64,000 bases of DNA from Verrucomicrobiaceae bacterium. Lineage in GTDB: Bacteria; Pseudomonadota; Gammaproteobacteria; Pseudomonadales; CAMLJR01. Numbering within the stretch: position 1 is the stretch's first letter; each line of letters starts with the position of its first letter. The stretch lies in the NCBI GenBank assembly GCA_028293825.1, contig JAQGNY010000040.1, forward strand, positions 186,001 through 250,000. Reading direction: 5' to 3'. Below, piece by piece: positions 1 through 64,000 of the stretch. Under the pieces are notes generated by a model, which was given only the letters and a program-made list of their open reading frames with translations, did not search any database and was not told where the DNA came from. Position numbers and translations under genes: made by a program.

Positions 1-1035
1 GCGCTCCAATGCCGGCGCCAACTGCGAGAACATATCGAATACGGAATCGAGGTGTTCGGCGGCGATGCCTATCCCTGAGTCGCGCACGGTGAGCACGGCC
101 TCGCTGCCCTGTCGCTCCGCGCTCAACCAGATTTTGCCGCCGACCGGGGTGTATTTGGCCGCGTTATTCAGCAGATTGAGCAGCATCTGCGTCAGCCGGG
201 TCGGATCGGCATCGAGCCGAATCGGCGCTGCGGGCAGATTGACAATCAGCTCGTGCGCTTGCCGGCGGACCAGCGGCCCCGCCGACTCCATGGCCGCGAG
301 CATCGCTGCGGACAAATCCAAATGCTCTTTACGCAACTCCAACTTGCCCTGGGTAATACGCGAGATTTCGAGCAGGTCATCGACCAGGTGCGTGATCTGC
401 GTTAGTTGGCACTCCAGTACGTCGCGCGCCCACTGCAGCTCGCTGTCGTTCGAATCCTTCGCGCGCAGAATTTCGACGACATTGCCGATCGGCGCCAGCG
501 GATTGCGTAACTCATGTGCGAGCGTTGCGAGAAACTCATCCTTGCGCTGATCCGTCTTCGACAATTGCGCATTGGTCTCGTGCAGCTTCTCTTCCGCGTA
601 TGCGCGCTCGATCAGCGCCTGCTCCGCTTTGCGGCGGGCGGCGAGCAGCTCGCGTTCATACTTCTGCCGATCGGTGACGATGACCAGCGCCATCTCGGTC
701 ATAAAAACCGAGCCATGCTGACGCCGCACCACATTGATCATCATTGGCAGTGTGCGGCCATCGCTGTGCACCAGATCGACTTTGACTTCGGCCACGGAGC
801 CCTGCATATGCAGTAGCGGCTGCCAGTGTGTTTGCTGAAATACCCTGCCACCCATGGTGAGAAAGCTCGGGAACATGCGCTTTCCCACAATATCCTCAGC
901 GCTGCAGCCCACCCAGGTGCAAAAGGTCGCGTTGGCGCGAATTACCAGACCATCGTTCGCGGTGACCAGGAGTCCGCAAGCCGCATGCTCAAACAATGCG
1001 TCCGCAGTGGGCAGGTCGCGATCAATCCCTGACAC
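1..1035 (-). CDS. PAS-domain sensor histidine kinase, partial (runs off left edge)
   Basis: About 345 residues lie in the window; the C-terminus is missing. A GTG start at 1035 follows the stop of the upstream hydrolase gene by one base, so the two are almost certainly co-translated. Residues about 8-120 read as a PAS domain. A charged linker (about 125-165) leads to a HisKA dimerisation domain with H-box FLATLAHELRNPL (phospho-acceptor His about 174). The ATPase domain shows the N-box LLNNAAKYTP, the G1 box DSGIGI and an F-box FDMFSQ near the edge. No transmembrane segment is seen, so it is probably cytoplasmic. By analogy with RsbP, the PAS domain probably receives a signal from the neighbouring hydrolase and controls autophosphorylation. 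A receiver domain or response regulator may lie beyond the left edge. Confidence 0.88.
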   Translation of the reverse strand, partial: MSGIDRDLPTADALFEHAACGLLVTANDGLVIRANATFCTWVGCSAEDIVGKRMFPSFLTMGGRVFQQTHWQPLLHMQGSVAEVKVDLVHSDGRTLPMMINVVRRQHGSVFMTEMALVIVTDRQKYERELLAARRKAEQALIERAYAEEKLHETNAQLSKTDQRKDEFLATLAHELRNPLAPIGNVVEILRAKDSNDSELQWARDVLECQLTQITHLVDDLLEISRITQGKLELRKEHLDLSAAMLAAMESAGPLVRRQAHELIVNLPAAPIRLDADPTRLTQMLLNLLNNAAKYTPVGGKIWLSAERQGSEAVLTVRDSGIGIAAEHLDSVFDMFSQLAPALER

Positions 1036-1036
1036 G

Positions 1037-1840
1037 TTACCGGTCCCAGGTTTGCAAGAAAGCTTCCATGGCGGCAATGCTGACGTGCGGCGCGCTCAAA
1101 TGCGGGCAATGACCCACGTTTTCTATAACGGTGAGCGTGCTCAGGGGCATCACTGCATGCATGTAAGTGCCGACGCTGACCGGGGCGATCAGGTCATCGC
1201 TGCATTGCAGAATCAGCGTGGGGGTTGTCGACTTCGGCAAGTCCTCGCGATGATCGGACAGGAATGTCACCCGTGCAAAATGCTTGGCGATATCCGGATC
1301 GGTGCGACAAAAACTGTTGGTTAGCTCAACGCCCAAGTCCGGCTGCTCCGGCGCGCCCATAATGGCCGGCGCCATGGTGCTGGACCAACCCAAATAATTG
1401 GTTTCGAGCATATCAAGCAGCCCGTCGATGTCGGGCCGGGTGAAACCGCCGACATAGTTGGCGTCATTGATGTAACACGGCGACGGACCGACCATTAGGT
1501 TAACTTTGAAACGCTCCGGCGCTTTGACGGTAGCCAGCAGCCCAATCATGGCGCTGACCGAATGACCGACAAAGATCACTGGCCCGGTGGTGAACTCGTC
1601 GATGATTTCCAGCAAATCGTCTGCGTAACCGTGCAGCGTGTCGTACTTAGCCTGGTCGTAGGCGCTCAAGTCCGATAGACCGCTGCCAACCAGATCGAAT
1701 AGCACCGTTTTATAGCGACCTGCGAACGCCGGCAGCAACTCGCGCCACATATTTTGATCGCAGCCAAAACCATGCGCGAACACAATACTGGAATCACCAT
1801 GGCCGCCAAGATGTACGTTGTTTCGTTGTTGAAGATTCAT
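1037..1840 (-). CDS. RsbQ-like alpha/beta hydrolase (sensing partner of the PAS kinase)
   Basis: A 267-residue alpha/beta hydrolase closely resembling Bacillus RsbQ over its whole length: AHGFGCDQNMW near the N-terminus, FDLVGSGLSDL, nucleophile elbow GHSVSA, VGPSPCYIND, FLSDHREDLPK, LQCSDDLIAP and GHCPHLS. The triad is Ser94, Asp216 and His244. RsbQ relatives, including plant D14/KAI2 receptors, are thought to bind or turn over a small hydrophobic ligand and pass the signal to a partner; RsbQ acts on the PAS domain of RsbP. I chose the ATG at 1840 because AAGG lies six bases upstream and the length matches RsbQ (269); a TTG at 1858 would add six residues. It is the first gene of a two-gene unit with the kinase. 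Confidence 0.9.
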   Translation of the reverse strand: MNLQQRNNVHLGGHGDSSIVFAHGFGCDQNMWRELLPAFAGRYKTVLFDLVGSGLSDLSAYDQAKYDTLHGYADDLLEIIDEFTTGPVIFVGHSVSAMIGLLATVKAPERFKVNLMVGPSPCYINDANYVGGFTRPDIDGLLDMLETNYLGWSSTMAPAIMGAPEQPDLGVELTNSFCRTDPDIAKHFARVTFLSDHREDLPKSTTPTLILQCSDDLIAPVSVGTYMHAVMPLSTLTVIENVGHCPHLSAPHVSIAAMEAFLQTWDR

Positions 1841-2466
1841 TGCCGGCCTTGCATTCAAAGACGTGAAAGGCCTTATAGGTTACACGTGCGATGCCATACA
1901 CCGATATAGAACCACCAAGTCCCTATGGCTGTTCGCGTCTACATAAGTCTTGGGCATACAAATACACGGCCATTGCCTGAAGTATCCAGCGGATTTCGCC
2001 GTTAAAGAATGCTGGCGCGCATTCTCTGTTTCACGTTTCGATTTACACGCACGCGGCGTTTCATTTACGGCACTCCTCGGCCTCCATCACCTAGCCCGGG
2101 GGGTATCCCGCCATACCCCTAAGCCCCTATCGACATACCCCCGAGGGTATCTGGAGAACCCCTCTCCCTATGTCGGGATACCCCTCACCCTATCTTTGAA
2201 TACCCAACACCCTAGCCGGGGATACCCAACACCCCTATCGCAGGTGCCTCAACCCATCCCAACTACTCGAACTCGCCTCTCAACTACTCGAAATCCCCCA
2301 TCAAAGTGACGAGCTCGCAGTACAAATACCCGGTGAGGCATAGCGCGGATGGGGTGTACCCATCCCGGAGTGAGGAATTCCTCATTCTGACCGACCAATT
2401 CCTCAATCGCGGCTACCCCGAGGGTATTGGGACTATGCGGTGAGGGGTGTCGGAGAGGGGTCATAC
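1841..2466. other. Non-coding stretch with a repetitive right half
   Basis: No convincing gene. The proximal 150 bases should hold the promoter of the hydrolase-kinase unit, but no clear -10/-35 pair stands out. From 2101 the sequence is dominated by ATACCC/GGGTAT words, annotated separately. The open frames crossing it on both strands are low-complexity translations of the repeats. Confidence 0.6.
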
Positions 2467-2532
2467 CTAGTGAGGGATGAGGAATTCCTCGTTTCGATAG
2501 ACCTCGTCGTGTATCGCGGATACCCCAGGGTA
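2101..2532. repeat. ATACCC/GGGTAT-rich repeat tract with a duplicated EcoRI-palindrome unit
   Basis: The hexamer ATACCC or its complement occurs ten times between 2101 and 2525 (2101, 2113, 2135, 2145, 2178, 2200, 2222, 2326, 2422, 2520), and once more at 2939 just upstream of the next gene. Some copies face each other, for example 2135-2150. A 55-56 bp unit beginning TGAGGAATTCCTC and ending with a CCCC...AGGGTA block occurs twice, at 2371-2426 and 2478-2532, with moderate divergence. The second copy overlaps the 3' end of the MmcQ-like gene. The function is unknown. Confidence 0.75.
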
Positions 2533-2934
2533 GTGCGAAGACACCCTTTTCTGTGTCGGATAGAGGACTAGTGGTTGCCAGGAAGGGTGTACTTGATACA
2601 GATAGGCGAGCGGCTCACTTAGATAGAGCGGGTCCTCTGTTTGATCGAGCGTGATGAGTTCCTGATTGGCCTTGGCCCGCGCGTCGTAGCGCTGAATCCA
2701 CTTCAAGCCACGCGAGGCGAGGCAGGGCGGCGGCCCGAAGCTGGGCTGATCGCGTAAGATTTCGAAATTATTAACCGACGTTTTAAAGGAGAAAGTCGGC
2801 TTGGCGGAATGTTGCCCGGCGGCGATGGCAAATACCTTGCCGCCCACTTTCCACACATCGGAGTCGCTCCATTGGACCACCCGCGATGTGGCTGGTAGCG
2901 CGCGGCAGAAGTCGTTGAATTGATCGCGCGTCAT
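2467..2934 (-). CDS. MmcQ/YjbR family protein with an atypical C-terminal tail
   Basis: 155 residues. The N-terminal 90 or so match the small MmcQ/YjbR (DUF419) fold: the opening MTRDQFNDFCRALP, VWKVGGKVFAI, then FSFKTS and LASRGLKWIQ near the end of the core. The family is about 115 residues, has a CyaY-like fold, and is of uncertain function (possibly DNA-binding). The start follows CAGGGG with good spacing. After the core the usual C-terminal helix is hard to recognise, and the last 25 residues or so (ending NEEFLIPH) are encoded by the second 55 bp repeat unit. The native 3' end may therefore have been overwritten or extended by repeat DNA. The gene is probably still expressed, but its tail is suspect. 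Confidence 0.7.
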   Translation of the reverse strand: MTRDQFNDFCRALPATSRVVQWSDSDVWKVGGKVFAIAAGQHSAKPTFSFKTSVNNFEILRDQPSFGPPPCLASRGLKWIQRYDARAKANQELITLDQTEDPLYLSEPLAYLYQVHPSWQPLVLYPTQKRVSSHYPGVSAIHDEVYRNEEFLIPH

Positions 2935-2989
2935 GGTGATACCCCTGGTAGCTGATAACCCTTAACTGAGCGCCGGCGCGAATGCAGCG

Positions 2990-3508
2990 TTAACCGATTT
3001 GAAATGCCCCAGTGGCGCTTCTAGAGAAAAACTCATCGGCCACTTGTTCGACCGTCTTATATTCGGTATCGATGACGTGGCGTCGAAATTCATCCACGAC
3101 TTTTGCGAACTGCTGATGCATATGCGTGACCACAGCGGCAGTGGCCGACGGTTGCATCGCGCGAGTTTGACTGCGCGCGAGCACTACATCGAGCGGTGCG
3201 TGCAGTAACACATACTGAATATTAGCGGCCAGCGCGGTAACGGTGAGCAACGCCCACGGACCGATTACGCCTTCTAAATAGACCGAGTATCCGGCCGCCG
3301 AATACTCGATGGCGGCGGCGACGTAAGCGCGGATGACGGTGGTATTTTGCTGCTGCGCTGTCGGCAGCGAGGGATCTAAGCGGTGCGCGAGGAAGCGGAA
3401 GAAGCGGTCGGTTTCGATATGCACACCGCGCGTGTCAGCAGCGGCGAGTAAGTGGGTGAGCGAGGTCTTGCCGCTGGCTGGAGTGCCGCCAATCACCACG
3501 ATTGTCAT
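2990..3508 (-). CDS. AAA/P-loop small-molecule kinase-like protein
   Basis: 172 residues from the ATG at 3508, which has GAGGTG eight bases upstream; an earlier in-frame start adds five residues but lacks a site. A Walker A motif GGTPASGKTS opens the protein directly after a beta strand. IETDRFFRF follows, as in gluconate-kinase, zeta-toxin and AAA_33 type kinases, then a central LEGVIGPWAL segment. A late LLHAPLDVVLARSQTR resembles a lid region. It probably phosphorylates a small molecule; the substrate cannot be deduced. It lies 55 bp upstream of the MmcQ gene on the same strand and may be co-transcribed with it. Confidence 0.7.
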   Translation of the reverse strand: MTIVVIGGTPASGKTSLTHLLAAADTRGVHIETDRFFRFLAHRLDPSLPTAQQQNTTVIRAYVAAAIEYSAAGYSVYLEGVIGPWALLTVTALAANIQYVLLHAPLDVVLARSQTRAMQPSATAAVVTHMHQQFAKVVDEFRRHVIDTEYKTVEQVADEFFSRSATGAFQIG

Positions 3509-3947
3509 CGTTAAGCACCTCATTCTTTACGCTTGACGCATTTAAAAATTAAACGCGCCGCATCGATTGGACTCTTAATTCTAACTAATACTGCGGATGC
3601 GCTGCCTGATGTCTGACATAGGCCTGCGCTGGGGATTGGATTCCTTCCTTAAGCCGTATCGAAAGTTAACCCGTGCTTCCAAGTCCGCTCGTTTAGCGAG
3701 TGAATCGAATCCACCTGTAGATAACACCCAACTATTTACAACAATTACAGCCCGTCGTTGCACGAGGACATATGGTAATCACTGGCCGCGTCCGTCCACA
3801 TCGCGTTTGAGTCTATTTTTCTCGCCCATTCGGTGAACCCGAAACCCGTCACCGCGCACGGGCACGACGCTTGCTGAATTGCTGAAGACGTTAACGATGA
3901 ACAAAGCTCGCCGCTGATTTATCTTCCCTTTGCTGGAGCACCTGTCG
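3509..3947. other. Intergenic region between divergent genes
   Basis: About 440 bp separate the P-loop kinase (minus) from the catalase-like gene (plus). I see no gene, RNA or strong hairpin. Short open frames on both strands lack ribosome sites and family features. It presumably carries both promoters; the left 100 bp are AT-rich. Confidence 0.5.
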
Positions 3948-5033
3948 ATGTCTACGCCCACGCTTCTGAATGCACCGGTGCCGTTTGTGGCGTCGATGGA
4001 AACCATTGCCGACGACGAACAGCACACCATCGATTCGATGAGTGAAACGCTGCTGAAAATTTCGCAGACAGTGTATGAAGACAGCGGCCACGCGATGCGC
4101 AGCGTGCATGCGAAATCGCACGGCTTGATTGAAGGCACACTGACCGTGCTCGATGACTTGCCGCCCGCGCTGGCGCAGGGGATTTTCCGCAGCCCGGTCA
4201 GTTATCGCGGCTTGATGCGGCTTTCGACACCGCCGGGCGACGTATTGCCGGACGATGTTTCGACGCCGCGCGGCGCCGCGTTGAAGTTGTTCGACGTGCC
4301 GGGGACGCGGCTGCCGGGTTCCGCAGGTGAGGCGTCGCAGGATTTCGTGCTGATCAATGCGCCGGCTTTTTCGACCAAGGATGCGAAGCATTTCCTCGGC
4401 AATTTGAAACTGCTCGCTGCAACCACGGATAAGGGCGAAGGACTGAAGCAATTGTTGTCGGCAGTGCTGCGCGGCACCGAGCGCTTGGTCGAGAAGACTG
4501 GTCACAAAAGCGCGACGCTGACCTCGCTCGGCGGCCATCCGATGAGCCACATTCTAGGCGAGACTTTCTTCTCCGCCGCAGCGCTGCTGTACGGACCGTA
4601 TATCGCGAAGATAGCGCTCGCGCCGGTCAGTGAGAATCTGCAAGCGCTGACCCATACGTTGCTCGATCTGCGCAAGCACCCCGATGGCCTGCGCGAAGCA
4701 GTCAGCACGTTCTTCGCGAGTCAAGGTGGCGAGTGGGAATTGCGCGCGCAGCTGTGCACGAACGCGGAAACGATGCCGGTCGAAGATGCCTCAGTGCTGT
4801 GGTCCGAAGAGGAGAGCCCCTACGTCGCCGTCGCGCGTTTCAGTGCGCCGCCGCAGACGACGTGGAATGCAGCGACCAGTCCGGCCCAGGAAGATGGCTT
4901 GAGCTTTAGCCCGTGGCATGGCGTGGCCGAGCACCGGCCGCTCGGCTCAATCATGCGTGCGCGCAAGGATGTGTATCAGGCGTCAGCTGGTTTTCGTGGC
5001 AGCCGCAACGGTTGCCCGATTCATGCGGGGTAA
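3948..5033 (+). CDS. Catalase-like heme protein (y4iL-type catalase family)
   Basis: 361 residues from the ATG at 3948, with GGAG nine bases upstream. It belongs to the catalase-related family found in many Gram-negatives. The distal histidine segment reads VHAKSHG, followed by IEGTLTVLDDLP. The heme-proximal signature near the C-terminus is MRARKDVYQASAGFR, whose Tyr would be the axial ligand. It is shorter than a classical catalase (about 480) and lacks the full catalase core sequence, so true catalase activity is not assured; relatives are proposed to be peroxidases or fatty-acid hydroperoxide enzymes. Convergent with the methyltransferase downstream. Confidence 0.8.
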   Translation: MSTPTLLNAPVPFVASMETIADDEQHTIDSMSETLLKISQTVYEDSGHAMRSVHAKSHGLIEGTLTVLDDLPPALAQGIFRSPVSYRGLMRLSTPPGDVLPDDVSTPRGAALKLFDVPGTRLPGSAGEASQDFVLINAPAFSTKDAKHFLGNLKLLAATTDKGEGLKQLLSAVLRGTERLVEKTGHKSATLTSLGGHPMSHILGETFFSAAALLYGPYIAKIALAPVSENLQALTHTLLDLRKHPDGLREAVSTFFASQGGEWELRAQLCTNAETMPVEDASVLWSEEESPYVAVARFSAPPQTTWNAATSPAQEDGLSFSPWHGVAEHRPLGSIMRARKDVYQASAGFRGSRNGCPIHAG

Positions 5034-5046
5034 CGGTAGCCGAACA

Positions 5047-5835
5047 TCAGCCTTGGACACGACCCTTTACAGCGTTGGCGCGAGCACTGTAAGTAATACG
5101 ACCGGCGGCATCGGCGGGCAGAATTTCGCCCATGCGTGCTTTAAGTTGGGCGAGATCGGTGGACGCCATGGCCGCGAGCTTAGCGCCAACGCTGGGCCCG
5201 GCGAGGATGGTTTTCCAATAGCTATCGAAATCGGGAAAGGTTCGGTGCACGGCGATCGCGCGCGTTTCCACTTCGTTCAAGCCGGCGTTGAGCCACAGCT
5301 CGCGCATTACATCGATTCGAGACGCTTCGGGGCTCGGCGCTGCGGGCACCGAAATACCCAGCGCACGTATTTGCGCATGCAGCGTCTCGTAGGGAAAACC
5401 GCCGCCCACCATATCCCAGGCGTAGGCGGTGACAGTGCCGCCCGGGCTGACAACGCGCACCATTTCGGCAACGCCTTTGGATGGATCTGGAACGAAGAAA
5501 ATGACCAGCGGCATGACCGCGGTATCGAAGGTGTCGGCATGGAACGGCAGCGCCATGGCATCGCCTTGCGAAAATTGTGCGATACGCGCGACTGGGCGGG
5601 CGCGAGCAAAACTGAGCTGCCCTTCCGAGGGGTCGATGCCGTGCACCGACACCGGCGCGCAGCGGGTGGCGAGCAGTTCCGTAAAAGCGCCGTTGCCGCA
5701 GCCGACATCCAGCCAGCGCAGGCCAGTCTGCGGAGCCAACCAGTCGAGGAATATTTCACCGACCAATTGACTCCACTTGCCCATGTACTGCTCATAGGAC
5801 ACGCCGTCATCGAAGCGGATTTGATCGGTTTCCAT
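5047..5835 (-). CDS. Class I SAM-dependent methyltransferase (UbiE/Methyltransf_11 type)
   Basis: 262 residues from the ATG at 5835, preceded by AGGAGA with good spacing; upstream in-frame codons lack a site. Motif I is LDVGCGNGAFTELLA, followed by the acidic GIDPSEGQL, then QGDAMALPFHADTFD and a post-I motif ending RVVSPGGTVTAYAWDM. This fits a small-molecule or lipid methyltransferase, often annotated as methyltransferase type 11. The substrate is unknown. It ends 13 bp from the convergent catalase-like gene. Confidence 0.85.
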   Translation of the reverse strand: METDQIRFDDGVSYEQYMGKWSQLVGEIFLDWLAPQTGLRWLDVGCGNGAFTELLATRCAPVSVHGIDPSEGQLSFARARPVARIAQFSQGDAMALPFHADTFDTAVMPLVIFFVPDPSKGVAEMVRVVSPGGTVTAYAWDMVGGGFPYETLHAQIRALGISVPAAPSPEASRIDVMRELWLNAGLNEVETRAIAVHRTFPDFDSYWKTILAGPSVGAKLAAMASTDLAQLKARMGEILPADAAGRITYSARANAVKGRVQG

Positions 5836-5968
5836 CAGTGATTCTCCTATTAGTGATTGCTGCGAATGCACGATTGACGGCGAGACGATCGGTAATGTCT
5901 GTCACGGCCATCGCGTGTTGTCTTTGAAAATGTTGAAGCGGCGCCGAGGACATTGGCGTGGCGGCCAG

Positions 5969-6274
5969 CTAGTGGGATATCAGCCAAGCGAACCCAGCCA
6001 ATAGAAAACATACCGTGCTAAGAGCGGCGAGCACCACGGTCACCGGCGATTTGTTCGAGGACGCCTGCTTCCTTGCCTCGGCCATGGAAAAAGGCCGAAA
6101 CAGGATTTCCGGCTGGAGAGCCAACGTAATAAATGAAAACCCGACCGCAATCCTGAGTAAAACTTCATGCGCCGCCAAGGTGTTGTATGACGCTGCGATC
6201 GAAATGAGCCAGAGGATTCCGAGCACGCCCACAATCGTTGAAGCGACTTTTACTTTTGCGCGCGTGAAGTTCAT
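5969..6274 (-). CDS. Small integral membrane protein, unknown function
   Basis: 101 residues with three predicted membrane segments: about 10-30, about 38-58 after a polar turn, and about 78-98 after a basic loop rich in Lys, Arg and Ser. No family recognised. It stands alone between the methyltransferase and the efflux operon, both on the same strand. No strong ribosome site is visible. Confidence 0.55.
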   Translation of the reverse strand: MNFTRAKVKVASTIVGVLGILWLISIAASYNTLAAHEVLLRIAVGFSFITLALQPEILFRPFSMAEARKQASSNKSPVTVVLAALSTVCFLLAGFAWLISH

Positions 6275-6368
6275 TGGCTAACGCTCGCGGCAGTCGCGCG
6301 TTCCAGCACATCGGCTGCATTAGATGGTTGAATGTCTCCGCGCCATAAGCCGACCATCATCTTTCCAG

Positions 6369-7883
6369 CTACTGCCCAACCCCATCGGCAGTCGATGCCG
6401 TTTTCCCCGCCGCCCAACCGCCGCCGAGCGCTTGATACAACTGCACATTTGCGAGCAACGCATTCAGTTGCGCAGACGACAGCGCGAGTTCGGCGTTGAA
6501 TAAATCACGGTTGGAGTTAATCACGTCGAAGTAGGAGGAATAACCCACTTTGTAACGCGCCATCGCAATGTTGTCGGCGCGGCGCAGTGCATCGACTTTG
6601 TCCTGTTGCGCGGCGAGAAACTCCACGTATTTTTGGCGCGCGATCAGCGCATCGGCGACTTCGCGAAAGGCGTTCTGCACCGCTTGCTGATAGGTCAGCA
6701 ACACTTCGCGTTTGCGCGCGTCGGCGAGATCGAGCTGATACAGATTGTTCTGCGCGTCGATTAGCGGCAGCGCGAGGCCAGCGCCAGCCGTCCACGTGCG
6801 CGCGGGACCCTTAAACAAATTGCTTAACTCGTTGCTGCGCGAACCGAGGCTGCCGGTCAGCGAAATGGTCGGGAACAGCGCGGCCTTGGCTGCGCCGACC
6901 TGCGCATTGGCGGCGACTAAATCCTGCTCCGCGCGGCGAATATCGGGGCGGCGTTCGAGCAGACTCGACGGCAGACCGGTCGGCGGTTGCGGCAGCGATA
7001 GTTCGGCGCGCGCCGTGACGCCGGAACGCACGATGTCGCCGGGATTTTTGCCGAGCAGAATGCTGAGGCGATCTTCCGCGAGAGCGGCTTGGCGCTCGAT
7101 TTCCGGCACGTTGGCGCGCGCGGTCGCCAATTCCGATTCAGCGGTGCTGACGTCGAGGCCGCTAATGACGCCACCCTTGTGCTTGGCGTGGGTGAGATCG
7201 ACGAACTTTTGCCGGGTTTCCATCGTATTGCGCGTTATCGCCAGCTGTTCGTCGAGCGTGATCAGATTGAAGTACGTAGTCGCGACATCGGCGATCAAAC
7301 CGACCATAACGCCCTGCTGGGCGTACTGCGAGCCGAGAAACTGCGCGCGCGATGCCTCGTTCAAACGGCGCAAACGGCCCCAAATATCCAACTCGTACGA
7401 GGCGTTAACCGCCGCCGTGTCGCTTTCGCCGATGGCCGGTTGATCGGGTAGCAGGCGCGCGTATTCGGAGGTGCGCTGGCGCGTGACGCCGGCTTCGCCG
7501 CTAATGGTTGGCAGGAATTGCAGGCGCGACGAGCCGAGCGCGGCTCGCGCCTGTTCAACCCGCGCCGCCGCGATGCGCACATCCAGATTCTCCTGCAGCG
7601 CCACTTTCAAAATGGCCCATAGTTGCGGATCGCGGTACACCTCCCACCACTGCAAATCGCCAAACTCGGAACCGGTCGCGCTTTGATCCTGCCAGCGGTA
7701 TTCGGTGGGAACGACCATTTCCGGCCGTTTGTAATCGGGGCCGAGCGCGCAACCGGCGAGCAGTGCCGGCAACGCCAGTGCCCACAGCGACTTACGCGAC
7801 GAAAAAGACAGCGGACTGCGCCGCTGGCCGCGACATAAAGCGGACAAAGGTCGCAGGCGGAACAAGCGTGAATTAGTGCGCAT
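6369..7883 (-). CDS. RND efflux outer membrane lipoprotein (NodT/OprM family)
   Basis: 504 residues from the ATG at 7883, which overlaps the end of the pump gene by 11 bp; an upstream in-frame start would lie wholly inside the pump gene. A basic N-terminus, hydrophobic stretch and lipobox LLAGC mark it as a lipoprotein; mature LGPDYKRP is the usual family opening. It contains the two TolC-type repeats, with PDIRRAEQDLVAANAQVGAAKA and a closing YFDVINSNRDLFNAELALSSAQ helix. It should form the trimeric outer membrane duct for the pump and adaptor encoded just upstream. Third gene of the adaptor-pump-channel operon. Confidence 0.93.
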   Translation of the reverse strand: MRTNSRLFRLRPLSALCRGQRRSPLSFSSRKSLWALALPALLAGCALGPDYKRPEMVVPTEYRWQDQSATGSEFGDLQWWEVYRDPQLWAILKVALQENLDVRIAAARVEQARAALGSSRLQFLPTISGEAGVTRQRTSEYARLLPDQPAIGESDTAAVNASYELDIWGRLRRLNEASRAQFLGSQYAQQGVMVGLIADVATTYFNLITLDEQLAITRNTMETRQKFVDLTHAKHKGGVISGLDVSTAESELATARANVPEIERQAALAEDRLSILLGKNPGDIVRSGVTARAELSLPQPPTGLPSSLLERRPDIRRAEQDLVAANAQVGAAKAALFPTISLTGSLGSRSNELSNLFKGPARTWTAGAGLALPLIDAQNNLYQLDLADARKREVLLTYQQAVQNAFREVADALIARQKYVEFLAAQQDKVDALRRADNIAMARYKVGYSSYFDVINSNRDLFNAELALSSAQLNALLANVQLYQALGGGWAAGKTASTADGVGQ

Positions 7884-10800
7884 CGTGTTCACTCGCAGCT
7901 GGTTTGGCGCGACGCGCTTGCAGGCGTTCGACGCCACCCTGAATCAATACGTAAAACACTGGCACCATGAAAATGCCGATCATCGTCGCCACCGTCATCC
8001 CCGCCACCACGGCGGTACCGAGGACGCGGCGCGCACCGGAGCCAGCGCCCGAAGCCACCGCCAGCGGCACCGAGCCGAGCACGAAGGCAAACGATGTCAT
8101 CAGAATCGGTCGCAACCGCAGCCGCGCGCCCTCGATCGCGGCATCGACCAATGCCATGCCGCGCTGATGCGACAGCCGCGCGAATTCAACGATCAGAATC
8201 GCGTTTTTAGCAGCGAGGCCGATCAGCATGACCATGCCGATCTGCGCGTAAATGTCGTTGGCCATGCCGCGCAACGCCAGCCCGCCGAATGCACCGAGCG
8301 CCGCGAACGGGATGCCGAACAGCACCGCGAACGGCACCACCCAACTCTCGTACTGCGCCGCCAACACCAGGAACACGAACAGCAGCGCCAGCGCGAAAAT
8401 ATACGGCGCCTGGCCACCGGCGATTTTTTCCTGATAGGTGGTGCCGCTCCACTCGAACGAATAACCGGCCGGTAAATTCGCCGCAGCCGCTTCCATTGCT
8501 TGCGCGGCCTGACCGGAACTGAAGCCGGGCGCCGCCGCGCCGTTAATAGTCGCGGCGCGGAACACGTTGTAACGCTCGATATAAAGCGGACCGCTTTTCG
8601 GCTTGATAGTGACCATCGTGGACAGCGGCGTCATGTCGCCGCGCTCGGTGCGCACGAACAAATTGTTCACCGCATCCGGGGTGGCGCGGGCGACGGCTTC
8701 GGCCTGCGCGGTCACTTTGTAAGTGCGTCCGTACAAGTTAAAGTCGTTGATATAACTGCCGCCCAAAAACATCTGCAGCGAGGAGAACACGTCCGAGATT
8801 TTCACGCCGAGCGTTTTGGTGCGGTCACGGTCGATCACGTACTCGATCTGCGGCACACTGCCGTTGTACTGGGTCGACACCATGCCGAGTTCGGAGTGCT
8901 TGCGCGCATCGGCGAGGAATTCGGACAATGTGGCGCTGAATTTATCGATATCGTCGCCACCGCGATCTTCGAGCACGAACTCAAAGCCGCCGGCGCTGCC
9001 GATCCCGGCCACAGAGGGCGGATTCAGCACCAACACTTGTGCTTGGCGCAGCTGCGCGACGTCCTTATTCAAGCGCGCGACGATCTCGCTCGCCACCGCT
9101 TTGCGATCGCCCCACGGTTTCAGAATCAAAAACATGGTCGCGGTATTGGGCGAGTTGACGCCGGTCAGACCGCTGAAGCCGGTGATCGCCAGCGTGTTCT
9201 CGACCTCTTCGTATTTGGCGAGAATTTTTTGGTATTCCGCCATTACCGCTTCGGTCCGCTGCAGCGATGCAGCCGGCGGCAGCGTCACGATACTGAGCAG
9301 ATAACCCTGATCCTCATCCGGCAAAAACCCGGCCGGGCGCGTCGCCATCAGCCACGCGGCGGCGCCAGCCAGCAGGATGAAAATCACCACCGTGACCGGC
9401 CAGCGCCGAATCGCGCTACCGACCGTGGATACATACTTATCGGTGGAGCGCTTGAACACGCGATTGAAGCCGTTGAAGAAGCGGCCGAGCACACCGCGCG
9501 GTGGCATGTCTTCGGTCGGACGCAGCAATAGCGCGCATAGCGCCGGGGTAAAAGTCAGCGCGACGAACGCCGAAATCGCCACCGACACCGCTAGTGTCAA
9601 CGCGAACTGTTTGTAGAACTGCCCGCTCAGACCGCCGATAAACGCGACCGGAATAAATACCGAGGTCAGCACCAGCGCGATGGCGACGACCGGACCGGCG
9701 ACCTCACTCATTGCTGCGCGGGTGGCGGCGACTGCGTCCAGACCGTCGTGATCCATCTTGGCGGTGACCGCCTCGACCACGACGATGGCGTCATCCACCA
9801 CCAACCCGATCGCCAGTACCAGCGCGAACAGCGTCAGCGTATTGATCGAAAACCCGAGCACCAGGAACGCGACGAAGGTGCCGATTAACGACACCGGCAC
9901 CGCCAGCATCGGAATCAAGGTCGCGCGCCAGTTCTCCAGAAATACGAACACCACCACCAGCACCAGCAACACCGCGATGATCAGCGTGATCACCACTTCA
10001 TGCAGCGATTCGGACACGAAGTTGGTGGTATCGAACGGAATGTCGGCAATGATTCCCGGCGGCAGCGTCGGCGCCAAATCTTTGATCACCTGATGGGCGC
10101 GACGCGATACGTCGAGCGCATTGGCATTAGGCAATTGATAAATAGCAATGGTCGCGACCGGCTCGCCGGACAAACGGCTCGAACGGCCGTAATCGGTGGC
10201 CGCCAATTCGACCCGGGCAATATCATTCAACCGCACCGAAGTGCCATCGTTGCGCGCGCGTACGATGATGTTTTGGTATTCCGCAACCGACGTTAGTCGC
10301 CCTTTTACGTTGACGTTGTACTGCAACTGCTGACCTTTCGGCGCCGGCTCGCCGCCGATGGTGCCGGCCGGCGCGACCACGTTCTGCTCGCCGATGACGG
10401 CGTTAACATCTTGCGTGGTGACGCCGAGCTGCGCCATTTTTTCCGGGTCGAGCCAGATACGCATGCCGTAATCGCGCGCACCGAGCACCACCACCTGACC
10501 GACGCCGGGAATCCGCGCCAGCGCGTCATACACGTGCAGCGTCGCGTAGTTGGATAGGAACAGATAGTCGTAGCGCGGATCTTTAGCCCGCAACGCGACG
10601 AACAGCAAAATACTCGGCTGCCGTTTCGCCACCACCACGCCCTGTTGCAGCACCTGCTGCGGTAACTGGCGCTGGGCGATGGCGACCTGGTTCTGCACGT
10701 TGACGGCGGCGATATCCTGATCGGTGCCGACCGCGAAAGTAATCGTCAGCGAGTAATTGCCGTCATTCGAACTCTTCGAGTCCATGTACAGCATGTTCGG

Positions 10801-11016
10801 CACGCCGTTGACCTGTTGCTCGATTGGCGCCGCCACCGACTGCTCGATGGTGGCCGCGTCCGCACCCGGAAACGAGGTCGATACCACGATGGTCGGCGGC
10901 GTGATTTGCGGGAAGCGCGCAATCGGCAACTGCGTCAGTGCCACCGCGCCGCCGAAGGTGATGATGATGGCCAGTACGGTCGCAAAGATCGGTCGATCGA
11001 TAAAAAAGTTGATCAC
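7873..11016 (-). CDS. RND multidrug efflux pump, HAE1 (AcrB/MexB) family
   Basis: 1047 residues, the expected length. The GTG start overlaps the adaptor stop (GTGA), so the genes are translationally coupled. MINFFIDRPIFATVLAI is the classic N-terminal helix. Proton-relay residues lie in GLVVDDAIVVVE (paired Asp of TM4) and LIGLAAKNAILIVEF (Lys of TM10). Two periplasmic porter halves and twelve membrane helices are apparent. It exports hydrophobic or amphiphilic compounds in exchange for protons; the substrate range is not predictable. No regulator adjoins the operon. Confidence 0.95.
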   Translation of the reverse strand: MINFFIDRPIFATVLAIIITFGGAVALTQLPIARFPQITPPTIVVSTSFPGADAATIEQSVAAPIEQQVNGVPNMLYMDSKSSNDGNYSLTITFAVGTDQDIAAVNVQNQVAIAQRQLPQQVLQQGVVVAKRQPSILLFVALRAKDPRYDYLFLSNYATLHVYDALARIPGVGQVVVLGARDYGMRIWLDPEKMAQLGVTTQDVNAVIGEQNVVAPAGTIGGEPAPKGQQLQYNVNVKGRLTSVAEYQNIIVRARNDGTSVRLNDIARVELAATDYGRSSRLSGEPVATIAIYQLPNANALDVSRRAHQVIKDLAPTLPPGIIADIPFDTTNFVSESLHEVVITLIIAVLLVLVVVFVFLENWRATLIPMLAVPVSLIGTFVAFLVLGFSINTLTLFALVLAIGLVVDDAIVVVEAVTAKMDHDGLDAVAATRAAMSEVAGPVVAIALVLTSVFIPVAFIGGLSGQFYKQFALTLAVSVAISAFVALTFTPALCALLLRPTEDMPPRGVLGRFFNGFNRVFKRSTDKYVSTVGSAIRRWPVTVVIFILLAGAAAWLMATRPAGFLPDEDQGYLLSIVTLPPAASLQRTEAVMAEYQKILAKYEEVENTLAITGFSGLTGVNSPNTATMFLILKPWGDRKAVASEIVARLNKDVAQLRQAQVLVLNPPSVAGIGSAGGFEFVLEDRGGDDIDKFSATLSEFLADARKHSELGMVSTQYNGSVPQIEYVIDRDRTKTLGVKISDVFSSLQMFLGGSYINDFNLYGRTYKVTAQAEAVARATPDAVNNLFVRTERGDMTPLSTMVTIKPKSGPLYIERYNVFRAATINGAAAPGFSSGQAAQAMEAAAANLPAGYSFEWSGTTYQEKIAGGQAPYIFALALLFVFLVLAAQYESWVVPFAVLFGIPFAALGAFGGLALRGMANDIYAQIGMVMLIGLAAKNAILIVEFARLSHQRGMALVDAAIEGARLRLRPILMTSFAFVLGSVPLAVASGAGSGARRVLGTAVVAGMTVATMIGIFMVPVFYVLIQGGVERLQARRAKPAASEHDAH

Positions 11017-12296
11017 TGCGCGGCCCCCGAAGCTTTAGCGGCAGGAGCTTTTTTGGCGGGTTTCGCGGCCGGGTCATTCGGCTTTTCATTCGGTTTGCCG
11101 TTGGTCGCGCCAGCAGCGGGTTGCGGTGCCCCCGGCTGCGCGGTTTTGGCGTCGGTTTGATCCGGCGGCAATGGCGTCGCATGCACCGGCACGCCCGATT
11201 TTAACTTCTGCACGCCGTCGACAATGACAGTTTCACCGGCTTTCAAGCCCGACAGAACCTGCCAATCGTGTTCGATACGCGCACCCATTTTGACGTCTCG
11301 GTTCTGCGCCTTGCCGTCGCCATCGACCACCCAGACAAAGTTGCTGCCCTGCAAATCCTGCACGGCGCGCTGCGGCAACAGCAGTGCGTCGGGTATCTGT
11401 TGCGTATCCATGGCGATGCGCGCGAATTGGCCGGCGCGCAGCATTTTCTGCGGATTCGCCACTTCCAACCGCACCGCCAGGGTGCCGGTGGTGCGGTCGA
11501 CGGCGGGATCAATGAAGTTCAATTTCGGAATCTGCGGGTATTCGTAACCATCGCCCAAAATCAGCCGATACGGCGGTGGCGATTTGGAGTTTTGATCGGC
11601 GGTGCGGCCGAGCGTGCGCTGAAATGCCAGCAGGCGCTGTTCGCTGATGCCGAAATCGATGTACATCGGATCGACCGAATACACCGTTGCGATCAGCGTC
11701 GAATTCGGCGCCACCAAACCGCCGACGCGAATTTCCGCACGGCCCATCACGCCGTCGATCGGTGACGTAATGGTCGTGTAACCGAGGTTCAACTCGGCCG
11801 TTTTCACCGTCGCCCGCGCTGCGTCCACCGACGCGGCCGAAGCCGAACTGCGCGCCTGCGCGGCGTCATAATCCTGCTGACTGACGGCATCCATCGCCAA
11901 CAGCGGCTGCACCCGACCGAAGTCGCGCTCGGCCTGTTCGCGCGAAGCCTGCGCCTGCGCCAGCTCCGCACGCGCCTGCGCCAATGCCGCGATATACGGC
12001 TGCGAGTCGATCACAAATAACGGATCGCCCTTCTTAATCGTTTGGCCGTCGTTGGCAATTTGCTTTTCGAGCAGGCCGCCGACGCGCGGCCGGATTTCGA
12101 TGGTGTTGCGCGCCTCGGTCTGGCCGACAAAGGTCTCCGTCACGGTAGCCGCACGCGGCGTCAGCTTGATCGTGGTGACATCGATTGCCGCTGGGGGCGG
12201 CGCCGGTTTCGAGCAATCGCTTAACAGCGCAACGAACAGCGGGACGGTGACAAATTGCGCCAGCCGCACGGCATGCCCGCGATTAATCAATGGCAT
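11013..12296 (-). CDS. RND efflux periplasmic adaptor lipoprotein (MexA/AcrA family)
   Basis: 427 residues, first gene of the efflux operon, with AGGAG seven bases before the ATG. A lipid-anchor signal ends LLSDCSKP. The barrel-lipoyl-hairpin layout is clear: FVGQTEARNTIEIRPRVGG, IKKGDPLFVIDSQPY, a long Ala/Gln-rich hairpin (about 95-165), and TTITSPIDGVMGRAEIRVGG. The C-terminal 45 residues are an unusual Pro/Lys/Ala-rich tail (repeated KPNEKPN, AKPAKK) of probable disorder. It joins the inner-membrane pump to the outer-membrane channel. Confidence 0.93.
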   Translation of the reverse strand: MPLINRGHAVRLAQFVTVPLFVALLSDCSKPAPPPAAIDVTTIKLTPRAATVTETFVGQTEARNTIEIRPRVGGLLEKQIANDGQTIKKGDPLFVIDSQPYIAALAQARAELAQAQASREQAERDFGRVQPLLAMDAVSQQDYDAAQARSSASAASVDAARATVKTAELNLGYTTITSPIDGVMGRAEIRVGGLVAPNSTLIATVYSVDPMYIDFGISEQRLLAFQRTLGRTADQNSKSPPPYRLILGDGYEYPQIPKLNFIDPAVDRTTGTLAVRLEVANPQKMLRAGQFARIAMDTQQIPDALLLPQRAVQDLQGSNFVWVVDGDGKAQNRDVKMGARIEHDWQVLSGLKAGETVIVDGVQKLKSGVPVHATPLPPDQTDAKTAQPGAPQPAAGATNGKPNEKPNDPAAKPAKKAPAAKASGAAQ

Positions 12297-12507
12297 TTAA
12301 TGCTCCTGAACCCGCCGCTGAGGACGAGTGTTAGTTTTTGCGAAACGTATGTATCAACGCGCACTGCACTGGCAGCCTTAACAAAATGCATTCTATAAAA
12401 AAGAAAACGCACCCTTAAAAGTCGCACCGCACCGCAAACAACACATCGTTAAATGAAGACAGGCATCATGCCGAAGAGGTACTGATTTACTGCGCCGCTC
12501 GGTTCGA

Positions 12508-13008
12508 TCAGCGTCCGCTGTCGGCCACCCAGCGGCTGGAGCCCGATTGTCCCGGCCCCGAAGATACTTTGAGCACCACATCGCAAATGCCACGGGTGCA
12601 CACGAATTGCGTATCGCCGACGAAGCAATCACGCAGATAACGCGCCAATTCTTCCACCGTGGAATTGCGAATCGGCAGTAGCAAGGTGTCCGATTTCAGC
12701 AGCGGAATTTTTTCACCGTTGAAATAAACGAGATAAATATCCGCGCTTTCCTCGATGCGTAAATGCGGCGATAACTGCGGCAGCAAGGTGTATTCGTCGA
12801 GCGTCGCGCACAGTTCGCGCAGCCGCGTTTTGATGTCTTTGTAGCTGAAGCAGATGCCGTCATCGCCCACCGGCGCGGTAACCGCTAAGTGCACGGCGTA
12901 GTTGTGGCCGTGCAAACGCTCGCGCTCGGTGGCGTTGAATATCGTGAAATGCGCGGCGGAAAATTTGATGTCTTCTTTGCTGATTTCTATCGTGGTGAGA
13001 TTCTGCAT
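12508..13008 (-). CDS. 6-pyruvoyl-tetrahydropterin synthase (PTPS/QueD)-like protein
   Basis: 166 residues. Zinc ligands typical of the fold are present: His20 in FSAAH, and His33 and His35 in RLHGHNY. The late motif VSSGPGQSGSSRW matches the conserved C-terminal end. The catalytic Cys that QueD and PTPS carry a few residues before HGH is replaced: the segment reads ATERERLHGH. A charged lid, IEESADIYLVYFNGEKIPLL, is inserted in the middle. It is therefore likely a PTPS-fold paralogue acting on another pterin or substrate rather than the queuosine enzyme. It stands alone; no other queuosine or folate genes are nearby. Confidence 0.72.
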   Translation of the reverse strand: MQNLTTIEISKEDIKFSAAHFTIFNATERERLHGHNYAVHLAVTAPVGDDGICFSYKDIKTRLRELCATLDEYTLLPQLSPHLRIEESADIYLVYFNGEKIPLLKSDTLLLPIRNSTVEELARYLRDCFVGDTQFVCTRGICDVVLKVSSGPGQSGSSRWVADSGR

Positions 13009-13417
13009 GGCGACTCGATAGTGGGTCGATCAGAGGGGAATTATAACCAGATACTCAATGACGTAAGCGTGACACATCGTTACGAAGCGGTAATCACCGC
13101 TATTTCTGTCGCCGTTTTCCGGCACGCATTGCTCATCTTTTGGGCTCGTTGAAGAAACCGTGTTCTATCTGGACAGAATGACACAGCAAGGTTTCGTATT
13201 TTTTCAGCGGCGCGGAATCATCGATGCACAACAGATTGTTGGATCGACTGCGTCTGCGTCAATGCGCGGACGCCCCAGAGTCATAAGTACGTACCGATAT
13301 GCCAAAGGGATGAGTGCGGGCGGGTAAATACCTACGACCCCATAAATCAAAGCGGTCGCCGTGGAAAACACGATATGGCATTATCCGCGGTTGAGCATTT
13401 TTAATACTGGGAATTGT
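13009..13417. other. Intergenic region upstream of divergent genes
   Basis: About 410 bp between the PTPS-like gene (minus) and the SutA-like gene (plus). No gene or RNA recognised. If the upstream GTG at 13361 is the real start of the SutA-like gene, the region is 350 bp. Confidence 0.45.
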
Positions 13418-13831
13418 GTGACTGTTAAGAAAGCGCTGCACCAGAAAAATTTGGCCCAGAAAGCCGCGCCTCAGAAAACCAAGTATCTGGTGAGGGCATC
13501 CACAGGTGCGCCAGTGAAACCACCGATCAAAAAGGCCGATCAACGTCGCGAGCTGGAAGACCAGATGGAAGCGTTTTTGCGCGAGGGCGGCGCGGTGCAC
13601 GAAATTCCGCGCGGACTCAGCGGCCGCGATTCATTAAACGGGCCGCTGCCATCGCCGCCATTTATCGGCGATGAGCCGCGCGAAAATCGCACCTACGTCA
13701 ACGAAGTGGTCGCCGCCATCGAAGCGCGCCGCAAACCAGCGCCACCGGCAAAACCCAAACCGCGCCGACCGCGCAAGAAAATAATCTACGACGATTTCGG
13801 CGAACCGATACGCTGGGTTTGGGAAGAATGA
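13418..13831 (+). CDS. Small basic protein with a SutA-like motif
   Basis: 137 residues from a GTG at 13418 (GGGA close upstream); a second in-frame GTG at 13361 would add 19 residues. The N-terminus is Lys/Ala-rich. The central part, ELEDQMEAFLREGGAVHEI, closely resembles the conserved region of SutA, the RNA polymerase-binding factor of slow-growing Pseudomonas, which has a similar FLxxGGxVxEI segment. Unlike SutA it lacks an acidic N-terminus and has a C-terminal Pro/Arg/Lys stretch and a closing IIYDDFGEPIRWVW. It probably binds RNA polymerase or nucleic acid, but this is inference from one motif. A strong terminator follows. Confidence 0.55.
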   Translation: MTVKKALHQKNLAQKAAPQKTKYLVRASTGAPVKPPIKKADQRRELEDQMEAFLREGGAVHEIPRGLSGRDSLNGPLPSPPFIGDEPRENRTYVNEVVAAIEARRKPAPPAKPKPRRPRKKIIYDDFGEPIRWVWEE

Positions 13832-13935
13832 GAGGAAAGAGCAAGCGGGAACAATAAGATCGGAACAAATGTGGAAGACAGCAGCGCTATAACAACTTCG
13901 CTTAGGCGCGCCTCGAGCACCAAATAACGCACTAC

Positions 13936-13968
13936 AAAAAAGGCCCTTTCAGTGAAAAGGCCTTTTTT
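13936..13968. terminator. Bidirectional rho-independent terminator
   Basis: AAAAAAGGCC pairs with GGCCTTTTTT around a short loop. The A-run on one side and T-run on the other make it usable from both strands: it ends the SutA-like gene (plus) and the P450 gene (minus). Confidence 0.9.
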
Positions 13969-14016
13969 ATTCTCGATTAATTACGCGGCGACAGCAGCGC
14001 GAAGCATCGGTATCAA

Positions 14017-15309
14017 TTAATCCCAAATTACCGGCAGGCTCGGCGGCGTGCGGAACTGAATGCCTTTGATGCCGAGATATTCCTCGTTCGGGTTCAAGCG
14101 CATGTTCGGCATATGGTCGAGCATCGAATTCAGCGCAGCGCCCATTTCAATTTTCGACAACATCATGCCCATGCACATGTGCGCGCCGAAACCGAATGTC
14201 AGCGGCATTTTGAATTTACGGTTGATATTAAATTCGTTCGGATTCTCGAACGCGTCTTCGTCGCGGTTGGCCGAATTGACGATCAAGTTCACGCCGGAAC
14301 CAGCCGGAATTTTCACGCCGCGAATTTCGACATCGCGCGTGGTCAGACGCGGCATCACCGCGATAATGCCTTCGAAACGCAGCGCTTCGTTGATGACGTT
14401 CGGCACCAGGCTGCGGTCGGCGCGAATTTGCTCGTACAGACCGGGGCGCTCCATGATCGTCGCCAGTACGTTCGAGAACGAGCGCGTGGTGGTTTCGCCG
14501 GCGGCCGGCAACAGCGAGCGCACGAAGTAAACGATTTCGTCGTCCTGCAAACGACGACCGTCGACTTCCGAACGCACCAGCAGCGAAATCAAATCAGCGG
14601 CTTGTGAGTTTTCAGCGCGGCGCTGCTGCACGATATTTTTCAAATGTTTGAACAGATTGTCAGCCGCCATCATGGCGTTGCCCATCAACTCGCGGGTCTG
14701 CTCCGGGTTTTTAAAATCGGCCATACCGCCGAGCGCCATCAACAGCGCCCACTCGGAAAACTGATTGAGCTGCTCGGGATCGACCGGCAAACCAAGCATT
14801 TGATAAACGACTTCGAGCGGGAACGGCAACATGAAATCGCCGAGTAATTCGGATTTTTTCTTCGCCGCCAATTCGGTGATGCGGCGCTCGATGGTTGGTC
14901 CGAACAAACGTGCGGTCCAGTCATCTAGCGTTTTTTTCTGGAAAATATTGGTCAACACGGTGCGCCAGAAACGGTGTTCGGTGCCGCCCATCATCAGGAT
15001 GATTTCGCCCTGCACCGGACCGAATACTTCGCGGTAGGGTTCGGTGGTGAAGGTTTCCGAATCCACCAGCGCCGCGTGCACATCCGCGTACTTCAGCAGC
15101 GTGAACATTTTGCGGTCGGGGCCGACACCGGCCGCAATCGACGGCACACCCATTTCGCGAGGCAAGTCGCCTTCAAACACCGGCGTGTTGTGGCGCTTTT
15201 CGGCGTAAACCGGATACGGGTCGGCGCAGGTGCCGGCGTATTGCAAACTGAGGGCAACGAAGGCCTTGCTCAGTTCGGCGGCCTTGGCGGAATGGGATAA
15301 ATCGGACAT
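14017..15309 (-). CDS. Cytochrome P450
   Basis: 430 residues, soluble bacterial class with no membrane anchor. The oxygen-activation helix reads LLPAAGETTTR (about 268-276), the ExxR pair is Glu308/Arg311 in NEALR, and the heme loop is FGFGAHMCMG with ligand Cys379. It hydroxylates an organic substrate using electrons from a ferredoxin partner, which is not encoded nearby. The substrate is unknown; fatty acid, terpenoid or steroid oxidation would fit the acyl-CoA genes elsewhere, but this is a guess. TGGAGA lies before the ATG. Divergent from a TetR regulator that is the likely repressor. Confidence 0.95.
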   Translation of the reverse strand: MSDLSHSAKAAELSKAFVALSLQYAGTCADPYPVYAEKRHNTPVFEGDLPREMGVPSIAAGVGPDRKMFTLLKYADVHAALVDSETFTTEPYREVFGPVQGEIILMMGGTEHRFWRTVLTNIFQKKTLDDWTARLFGPTIERRITELAAKKKSELLGDFMLPFPLEVVYQMLGLPVDPEQLNQFSEWALLMALGGMADFKNPEQTRELMGNAMMAADNLFKHLKNIVQQRRAENSQAADLISLLVRSEVDGRRLQDDEIVYFVRSLLPAAGETTTRSFSNVLATIMERPGLYEQIRADRSLVPNVINEALRFEGIIAVMPRLTTRDVEIRGVKIPAGSGVNLIVNSANRDEDAFENPNEFNINRKFKMPLTFGFGAHMCMGMMLSKIEMGAALNSMLDHMPNMRLNPNEEYLGIKGIQFRTPPSLPVIWD

Positions 15310-15528
15310 ACACTTCTCCAGGTATCGGTGTCCTCGCCCGCAGAGAGTGAGGATTATTTAGAACGGCGCAATCTACGCGTCATAGTAGTAAGGGAATAGA
15401 TATAATCGGCGGGTTTCGTTTTATCGCTGCTACAACCACCCGCGACGGATGCCGCCATCGTCGCCACAACCGATCCGTTGCAACCAATTTTTTGCAATCC
15501 ACTTTTTCAATTAACCCAGGCCGAAGTC
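15310..15528. promoter_or_regulatory. Divergent promoter region, P450 / TetR
   Basis: 219 bp between the two starts. A good -10 hexamer TATAAT lies at 15401-15406 on the plus strand, about 120 bp before the TetR start; no good -35 is visible. A TetR operator is expected here, but I could not pick a convincing palindrome. Confidence 0.35.
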
Positions 15529-16215
15529 ATGTCGAACAAGCCGCAAGCACCCGCTGACGCCGAAACCGTTTTACTCAAAGACGGCATCGCTCCCAAACGG
15601 GCCGAGCGCGGTGAAAAAGAAGGCATGCAGCGCATCATCGAGGCGGCCAAGCTCGAATTCTGCAAAGCCGGATTGACCGGCGCGAAACTCGAAAACATCG
15701 CGCAGCGCGCCGGCGTCAGCAAACAATTGATTCACCACTACTACCGCACCAAACCCGGCTTATACGTCGCCGTCGCCAACGAAATTTCGGCGCAGGCCAT
15801 CGACGATTTATCGCAGCTGCGGTACGAAGAGTTCGAGCCGGCCGATGCGCTGCGCCAATTTTTATACGGCGTGTTCGATCTGTATGTGCGCTTCCCGTTT
15901 ATGAGCGGCATGGTGGTTGATGCGAATTTGCTCGGCGGCGAACATTTTCCCGAATGCCGCGAATTGATTTTGCGCAGCCCGATATTGATGGAGCGGTTAG
16001 TGCACGTGATCGAGCGCGGCCAACAGAGCGGCCTGTTTAAACAACCGCTCAATATCAGCGCGACATTCAGTGCGGCGATCATGGTAACCACCGGTTGTTT
16101 CACCAATGGCAGCAGCGTGTCGGTGCTCGCCGCGTTCGATTTTAACGATCAGGATAATTTGAAATTCTGGCGCGAATATTCGGTGGGGTTCGTGCTCGAT
16201 GCATTGCGGCCGTGA
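15529..16215 (+). CDS. TetR/AcrR family transcriptional regulator
   Basis: 228 residues from the ATG at 15529. N-terminal helix-turn-helix: RIIEAAKLEFCKAGLTGAK, then IAQRAGVSKQLIHHYYRTKP, textbook TetR. The C-terminal ligand/dimer domain (about 90-225) is of the TetR_C type seen in regulators of oxidation genes. It is divergent from the P450 gene, which it probably controls along with itself. The ligand is unknown, plausibly the P450 substrate. The N-terminal 25 residues before the DNA-binding domain are a polar extension. Confidence 0.9.
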   Translation: MSNKPQAPADAETVLLKDGIAPKRAERGEKEGMQRIIEAAKLEFCKAGLTGAKLENIAQRAGVSKQLIHHYYRTKPGLYVAVANEISAQAIDDLSQLRYEEFEPADALRQFLYGVFDLYVRFPFMSGMVVDANLLGGEHFPECRELILRSPILMERLVHVIERGQQSGLFKQPLNISATFSAAIMVTTGCFTNGSSVSVLAAFDFNDQDNLKFWREYSVGFVLDALRP

Positions 16216-16315
16216 TAATTTCGCGCGCGCCGGCATTATTTTTGCTCTCGTTTTATTTTCTAAAACTTAAATAAAAAATTTAATAAAAACTCCCAATAAC
16301 AAAAGGACTCTCAAA

Positions 16316-16702
16316 ATGAATGCATTACTTTGGTGTTTGGTCGTGGTGACATTTTTGCCGGTAGCGTGGGGCGTGCCCGCTTTTAGTTTTCGCAAAAAAC
16401 AATTTGGCTACGCCGATAACAAATTGCCGCGCGCGCAACAACAGCAAACCACGGGCATTGCCGCACGCGCACTGGGCGCGCATCAAAATGCGTGGGAAGC
16501 GTTGATGATGTTTGCGCCGATTGTATTCGTTGCGCAGATTGCCGGTGCCGATCCGGTTAAAGCGGGGCTGACTGGCATCGCCTTTGTCGTTATCCGCGTG
16601 CTGCACGGTATTTTTTATATCGCCGATCTCGATGCATTGCGTTCGATCAGCTTTTTAGTCGGCATCGCCTGCTTGATTCGACTGGTTGTACTTTCTGTAT
16701 GA
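16316..16702 (+). CDS. MAPEG family membrane protein
   Basis: 128 residues with four membrane helices, the standard size. The family segment ARALGAHQNAWEAL is present near residues 50-63. MAPEG proteins are small trimeric membrane glutathione-dependent enzymes or relatives of unknown activity. AAGGA precedes the ATG. Co-directional with the TetR gene and the following lipid kinase, but separated by about 100 bp on each side. Confidence 0.85.
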   Translation: MNALLWCLVVVTFLPVAWGVPAFSFRKKQFGYADNKLPRAQQQQTTGIAARALGAHQNAWEALMMFAPIVFVAQIAGADPVKAGLTGIAFVVIRVLHGIFYIADLDALRSISFLVGIACLIRLVVLSV

Positions 16703-16809
16703 ATAGTGCTTTCCGTATCAATTGCTGTGCTCTTCGTACAAATTATCATCCGCAAATTTTTTGCGCTAAAAACGCTGTATTTGTAAATTCGAAATGGACG
16801 GTACATTAA

Positions 16810-17763
16810 ATGTCTGCTGCACCGCGCACCGCTCCATTTTATATCGTGCTCAACGTTGGCTCTGGCCATGGCGATTCCGACGAAGCACAAACCGCCATCG
16901 GCAACGTGTTGACTGAAGCGGGTCAACCGCACGAATTTTTTCTGGCAAAAAATACCGACGACATTTCCACAATTGCACAACGCGCAGTGGTCACGGCACA
17001 AAAAAATAACGGCATTGTTATCGCTGCGGGCGGCGACGGCACCATCAATGCAGTGGCCCAAGCGGTGCTCGATGGCAATGTGCCATTCGGCGTATTGCCG
17101 CAAGGCACCTTTAATTATTTCGGACGCACGCACGCAATTCCAACCGACACCGTCGGCGCCACGCGCGCGCTATTAAATGCGACGTTGCAACCGGCGCAGG
17201 TGGGATTACTTAACGACCGCGTTTTTCTGGTCAACGCCAGTATCGGTTTGTATCCGCAATTGCTCGAAGACCGCGAAACCTACAAACAAAAATTCGGCCG
17301 CTTTCGCTTGGTCGCACTGTGGTCCGGTTTGGCGACGTTGCTGCGCGGTTATCCGCAATTGCGTTTGTCGATCGAACGCGACGGCAAAAAAACGCCGCTG
17401 CGCACGCCGACATTTTTTGTCGGCAATAACGCACTGCAATTGCAACAAATCGGAATTCCAGAAGCGGATGCGCAACCGCGCGGTTTTTTAGTGGCCGTTA
17501 CGCCGCAGCCGGTCAGCCGCTGGTCGATGCTCGGTCTGATTTTTCGCGGTGCGCGCGGAAAATTGGGCGAGGCAAATGCCGTTAATAGTTTTGCATTTAA
17601 AGAAGCAGTGGTGCGTTTGCAATTTCAATCGCAGCGTCGCATTAAAGTCGCCACCGATGGCGAAGTGTTGTGGATGGAAACACCGCTGTCGTTTCGTGTC
17701 TCGCCGCAACCGCTGCAGTTATTGATTCCCGCCGACAGTGACAAAGTGGTAGAGCAGCCATGA
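16810..17763 (+). CDS. Diacylglycerol/lipid kinase family protein
   Basis: 317 residues. The nucleotide-binding motif GGDGTINAVAQ is at about residue 75, preceded by IAAG and followed by PFGVLPQGTFNYF, as in DAGK_cat (YegS/LCB5) enzymes. A C-terminal sandwich domain follows with VATDGEVLWMETP. It phosphorylates a membrane lipid or diacylglycerol. First gene of an operon with a metallophosphoesterase and a PAP2 phosphatase. The stop overlaps the start of an 18-codon mini-ORF that bridges to the next gene. Confidence 0.9.
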   Translation: MSAAPRTAPFYIVLNVGSGHGDSDEAQTAIGNVLTEAGQPHEFFLAKNTDDISTIAQRAVVTAQKNNGIVIAAGGDGTINAVAQAVLDGNVPFGVLPQGTFNYFGRTHAIPTDTVGATRALLNATLQPAQVGLLNDRVFLVNASIGLYPQLLEDRETYKQKFGRFRLVALWSGLATLLRGYPQLRLSIERDGKKTPLRTPTFFVGNNALQLQQIGIPEADAQPRGFLVAVTPQPVSRWSMLGLIFRGARGKLGEANAVNSFAFKEAVVRLQFQSQRRIKVATDGEVLWMETPLSFRVSPQPLQLLIPADSDKVVEQP

Positions 17764-17816
17764 GTGCAGAGCACCAGTTGAGCGCGAATCCCACCTCAAC
17801 CGTGGAGCTGAAATGA
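17760..17816 (+). CDS. 18-codon bridging mini-ORF, overlapping both neighbours
   Basis: An ATG at 17760 overlaps the kinase stop as ATGA. The frame encodes MSAEHQLSANPTSTVELK and stops with a TGA that overlaps the metallophosphoesterase ATG, again as ATGA. The frame fills the gap exactly, as expected of a translational coupler that carries ribosomes across 50 bp. The peptide resembles nothing known and may have no function of its own. Confidence 0.45.
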   Translation: MSAEHQLSANPTSTVELK

Positions 17817-18631
17817 GCGTTGCGCTGCATATTTCCGATCCGCATTTCGGCACCGAGCAAGCGCCGGTGATGCAGGCACTATTGCAACTCGCGCACACAC
17901 AGACGCCAGATGTGTTGTTGCTTTCCGGCGATATCACGCAGCGCGCGCGCACTAAACAATTTCAAGCAGCAGCTAATTTTATCGCGCAATTACCCGCGCC
18001 GGCGCGCGTCATCATTCCCGGCAATCACGATATTCCGCTGTTTAATCTATGGGCGCGTATCGTAACGCCGTATGGAAATTTTCAGCGTGCGTTTGGCAGT
18101 GCGCTCGAAACCGAATTCGAATCACCAGATTTTTTGGTGCTCGCGATAAATTCAACGCGACCAACGCGACACAAAAATGGTGAAATTAATTCGCAGCAAT
18201 TGCAGCGCGTTGCCGAGCGCTTACGCAACGCAACGCCGCAGCAATTGCGCATCGTGATGATGCACCATCCGGTTTGCGCGATTGAGGAAAGCGATTTATC
18301 CAATCTCGTACACGGTTACGATGTCGCCATTCAAATGTGGTCGGCAGCCGGTGCCGATTTAATTTTGGGCGGGCATATTCATCTGCCGTATGTGCGCGCG
18401 CTGAATACTGTAAAACGCAAACTGCCGCGCTCGGTATGGGCAGTGCAGGCGGGTACTGCGCTGTCGCATCGCACGCGCGGCAAAGTGCCGAACTCGGTAA
18501 ATATTTTGCGCACGCAGACTATCGACAACGCGCCGCACACATCGATCGAGCGCTGGGATTTCGACGCAGCGACAACCAGTTTCGTATTGGTTGAATCGAC
18601 ATCGATTAAAACCGACCGCGCCCAACAATAA
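17813..18631 (+). CDS. Calcineurin-like metallophosphoesterase
   Basis: 272 residues with all metal-binding blocks in order: ISDPHFG, LSGDITQRA, IPGNHD, MMHHPV and LGGHIHLPY. Similar to 3',5'-cAMP phosphodiesterase (CpdA) or UDP-diacylglucosamine-type enzymes. GGAG is correctly spaced before the ATG inside the bridging mini-ORF. Co-transcription with a lipid kinase and a PAP2 phosphatase suggests a lipid or phosphate ester substrate, but a cyclic nucleotide cannot be excluded. Confidence 0.9.
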   Translation: MSVALHISDPHFGTEQAPVMQALLQLAHTQTPDVLLLSGDITQRARTKQFQAAANFIAQLPAPARVIIPGNHDIPLFNLWARIVTPYGNFQRAFGSALETEFESPDFLVLAINSTRPTRHKNGEINSQQLQRVAERLRNATPQQLRIVMMHHPVCAIEESDLSNLVHGYDVAIQMWSAAGADLILGGHIHLPYVRALNTVKRKLPRSVWAVQAGTALSHRTRGKVPNSVNILRTQTIDNAPHTSIERWDFDAATTSFVLVESTSIKTDRAQQ

Positions 18632-18633
18632 CG

Positions 18634-19290
18634 ATGCAACTTACAAAAAAACACGCATCGAATCTTATATTTGTTGCCGCGCTTTTTATTTTCATCTCCA
18701 TCGCCAGCGCTATTTCTGGCGATAACGCACTGACGCAATTTGACCACACCGTTTCCGACGCACTACAGCACGCATTACCTCTCGACCTGTTAAAAATAAT
18801 TGCCGCCTTTACGCATAGCGGTGATGGCAGCACGCGCACGCTTTTAACCATCGGCGTCGCGCTGTGGTTGGCGCAACGATATCGTTACACGCTAATGCTG
18901 AGTTGGTGCGGCGCGGTGGCCGGCAACGGCGCACTAAATCGATTATTGAAATTAATGTTTCAGCGCGTGCGCCCGCCGCACGAGCACGGCTTGATTGTCG
19001 AAACCGATTGGAGTTTTCCGAGCGGGCATGCCTCCGGCGCGATGGTCGCGTACGGCATGCTGGCATTTGTTTTAACGCGAGGGGTACGACCGGTTTGGCA
19101 CGCGCCGATTTATTGCGGCGCAACATTATTAATTTTAGCGATAGGGTTTAGCCGCGTCGCGCTGCAGGTACATTATTTCAGCGATGTGATCGCCGGCTTT
19201 GCGATTGGCGCGGTCTGGTTGATCGCCTGCATACAATTTTACGAATGGCTCAATCGCAAATTTCAGTTAAAAGCCGCAAGACCGCGTTGA
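18634..19290 (+). CDS. PAP2 family membrane phosphatase
   Basis: 218 residues, about six membrane helices. The three PAP2 phosphatase motifs are KLMFQRVRP, PSGHASG and SRVALQVHYFSDV, including the essential Arg and two His. It should remove phosphate from phosphatidic acid, undecaprenyl pyrophosphate or a similar lipid on the periplasmic face. It starts two bases after the preceding stop. The lipid kinase plus PAP2 pairing points to a lipid phosphorylation/dephosphorylation cycle. Confidence 0.9.
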   Translation: MQLTKKHASNLIFVAALFIFISIASAISGDNALTQFDHTVSDALQHALPLDLLKIIAAFTHSGDGSTRTLLTIGVALWLAQRYRYTLMLSWCGAVAGNGALNRLLKLMFQRVRPPHEHGLIVETDWSFPSGHASGAMVAYGMLAFVLTRGVRPVWHAPIYCGATLLILAIGFSRVALQVHYFSDVIAGFAIGAVWLIACIQFYEWLNRKFQLKAARPR

Positions 19291-19300
19291 AATAAATCGA

Positions 19301-19648
19301 TTACGACGAACGCCCGTCGAAATATTTAACCGCCACCGTATCCAGATCGAGCCCTTCCAAACAGCGAATATTAATCGCCGCCATCAGATTGCCTTTCGGG
19401 TCGATGCCCTCGCCGTGCGTGTGAATTCCGCAGTTGGCGCAGAAGCGATGTTGAATTACATGTTTATTAAACGTGTAGGTCGAAACATTTTCCGGCGGAG
19501 TTAACAACTTCATTTTTTCGCCGGCAACAAACCATAACAGAGAGCCTTTGCGCGAGCAGATCGAACAGTTGCACGCCATCGCGCCGGTGAGATCGCCCTC
19601 CACTTCGAATGCAATATTTCCGCAATGACAGCTGCCTTTATAGAGCAT
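19301..19648 (-). CDS. CENP-V/GFA domain protein (copy 1)
   Basis: 115 residues from the ATG at 19648 (GAGGAG upstream). Zinc-site cysteines: SCHCG at the N-terminus, CNCSICSRKG, and RFCANCGIHTH. The family is named for glutathione-dependent formaldehyde-activating enzyme, but most members have unknown activity. A paralogue about 1.5 kb away on the same strand shares the layout, with an HDOD gene in between. Confidence 0.88.
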   Translation of the reverse strand: MLYKGSCHCGNIAFEVEGDLTGAMACNCSICSRKGSLLWFVAGEKMKLLTPPENVSTYTFNKHVIQHRFCANCGIHTHGEGIDPKGNLMAAINIRCLEGLDLDTVAVKYFDGRSS

Positions 19649-19861
19649 CGTTGGTCTCCTCAATTTTTAATTTACGCGCGAAAGCGCGGCACTGCCGCGC
19701 ATGCACTTTTCTTTTTACACTGCCCGATTATACCGGCTGCTTTAGACACTAAAGCTATACACAACCGCGTTATAGGCCGGCCGTAACCGGCGAGCAGTGT
19801 AAATAAATTCGCAGTGAATATCTGCCTGCGGAGATTTAAAAAGAGTTTACAAAAAGCGGCG

Positions 19862-20686
19862 CTATAAAAACGCCGCGATATCGCCGGTTAAATCATTCAG
19901 CTCCGCCAAATGCAATTGCATTTTGTCGGTATCCAATTTCAACGCATGCACTATATCGACCGCGAGCGCTTCCATTAATTGATCAGGCGCAGCGCCTATA
20001 TCGAGTTGCGCGACCACTTGCTGGGCAAGATAAATCAGGCCGGCATAAACGGAAAATGGTTGTGCCGCGTTCGGCGAACTCTGATAGCGGATCGCATTGA
20101 CGATGGCGTCGGGAAAGCGCCAGCGATTCGCAAGCTCAGCACCGACATCACCGTAAGTGAAGCCAAATAAGGTCAGCTCCAATTCGGCGCGATTGCCGCC
20201 CAGCGCAACGCTGTTGTTGATATTTGTAAATTGCGTTGGATGCTCGGCCATGATGAGCAGATCGCCGATCTCATGCAGCAGGCCGCAGGTGAATGCAATT
20301 TCACCATCCTGCTTACACAGTCGCGCCAACCATTTGCTCGCCGCCGCAACGCGAAAGCTGTGCAGCCAGAATTTTTTTATATCAAAATTTTTCGGTGTGC
20401 GAAAACTATCAACAAAACTACAGGCGAGCACCAAGGTGCGCAGCGAATTAAAGCCGAGCACCATCACCGCTTCACGAATCGACGCCACTTTGCGATTGCC
20501 GCCAAATTGTGCGGTATTGGCAAGCCGCAATACCTTCGCGCTGATCGCCTGATCGAGAGCTATTTTTTTCGCGATGTCGTCGATGGCCGCGTCGGGCTGA
20601 TCGAAGGTGACGATCAACTCCTGCGCGACTTTCGGAATGGTGGGGAGTTGCTGACTTTTTCTAAATAGATCGTCGACTGCGCTCAT
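19862..20686 (-). CDS. HDOD domain signalling protein
   Basis: 274 residues. Opens with LPTIPKVAQEL, then LDQAISAKVLRLANTAQFG, IREAVMVLGFNSLRTLVL and GLLHEIGDLLI: a single HDOD domain over the whole chain. The HD pair is degenerate (HE), as usual in HDOD proteins, so no phosphohydrolase activity is expected. Such proteins act in bacterial signalling, often linked to motility or cyclic-di-GMP. GGGAG precedes the ATG. It is flanked by the two GFA genes. Confidence 0.9.
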   Translation of the reverse strand: MSAVDDLFRKSQQLPTIPKVAQELIVTFDQPDAAIDDIAKKIALDQAISAKVLRLANTAQFGGNRKVASIREAVMVLGFNSLRTLVLACSFVDSFRTPKNFDIKKFWLHSFRVAAASKWLARLCKQDGEIAFTCGLLHEIGDLLIMAEHPTQFTNINNSVALGGNRAELELTLFGFTYGDVGAELANRWRFPDAIVNAIRYQSSPNAAQPFSVYAGLIYLAQQVVAQLDIGAAPDQLMEALAVDIVHALKLDTDKMQLHLAELNDLTGDIAAFL

Positions 20687-20810
20687 TCGTAGCTCCCATC
20701 AATTTGCCGTTACAGAGCATAGAGCAGGTTTGCGCAACGTGCCGCTGTTGCGCGCAAGATTGCTCATAGTTAATTCCAAAGCAGTGACGCAGTGTTGAAT
20801 TACAATCTGG

Positions 20811-21194
20811 CTAAGTATCTTTACTCATATGCGCGAGCTTGTGCCCGTGCTGCTCCCAGTTTTGTCCATCGAACGGCTCGACAATAAAATCGGCGGGTAT
20901 CGGTTCGAGACAACGCACATTCACATCGACGCCATCGGGATTAGAACGCGGAATATAAAACGATTTAACGCCACAAATGTTACAGAAGCGATGTTGCGCC
21001 ACACCCGTATTAAAGGTGTACGTAGTTAGGCTCGATTCACCCTGCAGCAATTTAAATTTCGATTTCGGCACAATCAAATGCAGGAACCCGGATTTCGCGC
21101 AAATAGAACAATTGCAGTCCTCGCATTTAATCGGTCCCGATGCTTCGACCTCGAATCGAACAGCGCCGCAATGACAGCCACCTCTATAGAGCAT
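20811..21194 (-). CDS. CENP-V/GFA domain protein (copy 2)
   Basis: 127 residues from the ATG at 21194, preceded by GGAG; an upstream in-frame extension runs back into the lipoprotein gene and is unlikely. Cysteines lie in GCHCG, EDCNCSICAKSG and RFCNICGVKS. It shares the pattern of the copy at 19301 and probably arose by an old duplication. It ends with a charged tail HGHKLAHMSKD. Enzymatic role unknown. Confidence 0.88.
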   Translation of the reverse strand: MLYRGGCHCGAVRFEVEASGPIKCEDCNCSICAKSGFLHLIVPKSKFKLLQGESSLTTYTFNTGVAQHRFCNICGVKSFYIPRSNPDGVDVNVRCLEPIPADFIVEPFDGQNWEQHGHKLAHMSKDT

Positions 21195-21222
21195 ACTCAC
21201 TCCACTATTTTGGGATCTGATT

Positions 21223-22626
21223 TTATGGGGCCTGGTTAGACTCGATCGGGCTCGATTGCGTCTGTGGTGGCACATCCACAGCTTTGTACAATACGGCTTT
21301 TTTCTCGGGCGATATAACCGACAACGTAATTAGTTGTTTAATAAATTCGACGACGCGCGGATCATCAATATCGTTGTGATCGCGAATTAATTTTCTATCG
21401 ACACTAATCACCAAATACGGATTGCGACCAACCGAAGAGTTTTCCCGCTCCAAGGTAACGCCGGTAAACTGAATTTTACTGCCGGGCTTATCGTCTTCCC
21501 ACGCTGCTGCTGCACTTAACGCAGAGCCGATACTTTCACTGCTATTTAACGACGCTGCTTTATCGGCATTAACAGTGGGTGCCGGATACAGTTTGTGAGT
21601 TCGATACGGCGCAAAGTGTCCAACCGCATCGACATTGGTTTCGCTTTCCGAAATCGTTTCCTGGGTTTTTGTCGCCGCATTCCAACGCGTGGTGTCGCGC
21701 GTTTTTTCAAACAGTGTCGACACCCAGCGGCCGGCCGGAAATGCGTAGCGCGTTGCGTAATCGGCCTCAGAAGTGAGCACCGCCATCACCGGCATTTGCG
21801 AATTAAAATAAGTACCGCGCTCAGCCGACATATCGCTCAGCGTCGAAAATAATTGCGCCTGAAATGCCGGATTTATCAACACCACCAGATCGCCGAATTT
21901 ATCCACGTCGGCTTGAATGCCATCCGGTCCCGTTGTGCGTACAAAACGATTCGCCAGCATTTGCGATAACGCCGTGTGCAAAACCAAGCCGCCAAAACTG
22001 TGTCCGACTGAAACCATGCGCACCGAATTTTTGCCGCTGTCGGTACTTTCCTTATCGCGCTTCAATTGCTCGAGTCGGCTGAATACTTCGGTCACAGCGC
22101 CGTGGCCGACTTTTTCCGCAGTATTTTTGCGATCCCAAAAAGTGAGATTGTTAAGCAGCGGAATCGAAATCGATTCACCACGCCAACCCAAATAAACACC
22201 GGCAACAGTGCGCGCTGGTTTACCGCTCAACTGGCTTATATATTTTTCGTCTTCACTTAATTTTGCCAGCACTTTGCGAAAGGTTTCTATATTGCCATCG
22301 CCGGGCGCTGCGTTGTGCTGCCAGCCGTGCGCAAAAACGACGATCAATAAATCGTTACCCGCTGCTTTTTCCGAAAGCGTATCGACCACTGCAGCCATTT
22401 GCCGGCGATCCCATAGCTGGCCCTGGTCGTCGAACTCGACAAAACCGAGCAGGTAATTTGAACCATCCGCCAGCGATTCACTGCGAATCGCGCTTGTTGC
22501 GCAAGATGATGGCGCATCGAATTTGCTCTGACACAGTTCATAATTGGTGCGGTATTGTCGCGACGACGTGCAGCCTGAAATTAATACGCTAAAGCTCACC
22601 AGCAAAAATAAGTATCGGGTAAACAT
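21223..22626 (-). CDS. Alpha/beta hydrolase-like lipoprotein
   Basis: 467 residues. The signal sequence ends with lipobox LISGC, so it is anchored in an envelope membrane. LLIVVFAHGWQHNA provides the oxyanion strand and VSVGHSFGGLVLH the nucleophile elbow, indicating a serine hydrolase or esterase fold. An acidic residue and a His (AVGHFAPYRTHK) follow. The substrate is unknown. AGGA before the ATG. Downstream on the same strand come the GFA and HDOD genes, possibly one transcript. Confidence 0.78.
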   Translation of the reverse strand: MFTRYLFLLVSFSVLISGCTSSRQYRTNYELCQSKFDAPSSCATSAIRSESLADGSNYLLGFVEFDDQGQLWDRRQMAAVVDTLSEKAAGNDLLIVVFAHGWQHNAAPGDGNIETFRKVLAKLSEDEKYISQLSGKPARTVAGVYLGWRGESISIPLLNNLTFWDRKNTAEKVGHGAVTEVFSRLEQLKRDKESTDSGKNSVRMVSVGHSFGGLVLHTALSQMLANRFVRTTGPDGIQADVDKFGDLVVLINPAFQAQLFSTLSDMSAERGTYFNSQMPVMAVLTSEADYATRYAFPAGRWVSTLFEKTRDTTRWNAATKTQETISESETNVDAVGHFAPYRTHKLYPAPTVNADKAASLNSSESIGSALSAAAAWEDDKPGSKIQFTGVTLERENSSVGRNPYLVISVDRKLIRDHNDIDDPRVVEFIKQLITLSVISPEKKAVLYKAVDVPPQTQSSPIESNQAP

Positions 22627-22959
22627 CGCTAGCCATCCTGAGGATTAAGAAAACTGCATCGGTTGCATCGAATCTGTAGCGAACTTTAAAACTGAGCAAA
22701 GCGAACGCACGCTCGTGAAATCCACTGCAGCGGGTATTGCGGCCAGTGCGTACTATCCAATAAGTCGGGCGCAATTTTAATTATTTTTAATTAATAAAGG
22801 CACCAGCAAAATTAAAATTTGCTACCGCTATTTGGCCTGGGCTTGTTTGTTCACACGGTGCGAAGCCAGCAGTGTGTTAACTTTCAACACGACGTCGGTA
22901 TCGGTAAAGCACAGAGCATCCAATTTGATGCATGTTATTTTAAGAGCGGGGACAGTGTG
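22627..22959. other. AT-rich intergenic region
   Basis: About 330 bp between two divergent lipoprotein genes. It contains a very AT-rich stretch around 22770-22820 that may hold promoters. An open frame reaches upstream from the plus-strand gene but has no ribosome site. No RNA or repeat recognised. Confidence 0.5.
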
Positions 22960-23775
22960 ATGCGCGGCAATTTCAAGAAAGCTTTTACTCTGTTAATTAC
23001 AGTAATCGCCGCCGCTTCATGCGATCGCACTACGTCGACTGCAGGCTCGCAGGCACCATTTGCAGCGGAGGCAACAGCGACTTTGGCCAGTGCGAACTAT
23101 CGGCCCGCACTTGTGGCAGTGATTGCCGGCTCCTACTCGGGCACATGTCTAAAATATCCCGAAGGCACGCCGACGACAGGATCTATCGTGATCGACAAAA
23201 CCGGCACAGCGTCCGCGCCCGGTGCATCCGGTTCGCTGCTGGGCGCCATGGTGAACTTTACCTTCGATAGAAAATTTTCCGCGGGCAGCGTCGATAAGAT
23301 TTCGTTCACCACGGCTGATCTCAGTACCGATACCGGACTTTATATTGGGCTGGGTGATGGCAGCCTGGAGCGCGACAATAGCGCGAGTGCGCGCCAAGGA
23401 TTGGGTGTATCGCCCGGGTTAGCGTGTTCGCAGTCAGCACAAACACCTGCACTTAAAACTAAAAGTCTTTATGCCGCCGTGTCATCTTTTTTGGTCACAC
23501 CGAAAAGAACGGTTAATTGTGCGGCGGCGGGAGTGGCGACAAGTTTTAATTTTGAGGTTGCCGCCGATACGGCAAAAATCGGCACAGAAGCCTTTTCGCT
23601 AACTACTCATCTGCAACAGGAAACCGTCGGTGTATTACCGGCGGTGGGCTCCTTGGTCTATTCAATAAAAACAGATGACGGTCGCGACTTGTCGATTACC
23701 TTAGACGACAAAGGCAAGCTGTCGCTGCTCTCATTCAAGGATAAAGCCGGCAATCAATTTGGCTGCGTTAATTAA
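22960..23775 (+). CDS. Putative lipoprotein, unknown function
   Basis: 271 residues from the ATG at 22960. A basic N-terminus, hydrophobic stretch and Cys (IAAASC) suggest a type II signal. The mature part is rich in Ser, Thr, Ala and Gly and alternates strand-like segments, as in a secreted beta-rich protein. Three or four further cysteines (TCLKYP, LACSQ, VNCAA and the terminal GCVN) could form disulfides. No family recognised. Convergent with cusA. Confidence 0.6.
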   Translation: MRGNFKKAFTLLITVIAAASCDRTTSTAGSQAPFAAEATATLASANYRPALVAVIAGSYSGTCLKYPEGTPTTGSIVIDKTGTASAPGASGSLLGAMVNFTFDRKFSAGSVDKISFTTADLSTDTGLYIGLGDGSLERDNSASARQGLGVSPGLACSQSAQTPALKTKSLYAAVSSFLVTPKRTVNCAAAGVATSFNFEVAADTAKIGTEAFSLTTHLQQETVGVLPAVGSLVYSIKTDDGRDLSITLDDKGKLSLLSFKDKAGNQFGCVN

Positions 23776-23850
23776 AAATAAATTAACGCACTCATTTATT
23801 TTGCAGCACTTTTTTCCAAAACTTTATTTTCAGTGCTTTCTTTTCAGCGC

Positions 23851-26800
23851 TTAATTTTTTGATTGCTTGTTCTTTCTTAATAGACGAAACGCAGCCGGAA
23901 TTACAAACAGCGACAACAACGGCGCGGTGATCATGCCGCCCACCATCGGCGCCGCGATACGACTCATAATTTCCGAGCCGGTGCCACTACCCCAAAGAAT
24001 CGGCAACAGTCCAGCAAGAATAACGGCAACCGTCATCGCCTTCGGCCGCACGCGTTGCACCGCGCCGCTGCGAATCGCAGCATCGATATCGCTGTGATCG
24101 CGCTGCGCATGCTGCAAATAAATCAGCATCACCACGCCGAATTCCGCCGCCACACCAGCCAGCGCGATAAAACCGACACCGGTTGCCACCGACAAGTTGT
24201 AGCCGAGCAAATACAACAGCCAGACGCCGCCGGTTAATGCGAACGGCAGAGTCGCCATAATTAATAATGCTTCGTCGATTTTTTTAAAGGTGAAATACAG
24301 CAGCACAAAAATAATTAACAATGTCGCCGGAATAACAATTTTCAAACGCGCATTGGCACGCTCAAGAAATTCGAATTGACCGGAATACGCGATGCTCATT
24401 CCCGGCTGCAACTGCACATCGCGTGTTATTGCGACCTGCAAATCGGTCACAACTGATGTCAAATCCCGATCGCGCACGTCGATATAAACCCAACCGGTCA
24501 GCCGTGCATTTTCGCTTTTCAACATCGGCGCACCTTCGCTGATTTTAATTGTGGCGACAGTGCCGAGTGTAATTTGTGCACCGCCTTCGGTGACGATTAA
24601 TAAATTGCGCAATTTCTCCGGCGAATCGCGCAACTCACGTGGATAGCGCACATTGATTGGAAAGCGCGCGCGCCCATCGACGGCCTCTCCGATATTTTCG
24701 CCCCCAATGGCGCCGGCAATAATATTTTGCACGTCGGCAATATTTAAGCCATAGCGCGCGGCCTGGCCGCGATCGATATCAATATCGAGATAACGACCGC
24801 CGCGCAAACGCTCCGCCAATGCCGAATTAACACCGGGAATATTTTTGGAAATATGTTCAATGTGCGCTGCCACCTGATCGATTTGTGCCAAATCGTTGCC
24901 AGTGACTTTGATGCCGATGGGACTTTTAATTCCGGTTGCCAGCATATCGATTCGATTGCGAATCGGCGGCACCCAAATATTACTGAGACCAGGCACGCGT
25001 ACAGTACGATCAAGCTCTTCGATTAATTTTTTAGGCGTCATGCCGGCACGCCACTGCTCGCGCGGTTTAAATTGAATTGTGGTTTCAAACATTTCCAGCG
25101 GCGCGGGATCGGTGGCCGTTTCCGCGCGACCGGCTTTACCGAATACGCGCGCAACCTCCGGCACCGATTTAATCATGCGATCGGTTTGCTGCAATAACTG
25201 CGAAGCTTTACCGGCCGATAGTCCCGGCAATGCCGATGGCATGTATAACAAATCGCCTTCATCCAGTGGCGGTAGAAATTCACCGCCAAGATGCGTCAGC
25301 GGCCACAGCGTGGTCAGCATAATTAGCACTGCAATAGCCAACGTTGGTTTGGTATTGCGCAATACCCAATCTAATGCGGGTCTATAAATACTAATTAAAA
25401 AGCGGTTCAGCGGATTTTTATTTTCAGCCGGAATATTCCCGCGAATCCAATAACCCATCAACACCGGCACCAATGAAATAGCCAGTAACGCTGCACCAGC
25501 CATTGCATAAGTTTTCGTATACGCAAGCGGCGCAAACAGGCGCCCCTCCTGCGCCTGCAAAGTAAACACGGGAATGAATGAAAACGTAATAATCAATAAA
25601 CTAAAAAATAGTGCCGGCCCCACTTCAACCGCCGCATCGGCAATGACTTGCCAATGTGCATGGCCTTTTAGTTCGGCGTGTGGATTTTTTAAATGCCACT
25701 GTTCGATTTTTTTATGTGCGTTTTCGATCATCACCACCGCGGCATCAACCATGGCACCGACCGCAATAGCGATACCGCCGAGCGACATAATATTAGCGTT
25801 GACGCCTTGGTAGCGCATTGCAACAAAGGCACAGAATACACCGAGTGGCAGCGAAATTATCGCAACCAATGCCGAACGAAAATGGCCGAGGAATAACGCG
25901 CACACGACGGCGACGACGATAAACTCCTCGATTAATTTATTGCGTAAATTATCGATGGCGCGTTCGATAATTTGCGAACGATCATACGTAGTGACTATTT
26001 CCACCCCGGCAGGTAATGAGCTTTTCAAAGCATCGATTTTTTGTTGAGCTGCAACGATGGCTGCGTGCGCATTTTTTCCGCTGCGTAAAATAATTACGCC
26101 GCCGGCCACTTCTCCTTCGCCATCTAGCTCGGCTATACCGCGTCGCATTTCCGGTCCGCGCTGAATCGTCGCCACGTTGTTCAATGTAATGGGTGTGCCA
26201 TTGAAAACCGCGAGCGGAATTGCACGAAAGTCATCGAGCGTTTTTAAGTAGCCGGACGCGCGCACCATGTATTCCGCTTCGGCCATTTCCAGCACCGAGC
26301 CGCCGCTTTCCTGATTTGCGTTTTGAATGGCGCTGACGACTTTGCTCTGTGAAATTCCGTATGCGGCGAGCTTGATCGGATCAAGTACTACTTGATACTG
26401 TTGCACCATGCCGCCAATGCTCGCGACCTCCGCCACGTCGGGAATTGTTTTTAATTCGTAGCGCAGCAACCAGTCTTGCAGCGCGCGCAGCTGCCCCAAG
26501 TCGTGTTGACCGGTTCGATCGATTAATGCGTATTCATAAATCCAACCAACGCCAGTGGCATCGGGGCCGAGCGCAGTTTTAGCATTTTTCGGCAGCCGAT
26601 CCTGTACTTGATTTAAATATTCGAGCACGCGCGAGCGCGCCCAATACAAATCGGTGCCGTCTTCGAATAACACGTACACAAACGAATCACCGAAGAACGA
26701 AAACCCGCGTACCGTTTTTGCGCCCGGTACCGATAGCATTGTTGTAGTTAGCGGATACGTCACTTGGTTTTCGACAAGTTGCGGCGCTTGCCCGGGCCAG

Positions 26801-26955
26801 CTGGTACGAATAATTACCTGCACGTCGGATAGATCCGGCAATGCATCAACCGGCGTTTGTCGAATCGACAATACACCCCATGCAATTAAAACCAATGTTG
26901 CCAGCAATACTAAAAACCGATTCGCAATCGACCAACGGATAATTTTTTCAATCAT
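23851..26955 (-). CDS. cusA: Cus-type copper/silver RND efflux pump
   Basis: 1034 residues from the ATG at 26955 (GGAG upstream), overlapping the adaptor gene end by 8 bp. Of the heavy-metal (HME) RND class: [17 protein letters not shown] carries the TM4 acidic residue. The metal-relay methionines of CusA are retained in [23 protein letters not shown] and [19 protein letters not shown]. It should expel Cu(I)/Ag(I) from periplasm and cytoplasm. Last gene of the operon (Cys-rich protein, cusC, cusB, cusA). Confidence 0.93.
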
Positions 26956-28303
26956 GATGAGCGGCTCCATGCTCGTCTTGATTACTTTTTTTCACATCTA
27001 GTTCGGACATGGCATTATTTTTTGGAGTTGTCACAGGCGCCGATGCGGGCTGCATGCGATTTAATTCACCGCGCAGATTCGCTTCGCTATCCAGCATAAA
27101 TTGACCCGAACTAACAACACGCTGCCCTTCGTGCAGGCCGGCGCGTATTTCAATGCGGTCATTTATTTCCGCGCCGATATCGACCAGCTGCGGTGCGAAA
27201 CTGCCATCGTCTTGCACGACGATAACGCGATTGTTGTCACTGCCGCGAATAATCGCTTCCGCCGGCACCGACAAGACGCCAGCGTTTTCTTGTTTCATAT
27301 TTTTCGGCGAAGAGGCTTGGGACGACGACTGAGACGATGCTTCAGACAAAAGAGCAGCCTGCGCATATTGACCGATGCGCAATGCACCGTTTTTATTATC
27401 GACCTCGGCGCGTACACGCACACTGCGAGTTGCGGCATTTAATTCCGGTAGCAGCGCAATTATTTTCCCGCGATAGCGCGTCGAGTGATCGCGACTAAAA
27501 TCGATATTAATTTCATCGCCGATTTTTATAGTTGTTGCTGCGTATTCCGGCACCAGCATTTCAAACCACACCGGATCGATACCATTGATCGTCAGCAGCG
27601 GGCTCGCGCTGGTGACACTCATACCCTCGCGAATTTCCAGCGTTTGAATAATGCCAGCTTGCGGCGCGCGTACAGTGAAAATCGGCGAGACATGAGCCGC
27701 CGTTTGCACTGCGTCAATTTTCTCACGCGTCATGCCCAACGCTAACCCACGTTGGCGCGCAGCATTTAATAAAATTTCATCACCGCTATTTTTGAGTGCA
27801 ATTAATTCCTGCTGCACGCCGGCCCATTCAGGAATTAATAAGTCGACCAACGGATCGCCACGTTTAACGGCATCGCCCACCGCATGCGCATAGACGCGCT
27901 GCACGAACCCATTGGCGCGCGTCTGTAATATCACAACGGCGCGTTCGTTAAACACAATGCTGCCAATCGCGGTGACACTTGAATTTATTGGCGTGCGTTC
28001 GACCAACGCGGTGCGCACCGCGAGATTGCGCTGCGTCGTGCCATCGATACGCATGCCAGAACTTTTACTGTCATCGGCATAGCGCGGTATCAACTGCATA
28101 TCCATAAATGGCGATTTTCCCGGCTTATCGAAATGTTGATCCGGCATCATCGGGTCATACCAATACAGCGCTTTGCGCTCGGCTATTACAGAGTGCGTGT
28201 CGTTGGGTGATTTTTTTATTTGAACAATCACGATGGCGACGCCGATTAAAACAAGCACAGATAAAACAACTGTCGTGAGAATAATTTTCTGGCGCGATGA
28301 CAT
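26948..28303 (-). CDS. cusB: Cus-type periplasmic metal efflux adaptor
   Basis: 451 residues. A single N-terminal membrane anchor is followed by a heavy-metal-binding domain [18 protein letters not shown] (about 48-65), which precedes the barrel, lipoyl and hairpin segments in many CusB proteins. A Met-rich FMDMQLIP follows. A Ser/Gln-rich insertion ([10 protein letters not shown]) interrupts the beta-barrel part. The C-terminus carries a linker ending DEHGAAHHD, His-rich but not a full CusF domain. The start shares TAATG with the cusC stop. Confidence 0.92.
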
Positions 28304-29529
28304 TATTGCGCGACCTCTTCATAGGTGTAGAACAGTTTCGCCGCGAGCTGCCGTTGCTCGCGCTCCAAATCATTTTTGCGCAATTGCAATTCGAGCAAAT
28401 CGCGGCGCGCATTAATCGCGCTGGCCAAATCGCTTTGCGCGGTACGGTACGAGGCCAGCGTTACGTCGACGCGTTGCTGCGCGAGCGGTAACCGCGCTTG
28501 ACGCAGTCGCTGTAATTGCAAAGTCAGCGTGCGGTATTGCGCGCTGTCGGCGGCAAGCTGCGCCGCATGTTCGCGCAACATCGCGCTGCGTTCGTTATCG
28601 ATTTTTTCGAGCGCGTGCTTCTTCGATTCGATTAATGGATTTTGGCGGGAGCCTGCGAATACCGGCAAATCGTAAGTAATTTGTACCGAGACCATATCCG
28701 CATAAAGCGGTCCGCGTCGTTGATACGCCAACTCCACCCCCCAATCGGATTTTTTCTGCGCCTGTGCTTCGCGCAATTCCGCTTCGGCTTGTTGCGTCAT
28801 CGGCACAAATGCCGCGAGCTCGGGATGGCGATGCAAACTTTTATTCAGCGCACCGGTTTCGACGGCAAACTCCGGCAGCGCGCCGGTCAATGGCAAATAC
28901 GCTTCGTTGCCGATCCACTGCGCGAGTTGCGCTTTCGCATTTTCGATTTGCTGATCGAGCGCATCGCGTCGATCGGCTACGGTCAATGCTTCTTCGCGCG
29001 GCAGCAATGCATCGGCGCTGTTTGCTTTGCCCGATGCGAGCTGCGCGTCGACAGCCTGTTGCAGTAAATTATTTTCGCGCTGCAATGCATCAAGTACAGC
29101 GCGCTGCTGCTCCAGATAAAAACGCTGCAGCCAAGCCTGCGCGACATCGGCGCGAATTTTCTGCCGCGTAACAAGTTGCTCGGCCACAGCACGCGCTACT
29201 GTCGCGTTTGCAATATCGGCGCGCGCATGACGTTTGTCGGCATTGGTAAATTCCTGCATCACGCCAATTTTTTCCATCGTCATAAAATCGCTGTTGAGAT
29301 TGCCGCGCTCGGCACCCGATATCGGTACGTTTTCAACACCGACTAATAGCTTTGGATCGGGCAATGCATTCGCTGGAATTGCAGCGGCGCGCGCAGCGGC
29401 GATTTTATTGGACTCGGCCGCCAATTGCGGTGTGTTGTGCTCGGCCAGCTGCAGCGCCGTAGCAAAATCTAAATCTTCGGCACGAGCGATGCCGATCGTT
29501 AATGCTAGGAAAATAAACAGGGAGCGCAT
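28303..29529 (-). CDS. cusC: Cus/Czc-type outer membrane efflux channel (TolC family)
   Basis: 408 residues with a cleavable signal peptide (ends GIARAEDLDF). Two TolC repeats: LDFATALQLAEHNTPQLAAE and a later EVTLASYRTAQSDLASAINAR-like helix; long alpha-helical coiled segments between. It lacks a lipobox, unlike the NodT-type channel elsewhere in the window. CGGAG precedes the ATG. It forms the exit duct for the CusBA pump. Confidence 0.9.
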   Translation of the reverse strand: MRSLFIFLALTIGIARAEDLDFATALQLAEHNTPQLAAESNKIAAARAAAIPANALPDPKLLVGVENVPISGAERGNLNSDFMTMEKIGVMQEFTNADKRHARADIANATVARAVAEQLVTRQKIRADVAQAWLQRFYLEQQRAVLDALQRENNLLQQAVDAQLASGKANSADALLPREEALTVADRRDALDQQIENAKAQLAQWIGNEAYLPLTGALPEFAVETGALNKSLHRHPELAAFVPMTQQAEAELREAQAQKKSDWGVELAYQRRGPLYADMVSVQITYDLPVFAGSRQNPLIESKKHALEKIDNERSAMLREHAAQLAADSAQYRTLTLQLQRLRQARLPLAQQRVDVTLASYRTAQSDLASAINARRDLLELQLRKNDLEREQRQLAAKLFYTYEEVAQ

Positions 29530-29615
29530 ATCGCCAACTCCGCGTCACCGAAAAGCGGTGACGCAAAAAATGTACGAGAGCACCGCGCAAGCGATGCGAA
29601 CATTTTTATCGGGGG

Positions 29616-30029
29616 TTAGCTGTTTATTGGCGGACGGTAGGGCGGTGAATATTCGGCGGGCGCGGGATAAAACGGACGCTCGTTATTTACAGTGATGGAT
29701 GCTGCAATGGCGGATGCGACGAACGGCTGCGATGACATCGACACGGCACCGCCGCAGTGGCAGGAGCCACTACTGCAATCCATCGTCTTGACGTGGCTAT
29801 TGGTTTTTACGGTGCTATCAGTTTTTACCGTTTGGTGTTCCGCACAGGTTTTTTGTTTTTGCTCGGTGCAGCACGCATGTTTTTGCGCTGGTGCGTTTTG
29901 TGACAGGGACAATTGCGAAGAAACGTTGCTTGCATTCATGCATGCCGGCGCAGCAGCGAGCGCCCAACCGTATAACGGCAGGGTCAGCATCAGCAGCAAC
30001 AGTGCGAGGCGACGAACGCGGGAGTGCAT
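29616..30029 (-). CDS. Small secreted Cys/His-rich protein, putative copper-binding
   Basis: 137 residues with a clear signal peptide (about 1-27). The mature chain has seven Cys (30, 53, 54, 62, 85, 90, 92) and nearby His (51, 65, 79, 91), arranged as HACC, CAEH and SGSCHCGG, between which a short unit ending VKT occurs three times. The C-terminal third is Pro/Tyr-rich. The Cys/His pattern and position as first gene of the cus operon (87 bp before cusC) suggest a periplasmic copper/silver scavenger or chaperone. No named family recognised. Confidence 0.65.
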   Translation of the reverse strand: MHSRVRRLALLLLMLTLPLYGWALAAAPACMNASNVSSQLSLSQNAPAQKHACCTEQKQKTCAEHQTVKTDSTVKTNSHVKTMDCSSGSCHCGGAVSMSSQPFVASAIAASITVNNERPFYPAPAEYSPPYRPPINS

Positions 30030-30275
30030 CGGTAAATCCAGGAGAGCGACTGCATGATTTTAGTTGGCCCGCGTCCATTTCAGCAAGCGGCGTAAAAAGC
30101 CTTCGTTGGCGCTTTTCGATAATTCTCTTAATTGGCGAAATGTTGTCGACAGCCGTTAACCTAGGCGGCACGTGTCGAGCATTGCCGCGTTGTGGCACAC
30201 TCGCGGCGACTTTAGTCTGCGTATCGCGTACCAATGCTTACTAACACTCTTGCTAAAAATAACGACGGAGCAACC
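30030..30275. promoter_or_regulatory. Divergent promoter region of the cus operon
   Basis: 246 bp between the Cys-rich gene (minus) and the NTF2-like gene (plus). No CueR or CusR operator is recognisable to me. No regulator gene is adjacent, so control may come from elsewhere in the genome. Confidence 0.35.
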
Positions 30276-30722
30276 ATGAACGATATCGAAAAGCTGCTCG
30301 CCTATGAGGCGATCAAACAAACCAAGGCGCGCTATTTTCGCTCGATGGATGGCAAAGACTGGGCTGGATACGCCGCTGTGTTCACCGAAGATGTGCAAAT
30401 GCGAATTCCGGGCGAAGCCAATTATCCGGCCGTAGTGGTTGATGGCCGCGCCGACGTGGTCGCGCATGTGCGCGGTGTGGTCGAGCACATCGTCACCGTG
30501 CATCACGGTCATATGCCAATTATCGAATTGACCTCCGACACCACCGCCGATGTGGTGTGGGCGATGGAAGATAAATTGTGGAAACCGGCCGGTTCGCCGT
30601 CGCAATTGCCGTTCGATCATTTGCACGGCTACGGTCATTACGTCGAAACGTATCGACGCGTTGGCGACAAGTGGTTAATCAACACATTCGAGTTGACGCG
30701 TTTGCGTGTCGATATTTCTTAA
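30276..30722 (+). CDS. NTF2-like / SnoaL-like protein
   Basis: 148 residues from the ATG at 30276 (GGAG six bases before); an upstream in-frame start at 30234 has no site. Cone-shaped NTF2 fold features: YEAIKQTKARYFRSMDGKDW, AAVFTEDVQMRIPG and a strand-rich C-terminal half with HLHGYGHYVETYRR. Relatives include ring-hydroxylating small subunits, SnoaL cyclases and bile-acid dehydratases. The His-rich MPIIELTS...LWKP region may line a pocket. The substrate is unknown. A terminator follows. Confidence 0.8.
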   Translation: MNDIEKLLAYEAIKQTKARYFRSMDGKDWAGYAAVFTEDVQMRIPGEANYPAVVVDGRADVVAHVRGVVEHIVTVHHGHMPIIELTSDTTADVVWAMEDKLWKPAGSPSQLPFDHLHGYGHYVETYRRVGDKWLINTFELTRLRVDIS

Positions 30723-30742
30723 ATAATTTCTGCATCGCCATA

Positions 30743-30773
30743 AAAAAAGCCATCGCAGTGCGATGGCTTTTTT
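30743..30773. terminator. Bidirectional rho-independent terminator
   Basis: A 14-bp perfect stem AAAAAAGCCATCGC / GCGATGGCTTTTTT with a three-base loop. It serves the NTF2-like gene (plus) and mmsB, the last gene of the valine operon (minus). Confidence 0.93.
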
Positions 30774-30789
30774 AATTTCAGCTCAGCAA

Positions 30790-31686
30790 TTAATGCTGTT
30801 CGTACAATTTCAAAATACTGGAGAAATCGAGATCGACCGTTCCCTCTTTCGATTTGGCGTGCACGCCGTACAGGTTGCTGGCGAGCGCGCCAAACAGAAT
30901 GGTCGAATTCGATAAGCGCGCAGCGGTGAGCGCGAGACCTAAATCTTTTTGCATCAACTTGACCATGAAACCGCCGGCATAATTTTTCGACGACGGCACA
31001 TTTTCCTGCACGCCCGGCACCGGATTGTATTTCTCCAGCGACCAGTTCGCGCCCGAGCTTTTCAGCATGATGCCCGACAATACTTTTGGATCGAGGCCGT
31101 TGTTGATGCCGAGCTGCAATGCTTCAGCGGTGCCGATCATATGAATTGCGAGCAGCATGTTGTTACAGATTTTCGCGACCGAGCCCGCGCCGTAATCGCC
31201 GGCGTGAAAAATATTGGAGCCCATTTTTTCCAACACGACTTTCGCCGCCGCGAAATCTTCCGCAGGGCCGCCGCACATAAATGCGAGCGTGCCGGCAGCA
31301 GCGCCAGCGGTACCGCCGGAAACCGGTGCATCGACAAAACGAATACCGCGCTTGACCGCTTCTGCGGCAACGCGACGCGAATTCTCCGGGCCGACCGTGG
31401 AGCAGTCGATAACGAGCGTGCCTTTAGCAATTTTATCGAGCAGCGCGTCTTTATCGATCATCACCGATTCAACAATCGGACCGGACGGCAACATCGTGAC
31501 AATAACGTCGGCGCCTTGCACGGCTTCAGCCGGCGTTGCCGAAATCGAGCAGCCCAATTCCACGGCATGCTTTTTCGCGGCCTCGGCCAAATCGAACGCG
31601 TTGACCTTGTAACCCGCTTTAACCAGATTGCCCGCCATCGGGCCGCCCATATTGCCGAGACCGATAAATGCTACGGTTTGTGCCAT
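30790..31686 (-). CDS. mmsB: 3-hydroxyisobutyrate dehydrogenase
   Basis: 298 residues. NAD-binding FIGLGNMGGPMAGNLVKAGY at the N-terminus, then the substrate-binding DAPVSGGTAGAAAGTLAFM and the catalytic lysine in SVAKICNNMLL. It oxidises (S)-3-hydroxyisobutyrate to methylmalonate semialdehyde, the last-but-one step of valine breakdown. GAGGAAA precedes the ATG. It follows the hydrolase gene after a 230-bp gap filled by hairpin repeats. The length and motifs are standard. Confidence 0.95.
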   Translation of the reverse strand: MAQTVAFIGLGNMGGPMAGNLVKAGYKVNAFDLAEAAKKHAVELGCSISATPAEAVQGADVIVTMLPSGPIVESVMIDKDALLDKIAKGTLVIDCSTVGPENSRRVAAEAVKRGIRFVDAPVSGGTAGAAAGTLAFMCGGPAEDFAAAKVVLEKMGSNIFHAGDYGAGSVAKICNNMLLAIHMIGTAEALQLGINNGLDPKVLSGIMLKSSGANWSLEKYNPVPGVQENVPSSKNYAGGFMVKLMQKDLGLALTAARLSNSTILFGALASNLYGVHAKSKEGTVDLDFSSILKLYEQH

Positions 31687-31735
31687 TTCGATTTCCTCGT
31701 TAATTAATTTTTTAGGCTGGTATCAAATTGCTCCG

Positions 31736-31916
31736 ATTGATCCCTTTAATAAATGGGGACCAGGGAAATTCCTGTGCTGTAACCAAATCCGTCGCTCGCA
31801 TTGCGAGCCGCCCCCTTTCGTTAAAGGGGGCTATCGCTGCAGCAGTTCGAAAATTCTCCGAGCCATCTGAATGGCTCGTACCATTTCCCCCTTTAATCAA
31901 AAGGGGGTAGGGGGAT
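31736..31916. repeat. Palindromic intergenic repeat (three stem-loops)
   Basis: Between mmsB and the hydrolase gene lie three perfect stems: CCCCCTTT/AAAGGGGG at 31811-31830, CGAGCCAT/ATGGCTCG at 31859-31878, and again CCCCCTTT/AAAGGGGG at 31887-31907. The tract ends AGGGGGATTT. The G/C-run hairpins recur in both orientations and look like a REP/MITE-type intergenic element. It may attenuate or stabilise the operon transcript. Confidence 0.75.
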
Positions 31917-33029
31917 TTACTTCAAATCACTCAGCGGATGCGGGCCATTGCCCCACGGTCCGGTGAAATGTTTTTCGACAAATTCCGAAGTGACTTCCGC
32001 AATTGTCGGCGGATTGAATTTCGGTTGATTGTCTTTATCGATTAGCAGTGCGCGCACGCCTTCCTGGAAATTGCCGTAAGTGGCGCAACCAATCGCCATC
32101 GCCAATTCCATACGGAAAATTTCTGGCAGCGATAAAAATTTGCCGCGACTGAATTGCTTTTCAATTAAATGTACGGTCGCAGGGCAACCGGCCGCCAAGG
32201 TTTTCTGCGCCTTGTTCAACCATTTATCTTCGCCCTGCCAGGCGAGAATTTTATTGACGACATCTTCGATATCATCGCCATCGCACAATTCGTTGATCAC
32301 ATCGAAATGTGCACGCACCGGGCTTTCCGGCAATTGTGCTTTCGATTCTTTTTCGAAGTCGCGCAACACATGACTGACTTGGCCCGCGTATTTTTCCATA
32401 TCGCTCGACCAGTGCACGGCGACGAGCGCTGCGAGCACCGCATCGTATTTGTCGGAGGCAATAAAGCGATCGGCCAGTCCGATAAATAAGGCATCGGCGG
32501 CGTTGATCGAAGCGCCGGTCAAGCCGAGAAATAAACCGGTTTTGCCGGGTGCGCGATTCAAGAACCAAGTGCCGCCGACATCGGGAAATAAACCGATGGT
32601 GATTTCCGGCATCGCGATGCGGCTGGTTTCGGTGACGATGCGATGACTCGCGCCGCTCGCCAAACCGAGGCCACCGCCCATGACAATACCGGTGCCCCAA
32701 ACGACGATTGGCTTCGTGTAGGTGTGAATCTGGTAATCGAGCCGGTATTCGGTTTCGTAAAATTTTGCGGCCGCGTTATCTTTTTCAACGGCCGAGCGGT
32801 ACAGCTCTTTTACATCACCACCGGCGCAAAATGCTTTCGCGCCTGCACCGCGCAAAACCACGGCGGCAATTGCTGCGTCGTCTTCCCACGCCTTTAATTG
32901 CGGGCTGAGTAGATCGACCATTGTTTGCGATAACGAGTTCAGCGTCTTTTCGGAATTGAGCGTAGCGATGGCGATTTTTTTGCCAGCGCCGGAAGAAATG
33001 GTTTCGAATAATACTTGTGCGTCAGACAC
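31917..33029 (-). CDS. 3-hydroxyisobutyryl-CoA hydrolase
   Basis: 370 residues, longer than a plain crotonase as expected for HIBCH. Oxyanion elements AFCAGGDVKELY and GTGIVMGGGLGLASG are followed by AMPEITIGLFPDVGGTWFL, which holds the Glu and Asp that distinguish the hydrolase. It releases CoA from 3-hydroxyisobutyryl-CoA in valine degradation. The start is GTG, with AGAGG upstream. It lies between the crotonase and mmsB, in pathway order. Confidence 0.93.
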   Translation of the reverse strand: MSDAQVLFETISSGAGKKIAIATLNSEKTLNSLSQTMVDLLSPQLKAWEDDAAIAAVVLRGAGAKAFCAGGDVKELYRSAVEKDNAAAKFYETEYRLDYQIHTYTKPIVVWGTGIVMGGGLGLASGASHRIVTETSRIAMPEITIGLFPDVGGTWFLNRAPGKTGLFLGLTGASINAADALFIGLADRFIASDKYDAVLAALVAVHWSSDMEKYAGQVSHVLRDFEKESKAQLPESPVRAHFDVINELCDGDDIEDVVNKILAWQGEDKWLNKAQKTLAAGCPATVHLIEKQFSRGKFLSLPEIFRMELAMAIGCATYGNFQEGVRALLIDKDNQPKFNPPTIAEVTSEFVEKHFTGPWGNGPHPLSDLK

Positions 33030-33048
33030 GACAGCAGCCTCTACTTAA

Positions 33049-33127
33049 CGTAGGGCGCAATAAATGCAATGCATTGCGCCAAATTATTGCATAACGGCGC
33101 AATGCCCTTCGGTTATTGCGCCCTACG
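33049..33127. repeat. 79-bp palindromic repeat with 15-bp perfect terminal inverted repeats
   Basis: CGTAGGGCGCAATAA at 33049 is matched by its exact complement at 33113-33127. Internal GCGCAATGC/GCATTGCGC words form further hairpins. Such REP/BIME-like elements occur in many proteobacterial genomes. It sits inside the valine operon between the enoyl-CoA hydratase and hydrolase genes. Confidence 0.85.
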
Positions 33128-33142
33128 AGAACGTGATTTTTG

Positions 33143-33919
33143 TTAGCGATTTTTCCACTGCGGTTTACGTTTTTCGACAAACGCGCCGACGCCTTCGGCC
33201 TGATCTTCGGTGTCCCACAATTTCACGAACAATTCGCGCTCAAGCGGGAAGTTGGTACCGATTGGATGCTGACGCGCCTGCATGATTAATTGTTTGCAGT
33301 AGCGCACCGAGGTCGGGCTTTGGTTTTCAACTTTGGCGGCGAGCTCAAGGGCTTTTTCCAGCACGGTGCCGGTCGGCACGACTTCTTGAATCAAACCGAT
33401 TTGCACGGCTTGTTCGGCCTTGATGCGCTCGCCCAATAACATCATGCGCTTCGCCCACGATTCGCCGATCAACCACGGCAAATGTTGCGAGCCCAAACCG
33501 CACGGCAGCAAACCGACACCGGCTTCCGGCAACGCCATTTGCGCCTGTTGTTCGGCGATACGGATATCGCAGGCGAGCGCGACTTCAAGACCGCCGCCCA
33601 TCGCGTACCCAGTAATGGCCGCGATTGATACGCCGCGATAATTGGCGAGCGTGGTGAACGACTCACCAAATGCGAGCGCGAAATCGAATGCCTGCGCTTT
33701 GTCTTTGTGGTTAAAACGCGTCAGCTCAGCACCGGCGCAAAAAAACTTTTCGCTGCTGCTGGTGAGGATCAACGAATAATTATTCAGATCGTCATTCAAT
33801 TCGTTAACGATGGCTTGCAGCTCGCGCAGACTTTCCGGCGTCCATGTATTCGCCGGCGGATTGTTCATGGTGATGATTGCGGTGTGGCCGCGTTTTTCCA
33901 ACAACAGTGCTTCGCTCAT
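33143..33919 (-). CDS. Enoyl-CoA hydratase (probable methacrylyl-CoA hydratase)
   Basis: 258 residues, crotonase fold. FFCAGAEL and the second oxyanion segment YAMGGGLEVALACD are present; both catalytic glutamates fall in GGGLE and LPEAGVGLLP. In this operon it should hydrate methacrylyl-CoA to 3-hydroxyisobutyryl-CoA. Its ATG overlaps the acyl-CoA dehydrogenase stop by four bases with GGAG upstream, so expression is coupled. Confidence 0.92.
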   Translation of the reverse strand: MSEALLLEKRGHTAIITMNNPPANTWTPESLRELQAIVNELNDDLNNYSLILTSSSEKFFCAGAELTRFNHKDKAQAFDFALAFGESFTTLANYRGVSIAAITGYAMGGGLEVALACDIRIAEQQAQMALPEAGVGLLPCGLGSQHLPWLIGESWAKRMMLLGERIKAEQAVQIGLIQEVVPTGTVLEKALELAAKVENQSPTSVRYCKQLIMQARQHPIGTNFPLERELFVKLWDTEDQAEGVGAFVEKRKPQWKNR

Positions 33920-35082
33920 CGAATGATCTCCGTGGCGCCTTCTTCAAGAATTCGGCGCGCAACAATTAAACGCATAATTTCGTTGGTCCCTTCCAAGATT
34001 TGATGCACACGGGCATCGCGGAAAAAACGCTCGATTGGGTATTCGCGGATATAGCCGTAACCGCCGTGCAATTGCAGCGCGTCGTTACAGACCTGGAAAC
34101 CGACGTCGGTGGCGAAGCGTTTTGCCATCGCGCAATACACGGTTTTTTCCGGGTTGCCGGTGTCGATACTCGATGCAGCCAGACGCACCATTTGGCGTGC
34201 GGCAACCAAGTCGGTGAGCATGTCGGCGAGCTTGAATTGCAGCGCTTGAAACGCGGCCAGTGGTTTGCCGAACTGTTTACGGTCCTGCATATATTGTTGT
34301 GCGAGCGTCAGCGTGGCCTGCGCGGCGCCGATCGAACAGGTCGCGATATTCACGCGGCCGCCATCCAATCCCTGCATCGCAATTTTGAAGCCTTCGCCTT
34401 CCGCACCGAGACGATTGGCGGCCGGCACGCGCACATCTTCGAACGAAATCAATTTGGTCGGCTGGCTGTTCCAGCCCATTTTGGTTTCGTTCTTACCGTA
34501 GTGAATGCCAGCTGCATTGGCGGGAATGGCAAATGCGGTAATGCCGGCAGCGCCGTCTTCCTGCTTGCCGGTGCGCGTCATCACCACCAGCAAATCGGTG
34601 GCGCCGGCGCCGGAGATAAACATCTTGCTGCCGTTGATAACGTAGTGATCGCCATCAAGCTTGGCGGTGGTGCGCAGCGAGCCGGCATCGGAACCCGCGC
34701 CCGGCTCGGTCAAGCAATACGACGCGAGCTTTTGACCGGAAGTCAGCGCGCCCGCCCATTCGGCTTTTACTTCGCCGCCGCCCCAGCCGCAAACCATCCA
34801 CGCCGACATATTGTGGATCGAGAAAAACGCAGCGGTCGAAGGGCACGCGGTGGCGAGCTCTTCCAAAATGATGGCGGTGTCGAGACGACCGAGGCCTAAG
34901 CCGCCGTCTTCTTCCGGGCAATAAATGCCGCAGAAACCGAGCTCGCCGCCCTTCAGGAATACATCGCGCGGAAATATTTTTTCTTCATCCCAGTGCGCGG
35001 CATGCGGGGCCATTTCGCCCTGCGCAAAATCGCGCGCTGCCTGCTGGAATGCCAATTGATCTTCAGAGAGGCTGAAATCCAT
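33916..35082 (-). CDS. Acyl-CoA dehydrogenase (probable isobutyryl-CoA dehydrogenase)
   Basis: 388 residues, full length. FAD-binding YCLTEPGAGSDAGSLRTTA and MFISGAGATDLLVVM, and a C-terminal LHGGYGYIREYPIERFFRDA, followed by the catalytic base in QILEGTNEI. The operon context points to isobutyryl-CoA as substrate, giving methacrylyl-CoA and passing electrons to ETF. Other short or branched acyl-CoAs cannot be ruled out. Confidence 0.93.
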   Translation of the reverse strand: MDFSLSEDQLAFQQAARDFAQGEMAPHAAHWDEEKIFPRDVFLKGGELGFCGIYCPEEDGGLGLGRLDTAIILEELATACPSTAAFFSIHNMSAWMVCGWGGGEVKAEWAGALTSGQKLASYCLTEPGAGSDAGSLRTTAKLDGDHYVINGSKMFISGAGATDLLVVMTRTGKQEDGAAGITAFAIPANAAGIHYGKNETKMGWNSQPTKLISFEDVRVPAANRLGAEGEGFKIAMQGLDGGRVNIATCSIGAAQATLTLAQQYMQDRKQFGKPLAAFQALQFKLADMLTDLVAARQMVRLAASSIDTGNPEKTVYCAMAKRFATDVGFQVCNDALQLHGGYGYIREYPIERFFRDARVHQILEGTNEIMRLIVARRILEEGATEIIR

Positions 35083-35152
35083 CGTTGCTGGGTCTCACAA
35101 AATTTGGATCGAGGGAACTGACGGAGTGCAAACGATACAGGAAAGCAGGGGT

Positions 35153-35195
35153 GTTAGCCCAACCCCTCTTGCATCGGAAAAAGGGGTTGGCTAAC
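35153..35195. repeat. Long intergenic stem-loop in the valine operon
   Basis: GTTAGCCcAACCCCT pairs with AGGGGTTGGCTAAC (one bulged base) around a loop of about 14 bases. No T-run follows on the operon strand, so it is not a plain terminator. It could pause transcription or mark an RNA processing site between the aldehyde dehydrogenase and acyl-CoA dehydrogenase genes. Confidence 0.6.
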
Positions 35196-35210
35196 GCAGA
35201 CTCGTACTAC

Positions 35211-36644
35211 TTAATCGAGTTTGCCTTCGAGCTTTTTGATGACCGAGCCGAATAGCGCGTCGTCGGATGGAATCACTTTAGCGGTCGCCAACGGCTTGGA
35301 AACCCAGGTCTCGTTGATCAGATCGCGCCAGGTGATGTTGTTGTTGGTGCCGTTGCCGCCCCACGAACCGCAACCCAGCGAGAAGGTTTGGCGCATGCCG
35401 TTCCACAAATTGCCGCTGTTCGACGGTGCCTGCGGTTGGTTGACCATCACGCGCGAGGTTTTGGTCGCCAGCGCCAGCTTGAGGATATTGTCGTCGTTGT
35501 ACGAGTAAATACCGCACGAGTGACCCTGACCTTGATAGGCCTGGATCTTGTTGGTCATCGCGATTGCTTCGTCGATATCTTTCACGCGGTACAGCGCCAT
35601 TACCACCGACAGTTTTTCGCCGGAGAACGGGAATTCTTTACCGGCGCCGGTTTCCGGCACTATGAAGAAGGTCTTGCCAGCAGGCAGATCGATGCCCGCC
35701 ATCGCGGCGATTTTTTCCGCCGCTTGCGCGACGATCGCGGTGTTCAGATGGTCCTCTTCCCACAGCGTGTTCTGCAGTTTCTGTTTCTCTTCGGCATTAA
35801 CCAGATAGCCGCCTTGGGCTTCGAGCTTGGCCAGCGCTTCCGCGTAGATCGAATCGAATAGCAGTACCGAGTTGTCCGACGAGCACGACGCCGCCAGGTC
35901 GAGCGTTTTGGAGATGCGGATTTTCTCGGCCGCTTCGTCCAGATTGGCGCTGTCATCGACGGTAATGACCGCGTTTCCGACACCGACGCCGAGCGCCGGC
36001 GTGCCGCTCGAATAAGCAGCCGTTACCATCGCCGAACCGCCAGTAGCGAGTACGCGATCGCACTGCTTCATCAGTTCATTGGTTTTTTCTACCGACGGCG
36101 TTTCGATCGCGATGACCAGATCGGCGGGTGCGCCGCAAGCCACAATCGCCGCACGCATGTAATCGCAAATCATTTTGTTGGTGAGTTTGCAACGCGGGTG
36201 CGGCGCAACGATGATCGAGTTGCGGCCTTTTACCGCCGAAATCGCTTTGATCACCGGCGTTGCTTCGGGGTTGGTGGACGGCGACAACGCGCCGATCACG
36301 CCGACCGGCTTGGCGATTTTGATCAGGTTGCGCGCTTTGTCTTCTTCGATAACACCCACCGATTTGTCGTCGATGATGTCCATTAACGCGGCGCGGGTTT
36401 TACGCGAAATCTTCAGGAATTTGCCGTCGTAGTTGCCGAGCTGGCTTTCCTCAACGGTGAATTTGGCGATCTTCTCGGACACGCCGGGACGCGCTACCGA
36501 CCACACCATGGCGCGAATCAGTTCGTCGACCTGTTCCTGGGTGTAGTGTTCGATTTGTGCCTGCGCCTTGCGGGAGCGCTCGACCAGCGACTGGATCTCG
36601 GCTGCTACAGGGTTGGTGGTATCAACTGCGGTGTTGGAAGCCAT
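35211..36644 (-). CDS. CoA-acylating aldehyde dehydrogenase (EutE/SauS-like)
   Basis: 477 residues. Catalytic Cys in LAASCSSDNS; cofactor and family segments KPVGVIGALSPSTNPEATP, IVAPHPRCKLTNKM and TPALGVGVGNAVITVD match the acetaldehyde/sulfoacetaldehyde (acylating) group. These turn an aldehyde, NAD(P)+ and CoA into acyl-CoA. The valine pathway needs methylmalonate semialdehyde dehydrogenase (MmsA, a different family), and this gene takes its place as first gene of the operon. It may do that step, or feed isobutyraldehyde in as isobutyryl-CoA. AGGAG precedes the ATG. Confidence 0.85.
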   Translation of the reverse strand: MASNTAVDTTNPVAAEIQSLVERSRKAQAQIEHYTQEQVDELIRAMVWSVARPGVSEKIAKFTVEESQLGNYDGKFLKISRKTRAALMDIIDDKSVGVIEEDKARNLIKIAKPVGVIGALSPSTNPEATPVIKAISAVKGRNSIIVAPHPRCKLTNKMICDYMRAAIVACGAPADLVIAIETPSVEKTNELMKQCDRVLATGGSAMVTAAYSSGTPALGVGVGNAVITVDDSANLDEAAEKIRISKTLDLAASCSSDNSVLLFDSIYAEALAKLEAQGGYLVNAEEKQKLQNTLWEEDHLNTAIVAQAAEKIAAMAGIDLPAGKTFFIVPETGAGKEFPFSGEKLSVVMALYRVKDIDEAIAMTNKIQAYQGQGHSCGIYSYNDDNILKLALATKTSRVMVNQPQAPSNSGNLWNGMRQTFSLGCGSWGGNGTNNNITWRDLINETWVSKPLATAKVIPSDDALFGSVIKKLEGKLD

Positions 36645-36878
36645 AACGAAAACTCCTGCGTGTGGACGCTAACGATGTGATGACGAAATAATTTATAGGT
36701 ATGGGGTCGATTTGCACCACTGCAACTGCGCGGTGGCCTCTGCTCAACACTGTAGCAACAATTTCGAGCCCGCTTCAGAGTGGGCGCGATTAGAGCACAA
36801 CTCCGCTCATCACAGAATTGACGATATTGTGCGCTTACTGGACTATATTGCTCCGACCTGCTGAAGTGGCTCACCCCG

Positions 36879-37784
36879 ATGAATACTGCCGACTCCGCGC
36901 TGCACACTGCGGATATAACCTCCGGCTGGCCGTTGCCGCCAAGCGGGATTCGTATTCAAATTCCGCAACCTTTGACGAAATTGCTCAGCGAGCATGCGCT
37001 GAGCCGAGATCTTTATCCGCTCGCTGCAGGCTTTTATCCACGCGCCATCGGCCACACAATGCGGCGGCGCAATCATCCAGATAACTTGCTCGGTTACTGC
37101 GCCGAAGGCGCCGGCACGCTGTACACAGACAGCGGTCGATGGCCGGTCGAAGCCGGCGATGTGATGGTGCTGCCGGCCGGAATTTCGCATCATTACACCG
37201 CCGACTCGGTCAAACCGTGGTCTTTATATTGGGTGCATTACCAGGGTGTGCTCGCCGACGAATACACGCGTTTCCTCAATGTGGCGGAAGCGGTGGCGAG
37301 CATCGGCGTACAGCCGCGCGTGATCGCCGATTTCGAAGCGCTGTTCGCACTGCGTAATGCCGGCGGCAACGAGCGTGTGTTCGTCCACGCCGCCTGTCAG
37401 TTGAAAGCGATGCTGACCGATGTCGCCAATCTGATCGCCGCGCACAGTTACGGGCGTGGCACGCGCATCGATATCGATCAAATCCAGCAATTGATGCATC
37501 GCCGCATCGACCGCGAGCTGGATCTGGCCGATCTGGCGCAGGCGGCGAATCTGTCGAAGTTTCATTTCGTGCGCAAATTCAAACAACTGACTGGCCACGC
37601 GCCGATCCAGCACTTCATTCACTTGAAGATGCAGCACGCCTGCCAGCTGCTCGACACCACGCACGAGCCAATTAAACGCATCGCCAGCAATGTCGGCTAC
37701 GACGATCCGCACTATTTCTCGCGTCTGTTCAAACGCGTCATCGGCGTCTCGCCGCAGCAGTACCGGCAGCATCGCGTCGCCTGA
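36879..37784 (+). CDS. AraC family regulator, probable regulator of the valine operon
   Basis: 301 residues. An N-terminal cupin sensor (about 50-130; GAGTLYTDSGRWPVEAGDVM then LPAGISHHYTA) is followed by two helix-turn-helix motifs in the last 100 residues: LADLAQAANLSKFHFVRKFKQ and IKRIASNVGYDDPHYFSRLF. It is divergent from the valine genes across 234 bp, like mmsR beside mmsAB in Pseudomonas. The likely inducer is 3-hydroxyisobutyrate or a related intermediate. Confidence 0.9.
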   Translation: MNTADSALHTADITSGWPLPPSGIRIQIPQPLTKLLSEHALSRDLYPLAAGFYPRAIGHTMRRRNHPDNLLGYCAEGAGTLYTDSGRWPVEAGDVMVLPAGISHHYTADSVKPWSLYWVHYQGVLADEYTRFLNVAEAVASIGVQPRVIADFEALFALRNAGGNERVFVHAACQLKAMLTDVANLIAAHSYGRGTRIDIDQIQQLMHRRIDRELDLADLAQAANLSKFHFVRKFKQLTGHAPIQHFIHLKMQHACQLLDTTHEPIKRIASNVGYDDPHYFSRLFKRVIGVSPQQYRQHRVA

Positions 37785-37790
37785 GGCTGA

Positions 37791-37796
37791 TATAAT
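37791..37796 (+). promoter_or_regulatory. Candidate -10 box of argH
   Basis: A consensus TATAAT lies 33 bp before the argH start, right after the AraC stop codon. No good -35 is seen at the proper distance. Confidence 0.35.
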
Positions 37797-37829
37797 CGCG
37801 CCCTCTTTTTCCAGCCAGATGAACGCGCG

Positions 37830-39230
37830 ATGTCGAATTCCGAATCCACCATCAAACCCTGGGGCGGACGCTTTTCCGAGCCCACCGATGCCTTTGTCGA
37901 GCGCTTCACCGCCTCGGTCGGTTTCGACTACCGCCTCTATCATCACGACATCAACGGCTCGCTCGCGCACGCCAAAATGCTCGCCAAAGTCGGCGTGCTG
38001 ACCGACGCGGAATTCGCCGCCATTCAAACAGGCCTGGAAGAAATCCGCGCCGATATCGAAGCCGGCAAATTCGAGTGGTCGATTGCGCTCGAAGACGTGC
38101 ACATGAATATCGAGGCGCGCCTCACCGACAAAATCGGCATCACCGGCAAGAAACTGCACACCGGCCGCTCGCGCAACGACCAGGTCGCCACCGACGTGCG
38201 CCTGTATCTGCGCGATGAAATCGACACCATCGCCCGCGAAATCACGCGCCTGCAAAGCGGCCTGATCGATCTGGCCGAAGCCCATGCCGACACCATCATG
38301 CCGGGCTTCACCCATTTGCAGACCGCGCAACCAGTCACCTTCGGCCACCATTTGCTGGCCTGGAATGAAATGCTCGAGCGCGATTTCAGCCGCCTGCTCG
38401 ACTGCCGCAAGCGCGCGAACCAAAGCCCGCTCGGCGCCGCCGCGCTGGCCGGCACCACTTATCCGATCGATCGCCATTACACAGCGGAATTATTGGGCTT
38501 CGACAAGCCGACTGAAAATTCGCTGGATTCGGTGTCTGATCGCGATTTCGCGATCGAGTTTTGCTCATTCGCCAGCTTGTTGATGACGCACTTGTCGCGC
38601 TTCAGCGAAGAGCTGGTGCTATGGACCAGCGCGCAATTCAACTTCGTGTTTCTGCCGGATCGCTTCTGCACCGGTTCGTCGATCATGCCGCAGAAGAAAA
38701 ACCCAGATGTGCCGGAGCTGATTCGCGGCAAAGTCGGGCGGGTGAATGGTCACCTGATCGCGCTGCTGACTCTGATGAAAGGCCAGCCGCTGGCCTACAA
38801 CAAGGACAATCAGGAAGATAAAGAGCCGCTATTCGACACCATCGACACCGTTAAGGATTGCCTGAAGGCGTACGCCGATATGGTGCCCGCCATCCAGCCG
38901 AAGCAAGACGTATTGCGCGAAGCGGCGCGGCGCGGTTTTTCGACCGCCACCGATCTGGCCGATTATCTGGTGCGCAAAGGTGTGGCGTTTCGCGACGCGC
39001 ATGAAATCGTCGGCAAGGCGGTGGGCTTCGGCGTGGCAAGCGGTAAGGATTTAGCGGAAATGACGCTCGCCGAATTGCAGAAATTCGGCAGTGTCATTGA
39101 GCAGGATGTGTTCGCCGTGCTGACTCTGGAAGGCTCGGTGGCCGCGCGCAATCACATCGGCGGCACCGCGCCAGCCCAGGTGAAAGCGGCTACCGTGCGC
39201 GCTCGTCAGCTGTTAGCGACGCGAAAATAA
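37830..39230 (+). CDS. argH: Argininosuccinate lyase
   Basis: 466 residues, full length. [18 protein letters not shown] at the N-terminus and the fumarase-family signature [11 protein letters not shown] with the catalytic Ser loop; an [16 protein letters not shown] block earlier. It splits argininosuccinate into arginine and fumarate, the last step of arginine synthesis. Of two nearby ATGs only the one at 37830 is in frame. It ends convergently 9 bp from rnk, with a short AATCCCGGGATT palindrome between. Confidence 0.97.
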
Positions 39231-39239
39231 TCCCGGGAT

Positions 39240-39647
39240 TTACTGCGTAAAATTACCGGCGCGCTCGGGCTGATAAACGATGTCGATCACTCGAACCCGC
39301 CGGGTTTTGCCACCCGGCAACGACCAGTCGATCGACTGACCAATCGCCAATCCAAGCAACGCGCTGCCGACCGGCGCCAGAATCGATACGGTATTCGGCT
39401 TGCCGGCATCGACTGGATAGCACAGCGTCAGCTCAAAGCGCTCGCCGGACTCCTCAATCGCGAATGCCACTGTCGAATTCATCGTCACCACTGACGACGG
39501 CATTTGCTGCGGCGCCAGCACGTCGGCGCGGTCGAGCTCATTGCGCAGAGCATCGATGCCCGCAACGGGCTGCGACAATCCGGCGAGCAGATTTTCCAGC
39601 CGTTGCAAATCCAGCGATGACACCACAATGTTCGGCTCAGTATTCAT
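39240..39647 (-). CDS. rnk: Rnk, nucleoside diphosphate kinase regulator (GreA/GreB-like)
   Basis: 135 residues. A short N-terminal helix pair (LQRLENLLAGL) precedes a GreA/GreB C-terminal domain: TVSILAPVGSALLGLAIGQ and IDWSLPGGKTRRVRV. Rnk binds RNA polymerase in competition with Gre/DksA factors and affects nucleotide balance. AGGTGA precedes the ATG. Confidence 0.9.
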   Translation of the reverse strand: MNTEPNIVVSSLDLQRLENLLAGLSQPVAGIDALRNELDRADVLAPQQMPSSVVTMNSTVAFAIEESGERFELTLCYPVDAGKPNTVSILAPVGSALLGLAIGQSIDWSLPGGKTRRVRVIDIVYQPERAGNFTQ

Positions 39648-39697
39648 ACGATCACCTGTCGAAGACGTAACTCGCGAAACATAAAAACCCTAAAAGC

Positions 39698-39721
39698 AAA
39701 AACCCCGCACTGGGCGGGGTT
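39698..39721 (-). terminator. Rho-independent terminator of rpmB-rpmG
   Basis: AACCCCGC pairs with GCGGGGTT around a short loop. On the minus strand it is followed by a T-run, 20 bp after the rpmG stop. Confidence 0.9.
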
Positions 39722-39742
39722 CGTGACTTACGCGGAAACCAA

Positions 39743-39913
39743 TTACTTGATTTTGGCTTCTTTGTAAGGCACGTGCTTGCGCACAACCGGATCGTATTTC
39801 GAAAACTCGAATTTCTCCGGGGTGTTGCGCTTGTTTTTGGCCGTGGTGTAGAAGTGGCCAGTGCCTGCGGTAGACACCAAGCGGATCAGATCAGTTGCAC
39901 CTTTCTTCGCCAT
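39743..39913 (-). CDS. rpmG: Ribosomal protein bL33
   Basis: 56 residues: [20 protein letters not shown], then [10 protein letters not shown] and a C-terminal [18 protein letters not shown]. The frame lacks the zinc cysteines, so it is the C-minus form. A large-subunit protein encoded after rpmB in the usual pair, 55 bp apart. Confidence 0.97.
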
Positions 39914-39968
39914 GATTTTCTCCTAGCTTTTAGTTACTCAGCAGGCGCTCAAATACGCCGCAGGTATA

Positions 39969-40205
39969 TTAGACTTTTTCGCCGCTTGCGCGGATGTTGG
40001 CGAGAACCGTATCGATGCCCAGCTTATCGATAGTGCGCATGCCCTTGCCGGAAACACGCAGGGTCACAAAACGCTTTTCGGCTTCAACCCAAAAACGATG
40101 ATGATGCAGATTCGGCAAGAAGCGACGCTTGGTACGGTTCTTAGCATGCGATACGTTGTTGCCGACGATAGGGCGCTTGCCGGTAACTTGACAGACTCTG
40201 GACAT
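39969..40205 (-). CDS. rpmB: Ribosomal protein bL28
   Basis: 78 residues from the ATG at 40205: [20 protein letters not shown], then [18 protein letters not shown] and [14 protein letters not shown]. Standard bL28 length and sequence. Longer upstream open frame has no support. Promoter expected in the 260 bp before glnE. Confidence 0.97.
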
Positions 40206-40465
40206 GGTGGTGTCTTCCAGCTTTAAAAAACGAATGTGATAACGGAATTCTCGCTCTGGGAAATAAACAAAAACCAACCCAGGCGCAACGGAGCGCGACT
40301 TTATACCAGAACACCCTTGCGGTAGCAACCTCGGAGTTACTAAATCACTTAACGCTCGGACCACTTCTTTTATATAGCAGCGCGCATCGAGCATGGATGC
40401 ACCGCGTGCTTTACTCCGCGTAAATCCAGTAAATTAGCCGCGACTCTTCGATTGACGATGCGACA

Positions 40466-43408
40466 ATGACTGACCCGTGGCAAACAACACTGCTCGCACA
40501 ACCCGTTATTTTGCAGCGTGAAATTGAGCTGGCGCTTGAGCACTTATTTGCCGCCTGCGATGCCGCGCAACAGGCGCGCTACGAAGCACTGCAACAGCAC
40601 CCGACCTTCGGCCCCCGCCTGGCGAAACTACTAAGCTGCAGCTCGTTTGCCGCGCAACTGTGCAGGCGCTTTCCGGCGTGGCTGTTGGAGTTGCACGACA
40701 GCGGCGATCTCGATCGCAATTTTACGGCGGACGAATGGCCTGCTCGCGCCGCGAAATCGACTACGGAAAATACCGACGCGCTCGATCGCGCGCTGCGCCA
40801 ATTTCGCAATCGCGAATACCTGCGCATTCTGTGGCGCGACCTCAACCGTATTGCGACGATGAGCGAAACCACGGCGGATATCAGTTCGATTGCCGAAACC
40901 TGCATCCAAGTTGCACTCGATTTCCATCAGCGCGATTTGCAACATGACTGGGGCACTCCGCTGTCAAAACACGACAACAGCCCGCAGCCATTTATCGTGC
41001 TCGGCATGGGCAAACTCGGCGCGCGCGAGTTAAACCTCTCCTCCGATATCGATTTGATTTTTGCCTTTCCCGACAGCGGCGAAACCAGCGGCGGCGCGAA
41101 AAGCGTCAGCAACCAGGAATTTTTCGTGCGCCTCGGCCAGCGCCTGATTAAATCGCTCGACCAAAATACGGCGGACGGTTTCGTGTTTCGCGTCGATATG
41201 CGCCTGCGTCCGTACGGCGACAGCGGCGGGCTGGTGTTGAATTTCGATGCGCTCGAAGAGTATTACCAGGATCAGGGCCGCGACTGGGAACGCTACGCGA
41301 TGATCAAGGCGCGGCCGGTCGCAGAATCGTTTTGCAGTGGCGAATTCCCCAGCGGCAAGCGCCTGATCGATCTACTGCGTCCGTTTACCTATCGCCGCTA
41401 TCTCGATTACTCCGCCTTCGAATCGCTGCGCGAAATGAAGGCGCTGATCGAGCGCGATGTGCAGCGCCGCCGCCTGCACGACAACATCAAACTCGGCGCC
41501 GGCGGTATTCGCGAAATCGAATTCACCGCGCAATGCTTTCAATTAATTCGCGGCGGCCGCGAGCCGCGCCTGCAAGAGCGCAACCTGCAGAGCGTGTTAA
41601 CCACGCTCGGCGAGCTTGGACATTTGCCGCTAAATGCGGTCGACGATTTGCAGAGTGCGAATATTTTTCTACGCAATACCGAACACGCCATTCAAGCGTG
41701 GCTGGATCAGCAAACTCAGGAATTGCCAAAAAATGATTTACCGCGCGCCGCGCTGGCTAACGCAATGGGTTTCAACGACTGGACCAGTTTTGTCGCTGCG
41801 CTCGACCATTATCGCAATCTGGTCGATACGCACTTTCATCAACTGATCGCGCTGCCGACCGATAAAAATGCCGCCAGCGCGACCACGGAAAAAAATACTT
41901 GGCTAACGTTGTGGGCCGACAACGAGCTCTCGCAGGAAACGCTGAAGCAGCAATTCGAGAACGCAAAGTTCGATAACGCCGAAGAAGCCGCTCGTCGCAC
42001 CATCGAACTAAAGCGCAGCAAAGCGGTGAAGCTATTGCAAAGTGCCGCGCGCGAACGCCTAGATACCTTTATGCCGAAGTTGCTTGTAGCGGTCACGTAT
42101 GTGTCACTGCCCGGAACCGCACTACTGCGCATTTTGCCGCTGGTGGAAAAGGTGCTGCGGCGCAGCGCTTATTTAGTATTGCTGGTCGAAAATCCCGCCG
42201 CGCTCAAAGAGCTGGTCGTGCTGTGCGCTGCAAGTCCGTGGGTCGCCTCACAACTCGCGCTGCATCCTGTGCTGCTCGACGAACTGCTCAATGCCGGCAC
42301 GCTGTATGTCGCGCCGGAAAAATCGACATTGCAGCGCGACCTGCAACAACAACTGCTGCGCTTCGAATGGAGCGACTTGGAAGGCCGCATGGAGGCGTTG
42401 CGCTACTTCAAACTGGCGCACGTGCTGCGCGTAGTCGCCGCTGAAATTGGCGGCACGCTGCCATTGATGAAGGTGAGCGACTACCTAACGTGGATTGCGG
42501 AAACGATTCTGGAGCAAGTGTTGGAGATGGCGTGGCGCTATCTGATCGAGCGCCATGGCCGACCGCAGCATTCGACAGAAAACCATGACGATAAAAACTT
42601 CATCATCGTCGCCTATGGCAAGCTCGGCGGCATTGAATTGGGCCACGGCTCGGATATCGACCTTGTATTTATTCACGACACCGACGCGAGCCTGAGCACC
42701 GACGGCGCGACGCCGATCGACAACGGCACCTTCTTCACCCGCCTCGGTCAACGCATCATTCACATCCTCACCACGCAAACCACACTCGGCCCGCTCTATG
42801 AAGTCGATATGCGCCTGCGCCCATCGGGCAACTCGGGGCTATTGGTGAGCTCGCTGAAATCATTCGCCGACTATCAACACAACCGCGCCTGGACCTGGGA
42901 ACATCAGGCTCTAGTCCGGGCACGTGCCGTCGCTGGCGATGCAGATCTGTCCAACGCATTCGAGCAAGTACGCCGCGATGTTTTATGTAAAAAGCGCGAC
43001 GACGAAAAATTGCGAAAAGATGTCATCGAAATGCGCGATAAAATGCGCACGCAATTACGACCTCGCGATACCGAAACAGAAAAGCATCCTGTATTCGATT
43101 TAAAACAAGGCAGCGGAGCTATCGTCGATATCGAATTTATGGTGCAATATTTTGTACTTAAATCGGCGCACACACACCCAGCACTTACGCACTGGACCGA
43201 TAACATTCGCATTCTTGAAACATTGCAAAACGAACAATTACTGAATGATGGGGCTGTGCAAAATTTAATTAATGCTTACAAAGTTTATCGAAGCGCTACC
43301 CATCGAATGAAATTACAAGAACAGCCGAGTAGAGCCAGCTTGAATGAATTTGCAAATGAAAGACACTTAGTAACGTCTACATGGTCAGATTTGTTCGGAA
43401 TCAGCTAA
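40466..43408 (+). CDS. glnE: Glutamine synthetase adenylyltransferase/deadenylase
   Basis: 980 residues, near the usual length. Two nucleotidyltransferase halves carry GARELNLSSDIDLIF (deadenylase side) and GGIELGHGSDIDLVFIHD (adenylylation side), each followed by FFTRLGQRII/FVRLGQRLI and VDMRLRP blocks. It switches glutamine synthetase activity according to nitrogen state together with PII. Base composition falls visibly in the last 450 bp: codons turn AT-rich compared with the first 2.4 kb. The frame is intact. Confidence 0.96.
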   Translation: MTDPWQTTLLAQPVILQREIELALEHLFAACDAAQQARYEALQQHPTFGPRLAKLLSCSSFAAQLCRRFPAWLLELHDSGDLDRNFTADEWPARAAKSTTENTDALDRALRQFRNREYLRILWRDLNRIATMSETTADISSIAETCIQVALDFHQRDLQHDWGTPLSKHDNSPQPFIVLGMGKLGARELNLSSDIDLIFAFPDSGETSGGAKSVSNQEFFVRLGQRLIKSLDQNTADGFVFRVDMRLRPYGDSGGLVLNFDALEEYYQDQGRDWERYAMIKARPVAESFCSGEFPSGKRLIDLLRPFTYRRYLDYSAFESLREMKALIERDVQRRRLHDNIKLGAGGIREIEFTAQCFQLIRGGREPRLQERNLQSVLTTLGELGHLPLNAVDDLQSANIFLRNTEHAIQAWLDQQTQELPKNDLPRAALANAMGFNDWTSFVAALDHYRNLVDTHFHQLIALPTDKNAASATTEKNTWLTLWADNELSQETLKQQFENAKFDNAEEAARRTIELKRSKAVKLLQSAARERLDTFMPKLLVAVTYVSLPGTALLRILPLVEKVLRRSAYLVLLVENPAALKELVVLCAASPWVASQLALHPVLLDELLNAGTLYVAPEKSTLQRDLQQQLLRFEWSDLEGRMEALRYFKLAHVLRVVAAEIGGTLPLMKVSDYLTWIAETILEQVLEMAWRYLIERHGRPQHSTENHDDKNFIIVAYGKLGGIELGHGSDIDLVFIHDTDASLSTDGATPIDNGTFFTRLGQRIIHILTTQTTLGPLYEVDMRLRPSGNSGLLVSSLKSFADYQHNRAWTWEHQALVRARAVAGDADLSNAFEQVRRDVLCKKRDDEKLRKDVIEMRDKMRTQLRPRDTETEKHPVFDLKQGSGAIVDIEFMVQYFVLKSAHTHPALTHWTDNIRILETLQNEQLLNDGAVQNLINAYKVYRSATHRMKLQEQPSRASLNEFANERHLVTSTWSDLFGIS

Positions 43409-43429
43409 AACCGTATTGAAGGAGAACCA

Positions 43430-43954
43430 ATGAAAAAAATTTCCGCAGTGACAATATTTTTCGCCGCCAGCTTAGCTCTGATGGCGGGATGCGAGCGCAA
43501 TACCGAAACTGGAAAGGTCGTCACTATCGAACCAGGTCAATTCGTCGCGACCGAACCTAGCGCATTGCACGGCTCCGTAAGCAAATCGGAAAAGTGCTCG
43601 ATCGATACAGTTAATGGCAAATTACGCGAGCCTAAAGTTGGCTGGGAAATAAAACGTGGCCAGCCACTTAATCTGGAAGGCTGGATATTTTCGGAAAACG
43701 GCAAACAAGTTTCACCGCAAGTTTTTGTAGAGCTCAGCGGCCCCGTTGAAACGTACTATGCAGTAACAAACACGCGAATATTGCGCGGCGATGCCAATCA
43801 ACACTTTTCGATTGACCCTTCACTTCAAGGCGGTTTTCAACTACAAGCCAAAACAGATGCAATTGAACCAGGGAATTATCAAATAACCATTCTGCAATCG
43901 TTTTCCGACCGTCGTGAAAATTGCGAGGATGGCGTCAGTCTAATCGTTAATTAA
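43430..43954 (+). CDS. Putative lipoprotein, unknown
   Basis: 174 residues, preceded by a strong AAGGAGA site. Signal ends with LMAGCERN, a lipobox. The mature part has two Cys (KCSID, NCEDG) and reads as a beta-rich domain. It starts 22 bp after glnE and lies in the AT-richer segment, at the edge of the polysaccharide cluster. It could relate to the envelope, but no family is recognised. Confidence 0.6.
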   Translation: MKKISAVTIFFAASLALMAGCERNTETGKVVTIEPGQFVATEPSALHGSVSKSEKCSIDTVNGKLREPKVGWEIKRGQPLNLEGWIFSENGKQVSPQVFVELSGPVETYYAVTNTRILRGDANQHFSIDPSLQGGFQLQAKTDAIEPGNYQITILQSFSDRRENCEDGVSLIVN

Positions 43955-43981
43955 TTTCTTGCGCCACGAGATTGGATTTAA

Positions 43982-44815
43982 CTAATACCATTTCCAACCG
44001 TGGCGATTAAAAAAAATCAGCGCCGAGCGAAAAAACAGAAAAATATGACGCCAACCTTTGCGCGATGCATGGCCGCCTGCATGCATTATTTTTACAGTCG
44101 GCACATACGCAATCCGCGAGACAGCAGCCGTCCGTAAACTTAAATCAAAATCTTCAAAATATAAAAAATAGGAACTATCGAAACCACCAAGCTCTTTCAA
44201 AACCGAAGTGCGAAACAACATAAAACAGCCGCTGATTATTGGAGGATTCCAATATATTTCCTCTTGCTGCATATCTCGCATCTCATAAGCCGCTAAATGC
44301 TTTTCGAATTTCTGCTTCAACCATGCAGGCGCAAATCCACGCAAAAATAAATCAAACACGGTCGGATAGCGCTTACAAAGATATTCTCGACTGCCTGAAG
44401 AATTAGCGACTGCAGGAGCCAGCACGCCACACCCTAAATGGTCCTGCATAAATCGGAGCGCCTCCGATAGCGCATCGCCCGCCAAATCGACATCCGGATT
44501 CAATATCAAATGCAGGTCTGCAGAGGCTTGCTTAAACGCAAGATTATGTGCGGCGCCAAATCCCAGATTAGTGCCATCGCCAAGAATTGAAGCCGTGAGC
44601 ACGGCACCAGATGGCACAATGCAGTCACTTATCAACGATTCAATTTTATTGTGCTCGGAAGGCACGGGGCCGTTGTCAAAAAGCACTAACGAGGCCGACG
44701 ACAGCCGCCCATCAGCGTGCGCTCGCAGACAGGCGTCACGCAATGAAACTAACGTTTGCTTTAACGCCGGTTCATCGCTGGCATAACAAACGAGGCCAAT
44801 ACTGAGAGTTGTCAT
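43982..44815 (-). CDS. GT2-family glycosyltransferase (rhamnosyltransferase-like)
   Basis: 277 residues. GT2 features: an N-terminal IGLVCYASDEPALKQTL, then NLGFGAAHNLAFKQA and ILNPDVDL carrying the acidic metal-binding motif, followed by GGFDSSYFLYFEDFDLSLRT, typical of RfbF/WbbL-like transferases. It probably adds a sugar, likely rhamnose, to the O-antigen. Together with the next gene it is oriented against the main cluster. Confidence 0.85.
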   Translation of the reverse strand: MTTLSIGLVCYASDEPALKQTLVSLRDACLRAHADGRLSSASLVLFDNGPVPSEHNKIESLISDCIVPSGAVLTASILGDGTNLGFGAAHNLAFKQASADLHLILNPDVDLAGDALSEALRFMQDHLGCGVLAPAVANSSGSREYLCKRYPTVFDLFLRGFAPAWLKQKFEKHLAAYEMRDMQQEEIYWNPPIISGCFMLFRTSVLKELGGFDSSYFLYFEDFDLSLRTAAVSRIAYVPTVKIMHAGGHASRKGWRHIFLFFRSALIFFNRHGWKWY

Positions 44816-44831
44816 TATTTTTAGGGCGCCA

Positions 44832-45917
44832 CTAGCGTCGTGGCCAGAAGCTAAGAACTTTCAGAAGCTCGGTGGGAGAAATTTTTCGCGTCGCTTGAAT
44901 TTGCTGGCGCTGTGCCCACACCTCCGGCAATCGCTTAAGCGCATCAATTTTTGCACGCACAATGACACGACCCTTGCCACGAAAAGCGAACCAAAAAATG
45001 GTGACTATATTCATCGTCAGGTGCACCGGCAAAAAGAGCCAAAACAAATAGCCCGGCATATTTTTAACGAAGGTCCAGACCAGATTGCGGTGGCCATAAT
45101 ACAAGGCAAAATCACTCAGTTCTGGGGAGGAGCTGGAACTGCCGCCGACATGACTCGCTACGGCATCGGAAACGTGTAGGCATTGATATCCTTTAAGCCG
45201 CAAGCGAAAACCCAAATCAACATCCTCAAAATAACAAAAGAAGCTCTCATCGAATCCTCCCACAGCAGCAAGCGCTTCGCGACTATACATAGCAGCTGCG
45301 GCACAGGGTGAGAATGCTGTACCAGTAGAGCGGCGCTCCTCTATCGGGCGACCATGATTTAGACGCCAAGCTAAACCCGAAAAATGATATTGATCACCAT
45401 CACCATCAATGAGTTGAGTATTCCCAGCCATAACTAAATGGGATGAAAAGACATCAACCGAAGGATTTAAGCTAGCTGAATGAATTAAATTTTGAAGCCA
45501 GTCAGGATTTGGAAACGCATCGGGATTTAGCAATACAACCCACCTGCACTTCTGCGACTGCCCCATAGCCAAATTATTGGCCGCAGCAAATCCGAGGTTT
45601 TTCTGTTCGAAAAGGATGCAGCCTGGATAATCCTGCGGTAAAAAATCTAGAGCGCCGGGTTCATCACCGTTATTTACAACAATCACTTGTTGCGGTTGGA
45701 CTTTTTGGTCTCTGACACACTGCAATGTGCGCCGCAACAGGTGCGCTGAGTAATAGTTAACGATGACTATTGCGGCACTCCCACCGCCCACATATTCGGA
45801 GTTCAATTCAGTATTTTTCCTGTGGGCTATTGCTTGGCATTGCCATATATCTATAATCCCGCCTCGATTTAGGCGCCAGTTACTGACAAAGGCAATGATA
45901 ACGCACCTCTTTGTCAT
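44832..45917 (-). CDS. GT2-family glycosyltransferase (rhamnosyltransferase-like)
   Basis: 361 residues. The GT2 core starts near residue 48 (AAIVIVNYYSAHLLRRTL), then NLGFAAANNLAMGQ, LLNPDAFPNPDWL and GGFDESFFCYFEDVDLGFRL. A C-terminal hydrophobic segment (about 285-315) suggests membrane association. The first 45 residues are not family-like; the true start may lie downstream. It shares its type with the following gene and its -17 bp spacing makes them a pair. Confidence 0.85.
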   Translation of the reverse strand: MTKRCVIIAFVSNWRLNRGGIIDIWQCQAIAHRKNTELNSEYVGGGSAAIVIVNYYSAHLLRRTLQCVRDQKVQPQQVIVVNNGDEPGALDFLPQDYPGCILFEQKNLGFAAANNLAMGQSQKCRWVVLLNPDAFPNPDWLQNLIHSASLNPSVDVFSSHLVMAGNTQLIDGDGDQYHFSGLAWRLNHGRPIEERRSTGTAFSPCAAAAMYSREALAAVGGFDESFFCYFEDVDLGFRLRLKGYQCLHVSDAVASHVGGSSSSSPELSDFALYYGHRNLVWTFVKNMPGYLFWLFLPVHLTMNIVTIFWFAFRGKGRVIVRAKIDALKRLPEVWAQRQQIQATRKISPTELLKVLSFWPRR

Positions 45918-45992
45918 GTGACTTAGGATCTAGTTACAAAGGACGTTGATGCCAACGAAGTATCTAAGCAAATCACTACCGGTTGCCATGCG

Positions 45993-46880
45993 ATGAGTCC
46001 AAGGATTCTACTGCTTGGTAAAAATGGACAGGTTGGGTGGGAGTTACAACGCTCCTTATCTGCTATTGGGCAACTAGTCGCCTTAGACAAAAGTAGTTGC
46101 GACCTAGCTCATATCGATCAAATTCAGACTGCAATTACCAGCGCTCAGCCTGACGTGATCGTTAATGCTGCCGCCTACACGGCGGTGGATAAGGCAGAGC
46201 AGGATTCTGCTACCGCATTTCGGATAAATGCGGAAGCCGTTGCAGCCATGGCAGCTGTAGCCGCCAAACGAAATGCGTTGTTAATTCATTACTCCACTGA
46301 CTACGTTTTTGATGGCTCCAAACCAGTAGCATATGTGGAGGAGGATGTACGCAACCCACTCTCCGTGTACGGTAAAAGTAAAGCGGCGGGCGAATTGGCT
46401 ATATCGAATAGCGGCTGCAGACATTTAACTTTTCGCACTAGCTGGGTATTTGCTGCACGAGGCCTCAATTTCGCCAAAACAATGATGCGCCTTGCCAGTG
46501 AGCGAGATAGTTTGCGAGTCGTCGCGGATCAATGGGGAGCCCCAACCAGCGCAGAATTAATTGCCGATGTCACTGCGCACGCCTTACGTGAAGTTTTAGC
46601 CAACCAAGTAGAGGGTGGCCTTTATCATTTGGCCGCCAGCGGAGAAACCAGCTGGCAGGGCTACGCGAATTTCGTGCTGCAAGAAGCGGTACGGCTAGGC
46701 GCGAAATTAAAAGCTCATTCGGCAGAGCCAATCTCTACGCTCGATTACCCACTTCCAGCGACACGCCCGGCAAACTCCCGCCTAGATACCACCAAGTTAC
46801 AAAACGCATTCAACCTCGAACTGCCTGATTGGCGTTACCATACGCAGCGTATGCTGACCGAACTGCTCGGAAACTCTTGA
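45993..46880 (+). CDS. rfbD: dTDP-4-dehydrorhamnose reductase
   Basis: 295 residues. Rossmann [19 protein letters not shown] catalytic YSTDYVFDG and YGKSKAAGE. It makes dTDP-L-rhamnose, the fourth step of the pathway. First gene of the forward O-antigen operon, with rfbA overlapping its stop. No JUMPstart/ops element is visible upstream. Confidence 0.95.
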
Positions 46881-47770
46881 TGACTCAAATCTCCAGGAAA
46901 GGGATTGTGCTAGCCGGTGGCTCGGGTACGCGCCTTTATCCCGCCACATTAGCCGTATCCAAGCAATTGTTGCCGGTTTTCGACAAACCGATGATTTACT
47001 ACCCGCTCTCTACGCTGATGTTAGCGGGGATCCGCGAGATTCTAATCATCTCGACACCGCAGGATACGCCACGCTTTCAGCAGCTGCTTGGCGACGGCTC
47101 GCAATGGGGATTGCAACTGAGCTATGCAGTGCAGCGAACGCCTGATGGATTGGCGCAGGCATTTATTATTGGTGAGCGCTTTTTAGATGGCAGCTCTTGC
47201 GCCCTCGTGCTTGGCGATAACATTTTTTATGGCCACAGCTTTCAAGAGCTTCTGGGAAACGCTGTTCAACGCGATGAAGGCGCCTCGGTATTCGCGTATC
47301 ACGTACTAGACCCCGAACGTTACGGCGTTGTCGAGTTCGATGCCGGTGGCAAAGTATTAAGTCTTGAAGAAAAACCCGCAGCACCGAAGTCGAGCTACGC
47401 AGTAACCGGGCTTTATTTTTATGACCACCAAGTTGTCGAATTTGCCAAATCGTTAAAGCCATCACCGCGAGGTGAGCTGGAAATTACCGATCTAAATCGT
47501 TGCTACTTGGAGCAGGGCACTTTGTCCGTAGAGATCATGGGGCGTGGTTACGCGTGGCTTGATACTGGAACTCACGAGTCTTTACTGGACGCGTCCCAAT
47601 TTATTCAAACCATAGAGCATCGCCAAGGTTTAAAAGTTGCCTGCCCAGAAGAAATTGCGTGGCATCAGCAATGGATTAATGACGCTCAGCTCGAAAAACT
47701 CGCTGCGCCACTCTCAAAAAATGGTTATGGAAAATATTTGCTAGGCCTACTTAAGCAAAAGGTTTTTTAA
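46880..47770 (+). CDS. rfbA: Glucose-1-phosphate thymidylyltransferase
   Basis: 296 residues. [16 protein letters not shown], the nucleotide-binding loop, and [14 protein letters not shown] and EEKPAAPKS are standard. It forms dTDP-glucose for both the rhamnose and the amino-sugar branch. The ATG overlaps the rfbD stop (TGATG) and the stop overlaps rfbC (TAATG). Confidence 0.97.
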
Positions 47771-48315
47771 TGCAAGTTACACGTTTAGCTATACCCGATG
47801 TGCTGTTGATCGAACCGAAAGTATTCGGCGACGATCGCGGATTTTTTTTCGAGAGCTTCAATCAGGATAAGTTCGAAGAAGCAGTTGGCAGCACAGTATG
47901 TTTCGTACAGGATAATCATTCAAAATCTGCCAAGAATGTATTGCGCGGCTTGCATTATCAAATTCAGCATCCACAAGGAAAGCTTGTGCGAGTTGTAGCA
48001 GGTGAGGTGTTCGATGTTGCGGTCGATATTCGCAAAAACTCATCGACTTTCGGGCAATGGGTCGGCGAAAGACTTTCTGCTGAAAATAAAAAGCAAATGT
48101 GGATTCCCGAAGGGTTTGCTCATGGATTTTTGGTACTAACTGAAAACGCTGAATTTCTTTATAAGACTACCGACTACTGGTATGCAGAACATGAACGCTG
48201 CATTGCGTGGGACGACATAACACTAAATATCAACTGGAGACTTACAATAACCCCAGCACTCTCTAAAAAGGACATGCAAGGAACTACTTTTCTAAAGGCC
48301 GAGGTCTTTGCCTAA
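47770..48315 (+). CDS. rfbC: dTDP-4-dehydrorhamnose 3,5-epimerase
   Basis: 181 residues, cupin fold. DDRGFFFESFNQDKF, LRGLHYQIQHPQGKLVRV (catalytic His) and WIPEGFAHGFLVL are conserved. Third rhamnose gene; rfbB (4,6-dehydratase) is absent from the window. Shares one base with the permease gene start. Confidence 0.96.
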   Translation: MQVTRLAIPDVLLIEPKVFGDDRGFFFESFNQDKFEEAVGSTVCFVQDNHSKSAKNVLRGLHYQIQHPQGKLVRVVAGEVFDVAVDIRKNSSTFGQWVGERLSAENKKQMWIPEGFAHGFLVLTENAEFLYKTTDYWYAEHERCIAWDDITLNINWRLTITPALSKKDMQGTTFLKAEVFA

Positions 48316-49133
48316 TGCAGAATTTTTCAATATATCCGCAAGAGATGCTCACGAGCTTTTGGCGAAATCGTAGCCTTATAAATGCGCTTATAAAAAGAGA
48401 TATTTTAGGGAGGTATCGGGGCTCTTTGATGGGTATCATGTGGTCCTTTCTCAACCCCTTATTAATGCTTGCTGTTTATACATTTGTATTCAGTGTTGTT
48501 TTTAAAGCTCGCTGGGGAACTGGAAACGGTTCTAGAGCCGAATTTGCTTTGGTGTTATTTGCTGGCCTCATCGTATTCAATCTTTTTTCCGAGTGTATAG
48601 TCCGCGCGCCAAGTCTTATAGTTTCCAATACAAATTATGTAAAAAAGGTTGTTTTTCCAATTGAAATTTTGCCCTGGGTATCAATGGGGTCAGCCATGTT
48701 TCATAGCTCTGTGAGCCTGGCAATATGGTTGCTCGTGTATGTTGGTATCTTCGGAATTCCCCAATTAACGGCGTTGTTTTTACCACTGATTTTTCTGCCC
48801 CTAGTGTTTTTTATCATGGGATTATCTTGGGCGCTAGCATCTCTGGGAGTGTACTTGCGCGACGCATCACAATTTGTGGGTATACTTACTACAATAATGA
48901 TGTTCCTCTCACCGATTTTTTTTCCTGCCACAGCACTACCTGAAGAATATCGTAATTTACTTTTTTTAAATCCGTTAACCCCCGCAATTGAACAGACAAG
49001 AAACGCGCTTTATTGGGGCGAAGCTCCAAACATCACCATGCTATCCACCTATCTTATCGCCTCAATGTTAATCGCATGGGTGGGTTTTGCTTGGTTTCAG
49101 AAGACAAGAAAAGGGTTCGCAGATGTCCTGTGA
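48315..49133 (+). CDS. wzm: O-antigen ABC transporter permease (Wzm)
   Basis: 272 residues, about six membrane helices, ABC-2 permease. The N-terminal amphipathic LIKRDILGRYRGSLMGIMW and the late FLSPIFFPATALPEEYR are typical. With Wzt it exports the completed undecaprenyl-PP-linked polysaccharide across the inner membrane. Clear translational coupling on both sides. Confidence 0.93.
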   Translation: MQNFSIYPQEMLTSFWRNRSLINALIKRDILGRYRGSLMGIMWSFLNPLLMLAVYTFVFSVVFKARWGTGNGSRAEFALVLFAGLIVFNLFSECIVRAPSLIVSNTNYVKKVVFPIEILPWVSMGSAMFHSSVSLAIWLLVYVGIFGIPQLTALFLPLIFLPLVFFIMGLSWALASLGVYLRDASQFVGILTTIMMFLSPIFFPATALPEEYRNLLFLNPLTPAIEQTRNALYWGEAPNITMLSTYLIASMLIAWVGFAWFQKTRKGFADVL

Positions 49134-50505
49134 TACCACAATCCGCATCAAGGATTTAAGTAAGTGCTATCAGATTTATGATCAACCCAGAGATCGGTTA
49201 AAGCAGTTTCTGCTACCCCGAGCTCAACGCTTTCTAGGCTTGGAGCCAGAGCTTTACTATCGGGAATTTTGGGCATTACGCGATGTTTCCTTTGACGTGC
49301 GTAAAGGGGAAACCGTGGGTATCGTCGGCCGAAATGGCAGTGGAAAATCGACACTTCTCCAAATAATTTGCGGCACGCTCAATGCCACCGCTGGCTCTGT
49401 CGAGTCAGAAGGACGCATCGCAGCTCTCTTAGAACTGGGCTCCGGATTTAATCCCGAGTTTACCGGCCTTGAAAATGTTTACTTAAATGCATCAGTGCTC
49501 GGATTATCTGCGCAAGAAATCGACAAGCGACTCGACAGCATCCTTGCTTTTGCGGAAATCGGCAATTTCATTAATCAACCGATCAAAACACTCTCTAGCG
49601 GCATGGTTGTGCGCCTTGCGTTTTCGGTGGCGATCAATACCGATCCTCAAATTTTAGTAATCGACGAAGCGCTTTCCGTGGGCGATGAACTCTTCCAGCG
49701 CAAATGCTTTTCTCGCATTGCTCAGATTAAGGAGAGGGGCGCAACCATTCTGTTCGTCTCGCACTCAGGCAGCACTGTGGTGGAGCTATGTGATCGCGCC
49801 CTAGTACTCGATAAGGGGGAAACCGTATGGATGGGGCCGGCCAAGCTGGCGATCGGGAAATATCAGCGATTAATCTATGCGCCCCCCGAACGCCAAGAGG
49901 AAATTCGAAACGCAATACGTCTGGGTCAGGACGATGATACTAAAATCAACTTACCGACAACCTTGACCACAGTAGCGCCTGCGCCAGATGACTTTTACGA
50001 CCCGAATCTGATTCCGCAAAGCTTACTTAGCTATGAGGCGCAGGGCGCTCGCATCGAATCGGCGAAGATACTTACAACTTCAGGCCGACAGGTTAATTGC
50101 CTGACATGCGGCGAAACTTATCGTTATATCTATACAGTTAGGTTTTCGGAGGGGGCAACTCGCATTCGTTTCGGTATGCTAATCAAGACAATGACGGGAC
50201 TCGAGCTCGGCGGTGCAATCTCCGCCCCAACCCTGCTTGAAGGCATTCCTTATGTGAGTCCAAATACTGAAGTCACGGTGCAGTTTACATTCAAATGCAC
50301 GGCCAATCCGGGAGTTTATTTCATGAATGCGGGCGTTCTGGGCATCCGCCAGGAAGTGGAGACCTATCTGCACCGAGTGCTGGATATCGCCATGTTTAAA
50401 GTAATGCCGAAATCAAATGATACAGCGACCGCACTTGTAGACTTCGAGTGCGTACCGGAAATTACTATGTACAACCCTGCTCAGCAGGGAGCCTTAGCCA
50501 AATGA
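49123..50505 (+). CDS. wzt: O-antigen ABC transporter ATPase with Wzt-type C-terminal domain
   Basis: 460 residues from the ATG at 49123, overlapping wzm by 11 bp. Walker A GRNGSGKSTLLQII, signature LSSGMVVRLAFS, Walker B LVIDEALSVGDELF. About 200 residues follow the ATPase (from about 260), ending with a beta-rich domain typical of Wzt C-terminal carbohydrate-binding modules (GLELGGAISAPTLLEGIPY). In O9a-type systems this domain recognises the chain's capped end, so export waits for termination; the same is expected here. Confidence 0.93.
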   Translation: MSCDTTIRIKDLSKCYQIYDQPRDRLKQFLLPRAQRFLGLEPELYYREFWALRDVSFDVRKGETVGIVGRNGSGKSTLLQIICGTLNATAGSVESEGRIAALLELGSGFNPEFTGLENVYLNASVLGLSAQEIDKRLDSILAFAEIGNFINQPIKTLSSGMVVRLAFSVAINTDPQILVIDEALSVGDELFQRKCFSRIAQIKERGATILFVSHSGSTVVELCDRALVLDKGETVWMGPAKLAIGKYQRLIYAPPERQEEIRNAIRLGQDDDTKINLPTTLTTVAPAPDDFYDPNLIPQSLLSYEAQGARIESAKILTTSGRQVNCLTCGETYRYIYTVRFSEGATRIRFGMLIKTMTGLELGGAISAPTLLEGIPYVSPNTEVTVQFTFKCTANPGVYFMNAGVLGIRQEVETYLHRVLDIAMFKVMPKSNDTATALVDFECVPEITMYNPAQQGALAK

Positions 50506-53500
50506 ATAATCTTAAAAAGAAAAATATTGTCATTGTGCTTGGCATGCACAGGAGCGGTACGAGCGCAATCACACGCTGCTTAGAGCTATTTGGGATTGGG
50601 CTTGGCGAAAACCTTCAACCCGCCAATTTCGACAACCCTAAAGGCTTTTGGGAAGATCGAGAGTGCCTGCAAATTAACGAGGAGCTACTAAGTCACCTAG
50701 GATCTGCCTATGACCAGCTCGGCCTGCTACCAGATCGACTTGCCAATGATTCGTGCATTTCAGATTTAAAAATCCGCGCGTCACAAATAGTTTTGAAAAA
50801 AGTCGACAAGAACGGTGGCTCCTGGGGTTTTAAGGATCCGCGCTCTTGCCGCCTGGTACCCTTCTGGAAGGAAGTGATCGGATCTGCCGGTTTTGAAGCC
50901 ACCTATATCATCGCACTGCGCAACCCTTTAAGCGTGGCGGCATCACTTAGAACCAGAAATAACATTCCGTATGAAAAGAGTTATTTCTTGTGGCTTCAGC
51001 ATATGCTGCCGGCATTACGTGAAACTCGCGACGCACGCCGTTTGATTATTGACTTCGATCTACTGCTCGACAATCCAATGCGCGAGCTGCAAAGAATTTC
51101 ATCGCATTTGGGACTTCCACAAACAGACATTGAGAATCCTGCTGTCAAGGCATACATGGATGAATTCCTGGACAAGCAACTCAGCCACACTCGCTTCTCG
51201 CTAAATGATCTCAAGCTCGATAGTCGTGCGCCTTCCGATGTTGTCGCAACTTATCAATTGCTTCATTCGTCCGCGCAAGACGCAGTCGACGCCGACGAAC
51301 TCCGAACCCTGACGGAAACACTCTATAAAAGGCTCGAAGATTTTGCCCCAGCCTTCGATTACTCGAATCAACTGGAAGAAGAACGAGCCTCGCTTTACAC
51401 ATCGATCGTTAATCAAGAGGGTCGTATTGCCGCATTGAACCAGCAGATTGCAGATATCAATAAGCAGGTGGCTGACCTTTATGCGGGAATCGGAGTACGA
51501 GATGGTCAAATAGCGACGCTGCATCAGGGTGTAATCGAACGGGACTCTCAGATTGCACAGCTGCATCAAGAAGTGATTGAGCGTGACGGTGTGATTTCCA
51601 GCACGCACTTGACTGTCAGTGAACGCGACAAAATTGTCAGCGAGCTGCACACGGAAATTGTCGATCTCAATGCCCAGATTGCAAAACTGCAAAGATCAGA
51701 ATTTATTAATCAACGAGAAATTGAACAACTAAAAGAAAGCATCGAAAAAAGGGAAAGCCGCTCCTTTGAGTTAAGTCAGCTGGTTGATGAACACAAAACA
51801 CTGGCCCAAGACCTGCAAACCAGTCTCGCCGATCTCCAGGATCAAATCCATCAGCTAACTGCCAATATCGCGCAGCGTGAAAACGATTTGGTCACGCTAG
51901 CAAATCACGTAGCCGATCATGAAAGTCGCGCTCGCAATCATACAACGCTGCTTGCGGAACGCGACCGGCAAGTTGGGGATCGGAACATAAGTCTCGCTGA
52001 GAGCGAAAGTGAGCTAGCTACGCTAACGCAGTATTTGGCCGAGTCTAAAGCGCTCACCCGCAATCTCATCACGACGCTTGCGGAGCGCGATCAGGCAATC
52101 CACGAGCTAGGCGCTAATCTCATCGCCCTAAAGGACGAGATTGCCACGCAAGAAAAAAACATGATAGATCGCGAAATCGCCGCCGACCTACTCAAAGCTC
52201 AGATTTCGAATCAAGAGAAATTAATCAGCACCTCCAAAGACATCAACAATCAACAGCTGGCAGAAATCGAAAAGCTGCAAAGAATCGTATTGCAGCTCAA
52301 CGAAAATATTTTTACCGTTCTGTCCAGCAGATCCTGGCGCATCACTAGCCCTTTCCGCGCTTTGCGTCGACTGCCTAATAAGGCGAGCAGCTCGATACGA
52401 AAAACGACATCGGATACCGCGCGCTCCCTTTGGAGGCGCTCTCCAATTCGCACTGAAACTAAACTGACACTCAAGCACTCACTGTTCAAAAACCTACCAT
52501 TTATTTTTTCGAGGACCGTTGCATACCGCGACTGGAAAGCCTTTGAAAGCTTTTCGCCCGATATAGCCCGGCCTCATCACCAACTCAGCGCCCCCTCCAT
52601 GCCGCACTCAACAGCGGACCGACAACCGGCACTGGTTCGACTAATCGCTTTTTATCTGCCCCAATTTCACCCTATTCCCGAAAATGACGAATGGTGGGGC
52701 AAAGGCTTTACCGAATGGACAAACGTCACACGCGCCAAACCCCAGTTTGTCGGCCACTATCAGCCGCACATACCAGCGGACCTTGGGTTCTATGACCTGA
52801 GGGTTGCAGATGTACAGCGACAGCAAGTCGCTCTTGCCAAAGAATATGGGTTAGGCGGCTTCTGCTTTTATTTTTATTGGTTCGGTGGTCAACGGTTACT
52901 CGAAACTCCAATCAAGCAATATCTGGACAATCCAGCCCTGGATCTTCCATTTTGCTTGTGCTGGGCAAACGAAAACTGGAGCAGGCGCTGGAATGGGTTG
53001 GACCAAGACATTCTCATCGGGCAAAATCATTCAGCGGAAGACGATGAAGCCTTCATCGAATATATCTCTAGCTACCTTCTGGATCCACGCTACATTCGTA
53101 TAGATGGAAAACCATTGCTACTGGTGTATCGGCCCAGCCTTCTACCCAGTGCAAAAGAGACTGCAGAGCGGTGGCGCAACTGGTGTCGCCAGAACGGGTT
53201 AGGTGAAATTTACCTAGCGTATACACAATCGTTTGAAACAGCTGATCCGAAAAACTATGGATTCGACGCTGCAATCGAATTTCCCCCAAACAATAGCGCA
53301 CCACCCGTTGTTACCAATGAAGTTGAAATAATTGACGAAGGCTTTTCCGGTATCGTCTATGACTGGAAAGTATTCGTCGAGCGCAGCAGATCGTACACGG
53401 CACCTTCATACACTTTATTCCGCAGTGTTTGTCCCTCTTGGGACAACACCGCAAGGCGTCCAAATGGGGGCGCTGTATTCTTAAACTCCTCTCCGGAGCT

Positions 53501-55646
53501 TTACCAGGAGTGGTTGAGCAATGCCTGCAAAGACACCATAACTAGATTCTCAAACCCGGACGAACGTATCATTTTTGCAAACGCGTGGAACGAGTGGGCT
53601 GAAGGCGCTCATCTTGAGCCCGATCAACAGTATGGCCACGCCTGGCTAGAGGCCACACGAAACGCACTAGTCAATCAAAGCGATGACCAGAATCTGCGCC
53701 GCATTATTGTGGTTACGCATGATGCCTACCCACACGGTGCGCAACTTCTAGCACTGAATATTGCACGCAACCTATCCGAATCCTTCGGCTTCTCAGTTGA
53801 AACAATTTGTTTGGGAGACGGCCCGCTCAAGGACCAGTTCGCGCAAATTGGCACTTTCCACGATCTAGCCGGCGTTGATCAACAGGGTAACGAGGCAAAA
53901 GAGCTTGCGCTAAATCTACAAAAATGCGGGTTCAAGTCTGCCATTGTCAATACAACGGTGGCCGGCAAGTTCTTACAAACATTGCACTACGCTGGGTTTC
54001 GATGCGTCTCACTAATTCACGAATTGGCTGGAGTGATTCAATCAAACTCTCTTGAAGAGAATGCAAGAATAATTGGTCAATTCGCCGATAAGATCGTATT
54101 TCCAGCAGAACAAGTACGACAATCTTTTGAAACCTTTTCTTCAATCGAGGAATGTCGCGCCGTTGTACGCCCGCAAGGTGTGTACAAAAAAAATAGGCTG
54201 CTAAATAGCCGGCAAGATTCGAGGGAAATACTTCGACAGCGGTTAGGGTTGCCACAAAGCGCAAAAATTGTCATCGGCGTTGGATTTGCCGATCATCGCA
54301 AGGGGATTGATCTATTTGTTGAGACCTGTCTGAAAACAGCCGAAACAGACAACTCGGTTCATTTCGTTTGGGTTGGTCATTGGCATGCAGCAATGCGCGG
54401 TAAAATCGATCATTTACGAGATACCAATCCAGATATAAAAGCTAATTTTCATCCGGTGGGCCTAATTGAAGATACCGACTTATATTATGCCGGCGCTGAT
54501 CTATACGCACTCACCTCTCGCGAAGATCCGTTTCCGTCAGTGGTATTGGAAGCTATGGATGCAGGCCTTCCAATCGTGAGCTTTGCTGAAGTTACAGGTT
54601 GTGATCAAGCTGTAATACGCATCGGCGGAGAGCTAGTTAAAGCATTCGATGTTGATAGTTTTTCAGAAAAAATCATTGGAATATTACGCGATAGCGACAA
54701 GCAGCTGGAGATTGGCAATGCAGGAAAGCTGCTTATACAAAAAGAATTCAGCTTTTCGCGCTACCTTTTCGACCTTCTCGGTTTCGCCAATCATGCGCTT
54801 AAACGCGTTTCTGTCATCGTCCCAAACTACAACTATGCTCGATACATACAAAGCAGACTGCAATCAATCCTGAATCAGACTTATCCGATATATGAATTGA
54901 TAATTCTTGATGACTGCTCAAACGACGATAGTGATGAAAAGATTCGCGCCTTCTTAGAAAATTGCCCAATTGCTGCCAAATACATAAGAAACACAAGCAA
55001 CTCCGGATCGGTATTTGCTCAGTGGCGCAAAGGTGTCGAGCTGGCTACCGGTGATTATGTATGGATTGCCGAAGCAGACGATCTAGCAGAACCCGAATTT
55101 GTAGAAACAACTTTGTCGGGATTTGAAGACCCGTCGGTTGTTCTAAGTTATTGCGAAAGTAAGCAAGTTGATGGCAATGGAAACTTAATTACCGGAAACT
55201 ATCACGCTTATGTTTCAGATCTTGGCGTTGAGCACTGGCAAAATGCATACACCAACGATGGCCATTCGGAAATACAAAACTTCTTGTCTATTAAGAATAC
55301 AATTCCGAATGTAAGTGCGGTTTTAATGCGCCGTGAAAATTTGCATCGGGTTCTGATCGAACACTACGAAGATATTAGCAAATACCGCATTGCCGGTGAT
55401 TGGAAAGCCTATCTTTATTTACTCGATGGCCAACGGCTCGCCTATACGCCATCCGCTCTTAACCTCCATAGGCGCCATGATGGTAGCGTCACTATAAGCT
55501 CTTTCGGAAAATCTCAACTCGATGAGATTACAGAGATTCAGCAATGGGCGACCAAGAAATACAAATGCGAGGCAAGCACTATGCTCAAAATAGAATGTTA
55601 CGTAAAGCAACTGTGCACTCAGTTTAATATTGAGAGCAGCTTATGA
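50502..55646 (+). CDS. Giant fusion: sulfotransferase - coiled coil - WbsX-like - GT4 - GT2
   Basis: 1714 residues from the ATG at 50502 (ATGA overlap with wzt). Order: sulfotransferase (about 8-285; PAPS loop GMHRSGTSA at 14-22 and RNPLSVAAS at 140-148); a long coiled coil (about 290-605) that includes 14-residue repeats such as RDSQIAQLHQEVIE; a basic linker with SSRSWRITSPFRALRR; a WbsX/GH99-like domain (about 711-1050; AFYLPQFHPIPEND, WWGKGFTEW); a GT4-type transferase (about 1065-1430); and a GT2 domain (about 1435-1714; VSVIVPNYNYARYIQ). No membrane segment is evident, so it is a cytoplasmic enzyme. Inference: polymerase plus length-ruler plus sulfate cap. Confidence 0.88.
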   Translation: MNNLKKKNIVIVLGMHRSGTSAITRCLELFGIGLGENLQPANFDNPKGFWEDRECLQINEELLSHLGSAYDQLGLLPDRLANDSCISDLKIRASQIVLKKVDKNGGSWGFKDPRSCRLVPFWKEVIGSAGFEATYIIALRNPLSVAASLRTRNNIPYEKSYFLWLQHMLPALRETRDARRLIIDFDLLLDNPMRELQRISSHLGLPQTDIENPAVKAYMDEFLDKQLSHTRFSLNDLKLDSRAPSDVVATYQLLHSSAQDAVDADELRTLTETLYKRLEDFAPAFDYSNQLEEERASLYTSIVNQEGRIAALNQQIADINKQVADLYAGIGVRDGQIATLHQGVIERDSQIAQLHQEVIERDGVISSTHLTVSERDKIVSELHTEIVDLNAQIAKLQRSEFINQREIEQLKESIEKRESRSFELSQLVDEHKTLAQDLQTSLADLQDQIHQLTANIAQRENDLVTLANHVADHESRARNHTTLLAERDRQVGDRNISLAESESELATLTQYLAESKALTRNLITTLAERDQAIHELGANLIALKDEIATQEKNMIDREIAADLLKAQISNQEKLISTSKDINNQQLAEIEKLQRIVLQLNENIFTVLSSRSWRITSPFRALRRLPNKASSSIRKTTSDTARSLWRRSPIRTETKLTLKHSLFKNLPFIFSRTVAYRDWKAFESFSPDIARPHHQLSAPSMPHSTADRQPALVRLIAFYLPQFHPIPENDEWWGKGFTEWTNVTRAKPQFVGHYQPHIPADLGFYDLRVADVQRQQVALAKEYGLGGFCFYFYWFGGQRLLETPIKQYLDNPALDLPFCLCWANENWSRRWNGLDQDILIGQNHSAEDDEAFIEYISSYLLDPRYIRIDGKPLLLVYRPSLLPSAKETAERWRNWCRQNGLGEIYLAYTQSFETADPKNYGFDAAIEFPPNNSAPPVVTNEVEIIDEGFSGIVYDWKVFVERSRSYTAPSYTLFRSVCPSWDNTARRPNGGAVFLNSSPELYQEWLSNACKDTITRFSNPDERIIFANAWNEWAEGAHLEPDQQYGHAWLEATRNALVNQSDDQNLRRIIVVTHDAYPHGAQLLALNIARNLSESFGFSVETICLGDGPLKDQFAQIGTFHDLAGVDQQGNEAKELALNLQKCGFKSAIVNTTVAGKFLQTLHYAGFRCVSLIHELAGVIQSNSLEENARIIGQFADKIVFPAEQVRQSFETFSSIEECRAVVRPQGVYKKNRLLNSRQDSREILRQRLGLPQSAKIVIGVGFADHRKGIDLFVETCLKTAETDNSVHFVWVGHWHAAMRGKIDHLRDTNPDIKANFHPVGLIEDTDLYYAGADLYALTSREDPFPSVVLEAMDAGLPIVSFAEVTGCDQAVIRIGGELVKAFDVDSFSEKIIGILRDSDKQLEIGNAGKLLIQKEFSFSRYLFDLLGFANHALKRVSVIVPNYNYARYIQSRLQSILNQTYPIYELIILDDCSNDDSDEKIRAFLENCPIAAKYIRNTSNSGSVFAQWRKGVELATGDYVWIAEADDLAEPEFVETTLSGFEDPSVVLSYCESKQVDGNGNLITGNYHAYVSDLGVEHWQNAYTNDGHSEIQNFLSIKNTIPNVSAVLMRRENLHRVLIEHYEDISKYRIAGDWKAYLYLLDGQRLAYTPSALNLHRRHDGSVTISSFGKSQLDEITEIQQWATKKYKCEASTMLKIECYVKQLCTQFNIESSL

Positions 55647-56374
55647 TGACGAGCGAAAAAGCAATATTTTCGCATGAAGGCTATTGCCCAATATGCGAAC
55701 GCAACGTTGAGTTTCGTGCAAATCACACCTGGTTCCGCGATCATCTCATTTGCTCCGGCTGCGGATCAATTCCACGCGAACGCGCGCTCTTTAAAGTAAT
55801 TGCTGAACACTTTCCAAATTATCGTGATCTCAAAATACACGAATCCTCTCCTGGCGGGCGAGGCGCAAGCATTAAGCTGCATAGGGAGTGCGCAGGTTAC
55901 TCGGCTTCGCAGTTCTATCCGAAGATAGAGCGAGGAAATATTAATCGCACAAGTGGCTATCGATGCGAAGATCTTGAGCACCTAACATTCGAAAACGAAA
56001 CGTTTGACTTATTTATAACCCAGGATGTCCTGGAACATATTTTTCATCCGGAAAAAGCGTTCATAGAGATTGGCAGAGTTTTAAAAAGTGGCGGCGCCCA
56101 TATTTTTACTACCCCTCTAGTGAATAAGGCCAAAAAAAGCGAGCGCTGGGCCTCATTAAGCGACAAACAAGAAATAATCTACCATCACGAACCAGAGTAT
56201 CACGGGAATCCGGTAGATCCGAACGGCGCGCTAGTAACAATGCATTGGGGCTACGACATTGCCACTCTCATCACTAAAGAAGCGCATATGCCGACCACTA
56301 TCATTGAAATCGATAACATAAATCTTGGCATCCGCGCAGAATACATTGAGGTTTTAGCTAGCTGGAAACTTTAG
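55643..56374 (+). CDS. SAM-dependent methyltransferase with N-terminal zinc ribbon
   Basis: 243 residues; ATGA overlap with the giant gene. YCPICERN and LICSGCGSIPRERAL give a four-Cys zinc-ribbon. The Rossmann methyltransferase core shows a loose motif I, then FDLFITQDVLEHIFHPEKAF and LKSGGAHIFTTPL. It probably methylates a sugar or sugar-linked precursor in the O-antigen pathway. Its last 24 codons are duplicated 1.16 kb downstream. Confidence 0.82.
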   Translation: MMTSEKAIFSHEGYCPICERNVEFRANHTWFRDHLICSGCGSIPRERALFKVIAEHFPNYRDLKIHESSPGGRGASIKLHRECAGYSASQFYPKIERGNINRTSGYRCEDLEHLTFENETFDLFITQDVLEHIFHPEKAFIEIGRVLKSGGAHIFTTPLVNKAKKSERWASLSDKQEIIYHHEPEYHGNPVDPNGALVTMHWGYDIATLITKEAHMPTTIIEIDNINLGIRAEYIEVLASWKL

Positions 56375-56400
56375 ATCGATGCCAATATCTTTTGCTTGGA
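56303..56400 (+). repeat. 98-bp direct repeat, copy 1
   Basis: Covers the 3' end of the methyltransferase gene and 26 bp beyond it. About 93% identical to the copy at 57461, with both in the same orientation. Confidence 0.95.
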
Positions 56401-56478
56401 GTTATTTTTGGCACGACGGACTAACAAATTATCGGTTGGACATGAGTTAACTAAATAACAAAACATTGGAGAGTGGGA

Positions 56479-57309
56479 ATGCTTTCAAAAGACGAATGGT
56501 TTGAAACTATTTGCGCTAGTTATGCGAGCCCTCCCGTTGTGTTTAACGGAAGAAGTCTTCCCGGCTTTCCGTCCGATTTAATCCAATCTAATACCACCGG
56601 CCAAGCAGGCGTAGATACTTTAAAGGAAGCCTTTGTTTTCTATCAGGACTGTATTAATAACTTTAAAAGCCTGGGAGCGGGCATAGAGCCGCACCATCAT
56701 CTGCTCGACTTCGGGGTAGGCTGGGGACGGATAGCTAGATTTTTTTTAAAGGAACTTCCGCTAGAAAATATTCACGGATTGGACGTAATGAATGAGTTTG
56801 TTGAAATATGTCGACAGACCTTCGGCAGCGATAATTTCAACGTCACTACACCATTCCCACCCACACTTCTGCCGGCTGAAAAATACAATTTTATTGTAGG
56901 GTACTCCGTATTTTCCCACTTATCCGAGGAGGCATGTGCAAGTTGGATGCAAGAATTTCATCGCTTACTTGCACCCGGCGGAATGATTGCCCTAACTACG
57001 CGGGGACGCAACTTCTTTGATTTCTGCGAAGGATTGAAGGGAGAGGGTCATACAGGGTATTTAGATGCTCTCTCTAGAATGTTTGAAGACTTCTCCGCGG
57101 CCCGAGCGCGATACGATAGAGGGGAATGCGTCCACTCCAATAGTTATGGAGTAAGTGGCGGAGGCGCGATGACTTCCGATTTTTACGGCGAAACATTTAT
57201 ACCTGAGCCTTACGCAAAGGCCGCATATTCTCAATTTTTTATGCTAGAAAAATTTCTTTTTGATCCGTCTCGACAGACGCACCCAATAATGTTTTTTCGA
57301 AAGAAATGA
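56479..57309 (+). CDS. SAM-dependent methyltransferase
   Basis: 276 residues from the ATG at 56479, with GGAG seven bases upstream. Motif I is LLDFGVGWGRIARFF, followed by IHGLDVMNEFVEI, then FIVGYSVFSHLSEEACASWM and LLAPGGMIALTT. Of unknown sugar or lipid substrate. It is flanked by the 98-bp direct repeats, so it may have been inserted as a unit. Confidence 0.83.
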   Translation: MLSKDEWFETICASYASPPVVFNGRSLPGFPSDLIQSNTTGQAGVDTLKEAFVFYQDCINNFKSLGAGIEPHHHLLDFGVGWGRIARFFLKELPLENIHGLDVMNEFVEICRQTFGSDNFNVTTPFPPTLLPAEKYNFIVGYSVFSHLSEEACASWMQEFHRLLAPGGMIALTTRGRNFFDFCEGLKGEGHTGYLDALSRMFEDFSAARARYDRGECVHSNSYGVSGGGAMTSDFYGETFIPEPYAKAAYSQFFMLEKFLFDPSRQTHPIMFFRKK

Positions 57310-57381
57310 ATATTTAACACCATAGGTCAGGCCTGCGCGCTCATCTCTTAGTTGAGCACGCAGAGTTATTTGAGGATTTGC

Positions 57382-57429
57382 ATGCAAACCAGCCAAGAGC
57401 TTAAAAATCAAGAGCTGCCGAGACTGTAA
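57382..57429 (+). pseudogene. Gene scrap: 15-codon ORF with good ribosome site
   Basis: GAGG sits seven bases before an ATG that opens a 15-residue frame (MQTSQELKNQELPRL) and then stops. It is followed 31 bp later by the C-terminal scrap of a methyltransferase. The pair looks like the two ends of a gene that lost its middle. Recognition rests on the neighbouring repeat only. Confidence 0.4.
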
Positions 57430-57460
57430 GGCATAGAGTCTCTCAGGACGTTAGCTGCGC

Positions 57461-57559
57461 ATTGAAATCGATAACATAAATCTAGGCATCCGCAGAGAAT
57501 ACATTGAGATTTTAGCTAGCTGGAAACTTTTAGATTGATGCCAATATCTTTTACTTGGA
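57461..57559 (+). repeat. 99-bp direct repeat, copy 2, with methyltransferase C-terminal remnant
   Basis: Same orientation as copy 1 at 56303, about 93% identical with one base inserted. Read in frame from 57461 to 57538 it encodes about 25 codons matching the methyltransferase C-terminus (IEIDNINLGIRREYIEILAS), then a stop. It precedes the GtrII-like gene by about 28 bp. Confidence 0.95.
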
Positions 57560-57587
57560 ATAGAAATAATACTTAAGGAACTACACA

Positions 57588-59165
57588 ATGGTACTCATAA
57601 CCAAGCGGATAGACGCGCTAGCTGCCGGCCTGCTTATTAACTTAAGACAAAACCTCTATTTAGTTGCAGTCTTAGCTGCGATCTTATTGGCGGCTTATGG
57701 ATTTGAACTGTTCAATCTCAACCTGACAATTGACGAGGAGGTTCACGCATTTTCGTCTCAAACTGATCGATGGATAGAGCAGGGTCGTTGGGGAATGTAT
57801 TTTTTAAATACACTATTGATTCCTCAGCCAGTCATCCCTTTCGTCCCGCTGTTTACTGCATTAGCATTTCATCTTTTTGCGATTTTGTTGTTGCTAAACA
57901 GCTGGGGTGTTGAATCTAAATTAGAGAAGGTCTTGGTGGGTGGCATAGGGGTTGCCTATCCCGGCATGGCCTATATGTATACTTTTAGTACGATTAATTT
58001 TGGCATTGGAATAGGTCTTTTCTTCGTAGCTTTCGCTTTATTTATATATGTAAAAGCAGAGGGAAGATTCAAGCTGTTAGCTGCGCTACCCGCAGCACTG
58101 TCTATTGCCATCTATCAGGGCTTTACCGTGGCGCTGGTAATAGCCTTCCTAATTCAATTTATTTCGGTTGAGTTGAAATCCAATGACCGCAACATAAAAT
58201 TCAAAAACTTATTTAGCATCACTTTGATTGCTCTATTGTCAGTATCAATTTACTACACAGTTCAAAAGACGCTTCTCTGGCTGACCGCTACCAATATCGG
58301 ATACGTAGATACATTTTTTGACCTAGGGTACCTGCTCGCAAACTTTGGCGCTGTCTCTGACCAAGTATTTGCTACTATGCTGCGGGTATATTCTGGATCT
58401 CCCTCTATCTACGGAACCCCAATAAGCATACTTACAGTTACTGTCGTGGTGGCATTGGCTGGCACGACGCTGAGCTTAATTCGCTGCAAGCTATCCATTG
58501 CCAGCAAGATATTTATTGCACTTCTATGTTGCCTTCTCATCGTGCTGCCGTTTGCGTCAGGTTTTTTCATGCGCGGAACTATAGCGATGCGGTTTCTGGT
58601 CAGTTTGCCGATCGCCTTTTCAGGGTTGATTATGCTTGGAATGCAAAGGCAATCCAGAGGGGTAATATTATTTGCCGCATCGCTCGTAACAATTTGTGTA
58701 TTTCAGTTCGCGACCTCTACAAATGCCTTGTTTTCCTCATCCGGTCTAGCATTGGAGGCTGATCGCGTTTTAGCCGGGATGCTTCTTGACCGTATTGCCG
58801 ATGCCAAGGGCCTTGCAGGAACCAAAGAATTGAAATACTTGGAGGTGGTTGGGTTTATTGAACGGCCACCTACGAGACTAATACCAAAATCTGAAACTTT
58901 TGGGGCTTCATTTTTTGAATGGGATCAGGGAAACGTTAATCGGATTCTGCTGTTTTTGAAAACACTTGGATATCAAGACCTACAGGCTTTACCCCTTAAA
59001 GACAGAAGCGAAATGATGGAGCAAGCTACGGCAATGCCGAATTGGCCGGATAAAGAGAGCGTGAGAGTATTTGGGACCGCAGTGATAGTAAAGTTTGGGC
59101 CATATTCCTATGTACAAACCCAAGCTATTTGTGGGGCGGTTAAAAATCCTATTTATTGTCATTAA
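57588..59165 (+). CDS. GtrII-like integral membrane glucosyltransferase
   Basis: 525 residues, about ten membrane helices and a C-terminal periplasmic domain of roughly 110 residues. The sequence after the first helix, LNLTIDEEVHAF, holds the acidic residues of the GtrII (glucosyl transferase II) family. These transfer a sugar from undecaprenyl phosphate to the O-antigen in the periplasm. GtrA and GtrB partners lie downstream, interleaved with amino-sugar genes. Confidence 0.8.
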   Translation: MVLITKRIDALAAGLLINLRQNLYLVAVLAAILLAAYGFELFNLNLTIDEEVHAFSSQTDRWIEQGRWGMYFLNTLLIPQPVIPFVPLFTALAFHLFAILLLLNSWGVESKLEKVLVGGIGVAYPGMAYMYTFSTINFGIGIGLFFVAFALFIYVKAEGRFKLLAALPAALSIAIYQGFTVALVIAFLIQFISVELKSNDRNIKFKNLFSITLIALLSVSIYYTVQKTLLWLTATNIGYVDTFFDLGYLLANFGAVSDQVFATMLRVYSGSPSIYGTPISILTVTVVVALAGTTLSLIRCKLSIASKIFIALLCCLLIVLPFASGFFMRGTIAMRFLVSLPIAFSGLIMLGMQRQSRGVILFAASLVTICVFQFATSTNALFSSSGLALEADRVLAGMLLDRIADAKGLAGTKELKYLEVVGFIERPPTRLIPKSETFGASFFEWDQGNVNRILLFLKTLGYQDLQALPLKDRSEMMEQATAMPNWPDKESVRVFGTAVIVKFGPYSYVQTQAICGAVKNPIYCH

Positions 59166-59333
59166 GTTGCTCATAATATCGATATTAGCGACCCTAATAC
59201 CATACAGAGCTTTTTAACGGCGGCTTTGATAAAGCTGGGCGCTGTAATGCAGCGCTTTATTGAGATGATCCAATTTCAAACTTCGCAACTTGGAGCGGGT
59301 TAGTAGGCGTTAATTGAATGGGTAAATATAGCG

Positions 59334-60431
59334 ATGTTAATGATTAACGATTTGTTAAGACATAATGGAAGCATTTCCGAATACCTATCATCTGCTGTAA
59401 CCAAAGTCATTGAAAGCGGCTGGTATGTGCTCGGCAACGAAGTCAAAGAATTTGAACGCGAATTTGCTTCATATTGCGAGACCAATCATTGCGTTTCGGT
59501 TGCCAATGGAACGGACGCGTTAGAACTAGCCCTTAGCGCACTGGACATCGGCGAAGGGGGGAAAGTTATTACCGTAGCTAATGCGGGAGCGTATAGCACA
59601 ACAGCAATTCGCGCCGTTGGCGCGGAGCCCGCTTACGTCGATATCGACATAGATACAATGCTGCTTGATCTTGCGCATGTAAAAAAATCACTAAATTCCG
59701 AAATTTCTGCTGTGGTGGTTACACACTTATATGGTCGAGCAGCCCCAGTGGAGGAGGTAATCGCTATGGCCGATAAGTACAACATTCCCGTTATAGAAGA
59801 TTGCGCTCAAGCACATGGCGCCACTCTCAACGGAAAACGAGTTGGCTCTCTAGGAGCTTTCGGCTGCTTTAGCTTTTATCCAACTAAGAATTTGGGTGCA
59901 TTAGGTGATGGTGGGGCAATTACAACCAATGACCCGCTGCTAGCCAAGCGTACTCAAATGCTCCGGCAGTATGGTTGGCAGAATAAATATGAAATTGCGC
60001 TCAACGGTGGCCGTAATAGCCGGCTAGATGAAATGCAAGCAGCTATTCTGCGAATCAAGTTGCCGCATTTGGATTCTTGGAACCAGCGCCGCCTTCTGAT
60101 CTGTCAGCGCTACACCCAAGGTATTCGCCACCCATTGATAACGTTGCCCCTCTTTGCGCCCGGCAGCTACGTCGGACATTTGTTTGTAGTGCGATCACAG
60201 CAGCGAGATAGTTTACGCGATCATCTAAAGCGAAATAACATCATGAGTGAAATCCATTACCCCATTCCAGATTATCGGCAACCTGCATTTTCGGGGCAGT
60301 TCATGGGCGTACTATTACCAATAACTGAGAGAGTTTGTAACGAGATTCTCACCCTGCCATGCTTCCCAGAAATGACGAATGCAGAAATACAAAATGTGAT
60401 TGATACTGCGAATAATTGGGTCGCGGCGTGA
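59334..60431 (+). CDS. DegT/DnrJ/EryC1 sugar aminotransferase (FdtB/QdtB-like)
   Basis: 365 residues. PLP lysine is Lys185 in SFYPTKNLGALGDGGAI, with IPVIEDCAQAHGATLNG just before. It fits the 3-aminotransferase that adds an amino group to dTDP-3-oxo-6-deoxyhexose to give dTDP-Fuc3N or Qui3N. The partner ketoisomerase/acetyltransferase lies two genes downstream. Confidence 0.88.
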   Translation: MLMINDLLRHNGSISEYLSSAVTKVIESGWYVLGNEVKEFEREFASYCETNHCVSVANGTDALELALSALDIGEGGKVITVANAGAYSTTAIRAVGAEPAYVDIDIDTMLLDLAHVKKSLNSEISAVVVTHLYGRAAPVEEVIAMADKYNIPVIEDCAQAHGATLNGKRVGSLGAFGCFSFYPTKNLGALGDGGAITTNDPLLAKRTQMLRQYGWQNKYEIALNGGRNSRLDEMQAAILRIKLPHLDSWNQRRLLICQRYTQGIRHPLITLPLFAPGSYVGHLFVVRSQQRDSLRDHLKRNNIMSEIHYPIPDYRQPAFSGQFMGVLLPITERVCNEILTLPCFPEMTNAEIQNVIDTANNWVAA

Positions 60432-61375
60432 ACTCACTAATTATTCCCGTCTACAAGAACGCTGAGAATATTCCTTCGCTGCTTGCAGCGCTACGCATAT
60501 TGGATACTCGAATCGCCGATTTGGAAGTCGTTTTTGTGGTAGATGGGAGTCCAGATGACAGCGTAAGCCTGCTTAATAAGCTGCTACCTGTAGCGGAGCT
60601 AAGATCACAGCTATTGCTTCTCTCACGAAATTTTGGCTCATATCCAGCAATTCGAGCCGGCTTGGCAGCAGCGCGGGGGAACCTATTCGCAGTAATGGCG
60701 GCAGACCTACAGGAGCCGCCCGAGTTAGCGATAACTCTTTTTGACGCGTTAGAAACCGAGGCGCTGGACGTTGTAATTGCTACACGAGAGTCTCGCGCCG
60801 ACCCATTATTATCGAGACTTGCAGCCAACCTCTTCTGGAAGTTCTATAAAAAATTCGTAGTTCCCGAAATCCCTATTGGTGGTGTAGATGTATTCGGTTG
60901 CAATCGCATTTTTCGCGATCATCTTTTGCAACTTGAAGAATCACACTCCTCGCTGGTAGCGCTTCTATTCTGGATGGGCTTTCGTAGGAAAGTGGTGCCC
61001 TATACTCGGCTAGCGAGGCAACATGGAAAGTCTGCCTGGACATTTAAAAAAAAATACATCTATTTCAAAGACAGTATTTTTTCATTTACTGATATGCCTA
61101 TAAAAGTTCTCGCGAGGGTTGGCACTCTTGGTATTTTATTTTCCGCAGTTATGGCGCTGATTGTATTACTGGGCAAATTAACTGGCTGGGTAAGTGTGCC
61201 CGGCTATTCGGCCACGGTTCTAACAATTATTTTCTTTGGAGCGCTTAATTTGCTTGGATTAGGAATCATTGGGACCTACGCGTGGCGGACCTATGAAAAC
61301 ACAAAGCACCGCCCCTCGGCTTTAGTGATGTCGCGCGTAGAGTTTCAACCTTCCAAACAAAATCGTCAGGTGTAG
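60428..61375 (+). CDS. gtrB: GtrB-like polyprenyl-phosphate glycosyltransferase
   Basis: 315 residues from the GTG at 60428, whose GTGA overlaps the aminotransferase stop; a TTG upstream would add four residues. GT2 core [28 protein letters not shown] and AADLQEPPE, then two C-terminal helices after KSAWTFKKK. It loads a sugar onto undecaprenyl phosphate for flipping by GtrA and use by GtrII. Placement between Fuc3NAc-type genes leaves open whether the sugar is glucose. Confidence 0.88.
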
Positions 61376-61377
61376 TC

Positions 61378-62319
61378 ATGAATTATTTTGTTCACCCTTC
61401 CGCCCTTTGCGAATCCGAAATGATCGGCGAGAGCACACGAATTTGGGCATTTTCTCATGTACTGCCAAATGCAAGAGTCGGTTCAGGCTGCAATATTTGT
61501 GATCACGTATTTATTGAAAATGACGTAGTGATCGGTGATCGTGTAACGATTAAATGCGGTGTCCAAGTATGGGATGGGCTAACGCTGGAGGATGATGTTT
61601 TCATTGGCCCTAATGTTACCTTTACTAATGACCCATACCCTCGAAGCAAACAATATCCCACAAAATTTTCGAAAACATTAGTACGACGCGGCGCCTCAAT
61701 TGGAGCCAACGCCACAATATTACCTGGCATCACAATAGGGATGCAGGCCATGGTTGGTGCTGGCTCTGTGGTCACCCATGACGTTCCACCTTATGCAAAG
61801 GTAGTTGGCAACCCGGCAAGAATCATTGGCTACACTCATAGCAGCGATCAAAGCTCATTGACCACCGAAATAGCTCAATCCTCCACCATACTCGGCAGTC
61901 ATTCAACCACAGTAAGCGGTGTCGGCGTTTATGAGCTTTCGCTTGTAAAAGATCTGCGCGGCAATCTGTCGGTTGGAGAGTTTGAGCGCAGCGTACCATT
62001 TTCTCCGCGACGTTACTTTTTGGTGTTCGACGTGCCAAGTGGCAAGGTGCGTGGTGAACATGCACATAAAGAATGTCACCAGTTCCTAATTTGCATAAAA
62101 GGGTCATGCGCAGTCGTTGCTGATGATGGACAGCGTCGGCAGGAAATATTACTTGATCGGCCCACCAAGGGAGTGCATTTGCCGCCAATGACTTGGGGTG
62201 TCCAATATAAATATTCTGCGGATGCAGTATTACTGGTGTTTGCTTCAGACTATTACGATTCGAATGACTACATCCGCGAGTATGATCATTTTATGGAATT
62301 GATTAATGCGCCCAAGTGA
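61378..62319 (+). CDS. Fused sugar N-acetyltransferase and 3,4-ketoisomerase (WxcM-like)
   Basis: 313 residues in two parts. Residues 1-155 are a left-handed beta-helix acetyltransferase with hexapeptide repeats ([43 protein letters not shown]). From about 180 comes an FdtA/QdtA cupin, with [34 protein letters not shown] and [15 protein letters not shown]. In one chain it isomerises dTDP-4-oxo-6-deoxyglucose and acetylates the amino sugar, giving dTDP-Fuc3NAc or -Qui3NAc with the aminotransferase. Two bp after gtrB. Confidence 0.9.
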
Positions 62320-62695
62320 TTTCTTTCTTATCACCGACAAACGCTTTTTGAATTTTGTTTTATTTGGCGGACTGAATACCCTTACAACGTATGCCCTGTA
62401 TTTATTGTTGAGCTGTGTGATGCATTATCAGCTGGCTTATTTGATCGCATATCTCGTGGGGATTATTATTGCTTATTTACTAAACCTAAATTTAGTTTTC
62501 AATAGTAGCTCCTCGCTTAGAAAAGTTTTGCTTTATCCATTTATTTACCTCATCCAATATTTTCTTGGTGCAGGTCTGATGTATTTGATGATAACTATTT
62601 TCTACTTATCTCATACTGTTGCCCCGCTTATTACTATAGCTTTATTGCTACCTGTTTCTTTTTTTTTGAACAAACGAATATTGGTTAACTTATAA
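62306..62695 (+). CDS. gtrA: GtrA-like flippase
   Basis: 129 residues, four membrane helices: [19 protein letters not shown] is the conserved first one. It is thought to flip undecaprenyl-phosphate-sugar to the periplasm. The ATG lies inside the end of the preceding gene (14-bp overlap). Last gene of the cluster before IS remains. Confidence 0.9.
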
Positions 62696-62789
62696 CTGCT
62701 GGTCTCACATCAATTTTAGCAAAGAACAATTTACATACGTACCCGCAAAATCTCTTTTTAGAATGGCTTCAAGGAGGCAACCCTCCGAA

Positions 62790-63226
62790 AATCGGTTGAT
62801 ATGCGACAACCGGAAACGCTCGCGACAGTGCCGGATCGAATCAATGCTGTGTAGCCGATCGATTTCATGCATGAGCCTTGACCGATGGCCGCACGCAGCA
62901 ATCACCTGTTGAACCTGATTGATGATTACAATCGAGAGGGCCCGGCAATCGAAGTGGATTTCTCGCGGCCGGACAAGCGCGGGGGGGGGGTTGCATGCTA
63001 AATCAGATTATTGAGTGGCTAAGCCGAGCTACATGATTCGAGGTGACAACCGGCCGGAATATATCAGCACTACGCTACAAGCCGGGGCAGAACAACGCGG
63101 CATTCGCATCAATTAATTTCCCAGTCAAGTAAGCCGCAACAAAATGCTTATGTCGAACGTTACATCCGCACAATGCGCCATGACTGCTGGGACATTACCT
63201 GTTCGATTCGATTACTGAAGCTCAAC
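62790..63226 (+). pseudogene. Degraded IS3-family transposase (orfB) fragment
   Basis: Shifting frames retain IS3 integrase blocks: PETLATVPDRINAV, a stop where the Trp of the WSMDF motif should be, then IDFMHE, NLIDDYNREGPAIEVDFS, IRGDNRPEYIST and NAYVERY, ending with HYLFDSITEAQ. All three DDE acidic residues can still be traced, but stops and frameshifts break the frame. A run of ten G sits at 62981-62990. It is cut off at 63226 by the next element. Confidence 0.8.
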
Positions 63227-64000
63227 TGACCTGCCCCCACGAGTAGTGCCACTGACCTTCTAGTAAAGTCCGTGGTTGGCATTAAAGTATTTCCTGTTGG
63301 GATTCATTACTCAGTCCGATGCGATAGCGTGCAGCGAACTCAGCGGGCGTTAAATAATTCAAGGTGCTGTGCGGTCGACATTCATTGTAATCGCGTCGCC
63401 ACTCCGCAACGATTGATCGTGCTTGTGGCAGTGATGTAAACCAATGATCGTTTAAGCATTCATCGCGAAACTTGCCGTTGAAGCTTTCGATAAACGCATT
63501 TTGTATCGGCTTGCCTGGCTCAATCAATTTCAATTGCACGCCGTGCTGATACGCCCATTGATCGAGAGCCTTGCACGTGAACTCAGGCCCCTGATCCGTC
63601 GAATGGCGCGCGGATAACCGCGAAATTGGGCCGCCTGATCCAGCACACGCGAAACATAAATGCCCGAGATGCTGTGATCGACGACCAGGTCGACGGACTC
63701 CTTGGTAAAGTCATCGACGATCGTCAGGCACTTCAGGCGTCGGCCATTCGATAAAACATCCATCACAAAATCCATCGACCACACAGCGTTAGGTTGGGCT
63801 GGCGTGCACAACGGTTCGCGCTCGACTGCAACCCGTTGGCGCTTGCGACGGCGCCGCACGCCGAGATCGGCTTCCTGATATAAACGAAACACACGCTTGT
63901 GATTGGCCTCGACGCCTTCGCGCCGCAACAACACGTGAATACGGCGATAACCGAAACGTCGCCGCTCCGCCGCCAACTCGACCATGCGCTGTTGCAATTG
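63227..64000 (-). mobile_element. IS3-family insertion sequence, one end; runs off right edge
   Basis: Begins with TGACCTGCCCCCAC, a terminal sequence type seen in IS3-family elements, and carries a minus-strand orfB. It was inserted into the degraded transposase described before it. The other end and any orfA lie past 64000. Confidence 0.8.
63282..64000 (-). pseudogene. IS3-family transposase orfB, frameshifted and incomplete
   Basis: Two overlapping frames (63530 to the edge, and 63282-63539) form one orfB: HTH_21-type RRFGYRRIHVLLRREG, integrase WSMDFVMDVL (first D), VDDFTKESVD, then a break, and the final NAFIESFNGKFRDECLND (E), HSTLNYLTPAEF. The break, near 63605, is a single missing base just before the second Asp (expected IRTDQGPEF). 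It could be mutation or sequencing error. The N-terminus is outside. Confidence 0.87.

Follow-up and report, generated by a model that had tools for sequence, protein, structure and literature searches.

A GtrII-GtrB-GtrA set interleaved with probable dTDP-Fuc3NAc genes, and a recurrent GtrB branch whose donor-site motif is altered

Results

A five-gene set downstream of rml, wzm and wzt

The window, i.e. the whole stretch of 64,000 nucleotides analysed here, carries five genes on one strand in the order GtrII, FdtB aminotransferase, GtrB, fused FdtD (WxcM-like) and GtrA, as identified from open reading frames and Pfam matches. The first (57588..59165, + strand) encodes a GtrII-type GT-C transferase of 525 aa, which matches Glucos_trans_II (PF14264) with 94 bits at a cut-off of 30. 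It is followed by an FdtB/QdtB-type dTDP-sugar 3-aminotransferase (59334..60431, +; DegT_DnrJ_EryC1, 344.7 bits) and a GtrB-type polyprenyl-phosphate sugar transferase (60416..61375, +; Glycos_transf_2, 69.5 bits). The fourth gene (61378..62319, +) is an FdtD/WxcM-like fusion that joins an N-terminal hexapeptide N-acetyltransferase to a C-terminal FdtA 3,4-ketoisomerase ('WxcM-like, C-terminal', PF05523, 184.1 bits), and the last encodes a GtrA-type small membrane protein, a presumed flippase (62306..62695, +; PF04138, 66.8 bits). The contig ends shortly 3' of the set, with an IS at its end.

A gap of 168 nt separates GtrII from FdtB. GtrB is listed with a TTG start at 60416; the alternative GTG at 60428 shares the sequence GTGA (60428-60431) with the FdtB stop and is, given this overlap, probably the true start. 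Only 2 nt lie between GtrB and FdtD, and the ATG of GtrA (62306) falls inside FdtD, which ends at 62319, giving a 14-nt overlap. The initial annotation had described a GtrII-GtrB-GtrA set interleaved with Fuc3NAc/Qui3NAc genes, the sugar genes overlapping gtrB and gtrA. The set is borne out by the five genes at these positions, their Pfam identities and the recurrence of the arrangement described below, and the overlaps by the FdtD/GtrA and FdtB/GtrB junctions. Scans returned 3 promoter-like signals (shuffled mean 10.9) and 6 terminator-like signals (shuffled 6.1), with no excess in either case.

Upstream, on the same strand, lie the dTDP-sugar genes rmlD, rmlA and rmlC (45993..48315, +), of which RmlA also feeds dTDP-Fuc3NAc, and an O-polysaccharide ABC exporter (48315..50505, +) composed of wzm, the ABC-2 membrane part, and wzt, an ATPase with a Wzt_C domain. 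Next come a 1732-aa multi-domain protein with sulfotransferase-like, WbsX, GT1 and GT2 domains (50448..55646, +), likely involved in backbone synthesis, and two methyltransferases (55643..57309, +). With rmlB located elsewhere (G000:C11:29270-30307), the genome holds a complete dTDP-Fuc3NAc (Fdt) pathway: RmlA, RmlB, 3,4-ketoisomerase, 3-aminotransferase and N-acetyltransferase. The presence of wzm, wzt and rml upstream fits periplasmic branching after ABC export.

The arrangement recurs around close relatives of GtrB

We compared 85 loci with close relatives of the window GtrB (the clade), drawing on the best 80 of 356 confirmed relatives, with 61 controls: 59 next-best hits of the class, taken in score order from a longer list, and two paralogs from the same genome. 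Using neighbour models built on the clade loci, a 3,4-ketoisomerase was found within 5 kb in 78 of the 85 clade loci versus none of the 61 controls, a hexapeptide acetyltransferase in 72/85 versus 0/61, and an FdtB-type aminotransferase in 72/85 versus 2/61, one of the two control enzymes being ArnB beside ArnC. FdtB, GtrB, ketoisomerase/FdtD and GtrA follow each other in this order in 53 of the 85 clade loci. The interleaved arrangement recurs across many phyla, and the relatives include Actinomycetota and Planctomycetota. Chance adjacency was rejected on the ketoisomerase counts.

Some loci depart from the full set. No FdtB passes the test in 13 of the 85; in L102, the gene is present but split between frames. 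L132 and L138 contain neither ketoisomerase nor acetyltransferase, L093 and L133 have no ketoisomerase, and in L065, L074 and L168 the ketoisomerase is found only beyond 5 kb.

An origin in phage serotype conversion was rejected: GtrB matches 88 phage records, all with best places below 60% identity (30.7-33.1% among the 15 matches listed). Plasmids gave 4 matching records, of which two show 51-52% identity. One of these two, a plasmid of Azospirillum argentinense, carries GtrB, a WxcM-like gene, an aminotransferase, a hypothetical protein and an EamA transporter; the other, from Phyllobacterium, is an unannotated record.

GtrB forms a separate branch with a changed DXD motif

The best PDB match of the window GtrB is 'glycosyltransferase sll0501' (5ekp; 159 bits), which we take to be the GtrB of Synechocystis, followed by ArnC entries (102 bits). 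In a tree built by a quick method, from which L168 (a contig-end locus with 163 aa of GtrB) was left out, 84 clade rows form a single branch (length 1.43, SH-aLRT 99). On this tree, the neighbour label changes 3 times versus a shuffled mean of 47.7, and none of 500 shuffles was as low. At the first DXD position, 83 of the 84 clade rows have Ala and the remaining one Thr, versus Asp in 59 of 61 controls. The window GtrB reads AAD and not DXD at residues 95-97 (listed ORF), i.e. the motif of classical glucosylation, as found in Synechocystis GtrB, has its first Asp changed to Ala. The other search pattern is present in 53 of 80 scanned loci, and 52 of these 53 show AADLQ; thus, the motif is not merely a product of the search.

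Positions 96, 98, 157, 200 and 290 (GtrB-Syn numbering) are invariant in all clade rows with a residue there, Arg122 is kept in 83/84, and the window GtrB retains equivalents of the catalytic Asp157 and of Arg122/Arg200. Positions 132, 140, 212 and 216 are mostly altered in the clade, and 136 partly. Changes at the first four abolish GtrB-Syn activity (PMC4728340), and since they differ in the clade, the mechanism is not transferable residue by residue.

The same genome encodes another GtrB with its own GtrA, which matches sll0501 with 294 bits versus 159 for the window enzyme, as well as an ArnC (L041; 421 bits to 9hwj) that keeps DADLQ. The window GtrB is therefore a third, separate one. The newest part of the finding is this branch and its altered DXD motif. 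We think it probable, with some reserve, that it is a widespread, hitherto unassigned GtrB branch dedicated to dTDP-Fuc3NAc, which no longer has the first Asp of the metal-binding motif (AADLQEP) and forms one donor cassette with its own GtrA group and FdtB/FdtD. In different bacteria this constant donor module would be combined with different membrane transferases and hence serve different acceptors.

GtrA co-segregates with GtrB, and GtrII resembles GT-C enzymes

GtrA groups segregate like those of GtrB, with 3 changes versus 26.6 after shuffling (one row per locus; rows in frames above 220 aa or at a distance of more than 3 kb were excluded, and of frames above 150 aa only the last 135 residues were used). 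In 20 of the 85 clade loci there is no GtrA within 6 kb, and a hydropathy count found no small same-strand membrane protein replacing it in these 20. The GtrA-type flippase of three-component systems is represented in the window by the PF04138 protein, for which flipping is the predicted activity. The GtrA cluster of Actinoplanes is a different cluster (PMC13390465).

GtrII combines PF14264 with an acidic motif that follows its first membrane helix (IDEE, with D49 and E51 nearly invariant) and GT-C fold matches; its C-terminal Lys502 is Lys or Arg in 13 of 13 aligned sequences. The structural model (pLDDT 88.2) gave 50 listed matches, all GT-C or GT-C-like by title. It superposes on ArnT with undecaprenyl phosphate (5f15) with Z 13.5 and rmsd 6.3 over 397 aligned residues, a program warning being that Z scores below about 13 can be common for helical proteins; Foldseek alone returned no match in the PDB at E 0.001 or better. 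A GtrII-type transferase occurs in only 15 of the 85 clade loci, and the large neighbouring membrane proteins vary among loci. The GtrII count near controls (0/61) is not taken as evidence, since the neighbour model for GtrII derives from the clade loci.

The amino sugar is probably Fuc3NAc

The initial annotation had left the sugar as Fuc3NAc/Qui3NAc. The same three-component route could carry Qui3NAc (gluco) instead of Fuc3NAc (galacto), and the similarity of FdtB to QdtB (3frk, 317.1 bits) would agree with this; given that match, however, the aminotransferase cannot decide between the two sugars. The best full-length PDB match of FdtD (residues 5-308) is the 'WxcM-like protein' 4mzu (412 bits), presumably the FdtD of a Shewanella, for Fuc3NAc. 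Two ketoisomerase sites were compared, Tyr17 and Arg97, which are altered in the QdtA variant 4zu7. The window ketoisomerase has Arg at the first and Gly at the second, as does 4mzu; FdtA has His where the window has Gly, a difference that speaks for Qui3NAc. Both window residues themselves would argue against it, as do the clade ketoisomerases, of which 80 of 81 carry Arg at the Tyr17 site and none of these 80 carries Arg at the Arg97 site. The Tyr17 site does not discriminate within the class, as Arg was also present in all 14 other ketoisomerase frames of the class that were examined. Together, the 4mzu match and the ketoisomerase sites lean towards Fuc3NAc, and we consider Qui3NAc unlikely.

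FdtD also works without GtrB, as GtrB was not detected in 3 of the 5 other genomes of the class with a full-length fused FdtD (within the 19 kb covered). An Aeromonas locus is reported with a WxcM gene and no GtrA/GtrB (PMC4483657).

A probable three-component route for Fuc3NAc side branches

We consider it likely that the set is a three-component system with undecaprenyl-phosphate-Fuc3NAc as donor, which places side branches on the O-antigen in the periplasm after ABC export. From the gene identities, the conserved interleaving, the separate GtrB branch with its altered motif, the co-segregating GtrA and the GT-C-like model computed here, we infer the substrates, lipid intermediate, flipping and acceptor as follows. 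The C-terminal domain of FdtD would convert dTDP-4-keto-6-deoxyglucose to the 3-keto galacto isomer, FdtB would introduce the amino group at C3, and acetylation by the N-terminal FdtD domain would yield dTDP-Fuc3NAc in the cytoplasm. GtrB would then move Fuc3NAc, rather than glucose, onto undecaprenyl phosphate, GtrA would flip the resulting lipid-linked intermediate to the periplasmic side, and GtrII would attach the sugar as a branch on the Wzm/Wzt-exported, probably rhamnose-containing, O-polysaccharide backbone. Cross-talk with the second GtrB/GtrA pair of the genome may occur. The initial suggestion that undecaprenyl phosphate may carry the amino sugar itself is thus favoured on comparative grounds by the Fuc3N-linked GtrB branch, its donor-site motif and the co-segregating GtrA; the separate GtrB nearer the glucose enzyme and the FucNAc branches of Xanthomonas point the same way. 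A literature search, judged mainly on titles and the beginnings of abstracts, found no demonstration of Und-P-Fuc3NAc and no biochemistry for the window GtrB.

The lipid-linked Fuc3NAc might decorate another target, such as a glycoprotein, the core or another glycan. The relatives in Actinomycetota and Planctomycetota and the differing large membrane proteins suggest that acceptors probably differ among loci; at this locus, a different acceptor is improbable, since the five genes follow rml, wzm and wzt in one run and Xanthomonas mutants lose the sugar from the O-antigen. Least probable by a small margin is classical glucosylation, in which GtrB would use UDP-glucose, GtrII would add glucose, a cytoplasmic transferase would handle Fuc3NAc and island shuffling would account for the neighbours: the best-known role of GtrB, GtrA and Gtr[type] is to glucosylate O-antigens (PMC11127046, PMC8509367), Synechocystis GtrB makes Und-P-glucose (PMC4728340), the 1732-aa protein offers cytoplasmic transferase domains and FdtD occurs without GtrB, but the interleaving spans many phyla, no control GtrB has a nearby ketoisomerase, the donor-site motif differs and another GtrB/GtrA pair stands nearer the glucose enzyme.

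Side branches of Fuc3NAc, a rare amino sugar, bear on serotype and phage adsorption; they are the proposed receptor of a Xanthomonas phage (PMC12573098). An AADLQEP GtrB beside FdtB/FdtD provides a sequence rule for predicting these branches from genomes, and raises the possibility that, among Gtr-like sets with a glucosylation annotation, some attach an amino sugar. With its altered metal-binding motif, the GtrB branch is also a natural system in which donor choice can be studied.

Comparison with known systems

The cassette is a relative of a known kind, with similar cassettes in many bacteria, including Xanthomonas. There, wxcK-wxcL-wxcM-wxcN-wxcO form region 3 of the wxc O-antigen cluster and are annotated, in order, as aminotransferase, glycosyltransferase, bifunctional acetyltransferase/isomerase, 'sugar transferase' (wxcN, elsewhere a small membrane protein) and 'sugar translocase' (wxcO) (PMC12573098, PMC4878081). 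Judged by published annotation, both sets share the aminotransferase, GtrB-like transferase, fused acetyltransferase/ketoisomerase and small membrane protein, arranged alike; the window differs in the GtrII-type transferase upstream of FdtB. Tn5 mutants in wxcK and wxcN lose the FucNAc side branches and keep the rhamnan, the insertions being possibly polar according to the authors (PMC4878081). In the passages of these papers that deal with wxcK-O, it is not presented as a three-component system of the Gtr type.

According to the initial annotation, a Gtr set usually stands by itself and its product is a glucosylated glycan. This is only partly right, since published three-component systems also transfer GlcNAc and Gal (PMC8035078) and the interleaved arrangement is widespread. 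With the GtrA-GtrB-Gtr[type] systems of Shigella and Salmonella, the window shares GtrB, GtrA and a GT-C transferase (PF04138, PF14264). Unlike them, it includes sugar-nucleotide synthesis genes, its GtrB lies on another branch with AAD for DXD, and its probable donor is dTDP-Fuc3NAc. ArnC/ArnT similarly pass an amino sugar (L-Ara4N) via undecaprenyl phosphate to a GT-C enzyme, and the GtrII model superposes on ArnT; however, the ArnC of the same genome keeps DADLQ, and the ArnT acceptor is lipid A (PMC12826051). The Klebsiella and Citrobacter systems acting on ABC-exported O-antigens likewise add side sugars in the periplasm after polymerisation, but these are galactose or pentofuranoses, the latter using another activating enzyme and a MATE flippase (PMC11127046).

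An O-antigen type cluster with an interleaved Gtr set

The window (C18:186001-250000, ending 2 bases short of the contig end at 250,002) holds an O-antigen type cluster made up of rmlD, rmlA, rmlC, wzm, wzt (whose product carries a Wzt_C domain), the gene of a 1732-aa protein, two methyltransferase genes and then a set of five genes: GtrII (57588-59165), FdtB (59334-60431), GtrB (60416-61375), FdtD (61378-62319) and GtrA (62306-62695). All five lie on the forward strand, with tight packing from FdtB to GtrA: a GTG at 60428, a candidate GtrB start, shares the sequence GTGA with the FdtB stop, the FdtD gene begins 2 nt past the GtrB end, and the GtrA start falls within the FdtD gene. RmlB, which is required for a dTDP-sugar, is encoded outside the window on contig C11 (467 bits, above the cut-off). 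The 1732-aa protein (50448-55646) combines sulfotransferase-like, WbsX, GT1 and GT2 parts, a build unusual for an O-antigen backbone enzyme. At the contig end lies an IS-like element (63282-64000, reverse strand) that carries integrase-core domains, and the O-antigen cluster may continue past it.

Gene identities and the predicted sugar

FdtD matches PDB entry 4mzu ('WxcM-like protein') over nearly its full length (412 bits), its halves being a hexapeptide acetyltransferase and a PF05523 ketoisomerase. The best matches of FdtB are 7b0d ('Glutamine--scyllo-inositol transaminase', 326 bits) and QdtB (3frk, 317.1 bits). Entry 4zu7 is a QdtA variant with Tyr17 changed to Arg and Arg97 to His, changes that we take to concern product stereochemistry. 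At these two sites the window ketoisomerase has Arg and Gly. Among 81 ketoisomerase frames from the clade of close GtrB relatives described below, the first site is Arg in 80, and at the second these carry Gly (69), Ala (7), Cys (2) or Ser (2); the remaining frame (locus L168) has a gap at the first and Arg at the second. In 14 other ketoisomerase frames of the class, the first site is always Arg and the second is Arg (9), Gly (3) or His (2). Together with the best match to 4mzu, these residues favor Fuc3NAc over Qui3NAc as the probable sugar.

Amino-sugar genes accompany a clade of GtrB proteins

A search of 369 genomes of the class found fused full-length FdtD relatives in the window's genome and five others. 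FdtB, GtrB, FdtD and GtrA occur together in two of these five (L043, which has GtrII too, and L044); in the other three, GtrB was not detected in the 19 kb covered. Of the same 369 genomes, 130 have a GtrB match at 1e-20 or better; in five of them, the window's included, the top scores range between 696 and 226 bits, the lowest being a partial match, before a drop to 162 bits or less. An alignment of four of these GtrBs, used as query against named genomes, led to 356 confirmed relatives; the best 80 of the 356, with the window, L043, L044, L054 and L168, make up the 85 clade loci. The 61 controls are the 59 next-best class GtrB matches by score and two GtrB paralogs from the window's genome.

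Within 5 kb of GtrB, a ketoisomerase is found in 78 of 85 clade loci versus none of the 61 controls, an acetyltransferase in 72 versus none, FdtB in 72 versus two, and GtrA in 65 versus 32, although sensitivity on the controls may be lower because the neighbor models came from clade loci, and both sets include short contigs. The uninterrupted order FdtB, GtrB, ketoisomerase/FdtD, GtrA occurs in 53/85 clade loci, while FdtB and GtrB are consecutive in 69 and GtrB and the ketoisomerase/acetyltransferase in 76. The interleaving of Gtr and amino-sugar genes described in the initial annotation is thus borne out, both by the five genes in the window and by the neighbor counts.

As for the exceptions, L102, scored as lacking FdtB, has this gene split over two frames, and L065, L074 and L168 have a ketoisomerase only farther than 5 kb away. 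No ketoisomerase was found in L093 and L133, and neither ketoisomerase nor acetyltransferase in L132 and L138. The L132 locus (Roseateles puraquae, 7791-11453) pairs a clade-type AAD GtrB with GtrA, and Fuc3N genes were not detected in it, so that its donor sugar would come from elsewhere or be a different one. In L101 and L121 (Legionella nautarum and L. drozanskii, ~7983-12373), GtrB and FdtD are followed by a 750-aa membrane protein; GtrA and FdtB were not detected in these loci.

A separate GtrB branch with an altered DXD motif

The window GtrB scores 159 bits against 5ekp ('glycosyltransferase sll0501'), which we take to be GtrB of Synechocystis (GtrB-Syn), and 102 bits against ArnC. Both paralogs score clearly against it (118 and 90 bits). 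One adjoins a second GtrA and matches sll0501 with 294 bits; the other matches ArnC with 421 bits and adjoins an aminotransferase that scores 489 bits against 'UDP-4-amino-4-deoxy-L-arabinose--oxoglutarate aminotransferase' (ArnB). With a glucose-type pair member and an ArnC thus accounted for, the window GtrB is a separate third one.

In a 146-row tree built by a quick method without bootstrap, 84 clade GtrBs form one branch (SH-aLRT 99, length 1.43). Labelling each row by whether its locus holds a ketoisomerase or an acetyltransferase at any distance, this tree needs 3 changes, versus 47.7 on average after shuffling, and none of 500 shuffles came as low. Two control rows, L175 and L190, join beside the clade, possibly as a long-branch artefact; they carry a third motif type, SQD. 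A second tree, of 89 GtrA rows, likewise splits clade from controls (3 changes versus 26.6 shuffled, 0 of 500 as low), although it has few columns and its bootstrap had not settled. By record title, clade members belong to Pseudomonadota, Actinomycetota, Planctomycetota, Acidobacteriota, Myxococcota, Verrucomicrobiota, Gemmatimonadota and others, several being metagenome bins.

In GtrB-Syn, the DXD motif (Asp94, Asp96) is described as holding the metal with UDP and Asp157 as the putative catalytic acid; the lipid phosphate is likely bound by Arg122 and Arg200 (PMC4728340). Position 94 is Ala in 83 and Thr in one of 84 clade rows, versus Asp in 59 and Ser in two of 61 controls. Asp96 is kept in 84/84 clade rows, Arg122 in 83/84, and Asp157, Arg200 and Arg290 in 85/85 each. 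Clade loci were scanned with the pattern [AG]VMAADLQ or E[VA]VFVVDG, so part of this count may come from selection; among the 53 of 80 loci with the second pattern, however, AADLQ is present in 52, and the first pattern is incomplete or absent in 11. Changes at positions 132, 140, 212 and 216 are reported to abolish GtrB-Syn activity, with 136 needed too (PMC4728340). The clade has Ser (60 rows), Trp (84), Lys (83) and Leu or Met (80) at the former four, versus Lys (55/61), Tyr (57/61), Leu (50/61) and Ala (53/61) in controls, and Ser (54) or Ala (30) at 136; the GtrB-Syn mechanism is therefore not simply transferable. The ArnC paralog retains DADLQ, so an amino sugar alone is insufficient to explain the Ala change; the altered motif may reflect a dTDP-sugar donor. 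That the undecaprenyl-linked sugar might be the amino sugar itself, joined on as a periplasmic side branch once ABC export is complete, as initially suggested, stands as the best-supported interpretation.

GtrII and other membrane partners

Among 13 aligned GtrII sequences (the window and 12 from clade loci), Asp49 and Glu51 are nearly invariant and residue 502 is Lys (11) or Arg (2). Glu and Lys at places that correspond by eye are reported to be critical in GtrII of Shigella and Pseudomonas donghuensis (PMC8509367). A Foldseek search of the AlphaFold model (pLDDT 88.2, pTM 0.88) against PDB yielded no hit with an E-value of 0.001 or less; AftD ranked first (6.4e-3). In the realigned structure list, all 50 rows are by title GT-C, GT-C-like or complexes containing one, including an archaeal oligosaccharyltransferase (Z 15.1, rmsd 6.4, 350 aligned) and ArnT with undecaprenyl phosphate (Z 13.5, rmsd 6.3, 397 aligned), where Z below ~13 may be common among helical proteins. 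A GtrII-type protein is present in only 15/85 clade loci, but a large membrane protein lies within 6 kb in 72/85 by a crude hydropathy count, consistent with a donor module that appears to stay constant while the transferase changes. On Azospirillum argentinense plasmid AbAZ39_p5 (L236, 8001-13787), GtrB, a WxcM-like protein, an aminotransferase and a hypothetical protein (2232 bases) are annotated with an EamA transporter downstream; GtrA is not listed, and the transporter is a possible flippase swap for it.

Comparison with known systems

Published three-component systems transfer glucose, galactose, GlcNAc and pentofuranoses (PMC11127046, PMC8035078). A literature search by title and abstract opening, covering few subscription papers, did not turn up a description of Und-P-Fuc3NAc or the clade GtrB branch. 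The Xanthomonas campestris O-antigen is described as a rhamnan bearing FucNAc branches, and Tn5 insertions in wxcK and wxcN, possibly polar, led to loss of FucNAc and a rise in rhamnose (PMC4878081); according to a Xanthomonas review, mutants point to a separate mechanism for side-chain synthesis (PMC8042644). In X. hortorum the gene order is wxcK (transaminase), wxcL (glycosyltransferase), wxcM (bifunctional), wxcN and wxcO, and wxcK-O are tabulated among genes whose loss confers phage resistance (PMC12573098). The window arrangement belongs to the same kind as wxcK-O, a kind that recurs widely. Novelty may lie in the GtrB branch, which stands apart and differs in its DXD motif, and in the way this branch has spread as a donor cassette.
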